Part shown: piece after piece, positions 1-64,000 of the stretch
Layout of the letters: the number at the start of each line of letters is the position of its first letter
Numbering within the stretch: position 1 is the first letter of the stretch
DNA from: Woeseiaceae bacterium
GTDB taxonomy: Bacteria; Pseudomonadota; Gammaproteobacteria; Steroidobacterales; Woeseiaceae
Assembly (NCBI GenBank): GCA_028279985.1
Contig: JANQMR010000011.1
Coordinates: 186,001 to 250,000 of the forward strand
Reading direction: 5' to 3'
Length of the DNA stretch: 64,000 nt
Notes under the pieces: model-generated
Database searches by the model: none
Seen by the model: the letters and a program-made list of their open reading frames with translations, nothing else
What the model was told of the DNA's origin: nothing
Program-made: the position numbers and the translations under genes

Positions 1-975
1 CTTGCAATTGGCGCCAACACAATGACGGTTGGCGAATTTGTCCTTGTCAACGCGTACATGCTACAGATGATCCGGCTTCTAGAAACTATTGGCGTTGGAG
101 TACGCGACTCCGCGCAGGGCTTCGCATTCATTGAGAAGATGACTAGCTTGCTCAAGCAACGGAGTGAAAACTTGACTGCGGCTGGAAAGACTCTACCCGC
201 GGACTCACCTGTCAGTCTCGTTTTTGACGATGTAAGCTTCTCGTATGGGGATGGAGTGAATATCCTTAGTAACGTTAGCTTCTCTGTGAAGCCCGGTAAT
301 ACCGTCGCTATCGTGGGTCAAAGTGGCTGCGGGAAATCGTCATTGATTCGTCTACTCGTCCGACTTTATGATCCGGACAGTGGGGAGATTCTCCTAAACG
401 ATACAGCAATTTCGCAGATATCCCTCTCGAATCTCCGCAGATCGATCGCCGTCGTCCCCCAAGACCCAGTGCTATTCCATGACTCCATTGCGTACAACAT
501 CGGTTTTGGCCAGAAGGGGCTATCGGAAGATATCCGGCACGCGGCGCGTCTTGCTGACCTTCACAAGTTGGTGGACCGGTTCTCGGAAGGATTCGGCACG
601 ATAGTAGGTGAGCGGGGCCTAAAACTCTCTGGAGGGGAGAAACAGCGTGTGGCAATTGCTCGGGCCGTTTTGAAGAATCCGCAACTGTTTGTTTTTGATG
701 AGGCGACATCGTCTTTGGATTCCGAGACCGAATTGAGGATACTCCGAAATCTGAGAGAAATCTCGCGAGAGAGGACAACTCTTATAGTTGCTCACCGACT
801 GTCAACAGTTGTTCATGCCGACGATATTATCGTCTTGAGGTGCGGCAAAGTTGTTGAACGAGGTAGCCACCGAATGTTGATGGCGCAGGATGGTCACTAC
901 GCCGCCATGTGGCAAACACAACGGCGAGAGGAGTTGCTTCAGCGTCAACAGCATGATGCGATGACGGCAGCCTAA
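1..975 (+). CDS. ABC exporter, C-terminal part (truncated by window edge)
   Basis: The frame is open from base 1, so the gene begins outside the window. What is visible is the end of a transmembrane region followed by a full nucleotide-binding domain: Walker A GQSGCGKSS (about nt 316-342), signature LSGGEKQRVAIARA, Walker B LFVFDEATSSLD and the H-loop AHRLST. This is the fused TMD-NBD type used for peptide or lipid export. It converges on the isopeptidase gene 243 bp away, so it is plausibly the exporter (McjD-like role) of a lasso cluster whose precursor and maturation genes lie to the left; that is inference from context. Base composition is lower in GC than most of the window. Other Atm1/MsbA-like exporters remain possible. 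Confidence 0.85.
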   Translation, partial: LAIGANTMTVGEFVLVNAYMLQMIRLLETIGVGVRDSAQGFAFIEKMTSLLKQRSENLTAAGKTLPADSPVSLVFDDVSFSYGDGVNILSNVSFSVKPGNTVAIVGQSGCGKSSLIRLLVRLYDPDSGEILLNDTAISQISLSNLRRSIAVVPQDPVLFHDSIAYNIGFGQKGLSEDIRHAARLADLHKLVDRFSEGFGTIVGERGLKLSGGEKQRVAIARAVLKNPQLFVFDEATSSLDSETELRILRNLREISRERTTLIVAHRLSTVVHADDIIVLRCGKVVERGSHRMLMAQDGHYAAMWQTQRREELLQRQQHDAMTAA

Positions 976-1217
976 TCGCCGGCCACCGCGGGGCGGTTAG
1001 AGAATCAGGATGTAACACAGAAGCAGATTGGCAGCACCTTGGAAGGGTAATCATCGGAAGCGGGGGGTACCGGGAGCAGAACTGGCAGAGATAACCATAG
1101 GACAGCGGTTGAATGGTTCGGGTAGGACGCTCAATGGTTGGTTGCGTGCCCCAAAGTGGCCTCTGGAGCACGGCGATACGTTTGTCACGTACTCCGTTCT
1201 ACGCTACCAGAGCTTGG

Positions 1218-3410
1218 CTAGTTCTCGTTAATGGCCCTAATCGTGCTTGAGCTTGCACGTTGTTGTGATCGCATATCACGCCAGCGAGCGTATTGCATAG
1301 GATCCAGCGGATCTTGGTCCTCGATTCCTTGGAGCCAGAACTTGAGCCACTGCAGATTGCGGCGATAGATATTGTACCGGTGCCTTGGTTGCATCTTGAC
1401 GTGTTTCTCATCGGGGAACACGTACATCTCAAAGGGCTTGTGAGCCTCTCGCATCGCCGCAAGTGTTTCCAAGGCGATTAGATACTCGCTATCGGAAGCC
1501 TGCAACAGTAGTGGTGTCTTTATCACGTCGATGTTGGACGAAACAGCATGATTGGCCCACCGGCCGGCAGCGTTGCGGGCGGGGTGTCCATAGCCGAAGG
1601 ATCTCAGCCGGTCCTGTTTCTTAATCCCGCCTAAGTAATATAGAAGAGGCTCCCGCGATGGACTACTAATTGCCGCCGCCGCAAATCGATTCGACCGAGT
1701 AATGCTATAGAGAGTCAATTCTGACCCCAGACTTAACCCAGTTATAGCAATACGGTGCGGATCGACCAGGCCCTTCCTAATCAGCATATCAATTGCTACA
1801 TCCAGACTGGACTTAATCCGCTTGTGCATTCGATCGTTTTTCCGTAGCGCACGGTCAATGTCTTCGCTGCTGGTGGCCGTCGCGTAGAGCGTCCAATCAC
1901 TAGGCTGGTCAAAATCCAATACGGCGAAGCCGTTGGCCGAAAAGACCTGGATTGGATATTCATCCCCTACGGCACCCCGGAGAAACCCTCGAGAATAATA
2001 CGTAGTAATGACTAGCGGATAGAGCCTCTCCGAGTCGTAGTTCAGCGGTAAGACGAGATGCCCAAATGCCTCCTCGTCGTATTCGTTACTCTTCCAAGTA
2101 ATTTTGGATGTAACACCCTTTTCAAGGTGCTGAAATTCCGGATTGGCGTCTACTAGAGTGGTTAGTTGGCCGGTAGATAGGTTAACCGACACCAATCTCC
2201 GGGGAGTCAATGCCGATTCGTGAAAGCAAACGAGTCCACTAGTTGCATTGGCACAGCTCTGCAGATCATCGTCAGTACGCAATATCAGTCGGACTGTGCC
2301 TGTCTCAGGTGTCCATGCGTATAAACCCTGGCTGGAGTTTTCGACGCCTTCACGACGTAAGAAATACACGTCAGACGCCTGTGGCGCTATCCAGACCCCT
2401 CGAATTTGGCCTTTGCACAGCGGCTTCCCGCACTTAAATGTGCGTCCAGATCCCAATTCTCGTGCAGCATAGAGAGACATCTGAGGATACGGCGCCTCTT
2501 CGTACTCAAGTTGCGTTGGTTCGGTCCAGGCTACTGTGTCGGTCACCGGCGAATGAGCGACCACTCTCGCATATGGATAGCTGGTTAACTTGGGTGCGGT
2601 CTTAGCCTCATAAATAAGTGCCTCGTCGTTGGTTGCAGCCCGCTCTTCACCGGTTCGCAAGTGCACAACCAAGATCGAAGGCTCTGATGATGCAAGAACA
2701 CTCGGACGCCAAACGGGTTTGGAACTGTAATACGGTATATACCGGTCGTCGACTAGATAACCTCGCTCACCCTCCTCCAACAGCTCCTCTTCGATACGGG
2801 GCCGTGATTCGTCAACAGTGAAGTATATTTTGGATCCGTCGTCCGACCATGCAAAGTCGGCTACGTCGTTCCTGTTGTGCGTAATCTGCTCTTGCGCGCG
2901 GCCGTCAGCAGCGCTTCGCCATATCTGCAATCCCGATTCATCTCGCACCAAGTAAGCCAGCCACTGGCCGTTTGGAGACCATCTCGGCGGGCGCACAGCC
3001 GATGTACCATTCTGAATACCGTCAGCGCCGACGGGCCAAACGGGTTTACCGCCATCCCCAACGTTCGTAGCAGAATTGGGCCGAGACGTGGATGTAACAT
3101 ACCAAGCGAGTTCGTAGCTATTCGTAGCGAGATTTGCCCTTTGTAGCTGAAATGCGGCATAGCGACCGTCAGGGGAGATACTGAGGCCGCGCATATCCCG
3201 CAGATGTAGAAGGTCGAATGCGGTGACAGGCCGCGCAGATTGATCAACCGCAGTCGGAATCTCGACCCCGGCAGTTGCCGGCGACCCGAAGGCAAGCAGA
3301 ACCACCGAACCAAATACCCGGATTGCAGCAATAGTCGACGACAAAGCTACTGAGGCTCTTCTTGGCGATAATTGCTTCTCGACGCGACGTGGCCTTTTGC
3401 AGATCACCAT
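1218..3410 (-). CDS. Lasso peptide isopeptidase (Atxe2-like, S9 family)
   Basis: 730-aa serine hydrolase of the prolyl-oligopeptidase type. The N-terminus has a secretion-type hydrophobic stretch (about residues 24-48), residues ~60-430 look like a beta-propeller (SPDGRYAAF, SPNGQWLAYL repeats) and residues ~440-695 are the alpha/beta-hydrolase. The catalytic triad is visible: Ser560 in GLSLGSE, Asp640 in LLLQASDSEY and His670 in FPDEKHVKMQPRHR. Isopeptidases of this family cleave the Gly-Asp/Glu isopeptide bond of threaded lasso peptides and linearise them. The start overlaps the stop of the upstream TonB receptor gene by 7 nt, suggesting translational coupling. The receptor/FecR/sigma context is characteristic of isopeptidase-type lasso clusters. 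A general dipeptidyl-peptidase is the alternative, less likely given the neighbours. Confidence 0.88.
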   Translation of the reverse strand: MVICKRPRRVEKQLSPRRASVALSSTIAAIRVFGSVVLLAFGSPATAGVEIPTAVDQSARPVTAFDLLHLRDMRGLSISPDGRYAAFQLQRANLATNSYELAWYVTSTSRPNSATNVGDGGKPVWPVGADGIQNGTSAVRPPRWSPNGQWLAYLVRDESGLQIWRSAADGRAQEQITHNRNDVADFAWSDDGSKIYFTVDESRPRIEEELLEEGERGYLVDDRYIPYYSSKPVWRPSVLASSEPSILVVHLRTGEERAATNDEALIYEAKTAPKLTSYPYARVVAHSPVTDTVAWTEPTQLEYEEAPYPQMSLYAARELGSGRTFKCGKPLCKGQIRGVWIAPQASDVYFLRREGVENSSQGLYAWTPETGTVRLILRTDDDLQSCANATSGLVCFHESALTPRRLVSVNLSTGQLTTLVDANPEFQHLEKGVTSKITWKSNEYDEEAFGHLVLPLNYDSERLYPLVITTYYSRGFLRGAVGDEYPIQVFSANGFAVLDFDQPSDWTLYATATSSEDIDRALRKNDRMHKRIKSSLDVAIDMLIRKGLVDPHRIAITGLSLGSELTLYSITRSNRFAAAAISSPSREPLLYYLGGIKKQDRLRSFGYGHPARNAAGRWANHAVSSNIDVIKTPLLLQASDSEYLIALETLAAMREAHKPFEMYVFPDEKHVKMQPRHRYNIYRRNLQWLKFWLQGIEDQDPLDPMQYARWRDMRSQQRASSSTIRAINEN

Positions 3411-6400
3411 CTCTTTGTAAGCTGCAAAGCGAGAACACGCCCGCGAGCGTTCGCGTTCTCTGGATCATAGCCCACTCGGAGTATCTGGTTGTTCACGAAC
3501 GGCGGGGGCCGGTCAAAGACATTCTGGGCGCTAAGGGCCACCGTTACATTGTTTGACCACCACGTTGCTCGATCAGCAAATTGGTAACGAACACTGAGGT
3601 CCGCTGTTGTCCAAGACGAGACACGTTGTTGTGGATCACTATCGTCGTTGATATAACTGTCTACATAGTTTACAAATGTGGCTATTCCCCATCCTCGTTG
3701 GTTCCAAGACACTTCGCCCCGGGCACGCCAAGTTACCGGATGATTCACCGTGCCCAACACGTCGTTCTTGGCAGCGGTCTCCGATATTGCATCTTCGAAT
3801 GTAAAGAAGTAGCTTGCATTAGCGGCGACGTTGAATTGGCCTGCTGCCGTATCCCAGCCGGCTTGAAAACCTAGATCCAAGCCGCTGATTTTGGTAACCG
3901 AGACGTTGTTGAGACGGAAATCGATAATCGCCTCGACCTCATTCGGAGTCAGGCCAAGGCTATTGGAAAATCTCGAGTTAGCGAAAAAGTTGGAAACTTG
4001 ACGCGAATCACAAGGACACCTTGTAATGACGGGCGCATACACGTCCTCTTGTTCAAGGACGATAAACACGGCGTCTTGAAGATCTGCAATCTTATCTTTG
4101 ATATCGATATCGAAGTATGTCAGTTCCAAGGAGACATCACGCCCCTCTGGTTTAAGATCTAGCCCGAACGTGAAGGTTTCCGCTTCCTCTGGCTGCAGCT
4201 CGGGGTTATTGCCACGCAGTACGAGGGAGTCTGTGAATCCAGTAGCTGAGGTGGGATCTGCGATGGCGAAGGTAAAGAAGATGCGATCATCCTCTGCATC
4301 GACCAGTTGTTCGAGCAGCGGTGCCTTGAATGATTCGCTAAATGTTGCGCGGATATTGAAGCCCGGCGCCGGACTCCAACGAATGCCTATCTTCGGGTTG
4401 GTCGTTGTACCAAAGTCGCTATAATCCTCAAAACGTGCCGCTAAGGAAACCTCAAGAGCCTCAAGCCCCGGTCGACGATTCTCATTTGAAACGAATGGCA
4501 AGTACAGCTCGGCGAATGCCGCCGAAACACTTCGGCCGTTAACAATGGACTCTCGATTCACCGGCGCAGGAGTGTTCGTGAACAATACGCCGACGTTTTC
4601 AATATCTTCCTCGCGATACTCTGCACCAATCGCGAGTTTCGCCGGTCCCCCACCAGCACGGAAGACAGAGCCGTCCGTCACTACTCTCAAGCTATTCACC
4701 TGGGCCTCAACATCGCGTGTAGAGAAACCTAACATCGACTGAAGTGTGGCTGGATTGGTATGGGAACCATCGCCAAATGGGTTGAACACCGTCGAGGGGT
4801 CCAGGTCCGCAAGAGCGACGTTTCGAGCCAACCGGTTGACGATTTCGGAGTTATTGGATGTTGTATCTTTTGAGAACGTTCCGGATAAAGTTGCCTGCCA
4901 CGACTCTGATATATCCGTCGTGGCCCCTATGGTACCGGCGATCAACGCCGCCTCAGCATTGGCGCCGAGAGAGCCGTAGTCGTCCGCATAAGAGTAGCGC
5001 AGTTGGAGGTCTTGCGAGCCGCCAAACGGATCCACAAAGAATGGATGGGATGATGGCACTGTAAGCGTATGTCGTGATGTTCCAAAGCTATACTCAGCAT
5101 CACGCTTGCTATAGAGTACTTCTGCAAAGCCTTCTACAGTTGCAGTCAGCCGCTGCCCGAAAGTCAAGAATGCCGAATGCCGTTTCTGCCCCGGCATGAT
5201 ATATCGATAACCTTGGAAATCTTGAAGGTTCTGACCAACGACGAGATCGGCTGGGTCCAGCGCCGTCCCGTCCTGAGCTGTCGGGATGACGAATTGAACT
5301 GACTGTCGGGTGCCATCAGCAAGCGTATAGCGTGTAATGTTGCCCGGATTGTTCCAGAACCCCCGAAAGTCATCTCCGCCAAATGGAGTGAGGTCGTTTC
5401 TGTAGTAGTCTCGGTAGAACCCTTGCAGTGGATCTCGATCAAGGAACTCGTAATTCAGCATTACGTAGCCGGACTTCCAAGACTTGCCGAGTGTCTGTAC
5501 GAATTGAAACTCGTTGACGTCGTTGCCCGTATCTGGCGCTGTCCGAAGGCGCGTTTCGGCGCCATCAAAATCTTTGCGCAATACGACGTTTACCACGCCA
5601 CCTATCGCATCGGACCCGTAGATCGCCGAGGCACCATCTGTTAGCACTTCCATCCGCTCTACGGCCGACAGCGGAAACTGGGATAGGTCAACGAATGTAC
5701 CGCGCCCACTCGGTGCAACACGGCGCCCGTTCAATAGTACCAACGTAGAATCGGCCCCGAGCCCTCGAAGATTCACGCCACTTCCTTTGCCCTGGTTGAG
5801 GTCTCCTTTTGCGTTAAAGGAGCCCAGGGTGCTTTCGGTAGGCCCGGCGCCGAAGTATTGCGGGACCGTCTGCAGCACTTCTTGGGTTGTCGACAGGCCG
5901 GTCTTGTCGATTTCGAAGCGATCTATAACAAGGACATTGGCACCGACAGCACCGGCCCCTCGAATATGTGTCCCTGTGACCACGATCTCTTCGAGTTCCC
6001 GCTCCACTTCTCCTATTTTCTCGCGGTCGTCGTCGACCGAGAGCTTCGCCCCCGGGATAGTAGTCGATGCTTGCGTCGCTGCAAGCATGGAGGTTGGCGT
6101 CAGCCGCAAGCTGGTGGTTTCTGCTACGGCTGCTGGCGGCTCGTCAACTCCACCGGTTCGGTGTGGCTTCGGAGTTCGCCGAATGACTAGCCCCCTTTCC
6201 CCAAGTTCAGCTTCCAAGCCGGTACCGTCGAGTAGCAGTTCCAGGGCATGATTATTCTCGTACTCGCCTACCACGGCATTCGTGACAACGTCGTCCGCTA
6301 CCTCTGCTGCAAAACCGAGCTGAACCCGCGCCTGCCGCGCGTAAAGCGTCAACGATTTCTTCGCGGGCTGTGCCTCTATGTGGAACATCGTCTTCTTCGT

Positions 6401-6538
6401 TTCGGCACCTGCTACGGCGAATGACATACCGAAAGCGACAATGGACAGAAGGATGATTTGGAACCACGTAAAGCGACCGCTTCGCCTACTCAGGTTTTCT
6501 TTGGCGCAAACTGAACCAAGTTTGGTGTACTCAGACAT
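3404..6538 (-). CDS. TonB-dependent receptor with STN signalling domain (lasso locus 1)
   Basis: 1044 aa outer-membrane receptor. It has an N-terminal membrane-spanning export signal (about residues 24-45), an STN domain at ~50-120 (FHIEAQPAKKSLTLYARQA), a TonB-box-like EIVVTGTHI near 188, a plug (about 200-310: VLQTVPQYFG, GASAIYGSDAIGGVVNVVL) and a beta-barrel ending in aromatic KRW. The STN domain in FecA-type receptors contacts FecR in the periplasm. Co-transcription with FecR, sigma and the isopeptidase indicates that the ligand is probably a lasso peptide imported for cleavage; this is inference, and iron-siderophore uptake is the generic alternative. A 194-bp gap separates it from the FecR gene. 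Confidence 0.92.
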   Translation of the reverse strand: MSEYTKLGSVCAKENLSRRSGRFTWFQIILLSIVAFGMSFAVAGAETKKTMFHIEAQPAKKSLTLYARQARVQLGFAAEVADDVVTNAVVGEYENNHALELLLDGTGLEAELGERGLVIRRTPKPHRTGGVDEPPAAVAETTSLRLTPTSMLAATQASTTIPGAKLSVDDDREKIGEVERELEEIVVTGTHIRGAGAVGANVLVIDRFEIDKTGLSTTQEVLQTVPQYFGAGPTESTLGSFNAKGDLNQGKGSGVNLRGLGADSTLVLLNGRRVAPSGRGTFVDLSQFPLSAVERMEVLTDGASAIYGSDAIGGVVNVVLRKDFDGAETRLRTAPDTGNDVNEFQFVQTLGKSWKSGYVMLNYEFLDRDPLQGFYRDYYRNDLTPFGGDDFRGFWNNPGNITRYTLADGTRQSVQFVIPTAQDGTALDPADLVVGQNLQDFQGYRYIMPGQKRHSAFLTFGQRLTATVEGFAEVLYSKRDAEYSFGTSRHTLTVPSSHPFFVDPFGGSQDLQLRYSYADDYGSLGANAEAALIAGTIGATTDISESWQATLSGTFSKDTTSNNSEIVNRLARNVALADLDPSTVFNPFGDGSHTNPATLQSMLGFSTRDVEAQVNSLRVVTDGSVFRAGGGPAKLAIGAEYREEDIENVGVLFTNTPAPVNRESIVNGRSVSAAFAELYLPFVSNENRRPGLEALEVSLAARFEDYSDFGTTTNPKIGIRWSPAPGFNIRATFSESFKAPLLEQLVDAEDDRIFFTFAIADPTSATGFTDSLVLRGNNPELQPEEAETFTFGLDLKPEGRDVSLELTYFDIDIKDKIADLQDAVFIVLEQEDVYAPVITRCPCDSRQVSNFFANSRFSNSLGLTPNEVEAIIDFRLNNVSVTKISGLDLGFQAGWDTAAGQFNVAANASYFFTFEDAISETAAKNDVLGTVNHPVTWRARGEVSWNQRGWGIATFVNYVDSYINDDSDPQQRVSSWTTADLSVRYQFADRATWWSNNVTVALSAQNVFDRPPPFVNNQILRVGYDPENANARGRVLALQLTKRW

Positions 6539-6732
6539 GATCTCCCCCAGGAAAAACGCCTTGTCTCTTCGGGATCTACATACGAGGTGGCCGTTTATTA
6601 CGACCAGACTGCGTTTTCATGGCAGAGGCATGGCTGCGTTGGGTAATCGAGCTGAGCACGCCAACGACAATACATGCTGTGCTTAAACCGCCGGTGCGGC
6701 AGTCGTTGCCAACCAGGGCGGGCTAACAGGCC

Positions 6733-7797
6733 CTAGTCGATTCGAATCGGCGGGGCCGCGGTAAGGTAAATGGTGTCTGGTACGTCTCGATTCACGGCAA
6801 TGTCCAGGCCCACCTCGAAGAACTCCAGGACCGCTTCCAGATCATCGGAACGGAAAGCGCCGCCGACACGCAAATGTTTCAATTCGCTATCCACAATGAT
6901 CAAGCGTTTGTCGGTATAGCGCTCGACTTCCTGCAAGACTTCGTCGAGCGATTGATCCTCGAATATCAGGAGACCTTGCCGCCAGGCAAGGTCGCGATCC
7001 AACTGGGCTGGCGCTACCACCGCGAGATTGGCACCACGGCGATCGTATTCGACCCGTTGGCCTTTACCGAGTTTTGCGGCTGGCGCCAGATTGGCTCCGC
7101 TGCCTCGGTCAGGAGTCTCTTGGACGACGTAAGCGTCGCGTACGACTTCCACGACGCCCTCCGTTACCGTCACTTTGACGACTTCTTCTTGTACGCGTAC
7201 GACGAAGCCGGTGCCCACCGCACGTATCGAAGCCGCGCCGGCTTCGACTACGAACGGGCGGCCGGCGTCGCCCGCAACATCGAAATAGGCTTCGCCGCGG
7301 CGCAATTCAACGGCTCGAACGTCGTTGGAGTAGTCGACCAGAATTTCCGTATTCGTGTTGAGCTGCACCGTGGATCGGTCCGGTAAAGTGAACGTCGATT
7401 GTTGGCCGACCGCCGTTCGATACAAGTCGCCCTTTAGATAAAGTGGATGCAAGAGCAACCCGCCGGCAATGACGGCAACAACCGCTGCCGCAGACATCCA
7501 CCTGACTCGAATTCGCGCGGAAGCTGTGATTTCCGACCGCCCGCTGGAGTCGGTACCAGCGACCGAATGGAGATCACGGGCCTCGGCGCGCCGGGATTGT
7601 GCTCCCAGAGCCACAAGCCAGCTTCTGGTGTTTTCCATTGCATCGAAGGCGGCTTTGTGACGGGGATCCTCCACCAGCCAGGCATCGCAGCGTGCGCGGT
7701 CTTCCGCGGATACGCTTCCGGACGCCAACAACGACACCCACTCACTCGCCTGTCGAGCCCTGTCCTTGACGTCTCGGATGTCGCACACCTTACTCAT
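6733..7797 (-). CDS. FecR-type anti-sigma/transmembrane signal protein (lasso locus 1)
   Basis: 354 aa. The N-terminal cytoplasmic part (RARQASEWVSLLASG...DAWLVEDPRHKAAFDAME) is the usual DUF4880/FecR N-terminal region. One transmembrane helix follows (AAAVVAVIAGGLLLHPLYL), then the periplasmic FecR domain (TAVGQQSTFTLPDRSTVQLN; ELRRGEAYFDV) and a C-terminal STN-contacting region. It relays receptor occupancy to the sigma factor. I chose the ATG at 7797 because it overlaps the sigma stop by 4 nt (ATGA); the frame stays open 17 codons further upstream but that extension is arginine-rich and unlike FecR. Confidence 0.9.
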   Translation of the reverse strand: MSKVCDIRDVKDRARQASEWVSLLASGSVSAEDRARCDAWLVEDPRHKAAFDAMENTRSWLVALGAQSRRAEARDLHSVAGTDSSGRSEITASARIRVRWMSAAAVVAVIAGGLLLHPLYLKGDLYRTAVGQQSTFTLPDRSTVQLNTNTEILVDYSNDVRAVELRRGEAYFDVAGDAGRPFVVEAGAASIRAVGTGFVVRVQEEVVKVTVTEGVVEVVRDAYVVQETPDRGSGANLAPAAKLGKGQRVEYDRRGANLAVVAPAQLDRDLAWRQGLLIFEDQSLDEVLQEVERYTDKRLIIVDSELKHLRVGGAFRSDDLEAVLEFFEVGLDIAVNRDVPDTIYLTAAPPIRID

Positions 7798-8372
7798 GTG
7801 CCCTGCTCTCGGCCGCGCTCGCGTACGGTCACACCGCCATCGAGGCATGCCTTTTCCGCGGCGGCCTGCGATCTTACCTCATGGAGCACCTCGAGGACCC
7901 TTGCCATCTCGCGATGTACAGTTGCGTTGGACACATTCAGCTTGTCAGCCGCTTCCTGGTACGTGAAACCGAGAAATGCGTAAAGGGTTAGAACTTCGTT
8001 CTGTCGTTCTGTGAGGCGATCCATGGCCTTGCCCAGAACCTCGAATTTCTCCGCCGTCATCGCTTCCTGCTCGACAGACGCCCGTTCGTCGAGAACGGCC
8101 GCGACTTCGTCCATGGGCTCGGTGTGCGTAACGCAATGTCGCTTTTTGTTGTTGATCGCCAGGTTTCGCGCGGTGGTGAACAGATAACCGTTTGAGGGGC
8201 GACCCTGGTCGAATTTCGACGCCGTATACACATTCAGAAACGCGTCGTGCGCGAGGTCCTCGGCAACCTGTTCCGAGCGAACGATTCTGAACAGGAATTT
8301 TCTCAGCTCGCCCAGACACTCGGCGTAAGTGGTTTCCAGCCAGTTATCGATGCGGCTTCTTTTGCGCGACAT
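7794..8372 (-). CDS. ECF sigma factor, FecI-like (lasso locus 1)
   Basis: 192 aa with both sigma-70 regions. Region 2 spans about residues 20-85 (FLFRIVRSEQVAEDLAHDAFLNVYTA...GYLFTTARNLAINNKKR) and region 4 about 120-165 (RLTERQNEVLTLYAFLGFTYQEAADKLNVSNATVHREMARV). It heads the run sigma-FecR-receptor-isopeptidase and is expected to redirect RNA polymerase to this operon when the receptor signals. Start: ATG at 8372 preceded by GATAAGG; the 15-bp repeats described separately begin 5 bp upstream. Confidence 0.93.
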   Translation of the reverse strand: MSRKRSRIDNWLETTYAECLGELRKFLFRIVRSEQVAEDLAHDAFLNVYTASKFDQGRPSNGYLFTTARNLAINNKKRHCVTHTEPMDEVAAVLDERASVEQEAMTAEKFEVLGKAMDRLTERQNEVLTLYAFLGFTYQEAADKLNVSNATVHREMARVLEVLHEVRSQAAAEKACLDGGVTVRERGREQGT

Positions 8373-8377
8373 CCTTA

Positions 8378-8435
8378 TCTTCTCGGCGCGTGTCTTCTCA
8401 GCGCGTATCTTCTCTGGGCGTATTCTCAGCGCGAC
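8378..8435. repeat. 15-bp tandem repeat, about 4 copies, at sigma start
   Basis: Units TCTTCTCGGCGCGTG, TCTTCTCAGCGCGTA and TCTTCTCTGGGCGTA, then a shortened fourth copy. Read on the sigma strand each unit contains GAGAAGA, a purine run close to the sigma ribosome-binding region, so copy number could change the leader. Confidence 0.8.
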
Positions 8436-8745
8436 TACCGGGCGCTTGCAGGCACGCTCGCTTTTTGTTTCATGTCCTTGCAGTGATCGATCGACGGAAC
8501 GGCAGAACGTCCTTCATCGCAACGTACTTCATCCGCTTTCATGGGATTATTGATGTTAATGACCCTCGCGGATCCGTTGCAGCCCCCGAATTTTCCCCGA
8601 ACGACCAAAAACGACCAAGAACGACGATTGCCTGTGTTGCTAACCAACGTCCCGTAGTGACGTTGGTGGCGTCATCCGCATAGCCGTCTACCCACATATG
8701 GTATTGCTCCGAATACGGAGCATATCAACTCGAACGACGTAACGC

Positions 8746-8774
8746 TACTTTTAGTCCGTAGACTCATAGTCATC
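8746..8774 (+). promoter_or_regulatory. C-box-like operator, copy A
   Basis: TACTTTTAGTCCGTAGACT followed by CATAGTCATC. It matches the site at 17032-17060 at 26 of 29 positions. The AGTC-CGTA-GACT core and flanking AGTC/GACT half-sites resemble controller-protein (C-box) operators of restriction-modification systems as I remember them. It lies 374 bp upstream of the sigma start and 186 bp past the LuxR stop. Confidence 0.6.
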
Positions 8775-8901
8775 GTTCTACGAACTCAGCGGCAGCGGCT
8801 CATAGCAACGAGAAACGGCTGATATTGAATGGTCCGGCCGGTTTTTCTACCCAACTTGCGTAGCGCAACCGGAACCTCGGCAAAACCCGGCGCCGAGCCG
8901 C

Positions 8902-8940
8902 GATCGGGACCGGGATCGGGATCGGGATCGGGATCGGGAT
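8902..8940. repeat. GATCGG hexanucleotide repeat, 6.5 copies
   Basis: Tandem GATCGG with one variant (GACCGG) just downstream of the LuxR stop codon. It is non-coding on the LuxR strand. No function is evident. Confidence 0.85.
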
Positions 8941-8959
8941 TCCGGCAGCAAATCGTCTA

Positions 8960-9685
8960 TCAATCGATAAGCCCGTAACGAATCGCCTTGACCACGGCCA
9001 TAACCCGTGTGTTCGCGCCGAGCTTGTGCAGCGCATTCTTGAAGTAATAGTTGACGGCGTTGTAGCTGATTTTCAGGATCCCTCCGATCTCCTGCGACGA
9101 TTTGCCGCGGGCAGCCAGCCGCAAGCACTGGCGTTCGCGCATCGACAACGGGACACCATTCCACCGTTCAATCTCCGACCGGCCGATGGCGCCGTACGCC
9201 GAATGAAACCGGCCCGCCAAAAACTCCAGTTTCGGGAACTCGGCGATCGGGTCGGGATGACCGTCGCCGGCGGCAAACGTCACGAGACAGACACTGCCGC
9301 GCGGACCGTGCAGCGGAACGGCTACGCCGTCTCGGAGCCCGAAGTCACGGGCCTGACGCAGTACCGTACGTTGCTCGGGTTCCAGATGGTAGGAATCGTT
9401 CAGGCTATCCCACAAGAACGGATGCTCGATTTCGGGCGCAAGCAGTAGCACCGGGTCGATGTTCTGGTAACCGTGTTCGAAGTAGTAGTCGTGCCACGCC
9501 GCGGGGAAATTGTGTGCGACCGTCGGCGGCGGATTCTCGCCGGCCTCGTACCGGTCGTGGCCGGTCAGCGCGCAATAGGCAAACTTGTCGAACCCCAGGT
9601 CGGTTGCGGCGCGCTCCATTAGCGCGAGAACGGATTGGGTCGAGTCGGCCTCGCCGAACTCTTGGACGAAATCGGGCAATCGCAT
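8960..9685 (-). CDS. LuxR-family regulator (solo)
   Basis: 241 aa. Residues ~15-165 fit an autoinducer-binding domain (GFDKFAYCAL, AAWHDYYFEHGYQNIDPVL, FGLRDGVAVPLHGPRG). Residues ~178-240 are a GerE/LuxR helix-turn-helix (LSMRERQCLRLAARGKSSQEIGGILKISYNAVNYYFKNALHKLG). No luxI-type synthase is in the window, so it is a solo. It is divergent from the lasso precursor gene with a 515-bp gap that contains a perfect palindrome placed like an activator site; it is therefore the obvious candidate regulator of the precursor (inference). Confidence 0.9.
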   Translation of the reverse strand: MRLPDFVQEFGEADSTQSVLALMERAATDLGFDKFAYCALTGHDRYEAGENPPPTVAHNFPAAWHDYYFEHGYQNIDPVLLLAPEIEHPFLWDSLNDSYHLEPEQRTVLRQARDFGLRDGVAVPLHGPRGSVCLVTFAAGDGHPDPIAEFPKLEFLAGRFHSAYGAIGRSEIERWNGVPLSMRERQCLRLAARGKSSQEIGGILKISYNAVNYYFKNALHKLGANTRVMAVVKAIRYGLID

Positions 9686-10077
9686 GGCGATACTCCAATT
9701 CCTGCCGGATCGGGGTACGGGATATGATGCCCATTTTCCGGATTTATTCCAGCGCCAATAGTCTGTCTACACGGCTCGGCCGACTCCGGAAACCGAACCG
9801 GTAAGGCCTGCGCGATTCGGCAACACTCCATCCGGCCCGGCGTCGTCCTTGCGTTGGGCGCAAAGCGCAGGCGACAACTCGATGACCCGTCGGCAATCGG
9901 GGCGCGGTCGGTACAAACCCGTGCCGTACTGTCGCAGTGTCGCGACAGATCTTGGCCGGAAGGTCACGGGATGGACAGCGATGGCAATCTCATCAGTGAA
10001 ACCGCGTAACTGAATCGTGATTCCAGATTCAGATCCACCGCACTGCAAGTGGAAGACGACAGCGCGTCGGGCATTCC

Positions 10078-10105
10078 CACGCCAGAATAGATCTATTCTG
10101 GCGTG
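10078..10105. promoter_or_regulatory. 28-bp perfect palindrome, candidate LuxR-type operator
   Basis: The 14-bp half CACGCCAGAATAGA is followed immediately by its exact reverse complement, with no spacer and no T-run, so an operator fits better than a terminator. The inner ~20 bp (CCAGAATAGATCTATTCTGG) has the length and symmetry of lux boxes. Its centre lies about 64 bp before the predicted transcription start, a class-I activator position. Confidence 0.75.
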
Positions 10106-10119
10106 AAAAATCGCTGAGT

Positions 10120-10148
10120 TTGACCTGCTGCTTCGCGAGCCCTAGATT
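10120..10148 (+). promoter_or_regulatory. Predicted promoter of the lasso precursor
   Basis: -35 TTGACC (10120-10125), 17-bp spacer, -10 TAGATT (10143-10148). The likely start near 10155 gives a leader of about 45 nt with AAGGAG before the precursor ATG. Confidence 0.6.
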
Positions 10149-10200
10149 CTATTCGGCGAAGATGTGCCGCTAATCCACCACTGCATTGAAGGAGCGAGTC

Positions 10201-10356
10201 ATGGACAAACAGCATTCCGAAGAGAACGATAGCGCCGTCAATGACGAGATTCTGATGGAACTCGGTGCGGTTTCAAAGGAGACCAAGGGCATCATCGGAG
10301 GCATGTGGGAAACCGATGTCTCTCTTGACCTCAAGGGTTATCCGGCCAAGTCTTGA
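10201..10356 (+). CDS. Lasso peptide precursor (A protein)
   Basis: 51 aa, too short for routine gene calling. The leader ends with LMELGAVSKETK, matching the proteobacterial lasso pattern (LGxxSxETK/R before the core Gly, with the conserved Thr at the penultimate leader position). Cleavage after Lys29 would leave a 22-residue core beginning G-I-I-G-G-M-W-E-T-D, with Gly1 and Glu8 placed for an 8-membered macrolactam ring; Asp10 is a less likely acceptor. The tail contains K16, G17, Y18 and P19 and ends in S22. Start: ATG with AAGGAG 6 nt upstream, a good promoter and a terminator right after the gene. The next gene is a lasso cyclase, which strongly supports the call. Ring size is predicted, not shown. 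Confidence 0.88.
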   Translation: MDKQHSEENDSAVNDEILMELGAVSKETKGIIGGMWETDVSLDLKGYPAKS

Positions 10357-10415
10357 GATTGTGCAAGCGCTGCCGAGCTTGCCGATAACAAACACCAATT
10401 CGCTCCGTGGGCATT

Positions 10416-10444
10416 TGCGTGGCTGGCAGGCCACGCAACTTTTT
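10416..10444 (+). terminator. Intrinsic terminator between lasso precursor and cyclase
   Basis: TGCGTGGC-TGGCAG-GCCACGCA perfect 8-bp stem followed by AAC and TTTTT. Placement between the precursor and the enzyme gene would favour a short abundant precursor transcript with partial read-through. Confidence 0.8.
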
Positions 10445-10529
10445 GAGCACGGCCTATGGAGGAGCCCGGTAATACCATTCCCGGACACGGGTTGAAGACG
10501 GTACGCTCCGCCGCGTCGTCCATACGAGC

Positions 10530-12356
10530 ATGTATCGTTTTGTTGCTATCTGCTGGGACGCGAGGGATCCGGGAAAATCGGCTACGGCTAAAGGGTTGAG
10601 CCGTCGCCTTCTGGCAAGCTCTACGGACATGGCGTGCGTGCTCGACGTTTCGGGGCTTTGCGTCTTTCACTCGCCTCATCGCGGCGGAGCCCGTCGCGCC
10701 TATATGCTCGAGAACAAGGCCGGCGTCGTCCTGGGCCGCCTGTTCGAGCGTAACGCCGGACACGACACATCCGGTCCGGTCTTCGACCCAGTGTTCGACG
10801 ATGGTGAAACCGAACGGGTCGTCCGTTCGCGAGGGCGCCGCCTAGTCGAACGGTACTGGGGGCATTACGTTGCTTTCCTGCAGTCCGGCGACGGGCAGGA
10901 ACAGTACGTATTGAGGGATCCGACCGGCGGCCTGCCCTGTTTCCGACTGGATGCAGGCGGTATCGAGGTCATCGTGTCCGACATGGAAGACTACGTTCGC
11001 CTCGATCTGGCACGGTTTTCAATCAATTGGCAGCATGTCACGGCATTTTTTCATCACGTCCGGCTGGTCACGGAAGCAACGGGATTCAACGAGGTGGCGC
11101 AGCTTAACGCGGGAGAGTGCCTCGCCATTGCCAACAACGGAAAAACGCGATCAAGCTACTGGGATCCCGTCGCCGTATGCAAAGCGAACGTCATCGAAGA
11201 TCCGGAGCGCGCGAGATCGAGTTTAAGGGACGAGATCCAGGCCTGCATCAACGCTTGGGCTTCCTGCTACCAGGGCGTCGTGCTCGAACTGTCGGGCGGA
11301 CTCGACTCCAGCGTCGTCGCCGCCTGCCTTGCGAAGGCAAATTCGTCTCCGAAGGTACTTTGTGTGAACTTTTACTCGGAGGATGCAGAAGGCGACGAGC
11401 GTCCGTTCGCGAGGGCGGCCGCGCGCCGCACAGGCTTCGGGCTCGTCGAATCACAACTGGACGCCACGGGTGAGTCGCTAGAAGGTCAACTCGACAAATC
11501 GAGGCTCCCCACGCCGGCGGTGCTGGGACTGGTCGGCAAAGCGACGTCGCACAGGGCGCGGCTCGTGGCCGATGAACGGGCCGGCGCCGTCTTTACCGGC
11601 CGCGGCGGCGACCAGCTATTTCAACATGACAACGGCGATCACGTCGCGGCAGAGTTTGCCCATCGTCACGGTCTGCGGCCGAAACTGTTCGAAATCATCG
11701 TCGACACCGCACGCGCGACCCGGCGCTCGATCTGGTCTGTCCTCGCCGCGGCGCTGCGTGACGGTGTGTTCAAGCGGGCGCACGATCCTTACGCAGAGTT
11801 CGAAACGCCGCCGATCCTCACCGACACAGCGGAAGCCGCACTCGAATCCGGGGCTTATCGGCATGCGTGGGTTGACGGCGCAGCGGGTTTGCCAGCCAGC
11901 AAGATCCGGCAGATCTTCCACGTTGTAGACTGCCAGCCCTTCCACCAACTGCCGTACCCGTACGCAGAGCTCGTGCATCCGCTGGTTTCGCAGCCGGTCA
12001 TCGAGCGCTGTCTTCAGGTCCCGGGCTACGTCCTGGCTCGCCGTGGCGTGGGCCGTGCCCTGCTCCGCGAAGCCTTCGGGGACGATTTGCCCGCCGAGAT
12101 AGCCAACCGGCAGTCGAAAGGGGGAACCACCACGCATCTCATCCGGACAATGCTGGCGAACCGCACATTCATGCGGGAATTCCTGCTCGACGGCACACTG
12201 GTTCGCGAGGGCATCCTCGACCGGGCCGCACTCGAGAAACGGTTGAGCGAGCGAGCACTGGTACTCGGCGTTGATACCGCTTCGATCCTGAAAGCCACAA
12301 GGGCCGAGGCATGGCTGCGGAACTGGGCGGATGTCGATCGCCACACGGCAGCCTAG
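10530..12356 (+). CDS. Lasso peptide cyclase (C protein, asparagine-synthetase-like)
   Basis: 608 aa. An N-terminal class-II glutaminase-like fold (MYRFVAICWDA...) lacks the catalytic Cys at position 2, as in lasso cyclases. The C-terminal ATP-pyrophosphatase domain has the PP-loop LSGGLDSS (residues 254-261) and GRGGDQLF (357-364). Lasso C proteins adenylate the ring Asp/Glu and close the isopeptide bond. The frame is open only back to 10473 and contains no earlier ATG, so the start at 10530 is firm. It follows the precursor by 173 bp including a terminator. No B gene (RRE and transglutaminase-like protease) follows; the next gene is convergent. A true asparagine synthetase is unlikely given the missing Cys and the precursor. 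Confidence 0.9.
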   Translation: MYRFVAICWDARDPGKSATAKGLSRRLLASSTDMACVLDVSGLCVFHSPHRGGARRAYMLENKAGVVLGRLFERNAGHDTSGPVFDPVFDDGETERVVRSRGRRLVERYWGHYVAFLQSGDGQEQYVLRDPTGGLPCFRLDAGGIEVIVSDMEDYVRLDLARFSINWQHVTAFFHHVRLVTEATGFNEVAQLNAGECLAIANNGKTRSSYWDPVAVCKANVIEDPERARSSLRDEIQACINAWASCYQGVVLELSGGLDSSVVAACLAKANSSPKVLCVNFYSEDAEGDERPFARAAARRTGFGLVESQLDATGESLEGQLDKSRLPTPAVLGLVGKATSHRARLVADERAGAVFTGRGGDQLFQHDNGDHVAAEFAHRHGLRPKLFEIIVDTARATRRSIWSVLAAALRDGVFKRAHDPYAEFETPPILTDTAEAALESGAYRHAWVDGAAGLPASKIRQIFHVVDCQPFHQLPYPYAELVHPLVSQPVIERCLQVPGYVLARRGVGRALLREAFGDDLPAEIANRQSKGGTTTHLIRTMLANRTFMREFLLDGTLVREGILDRAALEKRLSERALVLGVDTASILKATRAEAWLRNWADVDRHTAA

Positions 12357-12386
12357 TCGTGGATCTGGGTCTGCCGACAGGCCCTT

Positions 12387-12418
12387 GGGAGCCTCTGTAT
12401 AAGTCTGACGAGGCTCCC
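12387..12418. terminator. Hairpin between convergent cyclase and TonB receptor genes
   Basis: GGGAGCCTC and GAGGCTCCC form a 9-bp perfect stem around a 14-nt loop. There is no strong T-run on either side, so it is a possible bidirectional terminator. Confidence 0.5.
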
Positions 12419-12426
12419 TAGCTTCA

Positions 12427-15400
12427 TCACCAGTCGATCTTCGCCTGGAGTGAAACGAAGCGACCGCGACCGTCGGCATTGGTACTGTCGTAGCCCAGAC
12501 CGCCGATTGTGTCGGCAAATGGCGGATCCTCGTCGAACAGATTCTCGACGGCAAATCGGATCCGGGCGGCGCCCAACACACCGTTGGTGAAGTCGGAATC
12601 GAAAGACACCGACAGATCCACCGTGGCCCAAGAATCGATGGGCCGGGGTGGCTCGCTCACGTTGTCGGTATACCGGTCGGTGTAGTTCACGAATCCCGAA
12701 AGCTCCCACCCACCGCGCCGCCACGTAACGCTACACCGTGCCCGGAACTCCACCGGCCTGCCCAGCGTGTCTATCTCTTCGGTCAGCGAATCGGCGTCGA
12801 TCAGGGCCTGTTCGAAGTCGAAAACGTAACTGCCGCTCAGCCCGAGCTCGATCGGCCCGAAGGCCGTTTGCAGCTCGTGTAACAACGACAGGTCGACGCC
12901 GCGTACGACCGAAGTCGCTGTATTGTTGACCCTGCCGTTACTGATCCCGCCGACTGGAGCGGCACCCGACAGAAGATCGGCGGCGGGCACGCCGAAACGT
13001 TCTTGCCAGCGCGGATCGTTGACGAGGTCGGCAATCTGTTGCGGCGTCGGATCGGTATCCAGCAATGAGGCAAATCTCGGGTCAAAAGCGCTCTGCAGAT
13101 CGGTAAATGGCGTTTCGATGCGGTTCTCGAAATCGATGCTGAAATAGCTCACGTCCAGGGACAAACCGCCGACGTGTGCGGGAGTCCAGTGGAAACCCAC
13201 GGACCAGCTCGTTGCCTCCTCCGCCTCGAGATTCTCGTTGCCGCCGGTCAGCAAGATTGTCGGAAACGGAACAATTCCGCCATTCACGAAAGACTGCGGA
13301 AAATAAACGATGGTGTTGGTGGCAAGATTACCGACGTCGAGCTCCGACAGGCCCGGCGCCTTGAAGGAAGTCCCGTAGCTGCCACGCAGAAACAGACTTC
13401 GCGTCGGCGACCAGGAAATGCCGAACTGCGGATTCGTGTTGCTGCCGAAGTCGCTGTAGTCTTCGATGCGAGCCGCCAGCGTGAGATCGAGTTGCCGGAT
13501 GCCCGGCCGGTGATTGTCGGCGCCGACCAGCGGAACGGACAGCTCCGCATACGCGGAGATTATATCGCGGCTACCGTCGGTGCCTCGTTCCATTAGTACT
13601 GCGTCGAGTTCGGCACCGACTACCGAGTAAGCCAACAGCGATTCGCCGCGGAGCTCGGCGCCGGAGGCGAGCCGGACCGTGCCACCCGGCAGGCCGAAAG
13701 TGTCGAGGTTGAGGTTGAAGCCGAATGTCCAGAGCTCGTTTTCGGCGCTGTCCATGTTCCCGTCCGTTCGCAGGGACTGCAGCACTGCGGGATTCGTATT
13801 GGAACCTTCGGCGAAGGGATTCAAGGCTGTTGCCGCGGTCTTGCCGTTCGCCGCGACGGCAACAGCCATCCGACTCACGAGGTTGGTCAAGGTGGAAGTC
13901 GATTCCTCTCTCGAGTAGGTGGTTACCAACTCGCCTCGCCCACGGCGGCCGATATCGAAGCGCAGCCCAACCGCAGCGCCATAGGTATCGCTCTCGCCCC
14001 GGTTGACGATCGGGCCAAGATCGTCTCTCAACGAGTAGTTCTCGACCGTAACCGAACTCAGGCCCGTACCCGTGGGATCGACGAAAAAGGGATTGGTGTC
14101 CGGCACCTCGATATCCAGTAGCTTCCGGTCGGATCGTGCCGTATTCCGGCGCGTCGAAAACCGAGCCTCGGCAAACAACTCCGATGTGGCCGAAACGTCT
14201 TTTGCGAACGCAAGAAAGAGACCGTGCCGTTCCTGCTCGGGAAGAAAATCCTCACCGGCCCTGATATCGTGCCGGTTCAACGAAGCCGTGGGAACGCCGT
14301 TCGAGTCCACCGGAAAATCGGCCACCGTCAACGACGTGCCGTCCTGCGCGGCAGGAATGGCATAGGTTAAGCCGCCCGCAGAGATATTGGCCGGATTGCC
14401 GCCGGTTACCCGCCAGTCGGTTCCGCCGAGCGACGAGAGATCGGAGCTTGCAGCGAAACGCCGATCGGCGTTGGCGAGTTCGTCGTGACGATAATACTCG
14501 TAGGCGGCGAAGAGCCTGCCGCCGTCCCAGGTTTCGCCGAAGACCTGCCCGAACAAGAGCTCCGAGGTATCGCCTTTGCCGTCCCGGCCGTATCGGAGCT
14601 CCGTCTCTGCACCCTCGTAGTCGTCGCGAAGAATGAAATTCACGACACCGGCAATGGCATCGGCGCCGTAGATAGCCGACGCTCCGTCGGTCAGCAACTC
14701 GACCCGCTCGATTGCCGGCAGCGGAATGGCCGAGATGTCGAAGAAACGGGCACTGAGCCCGCTGGCATTGATACGCCGGCCGTTCAGCAGCACGAGCGTT
14801 GCGCCGGCGCCCAGACCGCGCAGGTTCACCGACGCGCCTCCCGCCAACTGGCCGACGTTGGCGCCTATCGCATTCGACGCGCCGCGCAGGCTCGTGAAGC
14901 TGTCCTGCGTCGCGCCCGACCCGAAGTTCTGCGGCACGCTTTGAACCAGGGCTTCCAGCGTCGTATATCCCGCCCGGTCGATCTCGTGACGGGTGATCGT
15001 GACGACCGGCGCTCTGCTCCCCGCACCGTGAATTCTCGAGCCGGTGACCAGTATGTCCTCGACGACACCCGGCGTACCGTCCGAATCGCCGCTTGGCGGC
15101 GCGCGCGCCCCCGGCCCGGCGACCGCTGCGGGCTCGGGCGATGTCACGACCCGCAGTTTGACGCCGAATTCAGGCGAATGGCGTGCCGCGAGCCCCGTTT
15201 GTGCAAGTAGCAGGTCCAGGGCCTGTTGCGTCGAGTAAGTACCGAAAACCGCGTTTGCCCTGACCGCTTCGAATTCGTCGGAAATGAAAAAGAGCTGCAC
15301 TCGCGCCTGTCTTGCGAACTCGCTGAGCGCGGCGGGCACGGGCAGGCTGGGGATATGAAACTCGATCGGCGTGTCTTGCCCGGCGCTCTCGTCGGCCAAG

Positions 15401-15510
15401 GTACGAGGGGCGACCAGCGATGCCGTCAACTGGAGCAACAAGACGAGCGACGCCCGATTGCCGCAGCCTTTCGAGTTGAACGATCCGACCGTCCGGCGCG
15501 GACGCTTCAT
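12427..15510 (-). CDS. TonB-dependent receptor with STN domain (lasso locus 2)
   Basis: 1027 aa. N-terminal export signal (LVLLLQLTASLVAPRTLA), STN domain ~45-115 (IEFHIPSLPVPAALSEFARQARVQLFF), TonB-box-like EDILVTGSRIHG near 150, plug (~160-290: GASAIYGADAIAGVVNFIL) and a barrel ending in KIDW. It is similar in architecture to the receptor at 3404-6538 (shared phrases such as NPFFVDP, LTLAARIEDYSDFGS/T and IGISWSP-type strands), so the two are probably paralogues serving two lasso peptides. It is convergent with the lasso cyclase gene and followed upstream by FecR. Confidence 0.92.
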   Translation of the reverse strand: MKRPRRTVGSFNSKGCGNRASLVLLLQLTASLVAPRTLADESAGQDTPIEFHIPSLPVPAALSEFARQARVQLFFISDEFEAVRANAVFGTYSTQQALDLLLAQTGLAARHSPEFGVKLRVVTSPEPAAVAGPGARAPPSGDSDGTPGVVEDILVTGSRIHGAGSRAPVVTITRHEIDRAGYTTLEALVQSVPQNFGSGATQDSFTSLRGASNAIGANVGQLAGGASVNLRGLGAGATLVLLNGRRINASGLSARFFDISAIPLPAIERVELLTDGASAIYGADAIAGVVNFILRDDYEGAETELRYGRDGKGDTSELLFGQVFGETWDGGRLFAAYEYYRHDELANADRRFAASSDLSSLGGTDWRVTGGNPANISAGGLTYAIPAAQDGTSLTVADFPVDSNGVPTASLNRHDIRAGEDFLPEQERHGLFLAFAKDVSATSELFAEARFSTRRNTARSDRKLLDIEVPDTNPFFVDPTGTGLSSVTVENYSLRDDLGPIVNRGESDTYGAAVGLRFDIGRRGRGELVTTYSREESTSTLTNLVSRMAVAVAANGKTAATALNPFAEGSNTNPAVLQSLRTDGNMDSAENELWTFGFNLNLDTFGLPGGTVRLASGAELRGESLLAYSVVGAELDAVLMERGTDGSRDIISAYAELSVPLVGADNHRPGIRQLDLTLAARIEDYSDFGSNTNPQFGISWSPTRSLFLRGSYGTSFKAPGLSELDVGNLATNTIVYFPQSFVNGGIVPFPTILLTGGNENLEAEEATSWSVGFHWTPAHVGGLSLDVSYFSIDFENRIETPFTDLQSAFDPRFASLLDTDPTPQQIADLVNDPRWQERFGVPAADLLSGAAPVGGISNGRVNNTATSVVRGVDLSLLHELQTAFGPIELGLSGSYVFDFEQALIDADSLTEEIDTLGRPVEFRARCSVTWRRGGWELSGFVNYTDRYTDNVSEPPRPIDSWATVDLSVSFDSDFTNGVLGAARIRFAVENLFDEDPPFADTIGGLGYDSTNADGRGRFVSLQAKIDW

Positions 15511-15624
15511 GCCCGGTTCCCCGCATTCGCAGCAACCGCAGGATTATACTGGGACTACAGAAACAGGGGGACGGTCGAGCCTGCACTACTTGGGTGCATG
15601 CGGGCGGAAACGTCGCGCCGGGGC

Positions 15625-16677
15625 TCAGTCCCGGCGCGCGGTGATGTGGACCAGATCCGGCGTAATGCGGTTGACGGCGACGAGCTCGTTCGACTCGATC
15701 AGAGCCAGCAGGGTTTCGACGTCACCAGCCTTGAGATAGCCGGTGACGCTCAGGTTCGCGATTTCGGGATCCTCTATGGTCATGCGTATCGAGGTATACC
15801 GGCCGGCTTCCTCGATGACCGAAGCCAGGCTGTCTCCCTGAAAATCGAGCATCCCGTCCTGCCAGGCCAGCTTTCGTGAAATTTCGCCTGGATCCAATGT
15901 CGACCTGGACTCGATACCGTCACGGTACCGGATTCGCTCGCCGCGCGTCAGCGTCTGGGCAAGCGGCGGTGCGTCCGTTGCGGCGGTCGCCGCCGCGGAA
16001 CCAAGGCCATCGGCATTGTCCGCGTGAGCATTGCCCGCGTGCGGTAATACTTCAACGACACCTTCGGTAACCGTAACCTCGACGAGATCGCCTTTGACGA
16101 GAACGTTGAATGCCGTGCCCACCACCTCGACGGCGCCGGTACCGGCCTCGACCCTGAACGGCCGTTCCCGCGCGGGCTCGATCACGAAATGCGCCTCACC
16201 CCGGTGCAATTGCACGCGCCGGTATTCGTCCGTGTAAACCACGCTTGCTTCCGAGTCGGTGTTCAAGGTCAAGACCGACTCGTCCGGCAGCAGGATTTTG
16301 CGATGCTCGCCGACGGCGGTTCGATAACTCGCCTCGAATGCCGGTGAAGGCGGTAGAGACAGCGCGGCCGCAAGCGCCGCAATACCGGCGGCCGCCGCAA
16401 GCGGCAGATAACGGCGCTTGATACGCCGCCGCCGCAACCATTTGTCGATGATTTTGGGATCCGGTTCGCCGGATGCGAGTTGCTGGACGACGTCCAGCCT
16501 TCGCCAGTCCCGCTCGGCCTTCGTGAAAGCCCGGCGGTTTTCCGGCCGCGCGTCGAGCCAAGTTTGAAACTGCGCCCGCTCGACTTCGTTCAGATCGTCG
16601 AGATCGATCAGCCAGCGAAGCGCTTCCTCTTCAGCGCTCGTTTTGGCGGAGTCAACCGGACTGCTTGGATTGTTCAC
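15625..16677 (-). CDS. FecR-type signal protein (lasso locus 2)
   Basis: Cytoplasmic DUF4880-like start (EEEALRWLIDLDDLNEVERAQFQTWLDARPENRRAF), a transmembrane helix (LPLAAAAGIAALAAALSL), the FecR domain (TAVGEHRKILLPDESVLTLN; VQLHRGEAHFVIEP; VEVVGTAFNVLV) and a C-terminal domain (DSLASVIEEAGRYTSIRM). The start is uncertain: I used the GTG at 16677, about 350 aa; an ATG at 16839 would add 54 residues unlike FecR. It sits between the receptor and the sigma-region-4 gene, but a plus-strand XRE gene is inserted in that gap. Confidence 0.87.
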   Translation of the reverse strand: MNNPSSPVDSAKTSAEEEALRWLIDLDDLNEVERAQFQTWLDARPENRRAFTKAERDWRRLDVVQQLASGEPDPKIIDKWLRRRRIKRRYLPLAAAAGIAALAAALSLPPSPAFEASYRTAVGEHRKILLPDESVLTLNTDSEASVVYTDEYRRVQLHRGEAHFVIEPARERPFRVEAGTGAVEVVGTAFNVLVKGDLVEVTVTEGVVEVLPHAGNAHADNADGLGSAAATAATDAPPLAQTLTRGERIRYRDGIESRSTLDPGEISRKLAWQDGMLDFQGDSLASVIEEAGRYTSIRMTIEDPEIANLSVTGYLKAGDVETLLALIESNELVAVNRITPDLVHITARRD

Positions 16678-16850
16678 GTTGGACCATGAGCGCGATACCG
16701 AAGCGGTACCGCTCGTTCTACTCGTGTTTGTTGGAAAAGCGCGCTGCACTCGCCGTCCTATTTGCGATTGTAGGAAACTAATCAAACACTTGCATGCCCA
16801 ATTCGGCGCTTGCGGTCGATTGGGGCCGATAGAGACCATTTTCAGAAAAA

Positions 16851-16886
16851 AGTCTTAATATCTATTCTATATGATATTTATAGACT
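16851..16886. promoter_or_regulatory. AT-rich imperfect inverted repeat upstream of FecR
   Basis: AGTCTTAATATC pairs with GATATTTATAGACT (2-nt bulge). The ends are AGTC/GACT, as in the C-box-like sites nearby, and the stretch is AT-rich like a promoter for the FecR gene. Weak evidence. Confidence 0.35.
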
Positions 16887-17031
16887 AATTCATCCGTCGT
16901 TTCAGGTGCCGCTGGAGCCCCGGTCTCGCAGACTGCGCAGCGATGTCTCGGTTTGGTCCTGGTGGGCTTTTTCGCCGACGTGTCACTTACTGCCCAAATC
17001 AACAATGATATCAGTACGACGACAGAAATGG

Positions 17032-17060
17032 TACTTATAGTCCGTAGACTTATTGTCATC
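17032..17060 (+). promoter_or_regulatory. C-box-like operator, copy B
   Basis: TACTTATAGTCCGTAGACT followed by TATTGTCATC. Two tandem imperfect half-site pairs (ACTTATAGTC, GACTTATTGTC) separated by CGTA, strongly reminiscent of controller-protein operators of the GACTTATAGTC type. It ends 20 bp before the ATG of the XRE gene, as expected for an autoregulated C gene, and it also lies between that gene and FecR. Confidence 0.7.
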
Positions 17061-17080
17061 AGGCCGCAGTATTGGCGGCG

Positions 17081-17329
17081 ATGGCGTATAGCGATGAAGA
17101 ACAGCAGGTCTTACGTGAATTCGGCCGGCGCGTACGCATGTCGCGCGATGCACAAGGCTGGACTCAGGAAGACCTGGCCGCGGAAGCCGGGCTCGATCGG
17201 ACCTATGTCGGCAGCATCGAGCGGGGCGAACGAAACGTCGCGCTGCTGAACATCAACAAGCTCGCGCTGGCGCTTGGCGAGCCTTTCGACGGATTCCTGC
17301 CGTGGCGCACGGGACGCCGCCGAACGTGA
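17081..17329 (+). CDS. XRE-family regulator, controller (C)-protein-like
   Basis: 82 aa, essentially one helix-turn-helix domain: GRRVRMSRDAQGWTQEDLAAEAGLDRTYVGSIERGERNVALLNINKLALAL. The TQEDLA...LDRTY...IERG.RN signature and length match C proteins that time restriction-modification expression. There is no restriction or methylase gene beside it. ATG at 17081 preferred; an in-frame TTG at 17072 exists. No clear Shine-Dalgarno, and C genes are often leaderless. It lies on the opposite strand inside the sigma4/FecR/receptor run, directly behind a C-box-like operator, so it may control the lasso genes. Confidence 0.85.
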   Translation: MAYSDEEQQVLREFGRRVRMSRDAQGWTQEDLAAEAGLDRTYVGSIERGERNVALLNINKLALALGEPFDGFLPWRTGRRRT

Positions 17330-17398
17330 CCGCTTCGGCAAGGCGGCGCACGCACGACTGAAAATCGCTGAGCAGCGCATTGCCGTTTGCCGGCAAGA

Positions 17399-17821
17399 TC
17401 AGCCGCCCGGGTTCGGCGGCAGCAGTGCACGCACCAACTCGAAACCCCTCATGACCCTGGATTTGGCAGTATCGAGCGATACGTCCAGGTCTTCGGCAAT
17501 CTGCTCGTAGGATCGCCCGTAGACTTTCTTGAGTACCAGCGCATCCCGGTAGTCGGACGGCAGACCGACGATTGCCTTGCATATAGGCAGGATGTCGGCG
17601 GAGCGGCGCGCCGCGATACCGCTTGGCGTCTCCAGGGCATGCTGTTTCGCCTTGTCCGATGCCTGACCGATCAGCGTACCCAACTCGGCAAGCCCTGCCG
17701 CCTTTGCTTCGCCCTCGAGGAAGTCCAGCGCGGCGGCAATCGATGCCACTGCCTGCTCGGGCGATTCCTCCGCAATGCGGGGTTCGGCCTTCATTCGACG
17801 GTGCTCGCGAAGGATGTTCAT
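17399..17821 (-). CDS. Sigma-70 region 4-type regulator (lasso locus 2)
   Basis: 140 aa. The C-terminal half is a sigma region 4 helix-turn-helix (LPSDYRDALVLKKVYGRSYEQIAEDLDVSLDTAKSRVMRGFELVR). The N-terminal half (AALDFLEGEAKAAGLAELGTLIGQASDKA) is helical and does not resemble sigma region 2. It occupies the position the complete ECF sigma has in locus 1, upstream of FecR and the receptor. Either it is a sigma factor that lost region 2, a different DNA-binding partner, or it needs another sigma for core binding. Start 17821 used; Met10 at 17794 is also possible. Confidence 0.7.
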   Translation of the reverse strand: MNILREHRRMKAEPRIAEESPEQAVASIAAALDFLEGEAKAAGLAELGTLIGQASDKAKQHALETPSGIAARRSADILPICKAIVGLPSDYRDALVLKKVYGRSYEQIAEDLDVSLDTAKSRVMRGFELVRALLPPNPGG

Positions 17822-17976
17822 CTCAACCGTTCCGGAACCGATTTTGCGCGGACGATCCGGGCCCCTGCATTATATATGGATACTCGGTACCAAAGTTCCC
17901 GGTACGGACCAAATCGGCGTCATTTTCCGCGCTCGTCGCCGCGGAGACGGGGCGCCGTCCAGTGCCGCCGTATCCT

Positions 17977-18002
17977 GACTATTGTCTGTTCTGACAATAG
18001 TC
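17977..18002 (+). promoter_or_regulatory. Perfect inverted repeat in front of XRE gene 2
   Basis: GACTATTGTC-TGTTCT-GACAATAGTC, 10-bp arms with a 6-bp spacer, ending 3 bp before the ATG at 18006. The half-site resembles GACTTATTGTC of the operator at 17032. It also lies in the divergent gap with the sigma-region-4 gene, so it could control both. Confidence 0.7.
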
Positions 18003-18005
18003 GTT

Positions 18006-18254
18006 ATGGCCTACGGTTCGGCAGTGGAACCGCGGACCACAGCTCGACATTTCGGCCGTATCGTTCGCCGCCGGCGCCAGCAGGCCGGTATGTCGCAGGA
18101 AACCCTGGCCGCCGAGGCCGCCTGTCACCCAACCTACATCAGCCTGGTCGAGCGCGGGCTGCGTAACCCGAGTCTGGACACCGTATTGAAGCTCGCACGC
18201 GGCCTGCAATGCCCGGCCTGGCAGCTCGTGCGTGAAACGGAGGCAAAGCTTTAG
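18006..18254 (+). CDS. XRE-family regulator 2, C-protein-like
   Basis: 82 aa with one HTH domain (FGRIVRRRRQQAGMSQETLAAEAACHPTYISLVERGLRNPSLDTVLKLARGL). The start ATG sits 3 bp after a perfect inverted repeat, leaving no room for a Shine-Dalgarno; an upstream TTG at 17982 would run through the operator. It is similar in size and pattern to the XRE gene at 17081. It converges on the antiporter gene. Probably an autoregulated repressor or activator. Confidence 0.82.
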   Translation: MAYGSAVEPRTTARHFGRIVRRRRQQAGMSQETLAAEAACHPTYISLVERGLRNPSLDTVLKLARGLQCPAWQLVRETEAKL

Positions 18255-18311
18255 ACGAGCGCAGGACTGCGTGAATTGTAGCGTGCGGCCGCTGCGATTC
18301 CCGCCAAGTCG

Positions 18312-19748
18312 TCAGGACGACGGGGCGGTCGGCGGAGTCCTGGTCTGCGATCCGTCGGCGGCTTCGTACGTACGACCGAAGCCGGTCAGCGCCGCAATCA
18401 GCATGACTGCGGCAAGAAACCAGCCGTGCAACACGAAACGCCAGACTTCGGTAGGCGGCACGGCCTGTACGAAGTCGTACTGCGATTCGAGCGTGCGGAT
18501 GGTCTGAAAACCGATCAGCACGCCGCCGCCCCACGGAAAGATATAGCCGATGGCGGAAGTAACCGCATCCAGCATATTGGCCCGTCGATACGGGTGCAGC
18601 TTGAACCGTTTGCCCAGTTGGGAAACTACCGGCGCCGCGGCAATCTCGGCGGCGGTGTTGATCGTGATGAAGGCGTTGAGTGAGAACACGAGACTCCAGA
18701 TAGCGGCCTCGGCCCGGGCAACCGATTCGCGGGCGAATCGGTTCAGGCCGTCGATCAACGCATCTAGCGCACCGCCAGAGCGCATCAAATGGCCGCCGGC
18801 GACGATCAACAGGATCAGAATCGACAGGCCGAGATATCCCACAATGCCGTCTACCAACGCGCCGCCGACCGTCCCGGTGGACGCGTCGATGAACAGGATA
18901 GCCTCGGGAGACGAAAGCCCGAGCGCAAGCTGCAGTACGACGGCCGTGACGATACCCCATGTCAGCGACACCAGGATGTGAGAACCCGTCAGCGCCAAGA
19001 CAATCACCAGTGCAAAAGGCAGGAGCAGTACCAGCCCTTCGGGGGAAGCACTGTCGGCAAGCAGCTCGGCCGCACGGACGTGGTCGACCTCCGAGCCGCC
19101 TCCGCCGAACAGCGTGAAAATCACCAACGCCGGTATCGCCGCGATCAATGCGTATTTGACCCGCGAGCGCACGACGCCGGGAATGTCGGTCTCCTGCGTG
19201 GTGGCGGATACGACGGTCGTATCGGAGACCGGCGCCAGGTTGTCGCCGAAAGCGGCGCCGGAGAGGATGGCGGCGAACAGCCAGACCGGGTCGGCGCCGA
19301 GCACCAGCCCGGCCGGGAACATCAAGGTACAAAACGCCACCGCCGTGCCGTAACCGGTGCCGACCGCGGTACCGAAGGTTGCCGCCAGCAGAAACGTGGC
19401 GCCGACGAAATAACCCCCCGTTGCATTCGACTGGCTGCCGAGCCAGGCGAGGCCGTCCACCAGCCCGCCGACGCGCAGCACCTGGGCGAACATCCCCGCC
19501 CAGAACCAGGCGACGATCGTGACGGTCGCCACCGGATTCGCCATGCCGGCGAAAACCGCATTGGCATAATCGGCCCAGCGGCTGCGGCACAACAGCATAC
19601 CCACGGTAAGACCGCCGACCATGCCCAGGATCAGGCCGTGTTCGCTGGGCGCCCCGGCAACCGAAATCGCGATTGCCCAGACGACGAAGAACAGCAATGG
19701 CACGGCGGCGCCCAGGCGGCCGCCGAAAAACTTCAGGGATGGTTCCAT
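18312..19748 (-). CDS. nhaC: NhaC-family Na+/H+ antiporter
   Basis: 478 aa, about a dozen hydrophobic helices. Typical NhaC-type stretches are present: AAILSGAAFGDNLAPVSDTTVVSA (short form FGDNLAPVSDTT), FGTAVGTGYG and ILLIVAGGHLMRSGG. It exchanges Na+ for protons at the inner membrane; some family members carry organic acids or amino acids instead. Start at ATG 19748 (MEPSLKFFGG), since the longer frame adds a non-hydrophobic arginine-rich stretch. It stands alone between the XRE gene and the toxin-antitoxin island. Confidence 0.88.
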   Translation of the reverse strand: MEPSLKFFGGRLGAAVPLLFFVVWAIAISVAGAPSEHGLILGMVGGLTVGMLLCRSRWADYANAVFAGMANPVATVTIVAWFWAGMFAQVLRVGGLVDGLAWLGSQSNATGGYFVGATFLLAATFGTAVGTGYGTAVAFCTLMFPAGLVLGADPVWLFAAILSGAAFGDNLAPVSDTTVVSATTQETDIPGVVRSRVKYALIAAIPALVIFTLFGGGGSEVDHVRAAELLADSASPEGLVLLLPFALVIVLALTGSHILVSLTWGIVTAVVLQLALGLSSPEAILFIDASTGTVGGALVDGIVGYLGLSILILLIVAGGHLMRSGGALDALIDGLNRFARESVARAEAAIWSLVFSLNAFITINTAAEIAAAPVVSQLGKRFKLHPYRRANMLDAVTSAIGYIFPWGGGVLIGFQTIRTLESQYDFVQAVPPTEVWRFVLHGWFLAAVMLIAALTGFGRTYEAADGSQTRTPPTAPSS

Positions 19749-19960
19749 ACGAGCACCGCGGGTTTTTCTTTGCGGGGCAATGTAGCAGATCGGCGAACTC
19801 GAGGCGCCGCTTACTGACTGGCCCGGAGCCGCGCTCGAACGGGGCGGTTCCAAGTTCAGTCGCGGCAAATCCTCTCGGACGAGTGAATTTATGGAAACCA
19901 GATCAAAATCGGTGTGCCCAATTAAGGCTGACTGCCGTAGCCTGAGGTCGCGAGTTTGAC

Positions 19961-19995
19961 GCCAGCGCTTTGCTGGCATATGCTTAAGCATATGC
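19961..19995 (+). promoter_or_regulatory. Hairpin plus 20-bp palindrome, operator of vapBC
   Basis: GCCAGC-GCTTT-GCTGGC (19961-19977) overlaps a perfect palindrome GCATATGC-TTAA-GCATATGC (19976-19995), 22 bp before the antitoxin ATG. Such symmetric sites are the usual binding site of the autoregulating VapBC complex. Confidence 0.65.
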
Positions 19996-20017
19996 TATCT
20001 GATTGGCAACGGGTGAT

Positions 20018-20263
20018 ATGCCTCTCGAACGTGAAGTCAGTATTTTTCGTAACGGCCGCAACCAGGCGGTCCGTATCCCCAGAGAATTCGAATTCTCCAG
20101 CGAGCGCGTGATCATGCGAAAAGTCGGCCAACGATTGATACTCGAACCGGTACCACGGCGAAAACTGGCCGAGGTGCTGGCCGAACTGTCCCCACTACCC
20201 GACCACGAAACGCTGCCCGACGTGGACGACCTGCTCTCGCTGGATTCGGACCCGCTGGCTTGA
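20018..20263 (+). CDS. vapB: VapB-like antitoxin (AbrB/SpoVT fold)
   Basis: 81 aa. The N-terminal swapped-hairpin DNA-binding region (EVSIFRNGRNQAVRIPREFEFSSERVIMRKVGQRLILEP) is typical of VapB, and the C-terminal tail would neutralise the toxin. ATG 20018 chosen over a TTG at 20003. The PIN toxin starts 3 nt after its stop. Confidence 0.88.
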   Translation: MPLEREVSIFRNGRNQAVRIPREFEFSSERVIMRKVGQRLILEPVPRRKLAEVLAELSPLPDHETLPDVDDLLSLDSDPLA

Positions 20264-20266
20264 GCC

Positions 20267-20674
20267 ATGTATCTGCTCGACACCAATGTCATTGGTGAAC
20301 TTGCGCGCAGGCCGCAAGGACCGCTTGCAGAAAGAATCTCTACCCTTTCACCGGACGAATTCGGTATCAATCCGATCGTGGCCTGCGAGATCGAGTACGG
20401 CCTGACAAAGCGCGGATCGGCAAAGCTTCGCCGGCAAGTCGAGGCGATTCTCTCCGCCGTCCCGGTGCTCGAATTGCCGTCCGGCATTGCCCGATACTAC
20501 GGCCGGATTCGAGATACGCTCGAGCAAAAGGGAAAACCGATTGGACCGAACGATCTATTGATCGCCGCACACGGCCTTGCATCCGACCTTACGGTGATCA
20601 GTGGAAACGATCGCGAGTTTCGGCGGGTGAACAGACTGAAAGTCGAGAACTGGCTTAAACCCGTGGCCGGTTGA
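20267..20674 (+). CDS. vapC: VapC toxin, PIN-domain ribonuclease
   Basis: 135 aa. PIN acidic residues are visible: Asp5 in MYLLDTNVI, Glu in ACEIEYGL, Asp in GPNDLLIAAH and Asp in ISGNDREFRRV. It is a Mg-dependent RNase, typically cutting initiator tRNA or rRNA. Complete length, paired with VapB directly upstream. Confidence 0.92.
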   Translation: MYLLDTNVIGELARRPQGPLAERISTLSPDEFGINPIVACEIEYGLTKRGSAKLRRQVEAILSAVPVLELPSGIARYYGRIRDTLEQKGKPIGPNDLLIAAHGLASDLTVISGNDREFRRVNRLKVENWLKPVAG

Positions 20675-21061
20675 CGCCGGACACTGTGGGGTCTGGAAAG
20701 GTAATATGACCGGAACGGTCGGCCCTGCGACGGCAGCAGCCCCGCCGAGTGCGATCAGCGCCCATGGCATTTTCTTGATCGTTGCCAGGAAGCCGAAGAG
20801 GTCCCACTCATCGAAGCTACGCTCGGCTAATCGCGGATAAACCGAATTAGGGGAATACCGTAGTCCGCGGCGATAACTTCATGGTGGGCTACTGGAAAAC
20901 AAGCCGGACCGGGCACGGACTCAAGTTGGACAAAAACGAAGTATCGCCAGTAACGCAAAGTAAGCGCTTCTAGATCAATAACCTACAGAGAATAAGCCAG
21001 AGATCCCGGCGACGCGACAGGTATAATCCAGGCAGAATTGGTAGTTTCGCCGCGTTGGAAA
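20675..21061. other. 387-bp stretch without a gene
   Basis: I see no gene or clear signal here; moderately AT-richer than the neighbours. It separates VapC from the methyltransferase. Confidence 0.5.
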
Positions 21062-21823
21062 ATGGATAGTCATCTCAGAGAAGTATTCTTCGACGTACAG
21101 TCCGGCCTGCCGCGGCAGGCGCCGGGCGATGAGCAAAGCGCGCGGGCGGCGTTGGCCCTTTGCGCCGGGCTGCCGGCGGAACCGTCGGTGCTCGACATCG
21201 GTTGCGGGCCGGGCGCTCAGACGATCGTGCTGGCACGAGCATTGCCGGGTGCTTCGATTACCGCGATCGACAATCACCAGCCTTACCTGGAAGAACTCGA
21301 CTCGCGTGCGTGCGCTGCCGGTTTCAAACACCGTATTGTTACCGAGCGGCGCGATATGGGCACTCTGCCGTACAAGCCGGCCGGCTTCGATCTGATTTGG
21401 GCGGAAGGCTCAGCCTACATCATCGGCATTGCCGATGCGCTGGCTGCCTGGCGGCCGTTGCTGAAACCCGGTGCTTACCTGGCATTCACCGAACTCGTCT
21501 GGCTGACGTCATCGCCACCGGCCGAGGCCGCCGAGTTCTTCGGCAACGAGTATCCCGCCATGGCGACATCGCAGGCGATTGCCGCACTCATCGTCGAACA
21601 TGGCTACGAGCTGACCGGTCGTTTCACACTTCCCGATGCAGCCTGGTGGGACGACTATTACACGCCGCTATCGGAGAAGTTCCCACGGCTGCTCGAAAAG
21701 TATGCCGGTGATGAGACGGGGCTGGCGGTTGTGACGATGGAGCAAGAAGAGCAAAGAATTCGCCGGGATTTCGGCTCGAGCTACGGGTATGAGTTTTTTA
21801 TTGCGCGACGGTACGTGGAGTGA
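21062..21823 (+). CDS. Class I SAM-dependent methyltransferase
   Basis: 253 aa. The SAM-binding motif I VLDIGCGPGAQT, the acidic loop AIDNHQPYLEEL and motif IV GFDLIWAEGSAYIIG are clear. The substrate is not readable: small-molecule methyltransferases of this shape act on many compounds. ATG 21062 preferred over a TTG at 21038. Its stop lies inside the remnant of a PIN toxin on the other strand, so this gene may mark one edge of an insertion or deletion. Confidence 0.85.
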   Translation: MDSHLREVFFDVQSGLPRQAPGDEQSARAALALCAGLPAEPSVLDIGCGPGAQTIVLARALPGASITAIDNHQPYLEELDSRACAAGFKHRIVTERRDMGTLPYKPAGFDLIWAEGSAYIIGIADALAAWRPLLKPGAYLAFTELVWLTSSPPAEAAEFFGNEYPAMATSQAIAALIVEHGYELTGRFTLPDAAWWDDYYTPLSEKFPRLLEKYAGDETGLAVVTMEQEEQRIRRDFGSSYGYEFFIARRYVE

Positions 21824-21864
21824 ATCGCCGAGGTATCGACGTACGCCTCAGTCTTTGTGGCCAT
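21781..21864 (-). pseudogene. Truncated PIN-domain toxin (VapC remnant)
   Basis: An ATG at 21864, overlapping the end of the antitoxin gene, reads MATKTEAYVDTSAI, the usual start of a PIN toxin with its first catalytic Asp. Homology-like sequence then ends; the frame runs 13 more unrelated codons and stops at 21781. The break falls near the stop of the methyltransferase gene. The rest of the toxin is missing. Confidence 0.7.
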
Positions 21865-22072
21865 AGACCACATCGTCGATGGTTTGGCTGGACTCGGGAT
21901 CGCCAGACGCCACCATGCCCGAATAACGCATCCACGGCTTGGACTTGTCGACCGGCAGGACGGCCCGCAACGATCGCCGCAAAAGCTCCGCCAAGGAGAT
22001 GCCCAGACGAGCCGCCTCGGTTTTGGCGGCCTGGTATTCCTCTTCCGACAGGCTGATTTGGGTTCTGATCAT
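21848..22072 (-). CDS. RHH-type antitoxin, orphaned
   Basis: 74 aa ribbon-helix-helix protein (MIRTQISLSEEEYQAAKTEA, then ISLAELLRRSLRA) with a C-terminal tail ending in DDVVYGHKD. This matches antitoxins paired with PIN toxins. The cognate toxin start overlaps its 3' end but is truncated. It may still repress its own promoter or cross-neutralise other toxins. Confidence 0.82.
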   Translation of the reverse strand: MIRTQISLSEEEYQAAKTEAARLGISLAELLRRSLRAVLPVDKSKPWMRYSGMVASGDPESSQTIDDVVYGHKD

Positions 22073-22264
22073 AATGATAGTACTTTGTTGTCATTAGGGC
22101 GCGCATTGGCAATCCCTTGACATCGCTGGCAACGTGGACCTCACGAATTCTGCAACGTCCGCGACTCACGGATTTTGTAACGATGAATTCCATAAGTCGA
22201 TGAGTTTCTTTCGTTTATCGGGGAGTCGTGTCCGTATGCGATTTTCCAGCTCGCAATTTGCGGC

Positions 22265-22558
22265 CTAGTAACCCGCCTCTTTCTGATGGCGGAATGCCAG
22301 CACAACCACGACGTCGTCCTCGGGCTCGTAGCGATAGAGCGCAACGTATCCCGAATCGCCGAAGGCAACGAGCAATTCCCGCAACTCCGGGACGTCGTCT
22401 GACGGCCTCCCAAGTTCTGGTTCAGATTCGAGTTGTGCGACACGCCGTGCAATCGCCTGAGCTGCCCGTCTTGCTGCACCCGGGTTCTTTTCAGCCAGGA
22501 ATTGCCGGCAGCGTTCCAAACCCAGCGCTGCTTGCTCGGTGATGACTACTCGTGACAC
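22265..22558 (-). CDS. RelE/ParE-family toxin
   Basis: 97 aa. VVITEQAALGLERCRQFLAEKNPGAARRAAQAI is the N-terminal helix pair of the family, followed by GRPSDDVPELRELLVAFGDSGYVALYRYEPEDDVVVVLAFRHQKEAGY (read in parts: ELRELLVAFG, YVALYRYE, VVVLAFRHQ), the usual beta-sheet core. It targets either the ribosome (RelE) or gyrase (ParE); this cannot be separated here. The start overlaps the antitoxin stop by 13 nt. Confidence 0.88.
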   Translation of the reverse strand: MSRVVITEQAALGLERCRQFLAEKNPGAARRAAQAIARRVAQLESEPELGRPSDDVPELRELLVAFGDSGYVALYRYEPEDDVVVVLAFRHQKEAGY

Positions 22559-22818
22559 GACGGGACCGGTGTCTCGTCATCGGTACCCCATGTCGCCAGC
22601 CACTCACGAAGCTCGTTGCCGGTCAGGTGTCGGCCCGTTTCCCGGTACGCCGTCCATGACGCCTGGGCCTCTTGCTTGAAGCTTTCCTTGGCCTCCTCGC
22701 GATCCACGTAGTCCCGAATCGCCTCACACATTATCCAGTGAGGCGAGCGGTGCCGTTTGTCCGCGAGATTTCGGATACGTTTCTTCAAATCGTCGTCCAA
22801 TTTGACTGAAGTGGCCAT
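22546..22818 (-). CDS. Ribbon-helix-helix antitoxin of RelE/ParE pair
   Basis: 90 aa. MATSVKLDDDLKKRIRNLA is a ribbon-helix-helix start, followed by HRSPHWIMCEAIRDYVDREE, as in CopG/ParD-like antitoxins. ATG 22818 chosen; a longer frame to 22902 would add residues with no RHH character. It overlaps the toxin gene downstream. Confidence 0.86.
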   Translation of the reverse strand: MATSVKLDDDLKKRIRNLADKRHRSPHWIMCEAIRDYVDREEAKESFKQEAQASWTAYRETGRHLTGNELREWLATWGTDDETPVPSCHE

Positions 22819-22996
22819 GGTATGTACCCGTGTATTACTTAGTAATACCTTTCGATACCATGGGACCGCCAGCTTGTCAAAGCTTGGCTGCACCGCAGCC
22901 ATGTGGGCAAGGCGAAAAGTTCAGGTTTTTAAGCAGATTTGCTGCTTGATATACATAATTTGATACGTATATCGTTCCCAATCAGGAGGTTCCAAC

Positions 22997-23233
22997 ATGC
23001 AAGTATCGAAATGGGGCAACAGCCTCGCCGTCAGGCTGCCCGCAGCCGTAGTCGAGGCGCTGGCGCTTGAGGAAGGCGACGATATCGAAATCCACGTCGT
23101 CGGCGAGCGGTCCTTCGCGATCGGCCGTAAACCACCGCTCGCCGATCGCATCAAGGCACTGCGACGTTACCGCGGCCGTCTGCCGGGCGACTTCAGGTTT
23201 TCTCGGGAGGAGGCTAATGAGCGCGGCAAATGA
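22997..23233 (+). CDS. AbrB/MazE-like antitoxin
   Basis: 78 aa. MQVSKWGNSLAVRLPAAVVEALALEEGDDIEI is the classic AbrB/MazE DNA-binding half; the C-terminal part carries the toxin-binding tail. A strong AGGAGG lies 9 nt before the ATG. Overlaps the PIN toxin by 4 nt (ATGA). Confidence 0.9.
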   Translation: MQVSKWGNSLAVRLPAAVVEALALEEGDDIEIHVVGERSFAIGRKPPLADRIKALRRYRGRLPGDFRFSREEANERGK

Positions 23234-23643
23234 GCAATGACACCCGAGTTTTCATCGACTCGAATATCCTGCTCTATCTGTTGTCCGACGATCAGCGCAA
23301 GGCCAACATTGCCGAATCCCTCTTGAGCGCCGAATCCGTCGATCGCGTAATTTCCACGCAGGTCATCAACGAATTCGTGAACGTTGCGCGGAAAAAGGCG
23401 CGACTGGGCTGGGACGAGATTCGGAACATTATCGAGACCTTTCGTGAAGCCTGCCAACTCGTCCCGCTTACCGCGGAAGACCAGGATGTTGCGATTGACA
23501 TTACCGAAGACTTTCGGCTGCAGTGGTACGACAGCCTGATGATTGCTTCGGCGCTAAAAGCAGAGGCGCCAGTCCTGTTGTCGGAAGACATGCACGATGG
23601 TTTGTCGATAGACGGTACGAGAATCTCCAACCCTTTCGGCTGA
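23230..23643 (+). CDS. PIN-domain toxin
   Basis: 137 aa. Asp in VFIDSNILLYLL, Glu in INEFVNVARKKA, Asp in QWYDSLMIASAL and acidic residues in LLSEDMHDG provide the PIN active site. Complete in length and coupled to the AbrB-type antitoxin, making a second intact VapBC-like pair in 3.6 kb. Confidence 0.9.
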   Translation: MSNDTRVFIDSNILLYLLSDDQRKANIAESLLSAESVDRVISTQVINEFVNVARKKARLGWDEIRNIIETFREACQLVPLTAEDQDVAIDITEDFRLQWYDSLMIASALKAEAPVLLSEDMHDGLSIDGTRISNPFG

Positions 23644-23851
23644 AGCGCCTACATCGCCCATAAGGATGATTGACCGGGATATAGAAATATCCGTTGAACA
23701 AGCCCTGGCTCGACAAGCCGCCGAGGAGTTCGACCAGAATGTGCAGCCTCAACCTATCCGATATCGGCCGCCGGTCGAGCTCCCGTAAGAGCGTGCTGTA
23801 ATCCTTAGCCGTTCCTCGGCCTACTCCCTTCGATCCGCAGCGTTCGTATGA

Positions 23852-26800
23852 TCAGAAGCTCGCCGTCATGCCCAAGCGGAACTCACGGCCGCCGACGAAG
23901 CTGCGGCTGTTGGTGTAGCCGGCGTCGCCTTGACTGCGGGTCAGGCTGGGGTCGTTTGCATCGTTCATCAGATCGGTGGCCTCGAAGAACACGCGGTATC
24001 GCCCGACAGCGCGGTCGAACGTATACGTCAAGCGGAAGTCCAGACTCTCCACCTCGTCGAAGAACCGTGACAAGCCGTTGAACTCGAAGTCGGACTGGCG
24101 GCGCGCCTGATGCGAGTAGATCAGGTTGGCGTCGACGGCATCGCGGCTATAGGTGAGCGCGAACGTGCCGGAGTACTTCGGCTGTTGGTTGAAACGCACG
24201 TCCTCGGCCACCAGCACGAGACCGACGAAATCGACGGCATCGAAGAAGTCCTTCGGCTGATCCTTGGAGCTTTCGGTATAAACGTAGTTCGCGTATACGC
24301 CGAGCCCGCTCCAGAAACCGGGCAGGAACGTGAACTGACGTTCGGCGGCCAGCTCGATACCCCAGATGTACGCATCGCTCGGGTTGTTGGTCGGCTGCGA
24401 CCGGCTGACGAAAAGCTGGCCGTTTCGAGCCGCCTCGAAGACGTCGAATCCCGCCGGATAGTCCTGGGCCGTGGTGAAATCCGGCAGCACGACGCCGTCG
24501 AGGTCGCTCGAACCTTCTCTGGTATTGAGTTCCAGGAGATTTTCTATGTTCTTGTAGAACGCGCCGAATTTCAGCACGCCTACGTCGTCGAAATAGTATT
24601 CCGCCGAAAAATCGAAGTTATCCGTTCGCGCCGGTTTAAGCGCCTCGTTGCCTTCTACTATGGCGAGTCTCGGCAGCGTGCGATTCGGCCCGAAGATCGG
24701 GCGAAGGTCGAGCGAGGCGTTGACGGCTCTCGAGAGATCCTGGATCCGCGGACGGGCGATATCGAGATAATACCCTGCGCGCAACACCAGGTTGCTGGTC
24801 GGCCGATAGTTGACGATGAACCGCGGCAGCACCTCGTTCTGCGACTCGGACTGGGTTATCAGAGCCGTATTGGCATCCTGCCATTCGAAATCGCGGTCGC
24901 CGTTCGCCGCCCTGTAACCCGGAATCAATACGTCCGTCGCATCGATTTCCAGGCTCGAGACGCGCGCGCCGCCGATGAATTCGAAATCGCCGACGTCGAG
25001 CCGGACCTGAAGATACGGCGCCAATTCCGTTTCACGAGTTCGGGCGCCGTCCGCGAGCCCGGCCGGCTCGAAAGGCGGGACGGTCAGGAGCCCTTCGCCG
25101 GCGAAGCGGTCGAGATTGCCGATGAACGTCCGCACTTCGTCGACCGCGGGCGCGCGCAAGCCGGCGTCGATACCGATTTCATCGTACACGCCGCGACCGA
25201 AGGCGAAACCGAGATCGGCCAGCGTCACTCCGGGCGCGCCGGTTATCGTGCTCACCTGCAGGCCCTTGACGAAATCGGAGCGCTTCAGGTCCAGCCCGAG
25301 CTCCACGTACTGGAGAACGTCGCCGCCGAATTCGTACTGCGCCGAAAACCCGCCGCTGTAACGCTCGTTTTCGCCGGTCCTGCGTTCCAGCAACGAACGG
25401 CCGGGCCGAAACGAAGCCGGGTCGCTCACCAAGGCCAGGCCCGACTCGCTCAGCGCCGGTATCGGAACCGACTCGTCGCCCGGCGTAACCCGCGAAAACA
25501 GCGACATGATGACACCCTCCCCCGGATCGGTGGCAGCCGGACTGAACGCGTCCGAAGGCAGGAAGAAGCCGAACCCGGCGCCTCCCGAGGGGGTGAAGGT
25601 GAAAGAATTCGGCGTCGTGTTCGAACCCTCGGTGTAGGAGGCGTCGTAGGTAAAACGCCACCTGCCGAATTCCGATTCCCCGCGCAGGGTGAGTATGTCG
25701 GTCACCTGCTCGAAGTCGTCTTCGATGATGTACGAAGGCGAGATGATCAGAATCGGGTCGAGCACCAGCGCCGACCTGACCTCACCGTCCAGCGCCTGCA
25801 CCTCACGCGGCCAGTAGCCGTCGAGAGGGAACATCACATAGTTGGAACCGCTGCGCGACCGGGTGGTCTCCAGGTGCTGGTAGTCGAGCCGCAAGTTGGT
25901 GTGACCGGCAAGCTGCCACTCGCCGTTGAGACCGATGGCGACGTCCGAGCTGTCCTGGCGCGTCAAGCGGGAATTCATCGTCGAGACGAAGACGTCGCTC
26001 GCGCCGGGCAGGTCCTCGAACGGGAACGGATTGCCCGGCGGTACTTCATCGTGGAACGCATAGGAAACGCCTCCCACTCGATCGAGCGGCAGATACGCGC
26101 CGAAGACCAGGTTGCTGCCCACCGTCAAGGTCTGTACGTCCCTTTCGCGATACTGCACGGAGGCGCCCAAGCCGAAGTTTTGCCCGGCGCCGAAAATCCC
26201 CGAGGCTTCCGCCGAGGCTAGAAAGCCGTCGGAGAAATCGCCGTCCCGCCGCGAGCCTTCCACCGCGAACTGCGCGAAGCGGCGCGGCCGGTCCAGCGCC
26301 GACTTGGTTTCGATTTCGACCAGGCCGCCGGTGCCCCTGCTGTCCTGGTTCGGCAGCAAGGTCTTGCTGATCGTCACGCTGTCGATCGAATCGGCCAGAA
26401 TGTTGCTCAGGCTGGCCGAACGTTCCCTGCCGCTGCCCTCGGGCAGCTCGATGCCGTTGAACAACACGGTATTGAAATCCGGGGCGAGACCGCGAATGAT
26501 GATGTTCGTACCGTCGCCGGTCACTTCGTCCTGCTGGAAAGCCACGCCGGGCGCGCGCCGCAACGCCTCCGACAGCGTAGCCCCGACGAAATCGCCGATC
26601 AGGTCCGAGGAGATGACCGTGGAAACGCCCTCCGCCGTACGCTCCTGGTTCAGCGACTGGGACCGTGCGCTGCGCCAGCCGCGCACGACGATTTCCTCCA
26701 TCTCGCTGCCGCCGGTCAAGGCAAATCTCGCAGCGACGGGCCGGCCGCCTTCCACTACCAGTGCGGCGCGTTGCGGTGCATATCCCAGGTAGGATACCTG

Positions 26801-27412
26801 CAGCGTGTACTCGCCGGCGACAACACTCGAAAACCGAAACTCCCCGAGATCGTCGGTGCTCGTCGACTGTCCGGTTTGCTCGATCGTGACCAGGGCGCCT
26901 TTGAGATTCGCGTCAGTACGCGCATCGGTGACCTTACCGGTAACGACGCTGGCCGCACCGTCATTGCTTTCATTGCTTTGGCGGCTGCTCGACGTCGTCG
27001 GCGTCCGACTCGTCTCGTTCTGTGCCATCAGCGGTGGCTGTGCGCTCGAGTTTTTTGAGTCACGGGCACCTCCCGCCTGATCGGTAACGGCTATCTCACG
27101 AATGACCACCGTCGAATCGTTGACGAACCGGTGCTCCAGGCCGCTTTTTGCGAGCAAGGCATGCAGGGCGACCCCGGGGTCGTCGACACCCGTGACGCCG
27201 CCCGTCTCCTTGCCTTCGGCAAGCTCGGCGGCATAACCGATCTGCAAACCCGTCTGCTCGGAAAACTCGCGCAGGGCGGATGCGAGCGGTTGCGCTTCGA
27301 TGTTGAAGCCCGCCTGGCTGTCGTCGTCGGCTGCGGCCGTATTGCCTATGAACGTCTGAACTACAAGCGGCGCTCCAAGAACGAGGAGTGCGGTCGAGAC
27401 GAGTCGATTCAT
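23852..27412 (-). CDS. TonB-dependent receptor with STN and carboxypeptidase-regulatory-like domains
   Basis: 1186 aa. Signal peptide (1-27), STN domain ~34-105 (FNIEAQPLASALREFSEQTGLQIGY), linker, an Ig-like carboxypeptidase-regulatory domain ~155-235 (VTGKVTDARTDANLKGALV, GEFRFSSVVAGEYTLQVSYLGY), a plug from ~245 (EIVVRGWRSARSQSLNQERT; GVSTVISSDLIGDFVG) and a barrel ending in aromatic F. Receptors of this shape are common for carbohydrates or large substrates. STN plus the FecR/sigma genes upstream indicate trans-envelope signalling. No degradative genes lie next to it, so the substrate is unknown. Confidence 0.93.
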   Translation of the reverse strand: MNRLVSTALLVLGAPLVVQTFIGNTAAADDDSQAGFNIEAQPLASALREFSEQTGLQIGYAAELAEGKETGGVTGVDDPGVALHALLAKSGLEHRFVNDSTVVIREIAVTDQAGGARDSKNSSAQPPLMAQNETSRTPTTSSSRQSNESNDGAASVVTGKVTDARTDANLKGALVTIEQTGQSTSTDDLGEFRFSSVVAGEYTLQVSYLGYAPQRAALVVEGGRPVAARFALTGGSEMEEIVVRGWRSARSQSLNQERTAEGVSTVISSDLIGDFVGATLSEALRRAPGVAFQQDEVTGDGTNIIIRGLAPDFNTVLFNGIELPEGSGRERSASLSNILADSIDSVTISKTLLPNQDSRGTGGLVEIETKSALDRPRRFAQFAVEGSRRDGDFSDGFLASAEASGIFGAGQNFGLGASVQYRERDVQTLTVGSNLVFGAYLPLDRVGGVSYAFHDEVPPGNPFPFEDLPGASDVFVSTMNSRLTRQDSSDVAIGLNGEWQLAGHTNLRLDYQHLETTRSRSGSNYVMFPLDGYWPREVQALDGEVRSALVLDPILIISPSYIIEDDFEQVTDILTLRGESEFGRWRFTYDASYTEGSNTTPNSFTFTPSGGAGFGFFLPSDAFSPAATDPGEGVIMSLFSRVTPGDESVPIPALSESGLALVSDPASFRPGRSLLERRTGENERYSGGFSAQYEFGGDVLQYVELGLDLKRSDFVKGLQVSTITGAPGVTLADLGFAFGRGVYDEIGIDAGLRAPAVDEVRTFIGNLDRFAGEGLLTVPPFEPAGLADGARTRETELAPYLQVRLDVGDFEFIGGARVSSLEIDATDVLIPGYRAANGDRDFEWQDANTALITQSESQNEVLPRFIVNYRPTSNLVLRAGYYLDIARPRIQDLSRAVNASLDLRPIFGPNRTLPRLAIVEGNEALKPARTDNFDFSAEYYFDDVGVLKFGAFYKNIENLLELNTREGSSDLDGVVLPDFTTAQDYPAGFDVFEAARNGQLFVSRSQPTNNPSDAYIWGIELAAERQFTFLPGFWSGLGVYANYVYTESSKDQPKDFFDAVDFVGLVLVAEDVRFNQQPKYSGTFALTYSRDAVDANLIYSHQARRQSDFEFNGLSRFFDEVESLDFRLTYTFDRAVGRYRVFFEATDLMNDANDPSLTRSQGDAGYTNSRSFVGGREFRLGMTASF

Positions 27413-27512
27413 GAATGTTCCCCCACAATGGATCGTATTACGTTTTTGTTGCCTCGTACGGAAGCCTTGAGGGGGATATGCGGAAAAATGCCACCGTTAA
27501 AACGAATGCGCC

Positions 27513-27587
27513 CCAAGGAGAATCACACCAAGGAGCATCACGCCAAAGAGCATAACGCCAAGGGGCGTCACACCAAGGAGCCTCTGC
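27513..27587. repeat. 15-bp tandem repeat, 5 copies
   Basis: Units such as CCAAGGAGAATCACA, CCAAGGAGCATCACG and CCAAAGAGCATAACG, between the FecR and TonB receptor genes and upstream of the receptor start. Unrelated in sequence to the other repeats. Confidence 0.85.
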
Positions 27588-27607
27588 ATGAAGTCCGGCG
27601 AGACTCC

Positions 27608-28735
27608 CTAGTCGCGACGGGGCGGGTGCAGCACGATCGTTCCGTCGGCCCGGTTTTCGGACAGCGCGATACCGGCTGCCGACAGGAACAACGCAAAAGA
27701 ATCCCGATCGTCGGCGCTGAACGCGCCGCTGATCGAGCGCGTCGCCAGGTCGGCGTCCATGATGACGATGCGCTGGTCGTTATAAAGATTAAACTCGTCG
27801 ACGACGTCCGCCAGCATCCAGGAATCGAAAACCAGGCGGCGCTCGCGCCAAGATGTTGTTTTCTGAACATTGGTATCGACAACGGCGACCTCACCGCTGG
27901 ACACTCTCGCCTGCTGCCCCACCTTCAGCCGAGTCGGTCGAGAGACGACGGACGAGGATTCGGCCGGGGACTCGCCGGGCGCTTCGCCGACCTCGCCCGG
28001 CGGAGACCGCGGGTTCGGCACCAACTGCACGTCGACGATTCCCTCGACGACGGTGACGGTCGTGCCGGAACCGCGATGCCGCACATTGAACTGCGTGCCG
28101 ATCGCCTGGATCACGGCACGTTCGGTGATGACTCGAAACGGCCGGTCCGGATCGCCGACGACGTCGAACATCGCCTCGCCGGCCGTGAGATGAATGTCGC
28201 GGGAGGTATCCGTATAGACGACACGCAGCCTGGACTGGGCATTCAAGGTAACCACCGAGCCGTCGTCCAGCAGAAAGGACAACTGCTCTCCGATGCCGGT
28301 GGTATAGAGATCGGCCCGCGGCGCATTCAGGTAAAAAATCCCCAAGAAGGCGACAATCGCAAGCGCTGCCGCCACTGACCGGACTGCCAGGCGTCGGCGC
28401 CGGACTACTTCAGTTGGCTTCGGCAGGTCCGGATCCGGCACCTCGGAACGTACCCGGGAACGTACCTGGACATCCGCATCCGGCAGGGACACGACGTTGG
28501 CTTCATCCGCCGACGCTTGCGCGAGACGCAGCAGTTCATCGACGTCGAATGCGCCGGCGAGTTCGCGAACGTCCTGCGTCACTGCCGCGACGGAAAGATA
28601 TTCCCTGACGTGCTCGGCCGATGCCGCCAGCCAGGATGCCAGCTCCTCCCGGTCGCCGGTCGAGAAGCCGGGGTCCTGGGCTTTGACATACCAGAGCGCG
28701 GCCTCGTCGGTAATGCGATCGGTCCGCCGGCTCAT
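27608..28735 (-). CDS. FecR-type signal protein (module 3)
   Basis: 375 aa. N-terminal DUF4880-like region (ITDEAALWYVKAQDPGFSTGDREELASWLA), transmembrane helix (AAALAIVAFLGIFYLN), FecR domain (GIGEQLSFLLDDGSVVTLN; HLTAGEAMFDVVGDPDRPF; AIGTQFNVRHRG) and C-terminal STN-contact region. ATG 28735 overlaps the sigma stop by 4 nt, which fixes the start. A Ser/Pro/Glu-rich insertion interrupts the FecR domain around residue 255. Confidence 0.92.
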   Translation of the reverse strand: MSRRTDRITDEAALWYVKAQDPGFSTGDREELASWLAASAEHVREYLSVAAVTQDVRELAGAFDVDELLRLAQASADEANVVSLPDADVQVRSRVRSEVPDPDLPKPTEVVRRRRLAVRSVAAALAIVAFLGIFYLNAPRADLYTTGIGEQLSFLLDDGSVVTLNAQSRLRVVYTDTSRDIHLTAGEAMFDVVGDPDRPFRVITERAVIQAIGTQFNVRHRGSGTTVTVVEGIVDVQLVPNPRSPPGEVGEAPGESPAESSSVVSRPTRLKVGQQARVSSGEVAVVDTNVQKTTSWRERRLVFDSWMLADVVDEFNLYNDQRIVIMDADLATRSISGAFSADDRDSFALFLSAAGIALSENRADGTIVLHPPRRD

Positions 28736-29259
28736 CGCGTTCGTCTCTCTTCGGCGGCGATATGGCGCAGGCGTTTGTGGCAATGCGCCAGGCCCCGGGC
28801 CAGGTATTTCTGCACCATTTGCCGGGACAGGTTCATGCGTTCGGCGATTTCCGCCTGGGTCAGACCTTGCTGCCAGTGCAGCGCAAGCGCCGCCTGGCAC
28901 TTTTCGGGCAACTCGCCGACGGCACGCCGAACCATCTCGCGCCGGCCGGCAAGCGCCGCCAGTTCCTCGGGCGAAGGCTCGTCGGTCTCCAGCAGGTCGA
29001 GCTCGAGGCTTTCGCCGGACGCCGGGCCCCGTCCGGTGTAGAGCTCGTGCAGCAGATTGTTTGCGATCCGAAACAGGTAGGCCTGCGGATGACGGATCAG
29101 ATCCGCACGTTTCACGCGCAGCATCCGGAGGTAGGCCTCCTGAGCCAGCTCCGCCGCATCGTCCGCATTCGTCAGGCGCGCACGCAGGTACTGCTGTAGC
29201 CGATCGCGATGATCGGTAAACAGCTTGGCAACGGTCGCTTGTACCTTGGATTCGGGCAT
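28732..29259 (-). CDS. ECF sigma factor (module 3)
   Basis: 175 aa. Region 2 (DDAAELAQEAYLRMLRVKRADLIRHPQAYLFRIANNLLHEL) and region 4 (LPEKCQAALALHWQQGLTQAEIAERMNLSRQMVQKYLARGL) are both intact. ATG 29259 (MPESKVQATVAKLF) is preferred to the longer frame. It leads the sigma-FecR-receptor operon. Confidence 0.92.
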   Translation of the reverse strand: MPESKVQATVAKLFTDHRDRLQQYLRARLTNADDAAELAQEAYLRMLRVKRADLIRHPQAYLFRIANNLLHELYTGRGPASGESLELDLLETDEPSPEELAALAGRREMVRRAVGELPEKCQAALALHWQQGLTQAEIAERMNLSRQMVQKYLARGLAHCHKRLRHIAAEERRTR

Positions 29260-29458
29260 GTAGGCTCCGGCAGCCGCCACCCGGTCACCCGCCGGGCGGC
29301 ATCTATGAACTATAGAGCCTATTACCGGGGAAAATGCCACCGTATCAAGCAGCCAATACCGATCGACACCGTCACCGAGGTTCACCCGCGCCGTCGCCGG
29401 CCCGCGGTGCAGGTGAGCGCCGGGCACCGACACGGCCAGTTATTGGCGGAACAGGACA

Positions 29459-30082
29459 CTAGATCGAGCGATCTATCAGGCCCGCGCTGTTGGCCAGGTC
29501 GACGATGTCTACCAGGCTATGCAAATCGAGTTTTCGCATCAAGTTCGTTCTATGAGAGTCCACGGTCTTGGGGGAAAGTTCCAGTTTCTCGGCAATCTCC
29601 TTGTTTCGATACCCTGCGGCGATCATCTGCAAGACTTGTTGTTCGCGGCGGGTGAGCGCCAGTAGTTTGTCGAAGCGCGCTATCAAGGGCTTGACGCCGG
29701 CGGAGATGTACCGTTCGCCGCCCTGGACCTTTCCGATGGCGACACGAACCTCGTCGGCAGGTTCCTGTTTCAGTATCAAACCGTCCACGCCCTCGCCGAT
29801 TGCCCGCGAGAGAATCGATTCCGAAGTCGAAGCAGTAAGCAGGATCACTTTGATTTCCGGATACCGGCGCTTGACCAGCGACAACACATCCAAGCCACTG
29901 AGGCCAGGCAGCGAGTAGTCCAACACGAGTAAACCCGGCTGTAAGCGGGCGATCTGGTCGATACTCTCCGCGCCGGAGGCAAGCTGTCCCACTACCTTGA
30001 TCGAGGCGTCCTTCTCCAGGACAGCCTTCAGCCCGAGCCTGAATATCTCATGGTCGTCGACCAGTAATACTCGAATCATCAT
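29459..30082 (-). CDS. NarL/FixJ-type response regulator
   Basis: 207 aa. Receiver domain 1-120 with the acidic pair VDDH, phospho-acceptor Asp in LLVLDYSLPGLSG and Lys in LILKQE. LuxR-type HTH 138-200 (LALTRREQQVLQMIAAGYRNKEIAEKLELSPKTVDSHRTNLMRKL). It starts 3 nt after the kinase stop (or at the second Met, 30079) and is its obvious partner. Confidence 0.94.
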   Translation of the reverse strand: MMIRVLLVDDHEIFRLGLKAVLEKDASIKVVGQLASGAESIDQIARLQPGLLVLDYSLPGLSGLDVLSLVKRRYPEIKVILLTASTSESILSRAIGEGVDGLILKQEPADEVRVAIGKVQGGERYISAGVKPLIARFDKLLALTRREQQVLQMIAAGYRNKEIAEKLELSPKTVDSHRTNLMRKLDLHSLVDIVDLANSAGLIDRSI

Positions 30083-30085
30083 CGA

Positions 30086-32068
30086 CTACGACTGTCTGAC
30101 GGGTACCACCAGCTTCACCACTGTGCCAACACCGAGTTGCGATTCAATCTTCAGCGACCAGCCATACTGCTCGCAGATAGATGTCACAATCGACAGGCCC
30201 AGCCCGCTGCCGGGGGAGTCGGGCAATCTGTTCCACGGCTGCGACAGCGACTCGATCAGCTTCTCGTCGATGCCCCTTCCCAGATCGCGTACTTCTATCT
30301 GCGCGACGTTGCCGCGATATCTCACACCCAGCAGAATAGCCCCGGATTCCGAATGCTCGATCGCGTTCGTCAACAGATTCGTCAGGCAGCGCCTGAGGGG
30401 CAGTGGGTAAGTAACCACGACGATGCTGCTCCTGAAATACCGCAGGTCGATGTCATTGGTCTTTACCGTCGCATCGAAGGTATTGCAAACATCTCGAAAA
30501 AACTCACCCAAGACGATTGACTGCAGCTTGTTACCCACGGTCACTTCGGCCAGATCGGCGCTGGCCTGCGAAAGCGAGTCGGCTATGACCGATTCCAGAT
30601 GAGCCAGAGTCGATCGAATTGCCGTGGCGGTTTTGCGCTCCGTATCCTTGCCGATCAGCTCGTCGATCGAATAACGCAAGGTCTGCAGGGGTTGATTCAG
30701 GTCGTGACCCGTGGCTGCCAGTATCTGCGATTTCCGAGCGAGCGCCTGCCTCGAGATTTCGTTTTCCCGTTCCAGCCTCAACCTCTCCCGGGATTCGACG
30801 AGCCGCTGCTCCAGGTTTTTTGCCAGGTTCACCAAAGTGCCTCGATGTTCCTGATTCAGACGGCGCACCTGATCGGCCAGGCCCATGGAGAAAACGATCG
30901 CCTGAATCACGATACAGATCTTGTAGAGCCATAGCACACCGAGGTAGTGCGTGTTCGGCAGCAGGCCGAACGTCGACAGGGAGTAGAGCAATGCCGCGAC
31001 AAAGTAGATACTCCAGGCCACGAGAAAATAGCGCGCCGAATAGCTGCCCTTTCGTAAGGCGACGATCGCCGCGATCACACTCAGGCCCATGCCGATCGGT
31101 AACAAGGCCGCAGAGGCCTGGTTGCCGGCGCGACTATCGAATAGAGACAGGATGAATACGATGCTCGCAACGCCCATCAGGCCCACCAGGCTATTGTGAG
31201 CCCATCTCGAGTAGCGCCAGGTTTCGAGAAAGCTCACTGCGAACAAACAGCCCACGAAGATACCTGAACTGGCGATGACCGGCGTGGCGTTCGCATTCAT
31301 GGCGGGCAGGCCGGGCCAGAGATACTGCCAGGTAAAACCTTCGATATGGGTGACATAAAGTGCGTTGAAGAACTCGTACAGCACGTAACCCAGATAGGCA
31401 AAACGGCGCACGGCGATGAAATGAAACAGGTTGACCAGCACCAGGGTGAGCAGTATCGAAACGAACAGGATGCTGGCCAGTTCCGCTCGATGCTGTTCGG
31501 CAAGGACCGTCTCTTCAGGCGCCAGTTCCACCGCCATGGAAACCCGGCCGCCGGCGCCAAGCCGGTAGTAGATCGATGCGGTTTCCCCTGCCGCCAGGCC
31601 GAAAGGAGCGGCGAGATAACGCAACTCCGGCATGGGTCGCGCGGCAAACGTGTCGAACTGGTCGTTGGCCAGTAGCTGTTCTATTCGGCCATCTCCCCGC
31701 AGCAGATAAACCTCCAGCGGGCGCATGAATCTTGCGTTGGTCGTAAACAGGCGCCCTATGTCCGCTGAGCTTCTATTGCTGACTGAAAAGCGTAACCAGA
31801 ACTTGTCGCTGGTGTAACCGAAGTCCACGGGAGAGCTCAACGGCTCAAACGATGCGTCGAGCACGTCGTGCAGGCTGAGGCTGCCATCTGCATCGCGCAG
31901 AAAAGCCGTAAACGGCGCCGTATCTACCGGGCCCGTATCGTCGTTCAAGCTCAGGGGCGGTTGGCCAAAGGCAGATGAGCCCGATGCGAGAATGAGCACG
32001 AGCACTAGTCGTGACGCATGTCTGGCTGGGGCAGGCAGGATAAGTGTTTTCGAAGACCTGCGCTGCAT
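30086..32068 (-). CDS. Histidine kinase with 7TMR-DISM sensor
   Basis: 660 aa. Signal-like N-terminus (1-35), periplasmic DISMED2-type domain (~40-185), seven transmembrane helices (~198-398), coiled coil (~400-445), HisKA with His455 in ATGHDLNQPLQTLR and an ATPase domain with N-box NLLTNAIEHS (564-573), G1 DLGRGID and G2 GSGLGLS. 7TMR-DISM sensors are thought to bind carbohydrates or other small ligands. It lies between the PEP-CTERM gene and its response regulator in one direction. Confidence 0.93.
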   Translation of the reverse strand: MQRRSSKTLILPAPARHASRLVLVLILASGSSAFGQPPLSLNDDTGPVDTAPFTAFLRDADGSLSLHDVLDASFEPLSSPVDFGYTSDKFWLRFSVSNRSSADIGRLFTTNARFMRPLEVYLLRGDGRIEQLLANDQFDTFAARPMPELRYLAAPFGLAAGETASIYYRLGAGGRVSMAVELAPEETVLAEQHRAELASILFVSILLTLVLVNLFHFIAVRRFAYLGYVLYEFFNALYVTHIEGFTWQYLWPGLPAMNANATPVIASSGIFVGCLFAVSFLETWRYSRWAHNSLVGLMGVASIVFILSLFDSRAGNQASAALLPIGMGLSVIAAIVALRKGSYSARYFLVAWSIYFVAALLYSLSTFGLLPNTHYLGVLWLYKICIVIQAIVFSMGLADQVRRLNQEHRGTLVNLAKNLEQRLVESRERLRLERENEISRQALARKSQILAATGHDLNQPLQTLRYSIDELIGKDTERKTATAIRSTLAHLESVIADSLSQASADLAEVTVGNKLQSIVLGEFFRDVCNTFDATVKTNDIDLRYFRSSIVVVTYPLPLRRCLTNLLTNAIEHSESGAILLGVRYRGNVAQIEVRDLGRGIDEKLIESLSQPWNRLPDSPGSGLGLSIVTSICEQYGWSLKIESQLGVGTVVKLVVPVRQS

Positions 32069-32343
32069 GGGAACCCTTTGTGCCGGTGTGCCGGACCTCT
32101 CGAAAGGAGGATGAAAGAACCGGGTGCTCAGCAGAAGATCAGGCTGGGACCGACTTTCTTGTAAACCACCGGGTGGGCGAAATCAATAGAGTCGATTTCA
32201 ATACTGCGGCGACAGTGCTCTGACGACCACGAGCTCCACAAGCCTCGGGCCGCGCAGAAATGGCGGTACGCTACCGCGATTAGCTCGGTGCCCCTGGCAG
32301 GCTTGGTTTTTCTGCCGCCGGACCCCCTTTTACTGTCGAGGAT

Positions 32344-33768
32344 TTAAGGTCTGGCGCGCCGAGCGAACAGCAATACCAACAAGCCGGAAGCGAGCAGGAC
32401 GAGAATGGAGGGTTCCGGAACGGATACGGAGGCCAGTTGAACACGTTCTCCCGTATAGCTCTGCGGTTGCAGCGGAATTCTTTTTTGATTAGAGAGATAC
32501 TGTTTATAGGATCTGTCCATCAAGCGCACCGCAGGGCCGATACTGCCGCAGCAACCCGAGTTGTGTATGTTGAACTTGGGCAATACCAGGTCCGCAAGAA
32601 GGCCCCAGGTAATGGAGGTCGTGTTCCACAAAAAGCTGTCGAGCAATACGGTAGGCGTAAATCCCTGGTCCGGAGTCCACCATTCGGGTAAGTCTACTGT
32701 GGCGGAGTCACCCGCCAGAAACGAAGTAGTAAAGCCGTTGCCGAAGTCCAGCAGCAACTCGGGAGTCTCGGGTGACAGATCGAAGTCCTGTTCCACACCC
32801 AAGGAGGCATCGACTTCCACCGACAGTATGGTCCAGTCAGCGCCGACGTTCACTCCCCATGCATTGCCGCTGAATCCTCCGGTGCTGGCGGCCCCTACTT
32901 TGGGAATCAGTTGTACCGGCTTGAAGTTATCCAATTTCAGTACCGATGCGGAACTGCCGCCGGATACTGAATCACCCGCTACCGAACCATTGACGTGGAT
33001 AGAAGAGTCGACCACGACTGAACCGTCGTAGTCGATGACTGAACCGCCGACCACGACCGGATCGATGTAGTCGACTATCGAGTTTGCAACACTGAGCCTG
33101 CCTTCATCCAGAGCCAGTAAAGTTCTCCGGTTAGCATAACCGGTCATATCGTGGCTTTTGTTAAAATCCGCCAGCGTGGCACAGTCAACAAAGCATGCCT
33201 CCAGCCTGCCCGTGATTTTGTACCAATGTTCATGATGGATACTCAGATCCGGAAGCGAGGTCGTCGTCGAAAAAAACGCATCCGGATCAAGGGCAAAACT
33301 GCTATCGAAGCGTATCTGCCGATCGGTGGCTATGGTGCTTTCATCGAAGCTGAGTCGAATGTCGTAGGGCAAGCTTGCATCGAGAGAGCCCCCATTCATG
33401 GAGAGCACGCCCCCGAAGGTATGATCGATCTCGACATATCCGCCAAATTTGAGTCCCACGCCGGCTACGGTTCCGTCGAAAGAATAGTCTCTTCGGGGAT
33501 CGGACCCGTTCGCCCTAACGCGCGCCAGAAGCGCGCGACGAGAGATGTCGGTCGGGGCGGTGGCGCCCCAGATGCTCTGGTCGCTGATATTGAATACCGG
33601 GTTGAGGATTATTTCATCAGCCCGGGAGTGGACTGCCAGACCGACCAGCAGCAAGGCTGTCACCAGGTATTGTGCAAGCCTCGCAGGCTTTAGTGTCGAC
33701 AGGGACGTAGGGCGCACGATGCCTCCCTGGATCGAATCCAGACAACGTAGAACGTCACGGATTACCAA
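32344..33768 (-). CDS. PEP-CTERM sorted extracellular protein
   Basis: 474 aa. A secretion signal (~30-50, YLVTALLLVGLAVHSRA), a long beta-rich, Ser/Asp/Val-rich region and a C-terminal sorting tail: VPEPS (450-454), a hydrophobic helix, then ARRARP. Such tails are cut by exosortase, and the proteins are associated with exopolysaccharide or the cell surface. No exosortase is in this window. The function of the main domain is unknown. The downstream two-component genes may regulate it. Confidence 0.88.
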   Translation of the reverse strand: MVIRDVLRCLDSIQGGIVRPTSLSTLKPARLAQYLVTALLLVGLAVHSRADEIILNPVFNISDQSIWGATAPTDISRRALLARVRANGSDPRRDYSFDGTVAGVGLKFGGYVEIDHTFGGVLSMNGGSLDASLPYDIRLSFDESTIATDRQIRFDSSFALDPDAFFSTTTSLPDLSIHHEHWYKITGRLEACFVDCATLADFNKSHDMTGYANRRTLLALDEGRLSVANSIVDYIDPVVVGGSVIDYDGSVVVDSSIHVNGSVAGDSVSGGSSASVLKLDNFKPVQLIPKVGAASTGGFSGNAWGVNVGADWTILSVEVDASLGVEQDFDLSPETPELLLDFGNGFTTSFLAGDSATVDLPEWWTPDQGFTPTVLLDSFLWNTTSITWGLLADLVLPKFNIHNSGCCGSIGPAVRLMDRSYKQYLSNQKRIPLQPQSYTGERVQLASVSVPEPSILVLLASGLLVLLFARRARP

Positions 33769-33834
33769 TACTATGCCGCAGATCGCGTGGCGGCTATCGG
33801 GTAAACACCTTAGCCTAGTGTCCTGTCCCGCAAA

Positions 33835-35217
33835 TCACGGAGCGATACCAACCGCCCGAAACAGCCGGATCGTCGCCCGGATGCCTGCCAAGCGAGTGTT
33901 GAGTATCTGCTCGCGCTGCAGTATCAGGCTGCGCTGTTGACGGACGAGCTCGAAGCCGGATACGGCGCCGACACGGTAACGCGCCTCGGTTTCGCGCGTC
34001 AGGCGTTCCTGCGCGGCTAGCTGCAGTTGCCGGATCTCGAACTGGCGCAGGTTGACTTCCTGCTGGTTCAGCGCGCCTTCGACGTCTTGCAGCGCGGAGA
34101 GAATGGTCCCGCGGTAGGCAGCCAGCGACTGCGCCGCGCCGATGCGGGCGCTTTCGACTCCGCGCGAGCGCGCGCCGTTATCGAACAAGGTCGTCACCAG
34201 ATCGGCGCCGATACCCCAGGTCCAGGACGAATCGGTGACGAGGTCGTTGAGCGCGTCCGATGCCAGCCCGGTGCTGCCCGACAGGGTGATGGTCGGGTAG
34301 AAGGCCTTCTTGGCCTGCTCGAAGCGGACCTCCGATACGCGCAATCGGGTTTCGGCTACGCGTATGTCCGGCCGCACCCGCAAGACCTCCGCCGGCGTTT
34401 CCGGCGCGAGCCGGATCGCCGGCAATGCCAGGGAGGCGATGCCCGGTAAGCGGAAGTCCTGCGGCGGACGTCCGGTCAGCACCGCGAGGCGGTCTTCCTC
34501 GAGGCTGCGGCTGCCCTCCAGGTCTTCGATACCCGCGCGCAGGCGCTGGATTTCGACTTCCTGGTTGTTGAGCTCGATGCCGGCAATGATGCCGGCCCGG
34601 TGCCGCGCCTGGATCTGCTGCTGCTGCCGGAGCGCGAACTGCAGCGCCTCTCGCTGCAGGTTCAGCCGCTCGTCCTGCACGCGCAGCGAATAATAGGCGT
34701 CGGCAACTTCGGCGGCCAAGCTGATGCGGGTGGTCAACAGCGAAGCCTCGGCCTGCACGATGCCAAGCTCCGCCACCGTCACGTTATCCGCCTGCCGGCC
34801 CCAAACGTCCACCTCATAGCTCGCAACGGCGGAGATTCCATAACTCTCGGTCGTCGAGAAGTCACGGATCCGGTCCGCGCCGGCGCTGCCCGTGACCGAA
34901 TACACGAGGTTCCGGTTTGCACGCGCCTCGTCCAGCGCCAGTCGTGACGCGTTGAGCGATTCGACCGCCGTCGTAATGTCGGGATTGTTCGACAAGGCCT
35001 GTTCGATCAGTTCCGCGAGCACGTCGTCGCCGAAACTCGACCAATCGATGGCAGGGTCCGCGAGATCGGCGATCTCGTTTTTCCAGATTGCCGGCGTCAA
35101 CGTATTACGCGAGTCGGCGGCGGCGGGCAAAGTGACCGTCGAGCAGCCTGAGAGAATGGCAAGCGTACTTGCCAGCATCGGCAATACGCTATATACGCAA
35201 TACAGGTCGATCCGCAT
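33835..35217 (-). CDS. NodT-family outer-membrane efflux lipoprotein
   Basis: About 460 aa. Lipoprotein signal with lipobox LSGC (Cys24 from the chosen start) and two outer-membrane-efflux repeats, with long helices (VESLNASRLALDEARANR..., LQREALQFALRQQQQIQARHRAG). A TolC-like channel for the DevABC-like exporter upstream. Start choice is unusual: three in-frame ATGs (about 35292/35289, 35253, 35217) are each supplied by one unit of a 36-bp repeat; I used the last, which puts the signal peptide at the N-terminus. Confidence 0.9.
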   Translation of the reverse strand: MRIDLYCVYSVLPMLASTLAILSGCSTVTLPAAADSRNTLTPAIWKNEIADLADPAIDWSSFGDDVLAELIEQALSNNPDITTAVESLNASRLALDEARANRNLVYSVTGSAGADRIRDFSTTESYGISAVASYEVDVWGRQADNVTVAELGIVQAEASLLTTRISLAAEVADAYYSLRVQDERLNLQREALQFALRQQQQIQARHRAGIIAGIELNNQEVEIQRLRAGIEDLEGSRSLEEDRLAVLTGRPPQDFRLPGIASLALPAIRLAPETPAEVLRVRPDIRVAETRLRVSEVRFEQAKKAFYPTITLSGSTGLASDALNDLVTDSSWTWGIGADLVTTLFDNGARSRGVESARIGAAQSLAAYRGTILSALQDVEGALNQQEVNLRQFEIRQLQLAAQERLTRETEARYRVGAVSGFELVRQQRSLILQREQILNTRLAGIRATIRLFRAVGIAP

Positions 35218-35300
35218 TACCGCCTTCCGTACACGACACGGATCAATCTGCATTACCGTCTTCCCCGTATGACGCAGATCAACCCGCATCACCGTCTGCC
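35206..35300. repeat. 36-bp tandem repeat, 2.6 copies, carrying start codons
   Basis: Units share GATC-A-C-GCATTACCG-CTTCC and are 35-36 bp long. They span the end of the fusion-protein gene and the 5' end of the NodT gene. A 36-bp step keeps the NodT frame, so each copy adds an alternative in-frame ATG. Confidence 0.75.
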
Positions 35301-36229
35301 TTCTCGAAACGCACCAGCACCCGTTGTCCGATCAGCAACGGCACATCGCCGACACCGACGACCACCTCGATCACGTGATCGCCGGCGCCGCCGCCCTGGC
35401 GCGTTGCATCCTGTGTCGTGCGCCGGCCGAAGATCTCGCCGATCCGTATGACCGCACCTTCGTAACGCTCCTGCGGCCTCGCATCCGGCGACACGGTGGC
35501 TTTCTGTCCGATGACCACGTCGCCGACAAAACTCTCGTCGAGGTCCGCGCGCACGATTTTTTGCGCATCGGGCATCAGGGTAAACGCCGTCGAAACCTGG
35601 AACGTCGACGCGCCCACGCCGGGCCGCGCCCTGGCCTCGACGATGCGACCGGCGACCGGTGCACGCACCGTGCGCTGCTCCAGCCTGAAACGCGCCGATT
35701 CGACGTTGGCTTCCGCCTGCAGGATGCTGGCTCTTTGCGCCACCAGGTCGACCTCGATCTGCCGGATCTCGTCCTGCGCCCGGTCGAGCTCCTGCGGCGA
35801 GGCCGCGTCGATCTCGACCAGCGGCTTCAGGCGCCGGTATTCGCGTTCGGCGATCTCCTGCCGCACCCTCAAACGGTCGAGCTGTGCATTTGCGCTGACG
35901 AGCTGGGCTTCGCTCTGGCGCAAGGCGATCTGCTGTTCGTCGTCCTCCTGCACGGCAAGCACCTGCCCGGCCTCGACCCGATCCCCTTCCTCGACATAGA
36001 TCTCGCGAAAAATGCCGGCCGAACGGGCCGCAACTTCGATGATGCCTCCGTCTATGTCGATCTTACCCTTGGCAACGGCGGCAAAGTTCGACGGCGGTAC
36101 GTCGGCAACCCGCACCGGGTACTGACCGGCGCCGCCGCTGCCGCGGAACGCCCACCAGCCGACCAGGCCGATCAACACCAGCACAATCCATAACTTCTTC
36201 GATTTCCAGTTCATCCGGTCCTGCTTCAT
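35279..36229 (-). CDS. HlyD/DevB-type membrane-fusion protein
   Basis: 316 aa. N-terminal membrane anchor (LWIVLVLIGLVGWWAF), lipoyl-like half (GIIEVAARSAGIFREIYVEEGDRVEAGQVLAV), long coiled coil (~95-175), second lipoyl half (RTVRAPVAGRIVEARARPG) and beta-barrel domain. It bridges the inner-membrane ABC transporter to the outer-membrane factor. Confidence 0.92.
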   Translation of the reverse strand: MKQDRMNWKSKKLWIVLVLIGLVGWWAFRGSGGAGQYPVRVADVPPSNFAAVAKGKIDIDGGIIEVAARSAGIFREIYVEEGDRVEAGQVLAVQEDDEQQIALRQSEAQLVSANAQLDRLRVRQEIAEREYRRLKPLVEIDAASPQELDRAQDEIRQIEVDLVAQRASILQAEANVESARFRLEQRTVRAPVAGRIVEARARPGVGASTFQVSTAFTLMPDAQKIVRADLDESFVGDVVIGQKATVSPDARPQERYEGAVIRIGEIFGRRTTQDATRQGGGAGDHVIEVVVGVGDVPLLIGQRVLVRFEKADGDAG

Positions 36230-36278
36230 CCTCGTCTCGTTGCGCCTGTCTTCCGACAGCGCGCGAGCCCATCCCGTC

Positions 36279-36986
36279 CTACTCTGCTTTAGTGTCGTCT
36301 CGGCTGTCTTTGATCAGCGCACCGTCTTCCAGTTCGATGACCCGGTCCGCGTGTTCCAGCAGCCGGTCGTCGTGGGTCACGCACATGACCACCGCATCGT
36401 GCAGTTTTGCGGAGCGGTGCAGCAGGTCCGCAACGATCTGTCCATTGGCGCTGTCCAGCGCGGACGTCGGTTCGTCGGCAAAAATCAGCCGGGGGTTTTT
36501 TGCGAGCATGCGCGCAATCGCGACGCGCTGATTTTCACCGCCGGACATCTGTGCAGGACGGGCATCGCGCCGCGGCTGCAAACCCACCTCATCCAGCATT
36601 TCCTCGGCGCGCTCTGCGCTCGTTTTTGCATCGAAACCCATGTACTGTAAGGGCAGCACGATTTGCTGGTACGCCGTCAACGACGCAAACAAACCTACGG
36701 ACTGAAACACGAAACCGCACTGCTCCCTCCGAAACGCATCCACCTGCCGTTGCGACAGCGACCAGATGTCCCGCCCGTCGAACGTCACCTGGCCCGTATC
36801 GGGCTTTTGTAAACCGCCCAACGCCGCAATCATCGTCGACTTGCCCGAGCCGGACGGGCCTTTGACCAGGGTCATCTCACCGGAGTGCAGGGTCACGCTC
36901 AGGTCGTCGAGCGCAATCACCTCCGCATCGCCGAGGCCAAAGGTCTTGCGGACGTCTTTGGCCGTGATGCTGACCCGTGCGCTCAT
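36279..36986 (-). CDS. ABC transporter ATP-binding protein (DevA/LolD-like)
   Basis: 235 aa. Walker A GPSGSGKST, Q-loop, signature MSGGENQRVAIARM, Walker B LIFADEPTSALD and H-loop VTHDDR. ATG 36986 overlaps the permease stop by 4 nt, fixing the start. It powers the adjacent FtsX-type permease. Confidence 0.93.
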   Translation of the reverse strand: MSARVSITAKDVRKTFGLGDAEVIALDDLSVTLHSGEMTLVKGPSGSGKSTMIAALGGLQKPDTGQVTFDGRDIWSLSQRQVDAFRREQCGFVFQSVGLFASLTAYQQIVLPLQYMGFDAKTSAERAEEMLDEVGLQPRRDARPAQMSGGENQRVAIARMLAKNPRLIFADEPTSALDSANGQIVADLLHRSAKLHDAVVMCVTHDDRLLEHADRVIELEDGALIKDSRDDTKAE

Positions 36987-38134
36987 CGCAAAAGCTCCGC
37001 GGGCTCGACCTTGTTGACCGCGGTCAGCGAAATGAACCCGGCAAAAAGTGCCACGGCGAGCAGCAGCACCGAGCTGCCAGCGATCAGATTGACCGGCAGG
37101 GCGATCGTAATGTCGAACTGCCTGGCGGCGGCCCTGACGACAAAGGCCAGGAAGATTGCAATCGGAATGCTCAAAAGCCCGGTCCACCAGGCCTGCTCCA
37201 TCGCAACGACGGCCATGCGCCCGCGGCCGACACCGAGCGCGCGCAGCGAACCGAATTCCTTGAGCTGCGCCAGAAACGCGCCGCGCAAGGTCTGGCTGGC
37301 GATACCGCAACCGACGATCAGGCCGAACACGGCCGAACCCATCAGGATCCAGCCGAAGGTCGAGGTCAAGAGCTCACCCAGGCCGGTGCTGCTGGCAAGA
37401 TCGCGCGGCCTCGTCGCTCTGAGATTCACCCGCCGCAGCATCACGTTCAGCTCGTCGATGACGCGGTCGGTTTCGTCCGGATCGTCCAGGCGTACGAGAT
37501 AACTCGACACGTATTGGCCCAAACTCGCGTTGGAGACGAGCCGTGTCGTTTGTGGCGACGCAAAAACCGGCGTACCGAAACCGCCGCCGGGTATACCGTT
37601 GACGATACCGCCGATAACGACCTTGATGTTGCCGAGCTCCGCCGTGTCACCGACGCCGACACCGAGCGAGCGCGCCGACGACCTCGGTAACACAATCGCC
37701 CCAGGCGTCGCCAGCACCGAGCGCAGGGAGTCCGGGAAACGCGTCGGGTAAGTCATCGACTTATCACCGGGATCCAGTGTGTTGATCCGCACGCTGGTAC
37801 GAACCCCGTCCTCGCGATACCAGGTTGCGTTCGCGAAACCCTCACCGTACCCCTGTACCTCGGCGACGTTTGGATGCATCCAGATCAGACCTTCGAAACG
37901 TGGGTCGATCTGCTGAAACATGCCAAAGCGGAACCTGCGGCCGCCCGATATTGATTGCTGGGTCACGACGATGTCGGCGCGAAGCTGACGCTTGAGTTCG
38001 CCGAAAGCTTCGGCAAACCCCAGGACCAGACCGAGCTGTATGGTCATCAACAGGCCCGCAAGCACCAGCACGACAATGGCCGTTGCATGGCGCCGCCAGT
38101 CATGAATGAGATTTGCACGAGCGAGAGAGATCAT
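36983..38134 (-). CDS. FtsX/MacB-type ABC permease (DevC-like)
   Basis: 383 aa. Transmembrane helix near the N-terminus (ATAIVVLVLAGLLMTIQLGLVLGF), a periplasmic domain, then three C-terminal helices (FGWILMGSAVFGLIVGCGIA and following). ATG 38134 has AAAGGA just upstream, which is better than the in-frame ATG at 38173. First gene of the exporter operon permease-ATPase-fusion protein-NodT; it resembles DevABC glycolipid exporters or MacAB-type systems. Substrate unknown. Confidence 0.91.
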   Translation of the reverse strand: MISLARANLIHDWRRHATAIVVLVLAGLLMTIQLGLVLGFAEAFGELKRQLRADIVVTQQSISGGRRFRFGMFQQIDPRFEGLIWMHPNVAEVQGYGEGFANATWYREDGVRTSVRINTLDPGDKSMTYPTRFPDSLRSVLATPGAIVLPRSSARSLGVGVGDTAELGNIKVVIGGIVNGIPGGGFGTPVFASPQTTRLVSNASLGQYVSSYLVRLDDPDETDRVIDELNVMLRRVNLRATRPRDLASSTGLGELLTSTFGWILMGSAVFGLIVGCGIASQTLRGAFLAQLKEFGSLRALGVGRGRMAVVAMEQAWWTGLLSIPIAIFLAFVVRAAARQFDITIALPVNLIAGSSVLLLAVALFAGFISLTAVNKVEPAELLR

Positions 38135-38217
38135 GTCCTTTTGTCTATGTGCCTTCGTCCATGTCGCTCGCAATCCATCAACAGATCACGATTGTATCGT
38201 TATAGGAAAACCGGGAC

Positions 38218-38281
38218 ACCCATGCCGATGCCCCTATGCCCATACCCCCATGCCTATACCCCCATGCCTATACCCCATGGG
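38218..38281. repeat. 14-bp tandem repeat, about 4 copies
   Basis: Variants of CCCATGCCTATACC between the exporter operon and the end of the eCIS operon. Confidence 0.8.
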
Positions 38282-38311
38282 AAACCGAGGAACCCGGCGC
38301 GCCCGACTGTT

Positions 38312-38863
38312 TCAGTCGCCGGCCCGCGGTGCGGCTGTGCGCGAATCGCCTAGCCGTCCGGCCTTTTCACCCATGACGTCGGCCTCGCGCTCCAGGCCGG
38401 GGTCGTCGTTGATCGGAACACCGCGCACGCGCGACGTGGGCCGCACGCGCCCCTGTGCCTGCTGCACCACGTGCCAGGCTTCGTGCGGCAGGTGCCGCTG
38501 CTGCCCCGGAGCGATGTGTATGTCGGTGCCCTGGGTAAAGGCATGCGCGTTGAGTTGCGCCGGCTCCGATGAGTTGTGGTGCACGCGCACCTGGTCCATC
38601 GCCATGCCCGACAACCGCTCGATCCCGTCTTTCAGTTGGCCGGGCAGGCCGGTCCGACCGTTCGTGCGCGGCGACGCTTCGGGCCCACGAATCGCCGTAC
38701 CGAAGCGGTCCCTCAATTGCCTGCCTTGCACCAGGACCCGGGCGCTGGACTGCAACGATTCGGACGCGTGGCCGACCGACGCCGATACGGCCGCGGCAAG
38801 CGGCCGGTGGGCGGCCCCGCGGTCTTCGCCTTGCGCTCTCGATGCTGCGTAACGGCGTTTCAC
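38312..38863 (-). CDS. DUF4157 (eCIS core-domain) protein
   Basis: 183 aa. LSGMAMDQVRVHHNSSEPAQL...AFTQGTDIHIAPG...LPHEAWHVVQQAQGRV is the DUF4157 hallmark; HEAWH (127-131) is a zincin-type motif and LEREAD (157-162) may give the third ligand. These domains are common in cargo proteins of extracellular contractile injection systems. Here the protein ends soon after the domain, with no added toxin domain. Last gene of the eCIS run, so it could be an effector, a cargo-loading protein or a remnant. Confidence 0.85.
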   Translation of the reverse strand: MKRRYAASRAQGEDRGAAHRPLAAAVSASVGHASESLQSSARVLVQGRQLRDRFGTAIRGPEASPRTNGRTGLPGQLKDGIERLSGMAMDQVRVHHNSSEPAQLNAHAFTQGTDIHIAPGQQRHLPHEAWHVVQQAQGRVRPTSRVRGVPINDDPGLEREADVMGEKAGRLGDSRTAAPRAGD

Positions 38864-38911
38864 GAGACTATGGCCTTGCTATAGCCTTCTATAGCCATGG
38901 CCTTGCCCGGT

Positions 38912-40918
38912 TCAGCCGATGACTCTCGACACCTTTTTCCATCTGAGACGGCCTCTCACGAAGTAACCGAAAATGAGCGCGACGGCGATCAGTCCGATCC
39001 AGAAACTGTCGTCACGATACTCCGGAACACACAAGGCGTAAACGTACGGGATCAGTAACAGACCTACGCCGACAGCCAGAAAGACCCAATAACTGACCGC
39101 GGTCCGCAAACGGACCACGATGATCGACGCCCCCCAAACCAGGGCGAATACCAGCAGTACACCGCCGTAGGCCAGCCGGATCGCGTCGCGATGGGGACAA
39201 ACGAAGTTGCAAAAATCCGGAAACAGGTAAAGCTGCAGGGCTTTAATTCCCTCGGTGTTGTCCGGCGTCAAGCGGTAAACCTGCTCGGCGTATTCTACCG
39301 CGGCGCCGCCTGCACCGACATCGTTGATGCCGATACCGGCGAAATTGCTTTCCTCGTCGTACAGATCGGTGAAATCGCGCGGCTCGAGGGCCGCGTCGTT
39401 CGCGAGTATGGGAATGATCATGTTGCGCTTGACGAAACCGGTCATTTCGTTCTTCAAGAATATGACGTCGGGACATTGTAAGCCCGTCGCCCGGCCGTTC
39501 TCGTCCAGCCGGTCCACCAGAATGTAGTCGACCGTCTCGGAAAGCAGTCTCAGTATCCGCCGTCCGGGCGCCGCGTTCGGCTGAAAACCGGCGCTCCATT
39601 CGTCACAGCTCGGGTCGTCCGTCGGCTCGGGATTGCCCGGGTTGAGCTCGGTGTAGTCGATGATCAGGTTCAAGGCCAGCGCCGGCGAGTCCTGAGCCAG
39701 GCGATAATTCAGCCGCTCGACGAGATCCAGGCGCCAGCGGTTGAAGTCGGTCCCGGCGCGGTCGCGTGTCGACGCCGAGATGCGCAGCGTAACGCCGTCG
39801 AACCCGTAGTGGCGGATCATCCACGCGACGTCGTTGGTGATGTTCCGGCGCACGGAAGGATCGGACAAATCGACGACGTTCGGCGCCGGTCCGTTCTCCG
39901 ACGGCTGCCAGTGGATCGGCACGACGAGATCCACCTTACTGTGATACCGGTGCGGCAATTCCACGAACGCGCCGGCATCGGGCTGATTGACCAGCAACGA
40001 TCCCTCGACACGCGGCAGCATGGCCGAGTAGCCGATCCGTGAGAAACTGCCGAACCGGACCGGCTGTTCCTGCGGTTCGCCGTCGTTCGTTTTGGGTTCG
40101 AACAAACCGTAGCTCTGAAACAGGAAGTCCGGCGCGCATTCGCAGGGTTTCGCCGTCCAGCCGGGCGTGTTCGGCAACGGCGTCTCGCGCGCGGTTACGC
40201 GGTCGATGACAGGCGTTTTTTCCTCGGCCTGCCCGGGCTGCCGCGGGTCCGGGACGGGGATCGAGGTTTCGAAAACGGCCAGGACGGCGTCGGTCAGTCC
40301 CTGCACGTCGTTGAAGGTCTGAAACGTTCCGTTGCCGGCCAGCGCCGCCGCCGAGAGCGCTTCACCGTCGCGAGCGGCCTCGGGTGCGATGACGTGGAGA
40401 ACGAACTGCCTGCCCTGCGCCAGCGACGCGTCGACGGCGTTCCGCAGGTCGCCCTCGCAAAGATCGGCGGCCGAGGCGATGAGCACGAACACCGGAACGC
40501 TGCCCGCGGTGGCGAAGGTCTCTATCGCCGTCGCGACCGCGCCGGCCGGCGCCGGCCTGCCGCCGGGCGCCAGCGATCGAATGGACGACGTCAGCGCCGG
40601 CTCGTCTACCGGACCGGGCCGGACGAGTATCGCGGTATCGGTGCACACGCGTTCCGGACCGCTGTAGCTGACGAGCCCGACTTGGCGGTCGTCGGGCTGG
40701 GCAGCGACGACCGCCGAAAGCGCGTCGCGCACGATTTCGATTCGATCGACGGCATCGATCTCGATCCACATGTTGTCGGTGGCGTCGACGATCATGATCA
40801 CCGGGGTGTCCACCTGCCCCGGCAACACTTCGGCCGCCAGCGCAACGACTGCGGGGTAAACGCCTGCCAGCATTAGCGCCAGACGGCAAAGGCACTTACC
40901 GGCAATGCGCCCGGTCAT
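38912..40918 (-). CDS. VWA plus TIM-barrel-like membrane protein in eCIS operon
   Basis: 668 aa from the ATG overlapping the ATPase stop by 4 nt. Signal peptide (1-29). Residues ~38-215 look like a von Willebrand A domain with a degenerate metal site (IVDATDNMW). Residues ~265-570 resemble a GH18-like barrel (LVVPIHW; YGFDGVTLRISAS; LNLIIDY; FAGIGINDVG) without the DxxDxDxE catalytic motif. Three transmembrane helices close the protein (from 583). I know no standard Afp/PVC counterpart. A membrane or wall anchor, or host-surface interaction, is conceivable; that is speculation. Confidence 0.7.
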   Translation of the reverse strand: MTGRIAGKCLCRLALMLAGVYPAVVALAAEVLPGQVDTPVIMIVDATDNMWIEIDAVDRIEIVRDALSAVVAAQPDDRQVGLVSYSGPERVCTDTAILVRPGPVDEPALTSSIRSLAPGGRPAPAGAVATAIETFATAGSVPVFVLIASAADLCEGDLRNAVDASLAQGRQFVLHVIAPEAARDGEALSAAALAGNGTFQTFNDVQGLTDAVLAVFETSIPVPDPRQPGQAEEKTPVIDRVTARETPLPNTPGWTAKPCECAPDFLFQSYGLFEPKTNDGEPQEQPVRFGSFSRIGYSAMLPRVEGSLLVNQPDAGAFVELPHRYHSKVDLVVPIHWQPSENGPAPNVVDLSDPSVRRNITNDVAWMIRHYGFDGVTLRISASTRDRAGTDFNRWRLDLVERLNYRLAQDSPALALNLIIDYTELNPGNPEPTDDPSCDEWSAGFQPNAAPGRRILRLLSETVDYILVDRLDENGRATGLQCPDVIFLKNEMTGFVKRNMIIPILANDAALEPRDFTDLYDEESNFAGIGINDVGAGGAAVEYAEQVYRLTPDNTEGIKALQLYLFPDFCNFVCPHRDAIRLAYGGVLLVFALVWGASIIVVRLRTAVSYWVFLAVGVGLLLIPYVYALCVPEYRDDSFWIGLIAVALIFGYFVRGRLRWKKVSRVIG

Positions 40919-42273
40919 GGTGTACGCCCTTCCTTGGCCAATTCGCGGACGACGCCCTGCAGCAACTCCGCCCCGCGGATCAGCGGCCGTTCCGCTTGCG
41001 CGGCCTGGATTGCCGCATAACGGACGACGTTGTTGATGGATCCCCCCGACAACTCGTAAGCCTCCGCCAGCGCCGGAACGTCGACCTGCTCGTCGAGCGC
41101 ACACTGCGACGTGAGCATCATCGTCCACAGCTTTTCGCGCAGCTCCGATTCGGGCATCGGGAAATGCACGATGCTCTGGAAACGCCGTGTGAACGCGTCA
41201 TCGATGTTCGCCCGGAGATTGGAGGCCAAGAGCACCATGCCCGGGAAATCCTCGATACGCTGCAGCAAGTACGCCACCTCCTGATTGGAGTAACGGTCGT
41301 TCGCGCTGCTGTTGCTGGTGCGGGCGCCGAACAAGGCGTCGGCTTCGTCGAAAAAGAGTATCCAGTGTTTGTTTTCGGCCTGGTCGAAGACCCCCGCGAG
41401 GTTCTTTTCGGTTTCGCCGACATACTTCGATACCACCATCGAGATGTCGATCCGGTACACGTCCGCACCGATCTCCTTGCCGATCAGCGTCGCAGCCAGC
41501 GTCTTGCCGGTACCGGGAGGCCCGTAGAACAGGCTTCGATAGCCGGGTTTGAAGTACTTCGCAAAACCCCACTCCGACAAGATCCGTTGCGAGGTTTTCG
41601 CCCAGGTGATGATGTCCTCGAGTTCGCGACGCGACGCCGTCGGCAGCACGAGCTCGTCCCAGCGGTATTGCGTCGTGATCAGCCGCGCCGGAAACCGGCT
41701 ACTGAAGTCCGGCTTGTGGGTCACTCCCGAGGTCAGGCGATCCAGCCACTCGGGCGAGACCTGCAACGCACTGCCGAGCGCCGGTTCGTCGTGGCGATCG
41801 CGGTCGATCCGCAAGACATCGCTTGCAAGCAGCACATGATCCCTGTCGAACAGGCGCATGCACTCGAAACGGCGTCCGATGTCGTTGCCGGCCAGAAGAA
41901 ACATCGCGGTCTCGCAGGTCGGCAGGAACCCACCGTGCGATTTGCCGCTGCGGCCGCCGAACTCGGTAAAACCGCGGTCGAAGTTCTTGTTGTGGACAAA
42001 AAAGGTATCGAGCGTCTGCGGACGAACGTCGGGCACCAGCGCCAGAATCAACAGCAGCCGCTCGTCGAAAGCCAGGGAGCAGCGGCGAACCAGGCCGGCG
42101 TACGCGGATTCGTCGCCGTCGACCGGCGGCGGCTCGAGCCGCCGAATGCTCTCGTAATCGCAGTCCTGCTCGAAGTACAGGCGAATACGGGTATCGATGA
42201 CCCGGTCGAACCACGCGATCTCCCGGTCGATGGTCAGCGCATTGTTTGCCGCGGCATCCATTGCGGGCCTCAT
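40915..42273 (-). CDS. eCIS AAA+ ATPase (Afp15-like)
   Basis: 452 aa. The N-terminal domain (1-200) is specific to this family; the AAA+ core has Walker A GPPGTGKT (251-258), Walker B ILFFDEAD (305-312), sensor Asn352 and Arg fingers RR363-364. It is thought to help particle assembly or cargo handling. ATG 42273 overlaps the tape-measure stop by 4 nt. Confidence 0.92.
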   Translation of the reverse strand: MRPAMDAAANNALTIDREIAWFDRVIDTRIRLYFEQDCDYESIRRLEPPPVDGDESAYAGLVRRCSLAFDERLLLILALVPDVRPQTLDTFFVHNKNFDRGFTEFGGRSGKSHGGFLPTCETAMFLLAGNDIGRRFECMRLFDRDHVLLASDVLRIDRDRHDEPALGSALQVSPEWLDRLTSGVTHKPDFSSRFPARLITTQYRWDELVLPTASRRELEDIITWAKTSQRILSEWGFAKYFKPGYRSLFYGPPGTGKTLAATLIGKEIGADVYRIDISMVVSKYVGETEKNLAGVFDQAENKHWILFFDEADALFGARTSNSSANDRYSNQEVAYLLQRIEDFPGMVLLASNLRANIDDAFTRRFQSIVHFPMPESELREKLWTMMLTSQCALDEQVDVPALAEAYELSGGSINNVVRYAAIQAAQAERPLIRGAELLQGVVRELAKEGRTP

Positions 42274-45200
42274 CGCCAATCCACGTGCAAAGGGACCCGC
42301 ATCCACGGCAGCTTGATCGGCGACAGGCACCAGGGCAGGCGATCGAGCAACATGTCGTAGGCCCTCGGCTCGACCGTGAGCCTCCAACCGCCGTCCTCCG
42401 GCGACAGGCGTCCGGGTCGTTGCAGAAACGACGCCTGAAGACCGGACACACTCGTATTGCCCAGGGCTGTCCAGTGGACCAGCAGGTTTTCGAGCAGGCT
42501 CCGGACGAGCGTCAGCTCCCGATCGCCGGGTGCGAAATGCCTGCCGGCGGGATCTTGCGGGTCGAGGCCGCACAGCAGCTTGTTGAGCGCCAGGCCCGTG
42601 CCCGCCGCCGCGGGTTCGGGATCGACGATCCGCTGCGAAAGCTGCACGGCGCGCAGGGCCGCGTCTGAATCGACGAACCTGTTCGTCTTTAGCTCATCGT
42701 TCGTCGTCAGCTCAAGGGCCCGGTACAGACGCGGCAGAAAAACGGCGGCAATGACGAGTCCGGCATTGCCGACACGGAGCGTCGAGACTGCTTCGTCATG
42801 ACGAAGCGAGGCGGGCTTCGCGCCTGCCGCAGCGACGTGACGAAGCGAGACAGGCCTCAGTTCTGCCATACCGGCGCGATCGGCGGGCGGCCGGTCCTCC
42901 AGGCCGGCCAGCAGGCCGCGCAGGGTTTCGGGCTCGATATGGCCGCCGACCGCCGTGACGCTCAACGCCCGTGCGACCCGTCGCCGGACACCGGCGGCAT
43001 TCGCGCCGGCGCCTTGCGCGCACATTTGCTCGGCCAAGGACGCCGCGAGGACCCGAGGCGAATCGTCCGCGGCCGGATCGAGCGCGTGTTCGAGCACGCA
43101 TGCCCACTTGCAGGCCCGGACCGACGCGACATCGGCGACACAAGCCGCCTCGACGCAGGCGCCCGCCAGCACCTCCGCCTGCGCAAGAAGTTTTTCTCCA
43201 GTTACGGGTCTGAAGCGCACGGTAATGGCCGCAAGCAGCGCCTCCGGCAGTACGCCTACCAGCGCCTCGAAGCGCCGGGGTTCCTCCTTGCGCAAACGAT
43301 CGATCAAACGCCGCAGCTTGCCCGGCGACTCTCGGAATACTGTCCAAGCGAGATCGGCGATCGACGTTCGATCCGGCGAAGCGGTTTTGCCGTTTAGCAG
43401 CTCGCGTTCGAGCGCATCGCAAGTAGCCGCGACGGATATGTGCGTTGGTATTGTACTTTCGGGGATACCGTTTTCTGCGGTAGTTGCCAGCTTTAGATTA
43501 CCGGCAGGCTCTGGAGCAGAATCCAGGTACTCGCAGTCCGACGTTAGGTTACCGGCAGGCTCTCGACCAGAATCCAGGTACTCGCGGTCCGACGCTAGGT
43601 TACCGGCAGGCTCTCGACCGGAGTCCAGGCACTCGCGGTCCGGCGCGCCAGCCGGATAATCTCCGGCGCCCGACTCGGCATGAACGGCCGATTGTCGCGT
43701 TGGTCGGCCACTCCGGATCAACTCCTCCAAAGTCTGTCCGGCACCGAGCGCCGATGCCGGCTGAGCGCGTACGGGCGTATCGGACCGCCGGCCGTCGGCG
43801 CCGTCGTCTCCGTTCGACCTCGCCGGCCGTCCCCGACGGCCCGGGCGCAGCGACACCAGAACCTCGTCGAGCCGGCCGGACAGTAAGGCCCGTAATGCCG
43901 CAAGGACAAAAAGGGCCGGTCGATCAGACCGGCGGGCGCAGGCAATGACAGCCTCGGCCAGTCCATCGGCGGAGCCATCGCCGAGGTCCTTCTCGGCGAT
44001 GCCCTGCGAACCGTCCGGGGCCCCGCCGGGAACGGACGAGCGGCCGGTGGCGGGACTACGCAGGCTGAGCGCGGCACGCAGCAGGCGCTCCCCGACATCC
44101 GGCGCGATCCTGCGCGCCAGGGCTTCGTCGCTCAGGGACGAGTCACGGAAGTCGGTGAGCAACCTCGCGAACAGCCACGGCCGCCGGGCGATGAGCCGGT
44201 GCAGCATACGGCCGTCGAATACCGGCACGGATGTATATGCCGGTGCATCGGCCAGCACCGCCGACATCGCCGAGTAGTCTTCGTAAGCTTGCCGAACTTC
44301 GGCGATTGCGGAGTCGGCGTCGTTCGAAAGGCTCGCATCCGTCACGATCGCCGTGTCGGTATCATTCGAGGGATTCGTATCCGTCGCAATCGCCGTGTCG
44401 GTGTCGTTCGAGCGGCCCGTATCCTTCGTGATCGCCGTGTCGGTGTCGTTCGAGCGGCTCGTATCCTTCGTGATCGCGGTGTCGGCGTCATTCGAGCGGC
44501 TCGTATCCGTGACTCGGGTCTCGGCCGGATGCTCGGAACCGGCTCGGCCGTCGTCGACAGACTCGTCGATGCCGAACACGCCGGAATCACCAAGCCTTGT
44601 CCGAGCACCTTCGTACGACTCGGATTCCGTGTCACCAGGCCTTGTCCGAGCACCGCCGTACGGCCCGGGTTCGGCGTCACCGGGCCTTGTCCGAGCGCCT
44701 GCGCACGACCCGGATTCGGCCAAGCGGTCGGCCAGCCGCACGAAGACCTCGTCGAGCGCTTCCGGATCGGCGCTTGCCAAGCCTTTGAGAACGAGCCGGC
44801 GCGCCGCGACGGACAGTGCGGGATTGCCGCGATTGGCTTCATCCCGCTTCAATCGATTCAACGCCGCCAGGATCCAGTCGGCGTTTGCGCCGGCCAGCCG
44901 TCGGATCAACCGGTGCTGCAGGTCGATCGGATACCGGGCGACGAGCGCATCGACGAACGAATCCGTCGCTCCTCCGTTCCGGAACAGCCGGCTGAGACCG
45001 GCCTCGTCCGGAGAACGCCCGGGTTCCGATGAAGCCGCGAAACGCCGGTCTTCCGCACTCGGCGCATCCGGTCCGGCCCTGGCCAACAAACCGGACGCGT
45101 CCCCGCCGGCAGCCCCGTTTGCCGGATCGCCGGCGTCGCCCGGCACGACATCCGCGCGCCTTTGGCTCCGTTCGGCGACATTTGATCCGACCGACTCCGG

Positions 45201-45470
45201 CGTGCCGAGCGCGTCGCGCAGTCGTCGCCGCAAGCGATTCTCGAAAAGCCCGAAATCGCTCAGATCGCGGATGCGGCCCAGATCGACATCGATACGATCG
45301 AACCGCCGGCGTCCGGGCCCGGCCGAGAACCGATCGAACACTTCCGACACCACCGACATCAGGCGTTCCCGGATCAGCGGCACGACGTCCTGCTGGGTCC
45401 GAACGGCCGCGGCCTTCGACGGGAAAGCGACCCGAACCTGAAGCTCGTCGATGCCGTGTGCGTCAGACAT
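42270..45470 (-). CDS. eCIS tape-measure protein (Afp14-like)
   Basis: 1066 aa. The start MSDAHGIDELQVRVAFPSKA...VPLIRERLMSVVSEVFDRFS...RFDRIDVDLGRI matches the conserved N-terminus of contractile-injection tape-measure proteins (CIS_TMP). Position between baseplate and ATPase genes agrees. It is unusually loaded with tandem repeats (17-aa x3, 14-aa x5, 15-aa ~x2.7), which would change the length if the ruler model applies. ATG 45470 overlaps the previous stop by 8 nt. Confidence 0.88.
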   Translation of the reverse strand: MSDAHGIDELQVRVAFPSKAAAVRTQQDVVPLIRERLMSVVSEVFDRFSAGPGRRRFDRIDVDLGRIRDLSDFGLFENRLRRRLRDALGTPESVGSNVAERSQRRADVVPGDAGDPANGAAGGDASGLLARAGPDAPSAEDRRFAASSEPGRSPDEAGLSRLFRNGGATDSFVDALVARYPIDLQHRLIRRLAGANADWILAALNRLKRDEANRGNPALSVAARRLVLKGLASADPEALDEVFVRLADRLAESGSCAGARTRPGDAEPGPYGGARTRPGDTESESYEGARTRLGDSGVFGIDESVDDGRAGSEHPAETRVTDTSRSNDADTAITKDTSRSNDTDTAITKDTGRSNDTDTAIATDTNPSNDTDTAIVTDASLSNDADSAIAEVRQAYEDYSAMSAVLADAPAYTSVPVFDGRMLHRLIARRPWLFARLLTDFRDSSLSDEALARRIAPDVGERLLRAALSLRSPATGRSSVPGGAPDGSQGIAEKDLGDGSADGLAEAVIACARRSDRPALFVLAALRALLSGRLDEVLVSLRPGRRGRPARSNGDDGADGRRSDTPVRAQPASALGAGQTLEELIRSGRPTRQSAVHAESGAGDYPAGAPDRECLDSGREPAGNLASDREYLDSGREPAGNLTSDCEYLDSAPEPAGNLKLATTAENGIPESTIPTHISVAATCDALERELLNGKTASPDRTSIADLAWTVFRESPGKLRRLIDRLRKEEPRRFEALVGVLPEALLAAITVRFRPVTGEKLLAQAEVLAGACVEAACVADVASVRACKWACVLEHALDPAADDSPRVLAASLAEQMCAQGAGANAAGVRRRVARALSVTAVGGHIEPETLRGLLAGLEDRPPADRAGMAELRPVSLRHVAAAGAKPASLRHDEAVSTLRVGNAGLVIAAVFLPRLYRALELTTNDELKTNRFVDSDAALRAVQLSQRIVDPEPAAAGTGLALNKLLCGLDPQDPAGRHFAPGDRELTLVRSLLENLLVHWTALGNTSVSGLQASFLQRPGRLSPEDGGWRLTVEPRAYDMLLDRLPWCLSPIKLPWMRVPLHVDWR
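43495..43647 (-). repeat. 51-bp coding repeat x3 in tape-measure gene
   Basis: Three 51-bp units (43495-43545, 43546-43596, 43597-43647) coding for SDREYLDSGREPAGNLA and close variants. Confidence 0.9.
44300..44512 (-). repeat. 42-bp coding repeat x5 in tape-measure gene
   Basis: About five 14-residue units (DTSRSNDTDTAITK and variants); a further 45-bp family (GARTRPGDTESESYE-like) lies at about 44590-44715. Edges approximate. Confidence 0.85.
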
Positions 45471-47949
45471 AAGGCCGCCGCCTCGGGGCAACCGACTCCT
45501 GAGTACGCCGGGTGACGACGAACAGCGCAAGCTCCGCCGCAATGTCGTCGATTTCCGCCGAACCTTCGGGATGCCGCCGCTTTTTCTTCAACCAGAACGA
45601 ATACAGGCTTTCGAAGCGGTACATGTCGTCGAAACCCAGCCACAAAATACCGGGCATCAAGTGTGCCGGACAGTTGGCGCGAACCAGCTCTTCGGCAAGC
45701 AGACGAAAGGCGGCGTCGTGACAACGCACGGTCCAGTCGGGGAAAACCACCGTCAACCGACCGTGAAGGAACTCGTCGTCTTCGTTCGGCGGCTCGCCGC
45801 CGGCGCTTCCGTCGTCGTGTGTTCTCCGCAACAGCAGGTGCTCGAGGACATGCAGTCCTTCACACCGCCGGTTCACCGACACCAGCAAGGACCGAAGCCC
45901 GTGGGCCAGCTCGATGCACTCGCGTTCTTCGCCAAGATTGGCCAATACCCACCAGCCGCCTTTTCCCGGCCGGAAAATCAGCACGCAGCCCTCGAAGTCA
46001 GCCAGACGCCCGACACGGTAGTTGTCCAGCCGGGTTCCGCCGCGGAGCAGCGCCTCGCTGAGGCGGCGACTTTTCGACAACACCTCGCGTTTGGCCTTAT
46101 CGTGCAACGCTTCGATCGAGGCGGAACCGCCGTTCAGAGTCCCGGGTACGCGCGCGAACACGTCGTCGATCACAATGTCGGGAGCGACCGGCTGGAGCTC
46201 GTACGATTCGAGATCGTCCTCGCGCGGAACCGGTCTAAGGCCGAGCTCGATCAAAGGCCTCGCAAGCGAACGCTCGCGAGGCTGGCCGATGTCCAGGAGC
46301 AGGGACAGGCGCGCATGTAATCCCGAGAGGTTGAGGGTCCCCCAACAAGGCCTGGAGTAGTCGAAGCCGCCGCCCCGGTTCCGAGTGAGCCAGGCGATGT
46401 TTTTCAGGAAATCGAGCTTCCTGCGCAGGAGCCGCCGCGCGATGTCTTCATCCGAATCCCAGGCGGCGGTGCTCGTCAAGGCCGTGTCGGGGAACGACTC
46501 TCCATACAATGCCAACAGGTAGTCCAGAACCCGGTTACGCCGCTCGGGGAAATTGTCGTTGACCCGCGTCAGTCTGGGCAAGAACTCCGACTGCGGCTCG
46601 ACATACAAGGCCTCGGCGTCGGCGACCAGGTCATTGCCGATCGGCTGGCAACAGTAACTGGCGTCCAGCGATTCGTCAGTCGAGAAGTAAGCGCGGATGT
46701 TGTCGAGCCCGGCCGCGAAGTCGGCCATGAGCTGGTCGAATATCAGCAAGAACGCCTTGAGCTGCCGCAGCCTTGCCTGCTGTTCGGGCCGGTCGGTCAA
46801 GACCTGGCCGAATCGGTTGACGCCGTAAAGCGGCGGCAGCATGTCCTGTATCGACGTGTACTGATCGAAACGGCGCCGGCGGGCAACGGGAACGCTGAGC
46901 AGCGAGGCGGCCGATTCGAGGCTGCGCTGACCGGTTTCGTCGGAATACAGCAGTTGTTCCAGATAACGCGCAACCGCCGCGGGCGAAACGGCAAGCGATC
47001 GGCCGTTTGCCCGGGGCAGGACACCCGGAGCGGAAATCGCCGTGTCGGGAAGAACCAGGCTGAGGTAGCCTTGCCGGTCGACGCGGGGTATCGACTGACG
47101 ATAAGGCTTGCCTTCGGCTTCGAGCCAAAGCTCGTCGACCCGTTCCACGCCGTCGACGGCCGCTATCAGGGAGATCAGCTCCGCGATTTGAACCGGGTTT
47201 TCGGTTTCCTCGAGCGTCTCGGCGTCGATCATGCCGTGTTTCAGCAGCGGACCGGTGAAAATCTCCTCGAGCGAACGGCCGGATTCGAGCGCCTTTTTGA
47301 ACGTGGTGTGTCTAAGCCCGCCGGCAATGTAGCGTGACGCGAGAAAATAACTCTCACCGAGTATCCTGGTCAGGTGGTCTTCGGCGGAGACTTCGATCAC
47401 GGCGTGCAAGACACAGGCCCGACGCCGCACGATCCGGATATCGTGTTCGACGTCCTCGCAGAGATTTCTGTTTCGGTAGCAGGTTTGCCGGACCTGATCG
47501 AGGATCCGGTCCGGTTGCCGCTCGGCGTCGGGACGAATGGCGACCGACACCGTGGCCAGACCGTGAGCCGAGGTCTCCACCCAGGCATTGTCGATGCCGG
47601 CGACGCGACCGACGATGACTTTTCGCAAATCGGCGGCCGTGGCCGGCCGTGCCGGGAAGATCCGCGCCGGCGCGGCAAGGCCCTGTAGATCGAGATCCAG
47701 TTTTCCGTCGTCTCCGCACAGGAAATCCTGTACCGGAAAGTCGTTGCGATAAATCAGCTCGGACAATTGAAAACAAAGCTGCTCGAGCAGGGTGACGCCG
47801 GGATCGTGAACGTTGAAATCGGTCCATTCTTCGCCCGAGAGCGCCTGCGCGCGCTCGATCCCGGCCTCCCTCAGGCTTTCGTAGCTGCCAGGGTCCGCGG
47901 CCGGATCCTTCCGTTCGATCGTCAGGGTTGCGCGCAGTGGGTTCGTCAT
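45463..47949 (-). CDS. eCIS baseplate wedge protein (Afp12-like)
   Basis: 828 aa. WTDFNVHDPGVTLLEQLCFQLSELIYRNDFPVQDF is the characteristic opening of this baseplate family. Further along, EVNRFGQVL-like and LDNIRAYFS stretches belong to the conserved middle. It forms the baseplate ring with the Afp11-like protein. ATG 47949 overlaps the upstream gene stop by 4 nt. Confidence 0.88.
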   Translation of the reverse strand: MTNPLRATLTIERKDPAADPGSYESLREAGIERAQALSGEEWTDFNVHDPGVTLLEQLCFQLSELIYRNDFPVQDFLCGDDGKLDLDLQGLAAPARIFPARPATAADLRKVIVGRVAGIDNAWVETSAHGLATVSVAIRPDAERQPDRILDQVRQTCYRNRNLCEDVEHDIRIVRRRACVLHAVIEVSAEDHLTRILGESYFLASRYIAGGLRHTTFKKALESGRSLEEIFTGPLLKHGMIDAETLEETENPVQIAELISLIAAVDGVERVDELWLEAEGKPYRQSIPRVDRQGYLSLVLPDTAISAPGVLPRANGRSLAVSPAAVARYLEQLLYSDETGQRSLESAASLLSVPVARRRRFDQYTSIQDMLPPLYGVNRFGQVLTDRPEQQARLRQLKAFLLIFDQLMADFAAGLDNIRAYFSTDESLDASYCCQPIGNDLVADAEALYVEPQSEFLPRLTRVNDNFPERRNRVLDYLLALYGESFPDTALTSTAAWDSDEDIARRLLRRKLDFLKNIAWLTRNRGGGFDYSRPCWGTLNLSGLHARLSLLLDIGQPRERSLARPLIELGLRPVPREDDLESYELQPVAPDIVIDDVFARVPGTLNGGSASIEALHDKAKREVLSKSRRLSEALLRGGTRLDNYRVGRLADFEGCVLIFRPGKGGWWVLANLGEERECIELAHGLRSLLVSVNRRCEGLHVLEHLLLRRTHDDGSAGGEPPNEDDEFLHGRLTVVFPDWTVRCHDAAFRLLAEELVRANCPAHLMPGILWLGFDDMYRFESLYSFWLKKKRRHPEGSAEIDDIAAELALFVVTRRTQESVAPRRRPYV

Positions 47950-48788
47950 TGCGACTCCGACTCCGCCTCGGGACGCGAGGCCGCCATCAACGGATCGAAC
48001 CACAGCCGGGTGAGGTAGAAGCGGACGACGATGCCGTCATCGTACGCGGAGTTCGTCTTGAGCTGCAGCCGGTAACCGTGGTTGTCCCCGGTCCAGCGCA
48101 AGCGGATTTTGTCGCTCATCGAGCGGAAGTAGGACTGGTCGTAGCGAATCCGCCGCTTGAGGCACAGGAAGTTGAAAAACCAGCCGCGCGGATTGAATGC
48201 ATTGTGCGCGTAAGCGCGCATCAGCGCATAACGGCCTTTCTCGCGCTGCCCGACGCCGGCCATGACCTCGAAGGCATGGCAACCGTCCAGCGGTCCGGCG
48301 ACATCGTGCCAGGCGCCGTCGGCCGGCACGGTCGTGAAGCCCTTTGCATTCGCGCCGATGCGTCCCTCGGACTTGACGACGCCGGCGACGTCCAATGCGC
48401 AGACCGGGTCGGATCGGTTGACGCCGATCCGGGCGCCGGGGTCCGTGCGATCGCTGGCCCGGTCTTCTTCGGTACGGTCTTCTTCGGTATCGACCGACAG
48501 GGTCAGCGCGGGTTGCTCCGCCTCGGCGCTTCTGAAACAGAGCTTGTTCGTGCCGTCGACGTAGGTCACCGACCAGACCGGATCGTTGGGCGCGTTGTCC
48601 CGGCGGAAGCTCAACAAACCGTCGTAGTTGCCCATCGCCGCGATGTGGAAGCCGTTCTCCCTGGATTTGGAAAAACCGTCGTCGACGATGTTCAGCGTAG
48701 ACTCGATCAGATCGGTGAAGTGCTCCTCGGTCGGCAGATTTCCGGCACGGAAGTAGTTGATCAGCGTTTGTCGTTTCTTGAGTGCCAT
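47946..48788 (-). CDS. eCIS-associated conserved protein, fibre/baseplate-like
   Basis: 280 aa starting MALKKRQTLINYFRAGNLPTEE. It contains GARIGVNRSDPVCALDVAGVVKSEGR, a pattern seen in tail-fibre collars, followed by VPADGAWHDVAGPLDGCHAFEVMAGVG and a beta-rich end (LRWTG...YLTRLWFD). I recall such proteins in many eCIS loci between Afp11 and Afp12 homologues without an assigned role. No separate receptor-binding fibre gene is present, so this protein may take part in target binding; inference. Confidence 0.8.
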   Translation of the reverse strand: MALKKRQTLINYFRAGNLPTEEHFTDLIESTLNIVDDGFSKSRENGFHIAAMGNYDGLLSFRRDNAPNDPVWSVTYVDGTNKLCFRSAEAEQPALTLSVDTEEDRTEEDRASDRTDPGARIGVNRSDPVCALDVAGVVKSEGRIGANAKGFTTVPADGAWHDVAGPLDGCHAFEVMAGVGQREKGRYALMRAYAHNAFNPRGWFFNFLCLKRRIRYDQSYFRSMSDKIRLRWTGDNHGYRLQLKTNSAYDDGIVVRFYLTRLWFDPLMAASRPEAESESQ

Positions 48789-48801
48789 CGACTGCCGATC
48801 C

Positions 48802-51800
48802 TCACAGAATGAACGTTGCGCCGATTTCCAGGTCGTCGATACCCGCAGGGCGCCCCGCCACGGGCCCGGCGGCCCGCAGGCGTCGAATGGCATGCCGGCG
48901 AAACGGCAGCGCGAGCGCCCAGGGCACGCGCGGACGAACCATGGCCGTCGAACCCGCGTGCTCCACCGACTGACGGGCCGTGTCCCCGAGTGAGTACCGC
49001 CCCGAGTCGGTCTCGCCGACATGCAACATCGAAAAGCCGGTAACGACATCGACGTAGTCGAGCTCCCGAATGAAGGACTCGACATTGTGACAACGGAGGT
49101 GCCAGCCGAATCTCGCACTTTGCGAACCCCGGCCCCACGGCGACAGGAAATCGTTGACGTCTTCATTGAGCCGGTCGAGCTGCCGTCCGGCGCGGTCCCT
49201 GTCGCGGAAGCGAACGGCGCATCGAAGCTGTATGCGCTCGTAGACGGGATTGCGAACCTGAACGCTCGCCCCTGGCGGCGACAGGGCGGCCGCGAAATCC
49301 CGGATTCGGCATAGCTCGTCGAGGTCCAGCCTGTAACCGACGACCGGGTCCGCCGCGCGGTCGACCGCGGCGGGCACGACGACCAACAGCACCTCGCCCG
49401 GGGCCTCGGGCACCGGCGCCGATGCGGTTTCCGGGTCCGACCGGCTCGTTGCGGCAAAACACTTCACCTTGAATACCGAGTCGAAGTTCGCGAGCACGAT
49501 GCGTTCGTAATCCCAGGGCGTGACGGCGCGACGTTTGTGCCGCAGCCGTTCGCTGATACGCGTGTCCAGCGCATCGACGGACTCGATCCGTCTGCGGCCG
49601 CTCGATCCATGGGGCTGATTCACGCCGGCGAGGCCATCGATGCCGCTTGCGGGACCGGCAATCGATCCGGCGCCAAGCGGCGTCCGGTCCCGGGGAGCGT
49701 CTGTGTCGTCTCGTACCTCGACAACCCGTACCGCGTTCGTGCGTATCGCACGGAGGGTGCCGAAAACCTGCGGGTCCCGTTTCGGCGAGACCTGCAGCCA
49801 GTATCGCTCGTCCGGCATGATGCTGTGCCGCCGATCGATATCGTCGGGCAGGTCGAGCGTTACGATACCGCTTTTGATCAGGCCCGCGGTCGTGTCGTGC
49901 ACGATCCGTCGTTCGTCCAGCGCGACCCATTCGTTTGCACGCAGATACCGCCACTCGATGCCGGGCGGGTCGATGGCGACACACTCAGCAGTATCGGCCC
50001 GAATCTCGAATTGCAAGGACCTCTCCCCGGCTGCCGTATCCGCGCGCAAGCCGATGAACAGGCTTGCGGCGTCTTGCATCGGAAAAAGGCTTGCGTTCTC
50101 CCCCGCCGCAAGCGTCCTTACGCCGAAGGGGTGCACGTGGAACAAGCGGCATTCGGACGATCCATCCGGACCGCCCGCGCCGGTCACCAGGTCCAGCCGG
50201 GTTTCCACCCGGTAGTCGAGCGAGATACGACGAACGACCGGCGTATAGGGCTCGGCCGGCATCTCGACCGGCACGCGCAGCTTGGTGTTGCGCGCGACCG
50301 CCCGGGCGGTCAGGCCCGGATACTCCGAGTGCCCGAATGCCTTCGGTGGACAATCCAGCGCCAGGCGTACGAAACCGTTGCGGGCGTCTTGACCGAAGAC
50401 CATCGGCTGTTCGGGGTCCCCTCCAGCCTCGCTGCGCAGGTGGCTCAAACCCTGCACGGCGTAACGAGCCTTGCCCGACGACACGCCGGTCTCCGGATCG
50501 GTTTCGAACATGGCTTCGGCGGTATTTTCCCCGGGTACGGAGCGCCGCCAGACGCCATCGACGAGCACGCTGCTTCGGATACGAAAATCGGCGGCATCGT
50601 AGTCTCCCCGATAATCGCGATAGTGGGCGCGGAAACCGCCCGGCGCGCGCGGCAGGGCGTCCCATTCGACATTGACGCTGGCCGCGGACGGCCGCTTGCC
50701 GGCGAGCTCCCTGCTGCCGACGATCAAGGCCGCTCCACTGGCCGGCTGCGGACCGAATGCCTGGAAAGGCGACGAGGTATCCACAGGCCCGAATTGATTC
50801 GAGACCTCGAATTCGGTCGAATCGGCGACATCGAGTGCAAGCGTCAACCGCCGTAGCGACATCTGTTGCAACAGCGTGATCGGGCAGAAGTGGGCGCGCG
50901 GATTTGCGAGCAGCCTCAATATCGGCCTGGAAGTACCCCACCGATCCCCGTGCAACGCCGGATCGCATCCCGACACCGGCGGTCCCTCGTGTCCCAGCGA
51001 CACGCGAACGCGCAAACGCAAGGTATCTGCCGTCCGTTCGGGAGCGTACAGCAGGAAATCGCGCAGCCGATACCAGCCGTCGGCCGTCGTCACTTCCGGA
51101 AGCAGGCTGTCCTGCAGCAGAAAGTAGAACAGCGCACGTCGATCCCAGCTCAGATAATCGGCAATCTGGTCGCGGGCCTCGCGAGTCGCCTCGGCACGAT
51201 CGGAAAGCGACTGACTGGAAAGCGACAGCCACTGTTCGAAAGCGGCCCGAATGTCATCCAGCGTCCGTTCATCGTCGTCAAGCAGATATCGCGAGAACAA
51301 GCTGCCGAGGACGTCGCCTGCATGCCCGCCGGACCCGATCGACTTAAGCTCGGCAATATCGGCATCCAGTTCGGACATCGGCCGAATATCGAAGCACAGC
51401 TCGATATCGCGGCGGCCTTCGCCGGCAAGAAGCATGTCGGCCGCGACGGCGATGCCGACATCGCCGGTGCCGGGCGCCGGCGTCGGCGACGAACGAACAC
51501 CGAACAACGGCCGGCCGGTCGTCAGGCCGCCTGCGTTGTCGGCGGTATCCACCCGTGCGGTCGTGACTGCTACCCGGGTGATGTAAGCGAAGACGTTCTC
51601 CGGCGATTTCATCGGGTCTTTTTCGCAGTACAGCGTCAGCACCCGATCGATGGCGATGTCGCCGACGAGAACGTCCCGGTCCGTTGCATACAAGCGCTTG
51701 CGGCCGGTATCGTCGAAGCCCGCGCTGAATTTCGTCCCTCGGCGGACACGAAAATCGCGCTTGGTGCCGTCCGGCAGCAACAGGATCTCGGCCGAATCCG

Positions 51801-52707
51801 GGTCGCCGTCCAGCGGCCGGCATCCCAGGATCTGATCGTAGAAGAAGCGCCTGTGCCGGGCCGCAAACCGATTGCTGCGTTCCTGGAGGCGGCCGAACAA
51901 GCCGAGAAAGGCAATCGTCAATCCCAGCGCCGGATTGACGGTTCGGCTGGTCAAGGCGGCACGAAAACTCTTCTCCGCGGCGCGTTTGACGTACACCAGC
52001 GTTTTCAGGAACGCGTGGAACCGCGATTCGAGAAACCGCGAATCGGAGGGTGCCTCTGTCGTTTCGCCTAGGCCGGAGGCCAGGGACTCAAGCGTCTCGC
52101 CGTCCTCGGCGACGTTCCAGACGCCGCTGAGCTCGAGCGGGAGCGGCGCGCCTTCCATTACCCCTGCCGACAAAGCAAGCCTTTGTTGGCGGAGCAACCA
52201 GTCGGCGACGCCGTGCAATTCGACGCGCAGCCGTTCCCGGATAAGCTCGGCGATACGCAGCCCGAGGTCCCGGCCGGGCCCCGCTTCCGAGCGCGACAGG
52301 GCCACCTGCCAGGCATCCAGCCGCCGCGCCTGCGCGACAATGATGTCCGCGGCCCGCGCCGGCTCGCCGGACTCGGACGCCTCCCGGTAGTCGCGCTCCA
52401 GCGCGACCGTGTCGATGGCCGAGATGCGCGCGATCAGGAATATCTCGTTACTCAGGAACAGGTCGGCCCAGGTTCCGCTGGCCGTGTTGTCCAGGTCGAA
52501 AAACCGCAGGTTCGAAGCGAGATTCGAGCAATGCGCAAGCAGTTGCTCGAAGGAACGGTCGTCCACCCGGACGTAGCCGTCGCGAAATGCCGCCGGCCGG
52601 CGATCGTCCTGCGCGGTGCCGTCCGTGACGATCGCCGTCACGGACGGCACTGCTATCGACGACCCCGTTTCTTCGTTACCGGGCAAGTCACGCGCTGAAG
52701 TCGACAT
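48802..52707 (-). CDS. eCIS baseplate J-like protein (Afp11-like)
   Basis: 1301 aa. The C-terminal part has the gp6/baseplate-J layout (RHKRRAVTPWDYERIVLANFDSVFKVKCFA; FLSPWG; SFIRELDYVDVVTGF), typical of large Afp11 proteins. Start at ATG 52707 (MSTSARDLPGNEETG), overlapping the gp25-like gene by 20 nt; the open frame upstream of it is antisense-like noise. Confidence 0.9.
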   Translation of the reverse strand: MSTSARDLPGNEETGSSIAVPSVTAIVTDGTAQDDRRPAAFRDGYVRVDDRSFEQLLAHCSNLASNLRFFDLDNTASGTWADLFLSNEIFLIARISAIDTVALERDYREASESGEPARAADIIVAQARRLDAWQVALSRSEAGPGRDLGLRIAELIRERLRVELHGVADWLLRQQRLALSAGVMEGAPLPLELSGVWNVAEDGETLESLASGLGETTEAPSDSRFLESRFHAFLKTLVYVKRAAEKSFRAALTSRTVNPALGLTIAFLGLFGRLQERSNRFAARHRRFFYDQILGCRPLDGDPDSAEILLLPDGTKRDFRVRRGTKFSAGFDDTGRKRLYATDRDVLVGDIAIDRVLTLYCEKDPMKSPENVFAYITRVAVTTARVDTADNAGGLTTGRPLFGVRSSPTPAPGTGDVGIAVAADMLLAGEGRRDIELCFDIRPMSELDADIAELKSIGSGGHAGDVLGSLFSRYLLDDDERTLDDIRAAFEQWLSLSSQSLSDRAEATREARDQIADYLSWDRRALFYFLLQDSLLPEVTTADGWYRLRDFLLYAPERTADTLRLRVRVSLGHEGPPVSGCDPALHGDRWGTSRPILRLLANPRAHFCPITLLQQMSLRRLTLALDVADSTEFEVSNQFGPVDTSSPFQAFGPQPASGAALIVGSRELAGKRPSAASVNVEWDALPRAPGGFRAHYRDYRGDYDAADFRIRSSVLVDGVWRRSVPGENTAEAMFETDPETGVSSGKARYAVQGLSHLRSEAGGDPEQPMVFGQDARNGFVRLALDCPPKAFGHSEYPGLTARAVARNTKLRVPVEMPAEPYTPVVRRISLDYRVETRLDLVTGAGGPDGSSECRLFHVHPFGVRTLAAGENASLFPMQDAASLFIGLRADTAAGERSLQFEIRADTAECVAIDPPGIEWRYLRANEWVALDERRIVHDTTAGLIKSGIVTLDLPDDIDRRHSIMPDERYWLQVSPKRDPQVFGTLRAIRTNAVRVVEVRDDTDAPRDRTPLGAGSIAGPASGIDGLAGVNQPHGSSGRRRIESVDALDTRISERLRHKRRAVTPWDYERIVLANFDSVFKVKCFAATSRSDPETASAPVPEAPGEVLLVVVPAAVDRAADPVVGYRLDLDELCRIRDFAAALSPPGASVQVRNPVYERIQLRCAVRFRDRDRAGRQLDRLNEDVNDFLSPWGRGSQSARFGWHLRCHNVESFIRELDYVDVVTGFSMLHVGETDSGRYSLGDTARQSVEHAGSTAMVRPRVPWALALPFRRHAIRRLRAAGPVAGRPAGIDDLEIGATFIL

Positions 52708-53110
52708 GCGTGCCTTCCTGCAGGTAGAACGGGTAAACCAGATTGCTGCGCGTGTTCGTGCCGCGGATCGAGTACTCGAGGTGCAGGCCCAGGCAACCGT
52801 CCATCGACCGGCTGGTATCGAACTCGATGCCCTCCAGCGTGACCCGCGGCTCGAAGAACAACACTGCCCGCCGCACCAGGTCCCGGATCTCCGCCAGCAC
52901 GCTTTCGTTGATGACGTCGAAGACCAGCCTGCGCAACCCGCAGCCGTAGTCCGGCCGCATGATGCGTTCGCCCGGCGCGGTGGACAGCAGGATTCGCAGG
53001 CTCTCGCGGATGTCGTCTTCGCGTTCGACCATACGCGGCGCCCGCGACTCGCGGTCGAACTCCGGCGGAAACGCCCAACCGCGACCGAGGAATTGTGGAT
53101 CGACGGGCAC
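52688..53110 (-). CDS. GPW/gp25-family baseplate protein (Afp9-like)
   Basis: 140 aa. EDDIRESLRILLSTAPGERIMRPDYGCGLRRLVFD is the gp25 signature with the Glu/Arg-containing GER-M-P-GCGL core. Small wedge component of the baseplate. Six nt after the PAAR gene and overlapping the J-like gene. Confidence 0.94.
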   Translation of the reverse strand: MPVDPQFLGRGWAFPPEFDRESRAPRMVEREDDIRESLRILLSTAPGERIMRPDYGCGLRRLVFDVINESVLAEIRDLVRRAVLFFEPRVTLEGIEFDTSRSMDGCLGLHLEYSIRGTNTRSNLVYPFYLQEGTHVDFSA

Positions 53111-53116
53111 CTGCCG

Positions 53117-53428
53117 CTAACCTCCGATGAACACGGTTGGAAAACCGACGGCGATGAAACCGCCGTGTTCGGTCGGGTCGCCCAGCCGGGCCGCGGCCGC
53201 ACCCTGAATGAAAACGGAGGACGAACCCGCCTTGATCGTGTCCGGGCTCGCCGCTGCCGCCGGATCGCCGGCGCAGGGGCAGGGGTCGCCGACGGCTGCC
53301 GCCGGGCTCATGCCCGTGTATACGGTACGCGCCGGGGGCATTCCGATCGGCCCGCCCACATGCGGCACCGGCCCCGGTTCCGACTTCGGGCAGACATGCA
53401 GGTCGCCGGTTCTCGCTGCGTTGGGCAC
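53117..53428 (-). CDS. PAAR-domain spike tip (Afp10-like)
   Basis: 103 aa. GDLHVCPKSEPGPVPHVGGPI, then PATTVYTG-like turns, SSSVFIQGAAAARLGDPTEHGGFIAVGFPTVFIGG (read in parts: SVFIQG, AARLGDPTEHGG, TVFIGG). His and Cys residues fit metal binding at the spike tip. No effector extension. Confidence 0.93.
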   Translation of the reverse strand: MPNAARTGDLHVCPKSEPGPVPHVGGPIGMPPARTVYTGMSPAAAVGDPCPCAGDPAAAASPDTIKAGSSSVFIQGAAAARLGDPTEHGGFIAVGFPTVFIGG

Positions 53429-53442
53429 GATCGCTTCCCCCT

Positions 53443-55164
53443 TTAGTTGATATCGACCCGTAGGCCCTTGATCGCCGTATTGGCGGCCTGCGTCCCGACA
53501 TCGACGCCGCCGGAACCCTTGATCGTCACCGAGCCCTTGGCGTCGATGACGATGTCGCTCTTGCTGGTCAAGGCGATGCCGGACTCGCCCATCTCGACCG
53601 TATTGCCCTTCGAATCCGTCAACAGGATGGATTTCTTGTCGTCGCTCAACACGACGCTGTTTTCGCCGGGCGTCGCGAGACGGATCGAAAGCTCGTCTTC
53701 GTCGAACTCCATCGCCAGTTCTTTACTGGTAAGCAGACCCTTCTTCAGGTTCTTTGCATCGAAGGATTTCTGCCCGCCTTCGACGAACGGCGGTTTTCTC
53801 GCGGCGCTGTACAAACTGCCCAGCACGACGGGCGAGGCGGGATCCTGGTTGAAGTAACCGAGTACGACCTCGTCGCCGACTTCGGGTACGAAGCGGGCAC
53901 CGAAACCTTTTGATCCGTAGAAACTCGCGAGCCGTGCCCACACGCCGGCCGTTTCGGCCTGCATGACGGGTACTTCGACCTGGATGCGGAACTCTCCGTC
54001 CGGGTCCTCGTCCAGTTTCTTGACGATCCCGATCTGCAGCCCGGCAACACCCGGCGTCGCACCGGCCGCGGCCGCTGCCATGACGTCGTCCCTTTCGGTG
54101 AACCAGGCCGGCGACATGCCGTATTCCGCTTCGGTAACCCAGTTGCCGGCCGCGATTTCGTGCCGGATCGCGCTGACGTAAACCGGACCGCTGAAACGCT
54201 TGCCGACACCTTCGAGCTCCAATGTGCAGCCGGGAAACACCTCGGCGGAACCGGCGAACTTGACCCGCCCACGGAGACGGGCCAACGCCGCCTTGGTCTG
54301 CTGGCTTTTGGCCCAATCGTCGAGCAGGGCCTTGTCGCCCAGCGTCGTCGTCTGCAGCAGGAATTCCCGGTTGCCGATGCCTTTGGCGAGCGTATCGGCG
54401 TCGAGATCACCCTGCCTGCAAACCGCCACCGGGGTGCTGCTGCCGGTGACGACGGCCTGGGTCTGCATGTCCCATGAGACCGTTTTGACGCTCGCGTACT
54501 GGGTCCTCGCATCCACGTCGCTGTGCAACTCCATCAGGCCGCTGCCCCAACCGACGTTCAACACGGGCTTGCCGGACTCGGGGACCGCGGTCTTGACCTC
54601 GCCCGCCTCGACGTTGACGATCTGCCCCGCCATTTCGGCGCGCGACATCAGGAAATCCCAGTCCGTGCAGTAATACTGAACCAGCTCCCGGTGTTTGTAG
54701 GTCGTGGCGTGAATACTGGCCTTAAGCCCGGCTTCCGAGTATTTGCCGACGAGTTGCGACATCACCTCGGAATCGGTTGCGTCCACGAAATTCGCATTGC
54801 TCCGCCCGGCCGTCATCGCCACGGCGCGATCGCGGCATTCGACGACCAGACGTGAATAGTTGCCGTGGGTCAACTTGACGCTCAAACGCACGACGATGCC
54901 GTCGAAAACCTGCTTCTGCTCCTTCCCGTATCCGGCGTTTATCGTGATCTTCGCGCCAGGTCGAAACAGCTTCCTGTTACTGACCGGAAAATCCTGTCGA
55001 TCGATCTCACCGTCATCGAAAACGATTCGCGCCCGGGGAATGCGGTTCAGTTCCTTGCTGACCGATATCGAGATGAATTGCGCATCGTCGGTCACAGGCT
55101 TGCCGTCGCTGAAGACGGTCGCCTGAACGTTGTGTTTCGATACCAGCGCTGCGTCGGCAACCAT
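53443..55164 (-). CDS. VgrG-like spike protein (Afp8-like)
   Basis: 573 aa. Gp27-like N-terminal region (AKITINAGYGKEQKQVFDGIVV), gp5 OB fold (GRFKIQVEVP-type: FRIQVEVPVMQAETAGVWARL, FVPEVGDEVVLGYFNQDP) and a short C-terminal beta-helix (GNTVEMGESGIALTSKSD, DAKGSVTIKGSGG). Central spike under the PAAR tip; T6SS VgrG is the look-alike but the neighbours are eCIS. Confidence 0.93.
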   Translation of the reverse strand: MVADAALVSKHNVQATVFSDGKPVTDDAQFISISVSKELNRIPRARIVFDDGEIDRQDFPVSNRKLFRPGAKITINAGYGKEQKQVFDGIVVRLSVKLTHGNYSRLVVECRDRAVAMTAGRSNANFVDATDSEVMSQLVGKYSEAGLKASIHATTYKHRELVQYYCTDWDFLMSRAEMAGQIVNVEAGEVKTAVPESGKPVLNVGWGSGLMELHSDVDARTQYASVKTVSWDMQTQAVVTGSSTPVAVCRQGDLDADTLAKGIGNREFLLQTTTLGDKALLDDWAKSQQTKAALARLRGRVKFAGSAEVFPGCTLELEGVGKRFSGPVYVSAIRHEIAAGNWVTEAEYGMSPAWFTERDDVMAAAAAGATPGVAGLQIGIVKKLDEDPDGEFRIQVEVPVMQAETAGVWARLASFYGSKGFGARFVPEVGDEVVLGYFNQDPASPVVLGSLYSAARKPPFVEGGQKSFDAKNLKKGLLTSKELAMEFDEDELSIRLATPGENSVVLSDDKKSILLTDSKGNTVEMGESGIALTSKSDIVIDAKGSVTIKGSGGVDVGTQAANTAIKGLRVDIN

Positions 55165-55167
55165 GAC

Positions 55168-55857
55168 TCACCTCAAAGGCGGAAACACGAGCCAGGTTCC
55201 CGGCCGGATGTCGTTGATGCTGCTTATGTCGTTGACGCGGGCGACTTCCAGATAATAGGAGCAATCCTCGTAGACGCGATGACAAAGCAGCGGCAGCGAG
55301 TCGCCGTCCCGGAACTCGATGCGATGCGTCAGGTCCGGCGAGGACTGGTTTTTGATGAGCTGCTCTTCCTTTTTGGTAATGAACCCCTGGAAAACGAGCT
55401 TGACCTTGGCCCTCAGCGGTTCGCCGCTCAGCTTGAAAAGCGTGTAGTCGATAGACATCGATTGGAGCCGGCCGTAGAACAACAGCGCGCCCCAGAGAAT
55501 CTTGACGTGATTGGGTTCGTGCGTCTCGCCGTCGTATTCGAAAACCCGGTTGAGCTCCTCGACCTGGGTCTTTACGTCCGCGCCGCGTAGCCCCGGTACC
55601 GGGGTCCTGGCAACGCCGGTGCCGTCGAGCAAGAGCTCGAAGGACACGGTGTCCGGCAACATCGCATCGAATTTGGAGTCGGACCCGATCTGGCCGAATT
55701 TTTTCTTCTCGCTGTAACAGATCTTGTGCTTGTGATTGAAAGACGACGGATTCAGCATCGCCTCGAACTTGCGGTCCTTGTGCTCGGTGATCGAGCCGTT
55801 CGCGGTCACGGTACATGCCGTCATCGTGAGTTTTTTCTTGAGATAGGTGGTCTTCAT
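55168..55857 (-). CDS. LysM-domain spike-tube adaptor (Afp7-like)
   Basis: 229 aa. EAMLNPSSFNHKHKICYSE and YTLFKLSGEPLRAKVKLVF are standard for this family; the C-terminus is LysM-like (RDGDSLPLLCHRVYED, INDIRPGTWLVFPP). It joins spike and tube/baseplate. Three nt separate it from the VgrG-like gene. Confidence 0.92.
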   Translation of the reverse strand: MKTTYLKKKLTMTACTVTANGSITEHKDRKFEAMLNPSSFNHKHKICYSEKKKFGQIGSDSKFDAMLPDTVSFELLLDGTGVARTPVPGLRGADVKTQVEELNRVFEYDGETHEPNHVKILWGALLFYGRLQSMSIDYTLFKLSGEPLRAKVKLVFQGFITKKEEQLIKNQSSPDLTHRIEFRDGDSLPLLCHRVYEDCSYYLEVARVNDISSINDIRPGTWLVFPPLR

Positions 55858-55869
55858 CGCTCGACTTTC

Positions 55870-55912
55870 TTGTCTGTTCTCGTTTTGCCTGTTCTCGTTT
55901 GTCTATTCTCGA
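55870..55912. repeat. 14-15-bp tandem repeat, 3 copies
   Basis: TTGTCTGTTCTCGT-like units in the gap between the DUF5908 gene and the LysM gene. Confidence 0.75.
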
Positions 55913-55918
55913 GGAGGC

Positions 55919-56146
55919 TTACCGCTCCCGGCGCGCCTCGAACAGTTCGACGAACAACTGCCGGCATTCGGCAAGTATTTCGAGGCGAAACTCCTCCACG
56001 TCGAAACACTCGCCGCCGTCGGAACGGCGCTCGTATCCCGCCGCCGCGGTCTCGTCCGGCCTGGCGCCCGGCTCCCGATCTGTGTCCCGATCCATATCGC
56101 GATCTATGGCCGAGCGGATCACCAGTTGACGAACCTCGACGGCCAT
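55919..56146 (-). CDS. DUF5908 small protein (Afp6-like)
   Basis: 75 aa. MAVEVRQLVIRSAI is the typical DUF5908 opening, and the C-terminal helix (FRLEILAECRQLFVELF) is usual. Short partner gene found between tube and LysM genes in eCIS loci; exact role unclear. Confidence 0.85.
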   Translation of the reverse strand: MAVEVRQLVIRSAIDRDMDRDTDREPGARPDETAAAGYERRSDGGECFDVEEFRLEILAECRQLFVELFEARRER

Positions 56147-56147
56147 T

Positions 56148-56642
56148 TCAGAGCAACCTCGACAGGTACGTGTACCTGAGCTCGATCTTCTCGATGGCGA
56201 CTTCGTTTTTCGTCGAATCGAAGCTTTCGACGTCCCAGTTCACCGGGAAGGCGTTGGCGAATGCCCAGGAGCGGACCGGATTTCCGTTCTCGTTCAAGAG
56301 CGAAACGACGACCGGCATCGGGACGATCGGCGTCAGGAAACCGAGTTCCAGGGTCTGCTTGCACCAAACCACCAACGGCGAACTGATCTTGCCGATGCCG
56401 CGCTTCAAGGTCAGCGTCGGATGGTTGACCGCCGTGGGCAGGTGATGCACGTAACGATTCTCGCCGCCTTCGCGAAACTCCTCGGTCTTCATTTCCGCGC
56501 CGATACCCGATACTTCGCGAAACGAGGTGTCCCCCATGCCGAGGCTGACGGTCAGCGTGACCAGAAACGAAAACGCCGGCACCGGATAATCGTCTGCGCG
56601 CAGCAGCGATCGTGGATCGATAGATTCCTTCGTAACGTTCAT
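56148..56642 (-). CDS. eCIS inner-tube protein (Afp5-like)
   Basis: 164 aa, gp19-like tube fold: AFSFLVTLTVSLGMGDTSFREVSGIGAEM and ENRYVHHLP...LTLKRGIG. One of two tube proteins; by position next to the DUF5908/LysM genes it probably forms the first ring on the spike. Confidence 0.92.
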   Translation of the reverse strand: MNVTKESIDPRSLLRADDYPVPAFSFLVTLTVSLGMGDTSFREVSGIGAEMKTEEFREGGENRYVHHLPTAVNHPTLTLKRGIGKISSPLVVWCKQTLELGFLTPIVPMPVVVSLLNENGNPVRSWAFANAFPVNWDVESFDSTKNEVAIEKIELRYTYLSRLL

Positions 56643-56697
56643 CGACGAGCCGTCCGGGCGCCGTGTCGTATCGCCGCGCCCGCGTTTCGAGCGCCGC

Positions 56698-57153
56698 TCA
56701 ACCGTTCTCGATCAAAAGCCCCTCGTGGACGATCTCGATCGACTCGATGGCGACTTCGTTGCTGTCGGACTTGAGATCCGTACCGGTGATCTTCGACGGC
56801 CAGGCGGAGTTCAGGGTCCACACCATCGTCGGATTGCTGCTCTCGTCCAACAGGCTGATCGTGACGGTCTTGCGCTCGATCGTGTTCATCTTGATCTCGT
56901 TGAACCAGTCCCAGAACTTGTTATCCGACTTGAACACACCCTTCTTCATGGTCACGTTGCCGGTTTTCTTGAGCCCCGGCATCTTGATCGGCGCGTAGTC
57001 GGGGCTGTCGCCGTGCCGGTACTCGATCGGTTGCGATTCGACGTCCAGGCCGGATACCTCCTGAAACGACATCACTTCCGAGGCCCATTTGACCTGAAAG
57101 CTGAATTTGGGAATCGGCCAGATTGTCTCTGATTGCTCGGCACCTTCGGCCAT
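56698..57153 (-). CDS. eCIS inner-tube protein (Afp1-like)
   Basis: 151 aa, gp19-like: PKFSFQVKWASEVMSFQEVSGLDVE, KMPGLKKTGNVTMKKG and NEVAIESIEIVHEGL. Main tube protomer by position directly after the sheath gene. Confidence 0.93.
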   Translation of the reverse strand: MAEGAEQSETIWPIPKFSFQVKWASEVMSFQEVSGLDVESQPIEYRHGDSPDYAPIKMPGLKKTGNVTMKKGVFKSDNKFWDWFNEIKMNTIERKTVTISLLDESSNPTMVWTLNSAWPSKITGTDLKSDSNEVAIESIEIVHEGLLIENG

Positions 57154-57228
57154 GTCACACCTCCGTCTCTTGAATCGTCATAGTCAGCACCATCGCCGCG
57201 AACCCGTAAGCGCCGCGGTTGCCGGTCC

Positions 57229-58827
57229 TCACGACTTCTGCATTTGTTGCTGGAAGGTAATCTCGATGAACTCGGCGGGCCTGCTGAGCGCTACCAGCAC
57301 CGTCACGCGTAAAATCCCCTCGAGGATGTCCTCCGCGGTCATCGTCTCGCCGAGCCCCACGTGAACGCTGAAGGCATCTTCGGGTACGGCGCCTGCCAGT
57401 CCGCCGCGCTTCCAGATGCTGGTCAGGAAGTTGCGGATCATGCCTTTGATCGTGATCCAGGTGTTCGCGGTATTGGGTTCGAAGACGTAGGCCTTGGCCG
57501 CCAGGCGAATGGACTCTTCGAGCATGATCATCGTCCGGCGGACATTGATGTATCGCCAGTCCAGGCTGTTGCCGTCCAGCGTTCTCGCACCCCAGATCAG
57601 CGTTCCCTCGCCGATGAAGGCGCGTATGGCGTTGATCGACTTACCCTCGGTGGTCACGTTCAGGTCCTGCTGGTCCTCGTGCGTGATGTTGACCGCCGGC
57701 GAATTCACGCCGTTGATACTGACATTGGCGGGCGCTTTCCATACGCCGCGCGAGTTGTCCACCATCGTGTATATCCCGGCCATCGCCGGACCCGGGGGGA
57801 GCAGGTTCAGTTTCTCCCTGACTTCCCGCATGATGTCGGCGAACAGCGGGCTGATCGTGGTCAGCGTCTTGTCGAGCTGCATGCGTTGGGCGTCGGCGTC
57901 GGCTTCACCGCTCAGGTCCTTGGCGATCGCATTGACTGCGTCGAGCTGTTGCTTGATGCGGACCCGCTCGGCGCGTTCGCCGGGTTTTTCGTCTTCCGCC
58001 GGCTCGGGCGGCTCCTCCGGCAACCCGAGCTCCTGCTTCAATAGCGTCTGCAAGGAGCCGGCGTCGACGTTCTCGTAGCCGACGTCTTTTTCGGTCGTGA
58101 TATTGGTATTCACCCACGGATAATAGGCAGCGCCGTAGTCCAGTGAGTTGATTCCGAGTTTGTCGCGAAACGCCGCGACCGGGTCGCCGTTCGGGTCGTG
58201 CCGGTCTTTCCAGCCGCGGAAGAGGTCGAGAATCGCGATCCGGTTTTTCATTTTCTGGCCGCAATGCATCAGGGCATGCTGCTGTACGTCGATGCAAGCG
58301 GCGTTGGCCTCGTCGGCCGGGCGGGTACCGTCGTCGTTGCCGAGCAATACGGCTTCGGGCACCAGCACCATCGTCGGTTCCTGTTCCTTGACGAGCGTGT
58401 CGATCCCGTTCTTGAGCGCGTCGGGGTCGATATCGTCCGAATAACCGCCGACCGATACGACGTAACAGGGACCGCCGCCATTCTGGAAGAAGTGCAGCAT
58501 CGAGTAGTACAGCAGGTATCGGCCGGCCTGCTGGTCCAGACGAAGGGCCTGTGCGCCGCCGCCGTTGGCGGCTCGAAGCACGACGTCCGGTTCACCGTCG
58601 CCGGCCGGACCGATCGAGAACACCGGCTTGGGCCCGAAGCCGTAGTATTTGTGATACTCGGCCATCGAGCTGATACGACAGGGTTTGCCTTTGAGCGGTT
58701 TTCCCTGGTTGTCCGCCTTCTCGGTGTAGCCGATGAATGCCGGAACCGCGGTTTCGACTTCGACGACAGAGTTCGGGAACGCGTTTTTTTCGACGATATA
58801 CACGCCGGGAGTTTTCATCGCCATCAC
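57229..58827 (-). CDS. eCIS contractile sheath protein
   Basis: 532 aa. Opening KTPGVYIVEKNAFPNSVVEVETAVPAFIGYT and C-terminal handshake region (LIWGARTLDG, WRYINVRRTMIMLEESI, FLTSIWKRGGLAG, ILEGILRVTVLVALSRPAEFIEITFQQQ) are diagnostic of sheath proteins. Only one sheath gene is present, whereas Afp/PVC have three. A charged insertion at ~265-320 may be surface exposed. Confidence 0.95.
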   Translation of the reverse strand: MMAMKTPGVYIVEKNAFPNSVVEVETAVPAFIGYTEKADNQGKPLKGKPCRISSMAEYHKYYGFGPKPVFSIGPAGDGEPDVVLRAANGGGAQALRLDQQAGRYLLYYSMLHFFQNGGGPCYVVSVGGYSDDIDPDALKNGIDTLVKEQEPTMVLVPEAVLLGNDDGTRPADEANAACIDVQQHALMHCGQKMKNRIAILDLFRGWKDRHDPNGDPVAAFRDKLGINSLDYGAAYYPWVNTNITTEKDVGYENVDAGSLQTLLKQELGLPEEPPEPAEDEKPGERAERVRIKQQLDAVNAIAKDLSGEADADAQRMQLDKTLTTISPLFADIMREVREKLNLLPPGPAMAGIYTMVDNSRGVWKAPANVSINGVNSPAVNITHEDQQDLNVTTEGKSINAIRAFIGEGTLIWGARTLDGNSLDWRYINVRRTMIMLEESIRLAAKAYVFEPNTANTWITIKGMIRNFLTSIWKRGGLAGAVPEDAFSVHVGLGETMTAEDILEGILRVTVLVALSRPAEFIEITFQQQMQKS

Positions 58828-58843
58828 GGCCTCCTATTCACAA

Positions 58844-59695
58844 TCAGAAGTTGACATACAACTCCGAAACAAAAGCACCGTTGTTGTCGGCCGCGGCGCT
58901 CGTTCGACAATCGGCAGCCGCTACTGGCAGGTGCCGGATGAGTAGCCGGTCCTCGGACAGGTCGCCGGCGCGAAGCTGCGGTACGGCCGCGTATCGCTCC
59001 CGCAAAGCGATGGCGCGGTCCGACACGAAGGTCCTGACCGGCGTGGCATCCGCGAGCGACTCCGCGGGCCGTTCGGAGAACTCGGCGATGCCGGGAGCGC
59101 CGCCGATTCGATAGGCCTCGGCGGGATGCGCGCCGATCAGGTAGTACTTCCAGAAGCTGCTTGCTGCGGCAAAAGCGATGCTGTAACGCCGCGGCGCCGC
59201 GACGAGCTCTTCGAGCGGCGTGGATTCACCGCCGATCCGGATACGGACGAGGAAATCGGGCGGTACGGCACGCCGGTGTTCCCGCCGGTATGCACGCTCG
59301 TCGAAGTCGGATACGTCCGCCGCCGACGCGTGCTCGGTTTCATGCAGTCGCTCGGTAAGCCCGTCGGGCGGCCGGCCGTTTCGAAACACGAAAATCGACG
59401 ATAGCGTTCCGGGACTTCGATCCGTGTAGAAACCGAAATCCGGGTCGCCGGAGAAGCCGGCGAACTCGAGCACCAGCGCCTGCTCCGGATCGGCGCAGGC
59501 GAGCCTGATTCCGTCCGGCCGGTCCCTATCGTAAAAAACCGAGCCGCCAGGCCGGTCGGCTCGGTACAACAGACCGAGATTGGCGATCGCATGCGCAGAC
59601 GTTTTTGTCGGGGCCAGCGTAAGGCCGCGAATCCGGCCGGCCTCGAAAAACTCGTGGCTCACGGCTAGGTGGAACAGGGGCGCGTAACGGCTCAT
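58844..59695 (-). CDS. eCIS-associated protein of unknown function
   Basis: 283 aa, starts MSRYAPLFHLAVSHEFFEAG and ends in an aromatic F (SELYVNF). Lies between the cap-like and sheath genes, 16 nt before the sheath ATG. I recall similar genes next to sheath genes in other eCIS loci but no function. It contains SIAFAAASSFWKYYLIG in the middle; no catalytic motif seen. Confidence 0.75.
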   Translation of the reverse strand: MSRYAPLFHLAVSHEFFEAGRIRGLTLAPTKTSAHAIANLGLLYRADRPGGSVFYDRDRPDGIRLACADPEQALVLEFAGFSGDPDFGFYTDRSPGTLSSIFVFRNGRPPDGLTERLHETEHASAADVSDFDERAYRREHRRAVPPDFLVRIRIGGESTPLEELVAAPRRYSIAFAAASSFWKYYLIGAHPAEAYRIGGAPGIAEFSERPAESLADATPVRTFVSDRAIALRERYAAVPQLRAGDLSEDRLLIRHLPVAAADCRTSAAADNNGAFVSELYVNF

Positions 59696-59697
59696 CG

Positions 59698-59736
59698 TTT
59701 ATTGTCTGGGTTTATTGTCTGGGCCTATTGTCCAGC
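59698..59736. repeat. 13-bp tandem repeat, 3 copies
   Basis: TTTATTGTCTGGG twice, then CCTATTGTCCAGC, with a looser fourth copy to about 59760, upstream of the 58844-59695 gene start. Confidence 0.75.
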
Positions 59737-59788
59737 CTGTTGCGGGGTCTACTGTCCGGCCTGACGCCGGGCGGCCTGCTCCCGGGCT

Positions 59789-60364
59789 TCATGACACGAG
59801 CTCCGTCGCGGTCGTATCGAGTTCGCTGACCTGGCCGTGCACGGCGGCGCTGTCGATCGCGATCATCCGGATGCGGTAGAGGACCGAGGGCAGGTAACGG
59901 CCGCCGAGCGAGCCCCAGAGTATCGCCTGGTCGCTTAGGCTCAGGTTTTCCACGTCGATGACGAGCCGTTGGATACCGCGGTCCAGCGACGGAGAATTGT
60001 GACGATCGAAGACGGGCCTGGCCTGAAAGAACTCGACGACCTTCGACAGGACTTTCAAGGCCTCGGGATAATTGGCCGCGCTGAAATGCGCGGCGACCAT
60101 GACGTAGAGATTGAAGCAGATCGGCGGCTGCCGCAAAACCCTGCGGCCCTTGCCGGGCTCGACAGGCGTCGCCGCTTCGCGGAACGTCGCGTCGCGCTCG
60201 ACGCTGACTAGGAACACGACGACCTTGTTGAACACCTGCGGCGAGAGACTGCCGTCCTGCTCCTGTATGCCAGACAGCACGACCATGTCCTCGGACATTT
60301 CGAAACGCCTGCGAAGGTATTCGTTGGCCTGGCGTGTGATGTGTTCTATTGCCGCCTCGATCAT
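59789..60364 (-). CDS. DUF4255 sheath/tube terminator (Afp16/Pvc16-like)
   Basis: 191 aa. MIEAAIEHITRQANEYLRRRF start, PPICFNLYVMVAAHF, YPEALKVLSKVVEFFQ and LSLSDQAILWGSLGGRYLPSVLYRIRM are all family features. Caps the tube and sheath. First structural gene in transcription order. Confidence 0.92.
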   Translation of the reverse strand: MIEAAIEHITRQANEYLRRRFEMSEDMVVLSGIQEQDGSLSPQVFNKVVVFLVSVERDATFREAATPVEPGKGRRVLRQPPICFNLYVMVAAHFSAANYPEALKVLSKVVEFFQARPVFDRHNSPSLDRGIQRLVIDVENLSLSDQAILWGSLGGRYLPSVLYRIRMIAIDSAAVHGQVSELDTTATELVS

Positions 60365-60376
60365 TCAATCAACCCG

Positions 60377-60730
60377 TCACCGCCATATCCGGCTGACGAT
60401 AAACTCGAACAGCACCTCGAAGTCGCGGAAGTAGCGCGCGTGATGTGACGGCAGATGCTCGACCCTGCCCCGCATGGCTTTGGGTTCATGTGTGTTTTCG
60501 ACCGTCTCCATACGCACTCGAACAATAAAGACGTCTTCCTCATCTTCTTCTTCGGCACCGGTTTCCCGGCGGTCGTCGTCCCCGGCGGTCACTACGGCAG
60601 CCCGTGAATCTCGTCCGTTACCGTGTCGGTTCGGCGAGATATCGAAATCGCGTGGCGAAGGCCGTGGCAGCCATGTCGGCCCACGTCCGATGCACGCGTG
60701 ATCCGCCGGACTCGTGCACGCGGGCGCCAT
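60377..60730 (-). CDS. Small conserved-looking protein upstream of the cap gene
   Basis: At most 117 aa. The C-terminal half (EDVFIVRVRMETVENTHEPKA, RGRVEHLPSHHARYFRDFEVLFEFIVS) resembles short proteins of the form F-VR---RG-VEH-PS---F-D---FI that I have seen near regulators. The start is uncertain; the N-terminal 60 residues look low in coding character, and a GTG start near VTAGDDDRRE is possible. It ends 12 nt before the cap gene, so it is probably part of the eCIS operon. Confidence 0.55.
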   Translation of the reverse strand: MAPACTSPADHACIGRGPTWLPRPSPRDFDISPNRHGNGRDSRAAVVTAGDDDRRETGAEEEDEEDVFIVRVRMETVENTHEPKAMRGRVEHLPSHHARYFRDFEVLFEFIVSRIWR

Positions 60731-60865
60731 TCCGGCGTTCGTGTCATGGGGATGTTCTACGGCTAGGGCGTCACGCGGCCGTCACGGCGGCATCACAGCG
60801 GTGTCACCTTGGCTCGGCGCCTTGTAACGGCTCGGAAAATCGGCCTTGATAGTCAGCCTTGGTAA

Positions 60866-61843
60866 TCAGCCTTGGTTCAGGAGATTGCGCAGGCGTGACA
60901 ATGCGTCTTTGAGTTGTACCCGGGCTGCGTCGCAGTCATCGAGACAACTCCGCATTTGATCGGCCAGGTCCGGTTGCCGGCCATCGGTGATGCCGTCCGG
61001 CGAATCGGACGACGAATCGGACGGCGAATCGGTCCGTGAGCGTAGTACCGCTTCGTAGACCTCGCGGGTTGCTCTGGTGGGGGCGACGCCGAGCTCGCTC
61101 CTGAGCCGCTCCACCAGTTCGCGATACAAGCTGATCGACTGCTCGTGCTGGCCGCTTTTGGCGTACAAACGCAACATTCTCCGGTGTGTGGATTCCCGTA
61201 CCGGATCGAGCTCCAGGATCTTCCGTCCGTAACGTATCGCAGTCCTGGGCCGGCCGGCCTCCGCCATCGCACGAAACAGCGCGTTCAGCCCCCTGAGATA
61301 CAGGCGCCTCAGCCTTTCGCGTTCGTAGATCACCCAGTCCTCGACCGAACCCTCGAGCAGGTCGCCGCTGTACTGGTCCAACGCAGCCTTGAGCGTCGCG
61401 ATCCGGCGATCGGCCGGCATCGTCGATGCATCATCCTCGAAGGCACGGACGCCGGTCTCGAGCTCCAGCACGTCGGCGGTGAAGCTGCTTTCCCAGTTGA
61501 AGCCGACCTCGCCGTTCGAGGAGACGACGACGTACGTGCCCTTCTCGATGCCGACGGGTTCCAGTACCCGGCGCAGGCGCCATAACGCGGTTCTGAACGA
61601 CCTCGTCGCGGACTCGGGAGTCGCCAACGGCCACAGGCGGTCCGCGATCAGTTCGCGGCGATGCGGACGCCGCCCCTGCAGCAACAGACAGGCAATCAAC
61701 AAGCGGGACGGACGGCCGAGCGGTACGAACTGTCCGGTGCGCGTGTGTAATGCGGTAGGGCAGCCGAAAAGGCCAATTTTCAGTGCCGGTTCGCTCAAGC
61801 CATCGGCCCTACCTGTTTTCTGGCGGCGCCACCGCCGAATCAA
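60866..61843 (-). CDS. BTAD-domain transcriptional regulator
   Basis: 325 aa. N-terminal winged-helix (LKIGLFGCPTALHTRTGQFVPLGRPSRLLIACLLLQGRRPHRRELIADRLWP, in short LLLQGRRPHRRELIADRLWP) and a bacterial transcriptional-activation TPR domain (YSGDLLEGSVEDWVIYERERL, RKILELDPVRESTHRRMLRLYAKSGQHEQSISLYREL). SARP/BTAD type. It sits directly at the head of the eCIS genes and is their likely regulator. No ATPase domain. Confidence 0.9.
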   Translation of the reverse strand: MIRRWRRQKTGRADGLSEPALKIGLFGCPTALHTRTGQFVPLGRPSRLLIACLLLQGRRPHRRELIADRLWPLATPESATRSFRTALWRLRRVLEPVGIEKGTYVVVSSNGEVGFNWESSFTADVLELETGVRAFEDDASTMPADRRIATLKAALDQYSGDLLEGSVEDWVIYERERLRRLYLRGLNALFRAMAEAGRPRTAIRYGRKILELDPVRESTHRRMLRLYAKSGQHEQSISLYRELVERLRSELGVAPTRATREVYEAVLRSRTDSPSDSSSDSPDGITDGRQPDLADQMRSCLDDCDAARVQLKDALSRLRNLLNQG

Positions 61844-62072
61844 GGATGCCCGCCGTGACGCATGGCAGGCCGTCGGTCGCTCGTTCTGGGGTCAGGTACC
61901 CACTAATCTTGTTTGTGCGACGCCTTTAGCATAGTTGGGGCATTATGTTTGGTCAAACCCGCAGGTGTGCGACACCGAACAGTCGTTTGTGTAGCGAAAA
62001 CACGCCTGTTCGAAGCCGTCGTTGCGGTTGTCCGTTGCGATCATCGCCCCGGCCGCGTTCCGTTACGGCCAA

Positions 62073-62128
62073 AGTAGATAAACCAAGGTAGATAGACCAA
62101 GGTAGATAGACCAAGGTAGATAAAAAAG
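62073..62128. repeat. 14-bp tandem repeat, 4 copies
   Basis: AAGTAGATAAACCA, AGGTAGATAGACCA twice, then AGGTAGATAAAAAA, the last merging with the terminator A-run. Confidence 0.9.
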
Positions 62129-62146
62129 GGCCGCTTTCGCGGCCCA
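62123..62146 (-). terminator. Intrinsic terminator
   Basis: On the minus strand GGGCCGC-GAAA-GCGGCCC is followed by TTTTTT. Ends the transcript of the 62217-62543 gene and insulates the BTAD gene. Confidence 0.88.
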
Positions 62147-62216
62147 ATAGTCCCAAACTGCCAGGGGGACAGTCCGGGGTGGAGCTGGCCCGGGGTGGAA
62201 CTGCCGGGAAGCGTGC

Positions 62217-62543
62217 TCAGCCGCCTCGCCGATCCGGGTTCCTGCGTCGGTCCGGCATGGTCGGCAACTTGTCCATCAATGCGTTCACTAGCGGGTCCAT
62301 TAACGGGTCCACTGCCGGGTCCACGACTGAGATCACCGCCGGGTGCGCCGTTGTGTCCACCTGTGGGACCGCCGTCGGCGAATCGTCGGCGAGGCCCGTG
62401 CCGTGAACCGCCCGATCCGCCATCTCCGCGCGGCGACGCGTAGCCTGCCGGCGTGCGGCGTAATTCGGGTTCCTGCGCTCACGGTCGCCTTTCTCGCTGG
62501 TGTGATCGATCACGCAATACTGTTTTTCACGATCGTTCGACAT
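62217..62543 (-). CDS. Small hypothetical protein
   Basis: 108 aa, Arg-rich start (MSNDREKQYCVIDHTSEKGDR) and a short repetitive DP stretch (VDPAVDPLMDPLVNALMD), C-terminus DRRRNPDRRGG. No family recognised. A good terminator 71 bp downstream in the same direction supports a transcribed gene. Confidence 0.5.
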   Translation of the reverse strand: MSNDREKQYCVIDHTSEKGDRERRNPNYAARRQATRRRAEMADRAVHGTGLADDSPTAVPQVDTTAHPAVISVVDPAVDPLMDPLVNALMDKLPTMPDRRRNPDRRGG

Positions 62544-62821
62544 AGTCCATTACGGCGTCCGCTCCGGCCGGGCGTTTCTGTGCCGTCATGGGTATAAGCG
62601 TAGAAGACCGGCGAATCGCCTCACGCACGACGATTCTGTTTCGGCCGGATGACGAAAACGGTGGGTTAGGAAATCGGCAGCGGCAATGTCGTCGCCGATT
62701 CAGGCGTGGACGATGCCGAAGAAACACCGGCCAGGGCGAAGCTCGTATCGGCTATCCTGGAAGCGATTGCACAACGCGGTTCGACACGGCAGCAGGCGTC
62801 ACTGCCGTAGTGTTGCAGGTT

Positions 62822-63748
62822 TTAATACCTCGGCACGCTCGAATCGATCTCGATCGACCAGGCTTCGATACCGCCTTCGAGGTTGTAGACGTCTTTGTAC
62901 CCGAGTTGCCGGAAGCGTTCGGCGGCGGCGCGACTGCGGACGCCGGTGTGACACTGAAACACGAGCGGGGTGTCGGCCGGCAGGTTTCGGATTTCGTTTT
63001 CGGCGGCCTCGTCCAGCGGTATCGCGGCCGCGATGCTCGCCATCTGCCGCTCGGCGGGCCCGCGCACGTCCAGCAGCCGCAAGTTCCCGCCTTCGTCCAG
63101 CCGGCGCTTCAACTCGGTCACGCTCATGGGCTGAACGGCCGGCGGCGCATTGGGAATATCGAAATGCAATGCGCTGCCCTGCAAGCTGTCGACGACATCG
63201 ATGGTCAGACCGTCGGCGCGCCCGGCCGTACTCGGGTCCATGAATACCGGGATACCCGACATGTCGGCCCGAACCGCCTGCTCCCGGGGAGGCCCGAGGT
63301 CCAGACGGACTTCCCAGCGTGCGCTGATTTGCACGTGCAGCGCCGCTCCATCCTCCTGTTGCAATGCGTTACGGATTGCCGCAAGCGCGGCGTCGGAGCC
63401 ATGGATTCGGGGCACTGTCGGTTCCGGCCGCTCGATCCCCAATACGCCGTAGAGGTCCCCACGCTCGAACAACTCGCTGACGATGTCGCAGCCGCCAATC
63501 AGCGTACCGTCGACGTAGAGTTGGGGGATGGTCGGCCATTGACCGTAAGCTTTGATCGCTTCGCGCAGCGAGGCGTCCTGCAAGACATCGACGGTCGCGT
63601 AATCGGGTAGGAGCGTATCGAGTATTCCCGCAGTCCGGGCTGAAAAACCGCATTGCGGCCGGGACCGGTTGCCCTTCATGAAGAGGACGACGGGATGTGC
63701 GTTCAGGACGGATTCGATCGCCGCTTGCGAGTGTTCGTCTATGGACAT
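62822..63748 (-). CDS. Monothiol glutaredoxin - A-type-like - rhodanese fusion
   Basis: 308 aa. Residues 1-105 are a Grx4-type monothiol glutaredoxin (C33GFS36; WPTIPQLYVDGTLIGGCDI). Residues ~118-200 look like an IscA/HesB-like fold lacking the metal-binding Cys. Residues ~208-300 are a rhodanese domain with active Cys266 in CHTGVRSR. Likely works in iron-sulfur or sulfur handling in the cytoplasm. Complete. Confidence 0.9.
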   Translation of the reverse strand: MSIDEHSQAAIESVLNAHPVVLFMKGNRSRPQCGFSARTAGILDTLLPDYATVDVLQDASLREAIKAYGQWPTIPQLYVDGTLIGGCDIVSELFERGDLYGVLGIERPEPTVPRIHGSDAALAAIRNALQQEDGAALHVQISARWEVRLDLGPPREQAVRADMSGIPVFMDPSTAGRADGLTIDVVDSLQGSALHFDIPNAPPAVQPMSVTELKRRLDEGGNLRLLDVRGPAERQMASIAAAIPLDEAAENEIRNLPADTPLVFQCHTGVRSRAAAERFRQLGYKDVYNLEGGIEAWSIEIDSSVPRY

Positions 63749-63808
63749 CGGAACTCCTGCCGGTACTCACTTCGGACCCGCCACCCGGCCGGTGACGGGG
63801 CAGCCAAG

Positions 63809-64000
63809 CTACTCGAGGGCTTCCTGCTTGTCAATGTAGTTTCGAAACGCTACTACCTGGGTGTTTCGCAAATGTCGGCGCGGCGGTATGGGCGCTGCCG
63901 CCGCCTGCTCGCGGCGGCCCGAAAGCTGCTTCAGCATCGCCCGGTAGACGAAGCCCCGCGCTTTTTTCTTGTGCCCTCCCAGTATCGGCTGAATGGTGTT
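63809..64000 (-). CDS. C-terminal end of an unknown protein (partial)
   Basis: Open in frame from the window edge for 63 codons, ending in NYIDKQEALE before TAG. High third-position GC supports coding; begins outside the window. No family recognised (contains HKKKARGFVYRAMLKQLSGRR). Confidence 0.4.
   Translation of the reverse strand, partial: NTIQPILGGHKKKARGFVYRAMLKQLSGRREQAAAAPIPPRRHLRNTQVVAFRNYIDKQEALE

Follow-up and report, generated by a model that had tools for sequence, protein, structure and literature searches.

A lasso peptide precursor with an adjacent cyclase, no adjacent leader peptidase and a divergent LuxR-type receptor in a Woeseiaceae bacterium

The window analyzed here, a stretch of 64,000 nucleotides from a marine-type Woeseiaceae bacterium that spans bases 186001-250000 of contig C21, harbors a short gene, A2, that encodes a predicted lasso peptide precursor of 51 amino acids plus stop on the forward strand (10201..10356). 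The leader (10201-10287, MDKQHSEENDSAVNDEILMELGAVSKETK) ends in LGAVSKETK and is followed by a core of 22 amino acids (10288-10353, GIIGGMWETDVSLDLKGYPAKS) and the stop codon (10354-10356). The ribosome-binding site AAGGAG (10189..10194, forward strand) belongs to a GGAG-N3-GTC-ATG pattern that was found in 11 of 19 precursors. As this pattern is common to the other precursor of the same genome and to nine of 17 precursors from relatives, it supports the start codon of A2. The first-pass annotation had described this frame, ribosome-binding site, leader end and core length, and all of them were borne out from the sequence. It had also assigned a promoter and a terminator to A2, of which the former stands as a consensus match. 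The sigma-70-like site TTGACC-17-TAGATT (10120..10148, forward strand) is a consensus match only, and a scan found two such sites on both strands together against a mean of 0.5 in shuffled sequences. The terminator-like hairpin between A2 and the cyclase gene (10415..10438, forward strand) has 10 pairs and a T run after it; one hairpin was found against 0.8 in shuffles, and with a fold z-score of -1.89 it was equalled by 9 of 200 shuffles. Thus, a terminator after A2 is plausible, although not clearly above chance.

The cyclase gene, C2 (10530..12356, forward strand), encodes a protein of 608 amino acids belonging to the asparagine-synthetase family (PF00733, E 1.8e-23). SGGLDS is found at 255, and C2 retains the conserved residue in 45 of 45 columns without variation among 17 other cyclases; of these, G105 lacks the exact SGGxDS string. 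This confirms the earlier claim of a cyclase gene adjoining A2. The NCBIfam cyclase model NF033561 gave 122 bits for C2, which is under its cut-off of 300, and a PDB sequence search with C2 returned nothing at E <= 0.001. Divergent from A2, a gene on the reverse strand (8960..9685) encodes a LuxR-type receptor in which a domain for autoinducer binding (PF03472, E 3.2e-35) is combined with an HTH (PF00196). A conserved non-coding element, which was aligned in six loci including the window, is positioned upstream of luxR (9724..9766). A perfect 28-bp palindrome, a candidate operator of LuxR or GntR type, is located at 10078..10105, its end lying 95 bases ahead of the start codon of A2.

Beyond luxR, the reverse strand encodes a lasso isopeptidase, an AtxE2-like S9 peptidase (1218..3410; PDB 5txc AtxE2, E 2.2e-104), a TonB-dependent receptor (3404..6538; PF00593, PF07715), a FecR-type regulator (6733..7848; PF04773) and an ECF-type sigma factor (7794..8372; PF04542, PF08281). 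Downstream of C2, also on the reverse strand, are a second TonB-dependent receptor (12427..15510; PF00593, PF07715), a second FecR-type regulator (15625..16839; PF04773) and a sigma region-4 protein (17399..17821; PF08281). Isopeptidase-bearing lasso loci often hold TonB receptors. The second receptor is a candidate receptor for the A2 product, and a similar gene with 47-53% identity is present beside five loci of the C2 clade. According to a passage of PMC13352647, lasso clusters with a neighbouring isopeptidase gene are known primarily from alpha-proteobacteria. A near-perfect palindrome of the window, GACTATTGTCTGTTCTGACAATAGTC (17977-18002), coincides with the start of a gene for an XRE-type HTH protein (17982-18254, PF01381). 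This operator-like sequence recurs in the loci L054, L055, L057, L058 and L059 (twice), and one half-site occurs in the conserved element upstream of luxR. The window further harbors contractile-injection-system genes (53443-60364), including baseplate V (PF04717), CIS tube (PF19266), tail tube gp19 (PF06841), sheath (PF17482) and Pvc16_N (PF14065).

A2 is only 51 amino acids long and scores below the cut-offs of the curated lasso models (Pfam Subterisin PF24178, 22.3 bits against 27; NCBIfam benenodin NF033522, 17.9 bits against 33), as might be expected if the frame were open by chance and happened to adjoin a cyclase-like gene. However, A2 ranked first (E 1.9e-7) when the whole 4.1-Mb genome was searched with a precursor profile from which both genes of this genome had been left out. 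A1, the precursor of a lasso cluster located upstream, ranked second (1.3e-5), and the third match (1.8) was noise. The profile comprised 17 precursors that share the same leader signature, lie near lasso genes and stem from nine other genomes (eight related genomes and Hyphomonas). In addition, A2 is encoded shortly before a lasso cyclase gene and in the correct orientation, it carries the ribosome-binding pattern of the family, and a chance frame is considered extremely improbable. Rows for class C beta-lactamases from NCBIfam were rejected as noise, with at most 17 bits against cut-offs of at least 415.

In the 17 aligned precursors the leader Leu-Gly, the Thr at position -2 and Gly1 of the core are invariant. 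A2 likewise contains Thr at -2 (...ETK/G), a leader feature of lasso precursors that is described in a passage of PMC12670498. All 17 relatives combine Gly1 with an acidic residue at core position 7, 8 or 9, which is position 8 in 13 of them. The A2 core contains Gly1, and Glu8 is the sole acidic residue among positions 7-9; its calculated monoisotopic masses are 2336.17 for the linear form and 2318.16 after loss of water. These residues support the lasso precursor with a predicted Gly1-Glu8 ring that had been proposed from the gene. The first-pass annotation had held that a lack of homologous precursors beside cyclases elsewhere would speak against it, and 17 such precursors were found in the nine other genomes. 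A ring closed by C2 on an unthreaded core, or through another residue, would give a branched cyclic peptide instead of a lasso. Threading cannot be read from sequence, and the acidic residue occupies position 7 or 9 rather than 8 in four of the 17 relatives. However, A2 offers no acidic residue other than Glu8 at these positions and the remaining components belong to lasso systems, which makes a branched product improbable. By the evidence of its genes, the predicted A2 peptide adds an ordinary new member to the lasso class.

Two features of A2 deviate from its relatives and count against this assignment. Its leader comprises 29 amino acids, whereas 16 of the 17 relatives have 12-18 and that of Hyphomonas has 27. 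A2 also contains no cysteine, whereas two are present in all nine precursors found at the eight other loci of the C2 clade. Exactly two cysteines occur in 10 of the 17 collected precursors, and cores of the form GCG...C, with Cys at positions 2 and 18, were observed at L054:8842-8934, L057:8760-8852, L059:13624-13716 and L062:3754-3846. Lasso peptides of this group may accordingly carry ring-tail or tail disulfides.

The cassette of A2 and C2 lacks an adjoining gene for the leader peptidase B, and a tblastn search that used 13 B and 8 GntR sequences as queries detected neither of the two in the window at E <= 0.01. Possible B or GntR remnants around A2 were dismissed as tblastn noise, as the best match within 8000-13000 had an E value of 0.15; the positive control, L057, gave 29 matches at 1e-3, with three queries stemming from L057 itself. 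The genome, 4.1 Mb on 40 contigs, contains two matches to PF13471, the family of B. About 13 kb upstream of A2 a complete lasso cluster was located, consisting of GntR, A1 (leader and core MNDQMTELGPVSEETK/GQGNDSAEEPSGKFGS), B1, C1 and the ABC transporter D, the C-terminal part of which extends into the window (22..975, forward strand; PF00005; whole gene L003:15167-16975). An intact orphan GntR-B pair was observed on another contig of the same genome (contig C25, L004:8568-9955), with neither cyclase nor precursor found beside it. Its B contains the Cys, His and Asp residues that are invariant in all 13 aligned B proteins, including both of this genome, and that could form a catalytic triad. 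A candidate cyclase remnant beside the orphan pair (best match query G209, E 2.4e-5, overlapping the B gene at its 3' end) was rejected because the query ORF is over-extended and matches there with no more than its first 74 residues. Weaker cyclase matches (W_C2, 0.005; G109c, 0.008) fall at other positions and were dismissed as noise. The B tree groups the orphan B with those of G148 and G209 (100/99). As the cyclases of these two genomes belong to another clade than C2, the orphan B is not claimed as the former partner of the cassette.

Cyclase matches at 1e-20 were obtained in nine of 107 family genomes. B is directly adjacent to 13 of these 19 matches and not adjacent to four; one further match starts 399 bases from a contig end and one is a fragment. 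The four cyclases without adjacent B are C2 itself, G117:C33:106935, G117:C5:33936 and G072:C22:52761. All of them fall into the ten-member clade of C2 (99/98), whose nine other members are 48-56% identical to C2; the trees comprised 18 cyclases and 13 B proteins, with G065 and the G072:C66 fragment left out. A decayed lasso remnant was also observed in G117 (L055:5785-6400), where a leader-like stretch that lacks a clear start codon occurs together with the first part of a cyclase frame. In each of the three genomes with B-less cyclases, B is encoded elsewhere. In the paeninodin system, according to a passage of PMC5067487, B2 was unable to cleave unless the leader was bound by B1. We therefore infer that a B probably acts in trans on A2. 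The repeated occurrence of cyclases without their own B suggests that several cyclases can naturally share a single leader peptidase, a property that would benefit combinatorial lasso design.

In relatives a common gene order is LuxR divergent from GntR-A-B-C, whereas LuxR of the window is divergent from A2-C2, and GntR and B are missing. This cassette could be degenerating, with A2 and C2 persisting after the loss of GntR and their own B, but without a mature peptide. A2 is alone in its cyclase clade without a cysteine pair, and the relative G117 contains the decayed A-C remnant. However, the ribosome-binding site, start, leader motif, Gly1 and Glu8 of A2 are intact, C2 is of full length with every invariant column kept, and B-less cyclases recur in two other genomes. 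Degeneration is therefore regarded as unlikely, though less so than a branched product.

The LuxR-type receptor of the window keeps the pocket residues W, Y, D, P, W and G, at the spacing known from TraR. LuxR orthologues at 1e-20 were present in nine of 107 family genomes, the same nine that hold the cyclase. This co-occurrence (Fisher 2.8e-13; 1.1e-9 among the 45 best genomes; both uncorrected for kinship) provides a concrete, testable link to cell-density signalling. In eight of the nine genomes, LuxR and a cyclase are no more than about 5.2 kb apart. LuxI is present in six, and in five of these it is located within about 6 kb of a cyclase, in the lasso locus. No match to LuxI (PF00765) was detected in the genome of the window, which is 96.55% complete, nor in G072 and G219. 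As its genome shows no LuxI match, the receptor of the window is regarded as a LuxR solo. However, its recognition helix differs from that of the orthologues, and in G109 both LuxR copies lie away from cyclases, one of them with LuxI and two GntR genes; both observations count against LuxR control of the lasso locus. The G109 group (L071:9003-12053) comprises LuxI, LuxR and the two GntR genes without B or cyclase, which indicates that the regulatory module can occur independently of lasso genes.

About 0.0005 perfect 28-bp palindromes like the one before A2 are expected per 64 kb, a figure that was counted after the sighting. The same TAGATCTA centre occurs in a perfect palindrome of 22 bp that is positioned ~200 bp before the GntR gene of the upstream cluster (L003:10659-10680). 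A central AGATCT is a feature of the TraR box and serves as a lead only; GntR would be a rival binder of the A2 palindrome. No match to this palindrome with up to four mismatches was found in the loci of relatives examined, which also counts against LuxR control, and the LuxR/GntR intergenic regions of six relatives contain imperfect palindromes only, with up to 8/10 pairs. In a genome-wide consensus search the two lasso-linked palindromes ranked best, which is circular because the consensus was made from both. Consensus matches genome-wide numbered 47 and 46, against more in the reversed control (100 and 110).

Taken together, A2 probably gives rise to a disulfide-free (class II) lasso peptide that is processed by B in trans, closed by C2 and possibly controlled by the LuxR solo. 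A B protein encoded elsewhere would bind the leader and cleave it behind ...ETK, most likely B1 of the upstream cluster, or otherwise the GntR-linked orphan B on another contig. C2 would then activate Glu8 and join it to the amine of Gly1, resulting in a threaded product with an 8-residue ring and a 14-residue tail at the water-loss mass given above. The upstream ABC transporter may serve for export, and the downstream TonB-FecR-sigma set may take up or sense the product. The divergent AHL-type LuxR, for which no synthase was found in the genome, probably controls the A2 locus. A broader scenario is put forward tentatively and appears less probable than not. In these Woeseiaceae, modular A-C cassettes might share B proteins encoded elsewhere, at loci tied to AHL quorum sensing, with LuxI-bearing relatives producing their own signal. 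The genome of the window might have lost LuxI, GntR and the cassette B, and might use its LuxR solo and a new operator to answer the signals of neighbours.

The earlier gene reading thus holds for a lasso precursor beside a cyclase, but it missed the absence of B from the cassette, the complete lasso cluster upstream, the AHL-type LuxR beside A2 and a core without the cysteine pair of the nearest cognate precursors. Within open-licence PMC, no paper was found on lasso clusters tied to LuxR/LuxI or on B proteins shared in trans. Lasso work on the host group Woeseiaceae was likewise not found there, and the sole paper containing both terms lists validated names. How lasso genes are controlled is poorly understood according to a passage of a 2019 review (PMC6963729), in which capistruin is tied to AHLs only indirectly, via ScmR. 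With the isopeptidase-type lasso peptides of proteobacteria (subterisin PF24178, benenodin NF033522, astexin/AtxE2), A2 shares Thr at -2, Gly1 and the acidic residue at position 8, together with an asparagine-synthetase-like cyclase and an AtxE2-like isopeptidase nearby. In contrast to these systems, A2 falls below the cut-offs of both precursor models, its core has no family match, the A2-C2 cassette lacks B, and the loci are linked to GntR, LuxR and ABC genes. The upstream cluster possesses the A, B, C and D gene set of ABC-transporter-type systems such as microcin J25 and capistruin, as described in a passage of PMC6963729. Unlike those, it also adjoins an isopeptidase, and the A2-C2 cassette lacks both B and D. 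The LuxR of the window shares the autoinducer-binding domain and the LuxR HTH with AHL receptors such as TraR and SdiA (71 bits to both models), but it is a solo linked to a lasso locus. The novelty is the wiring of the A2-C2 locus rather than the peptide chemistry.
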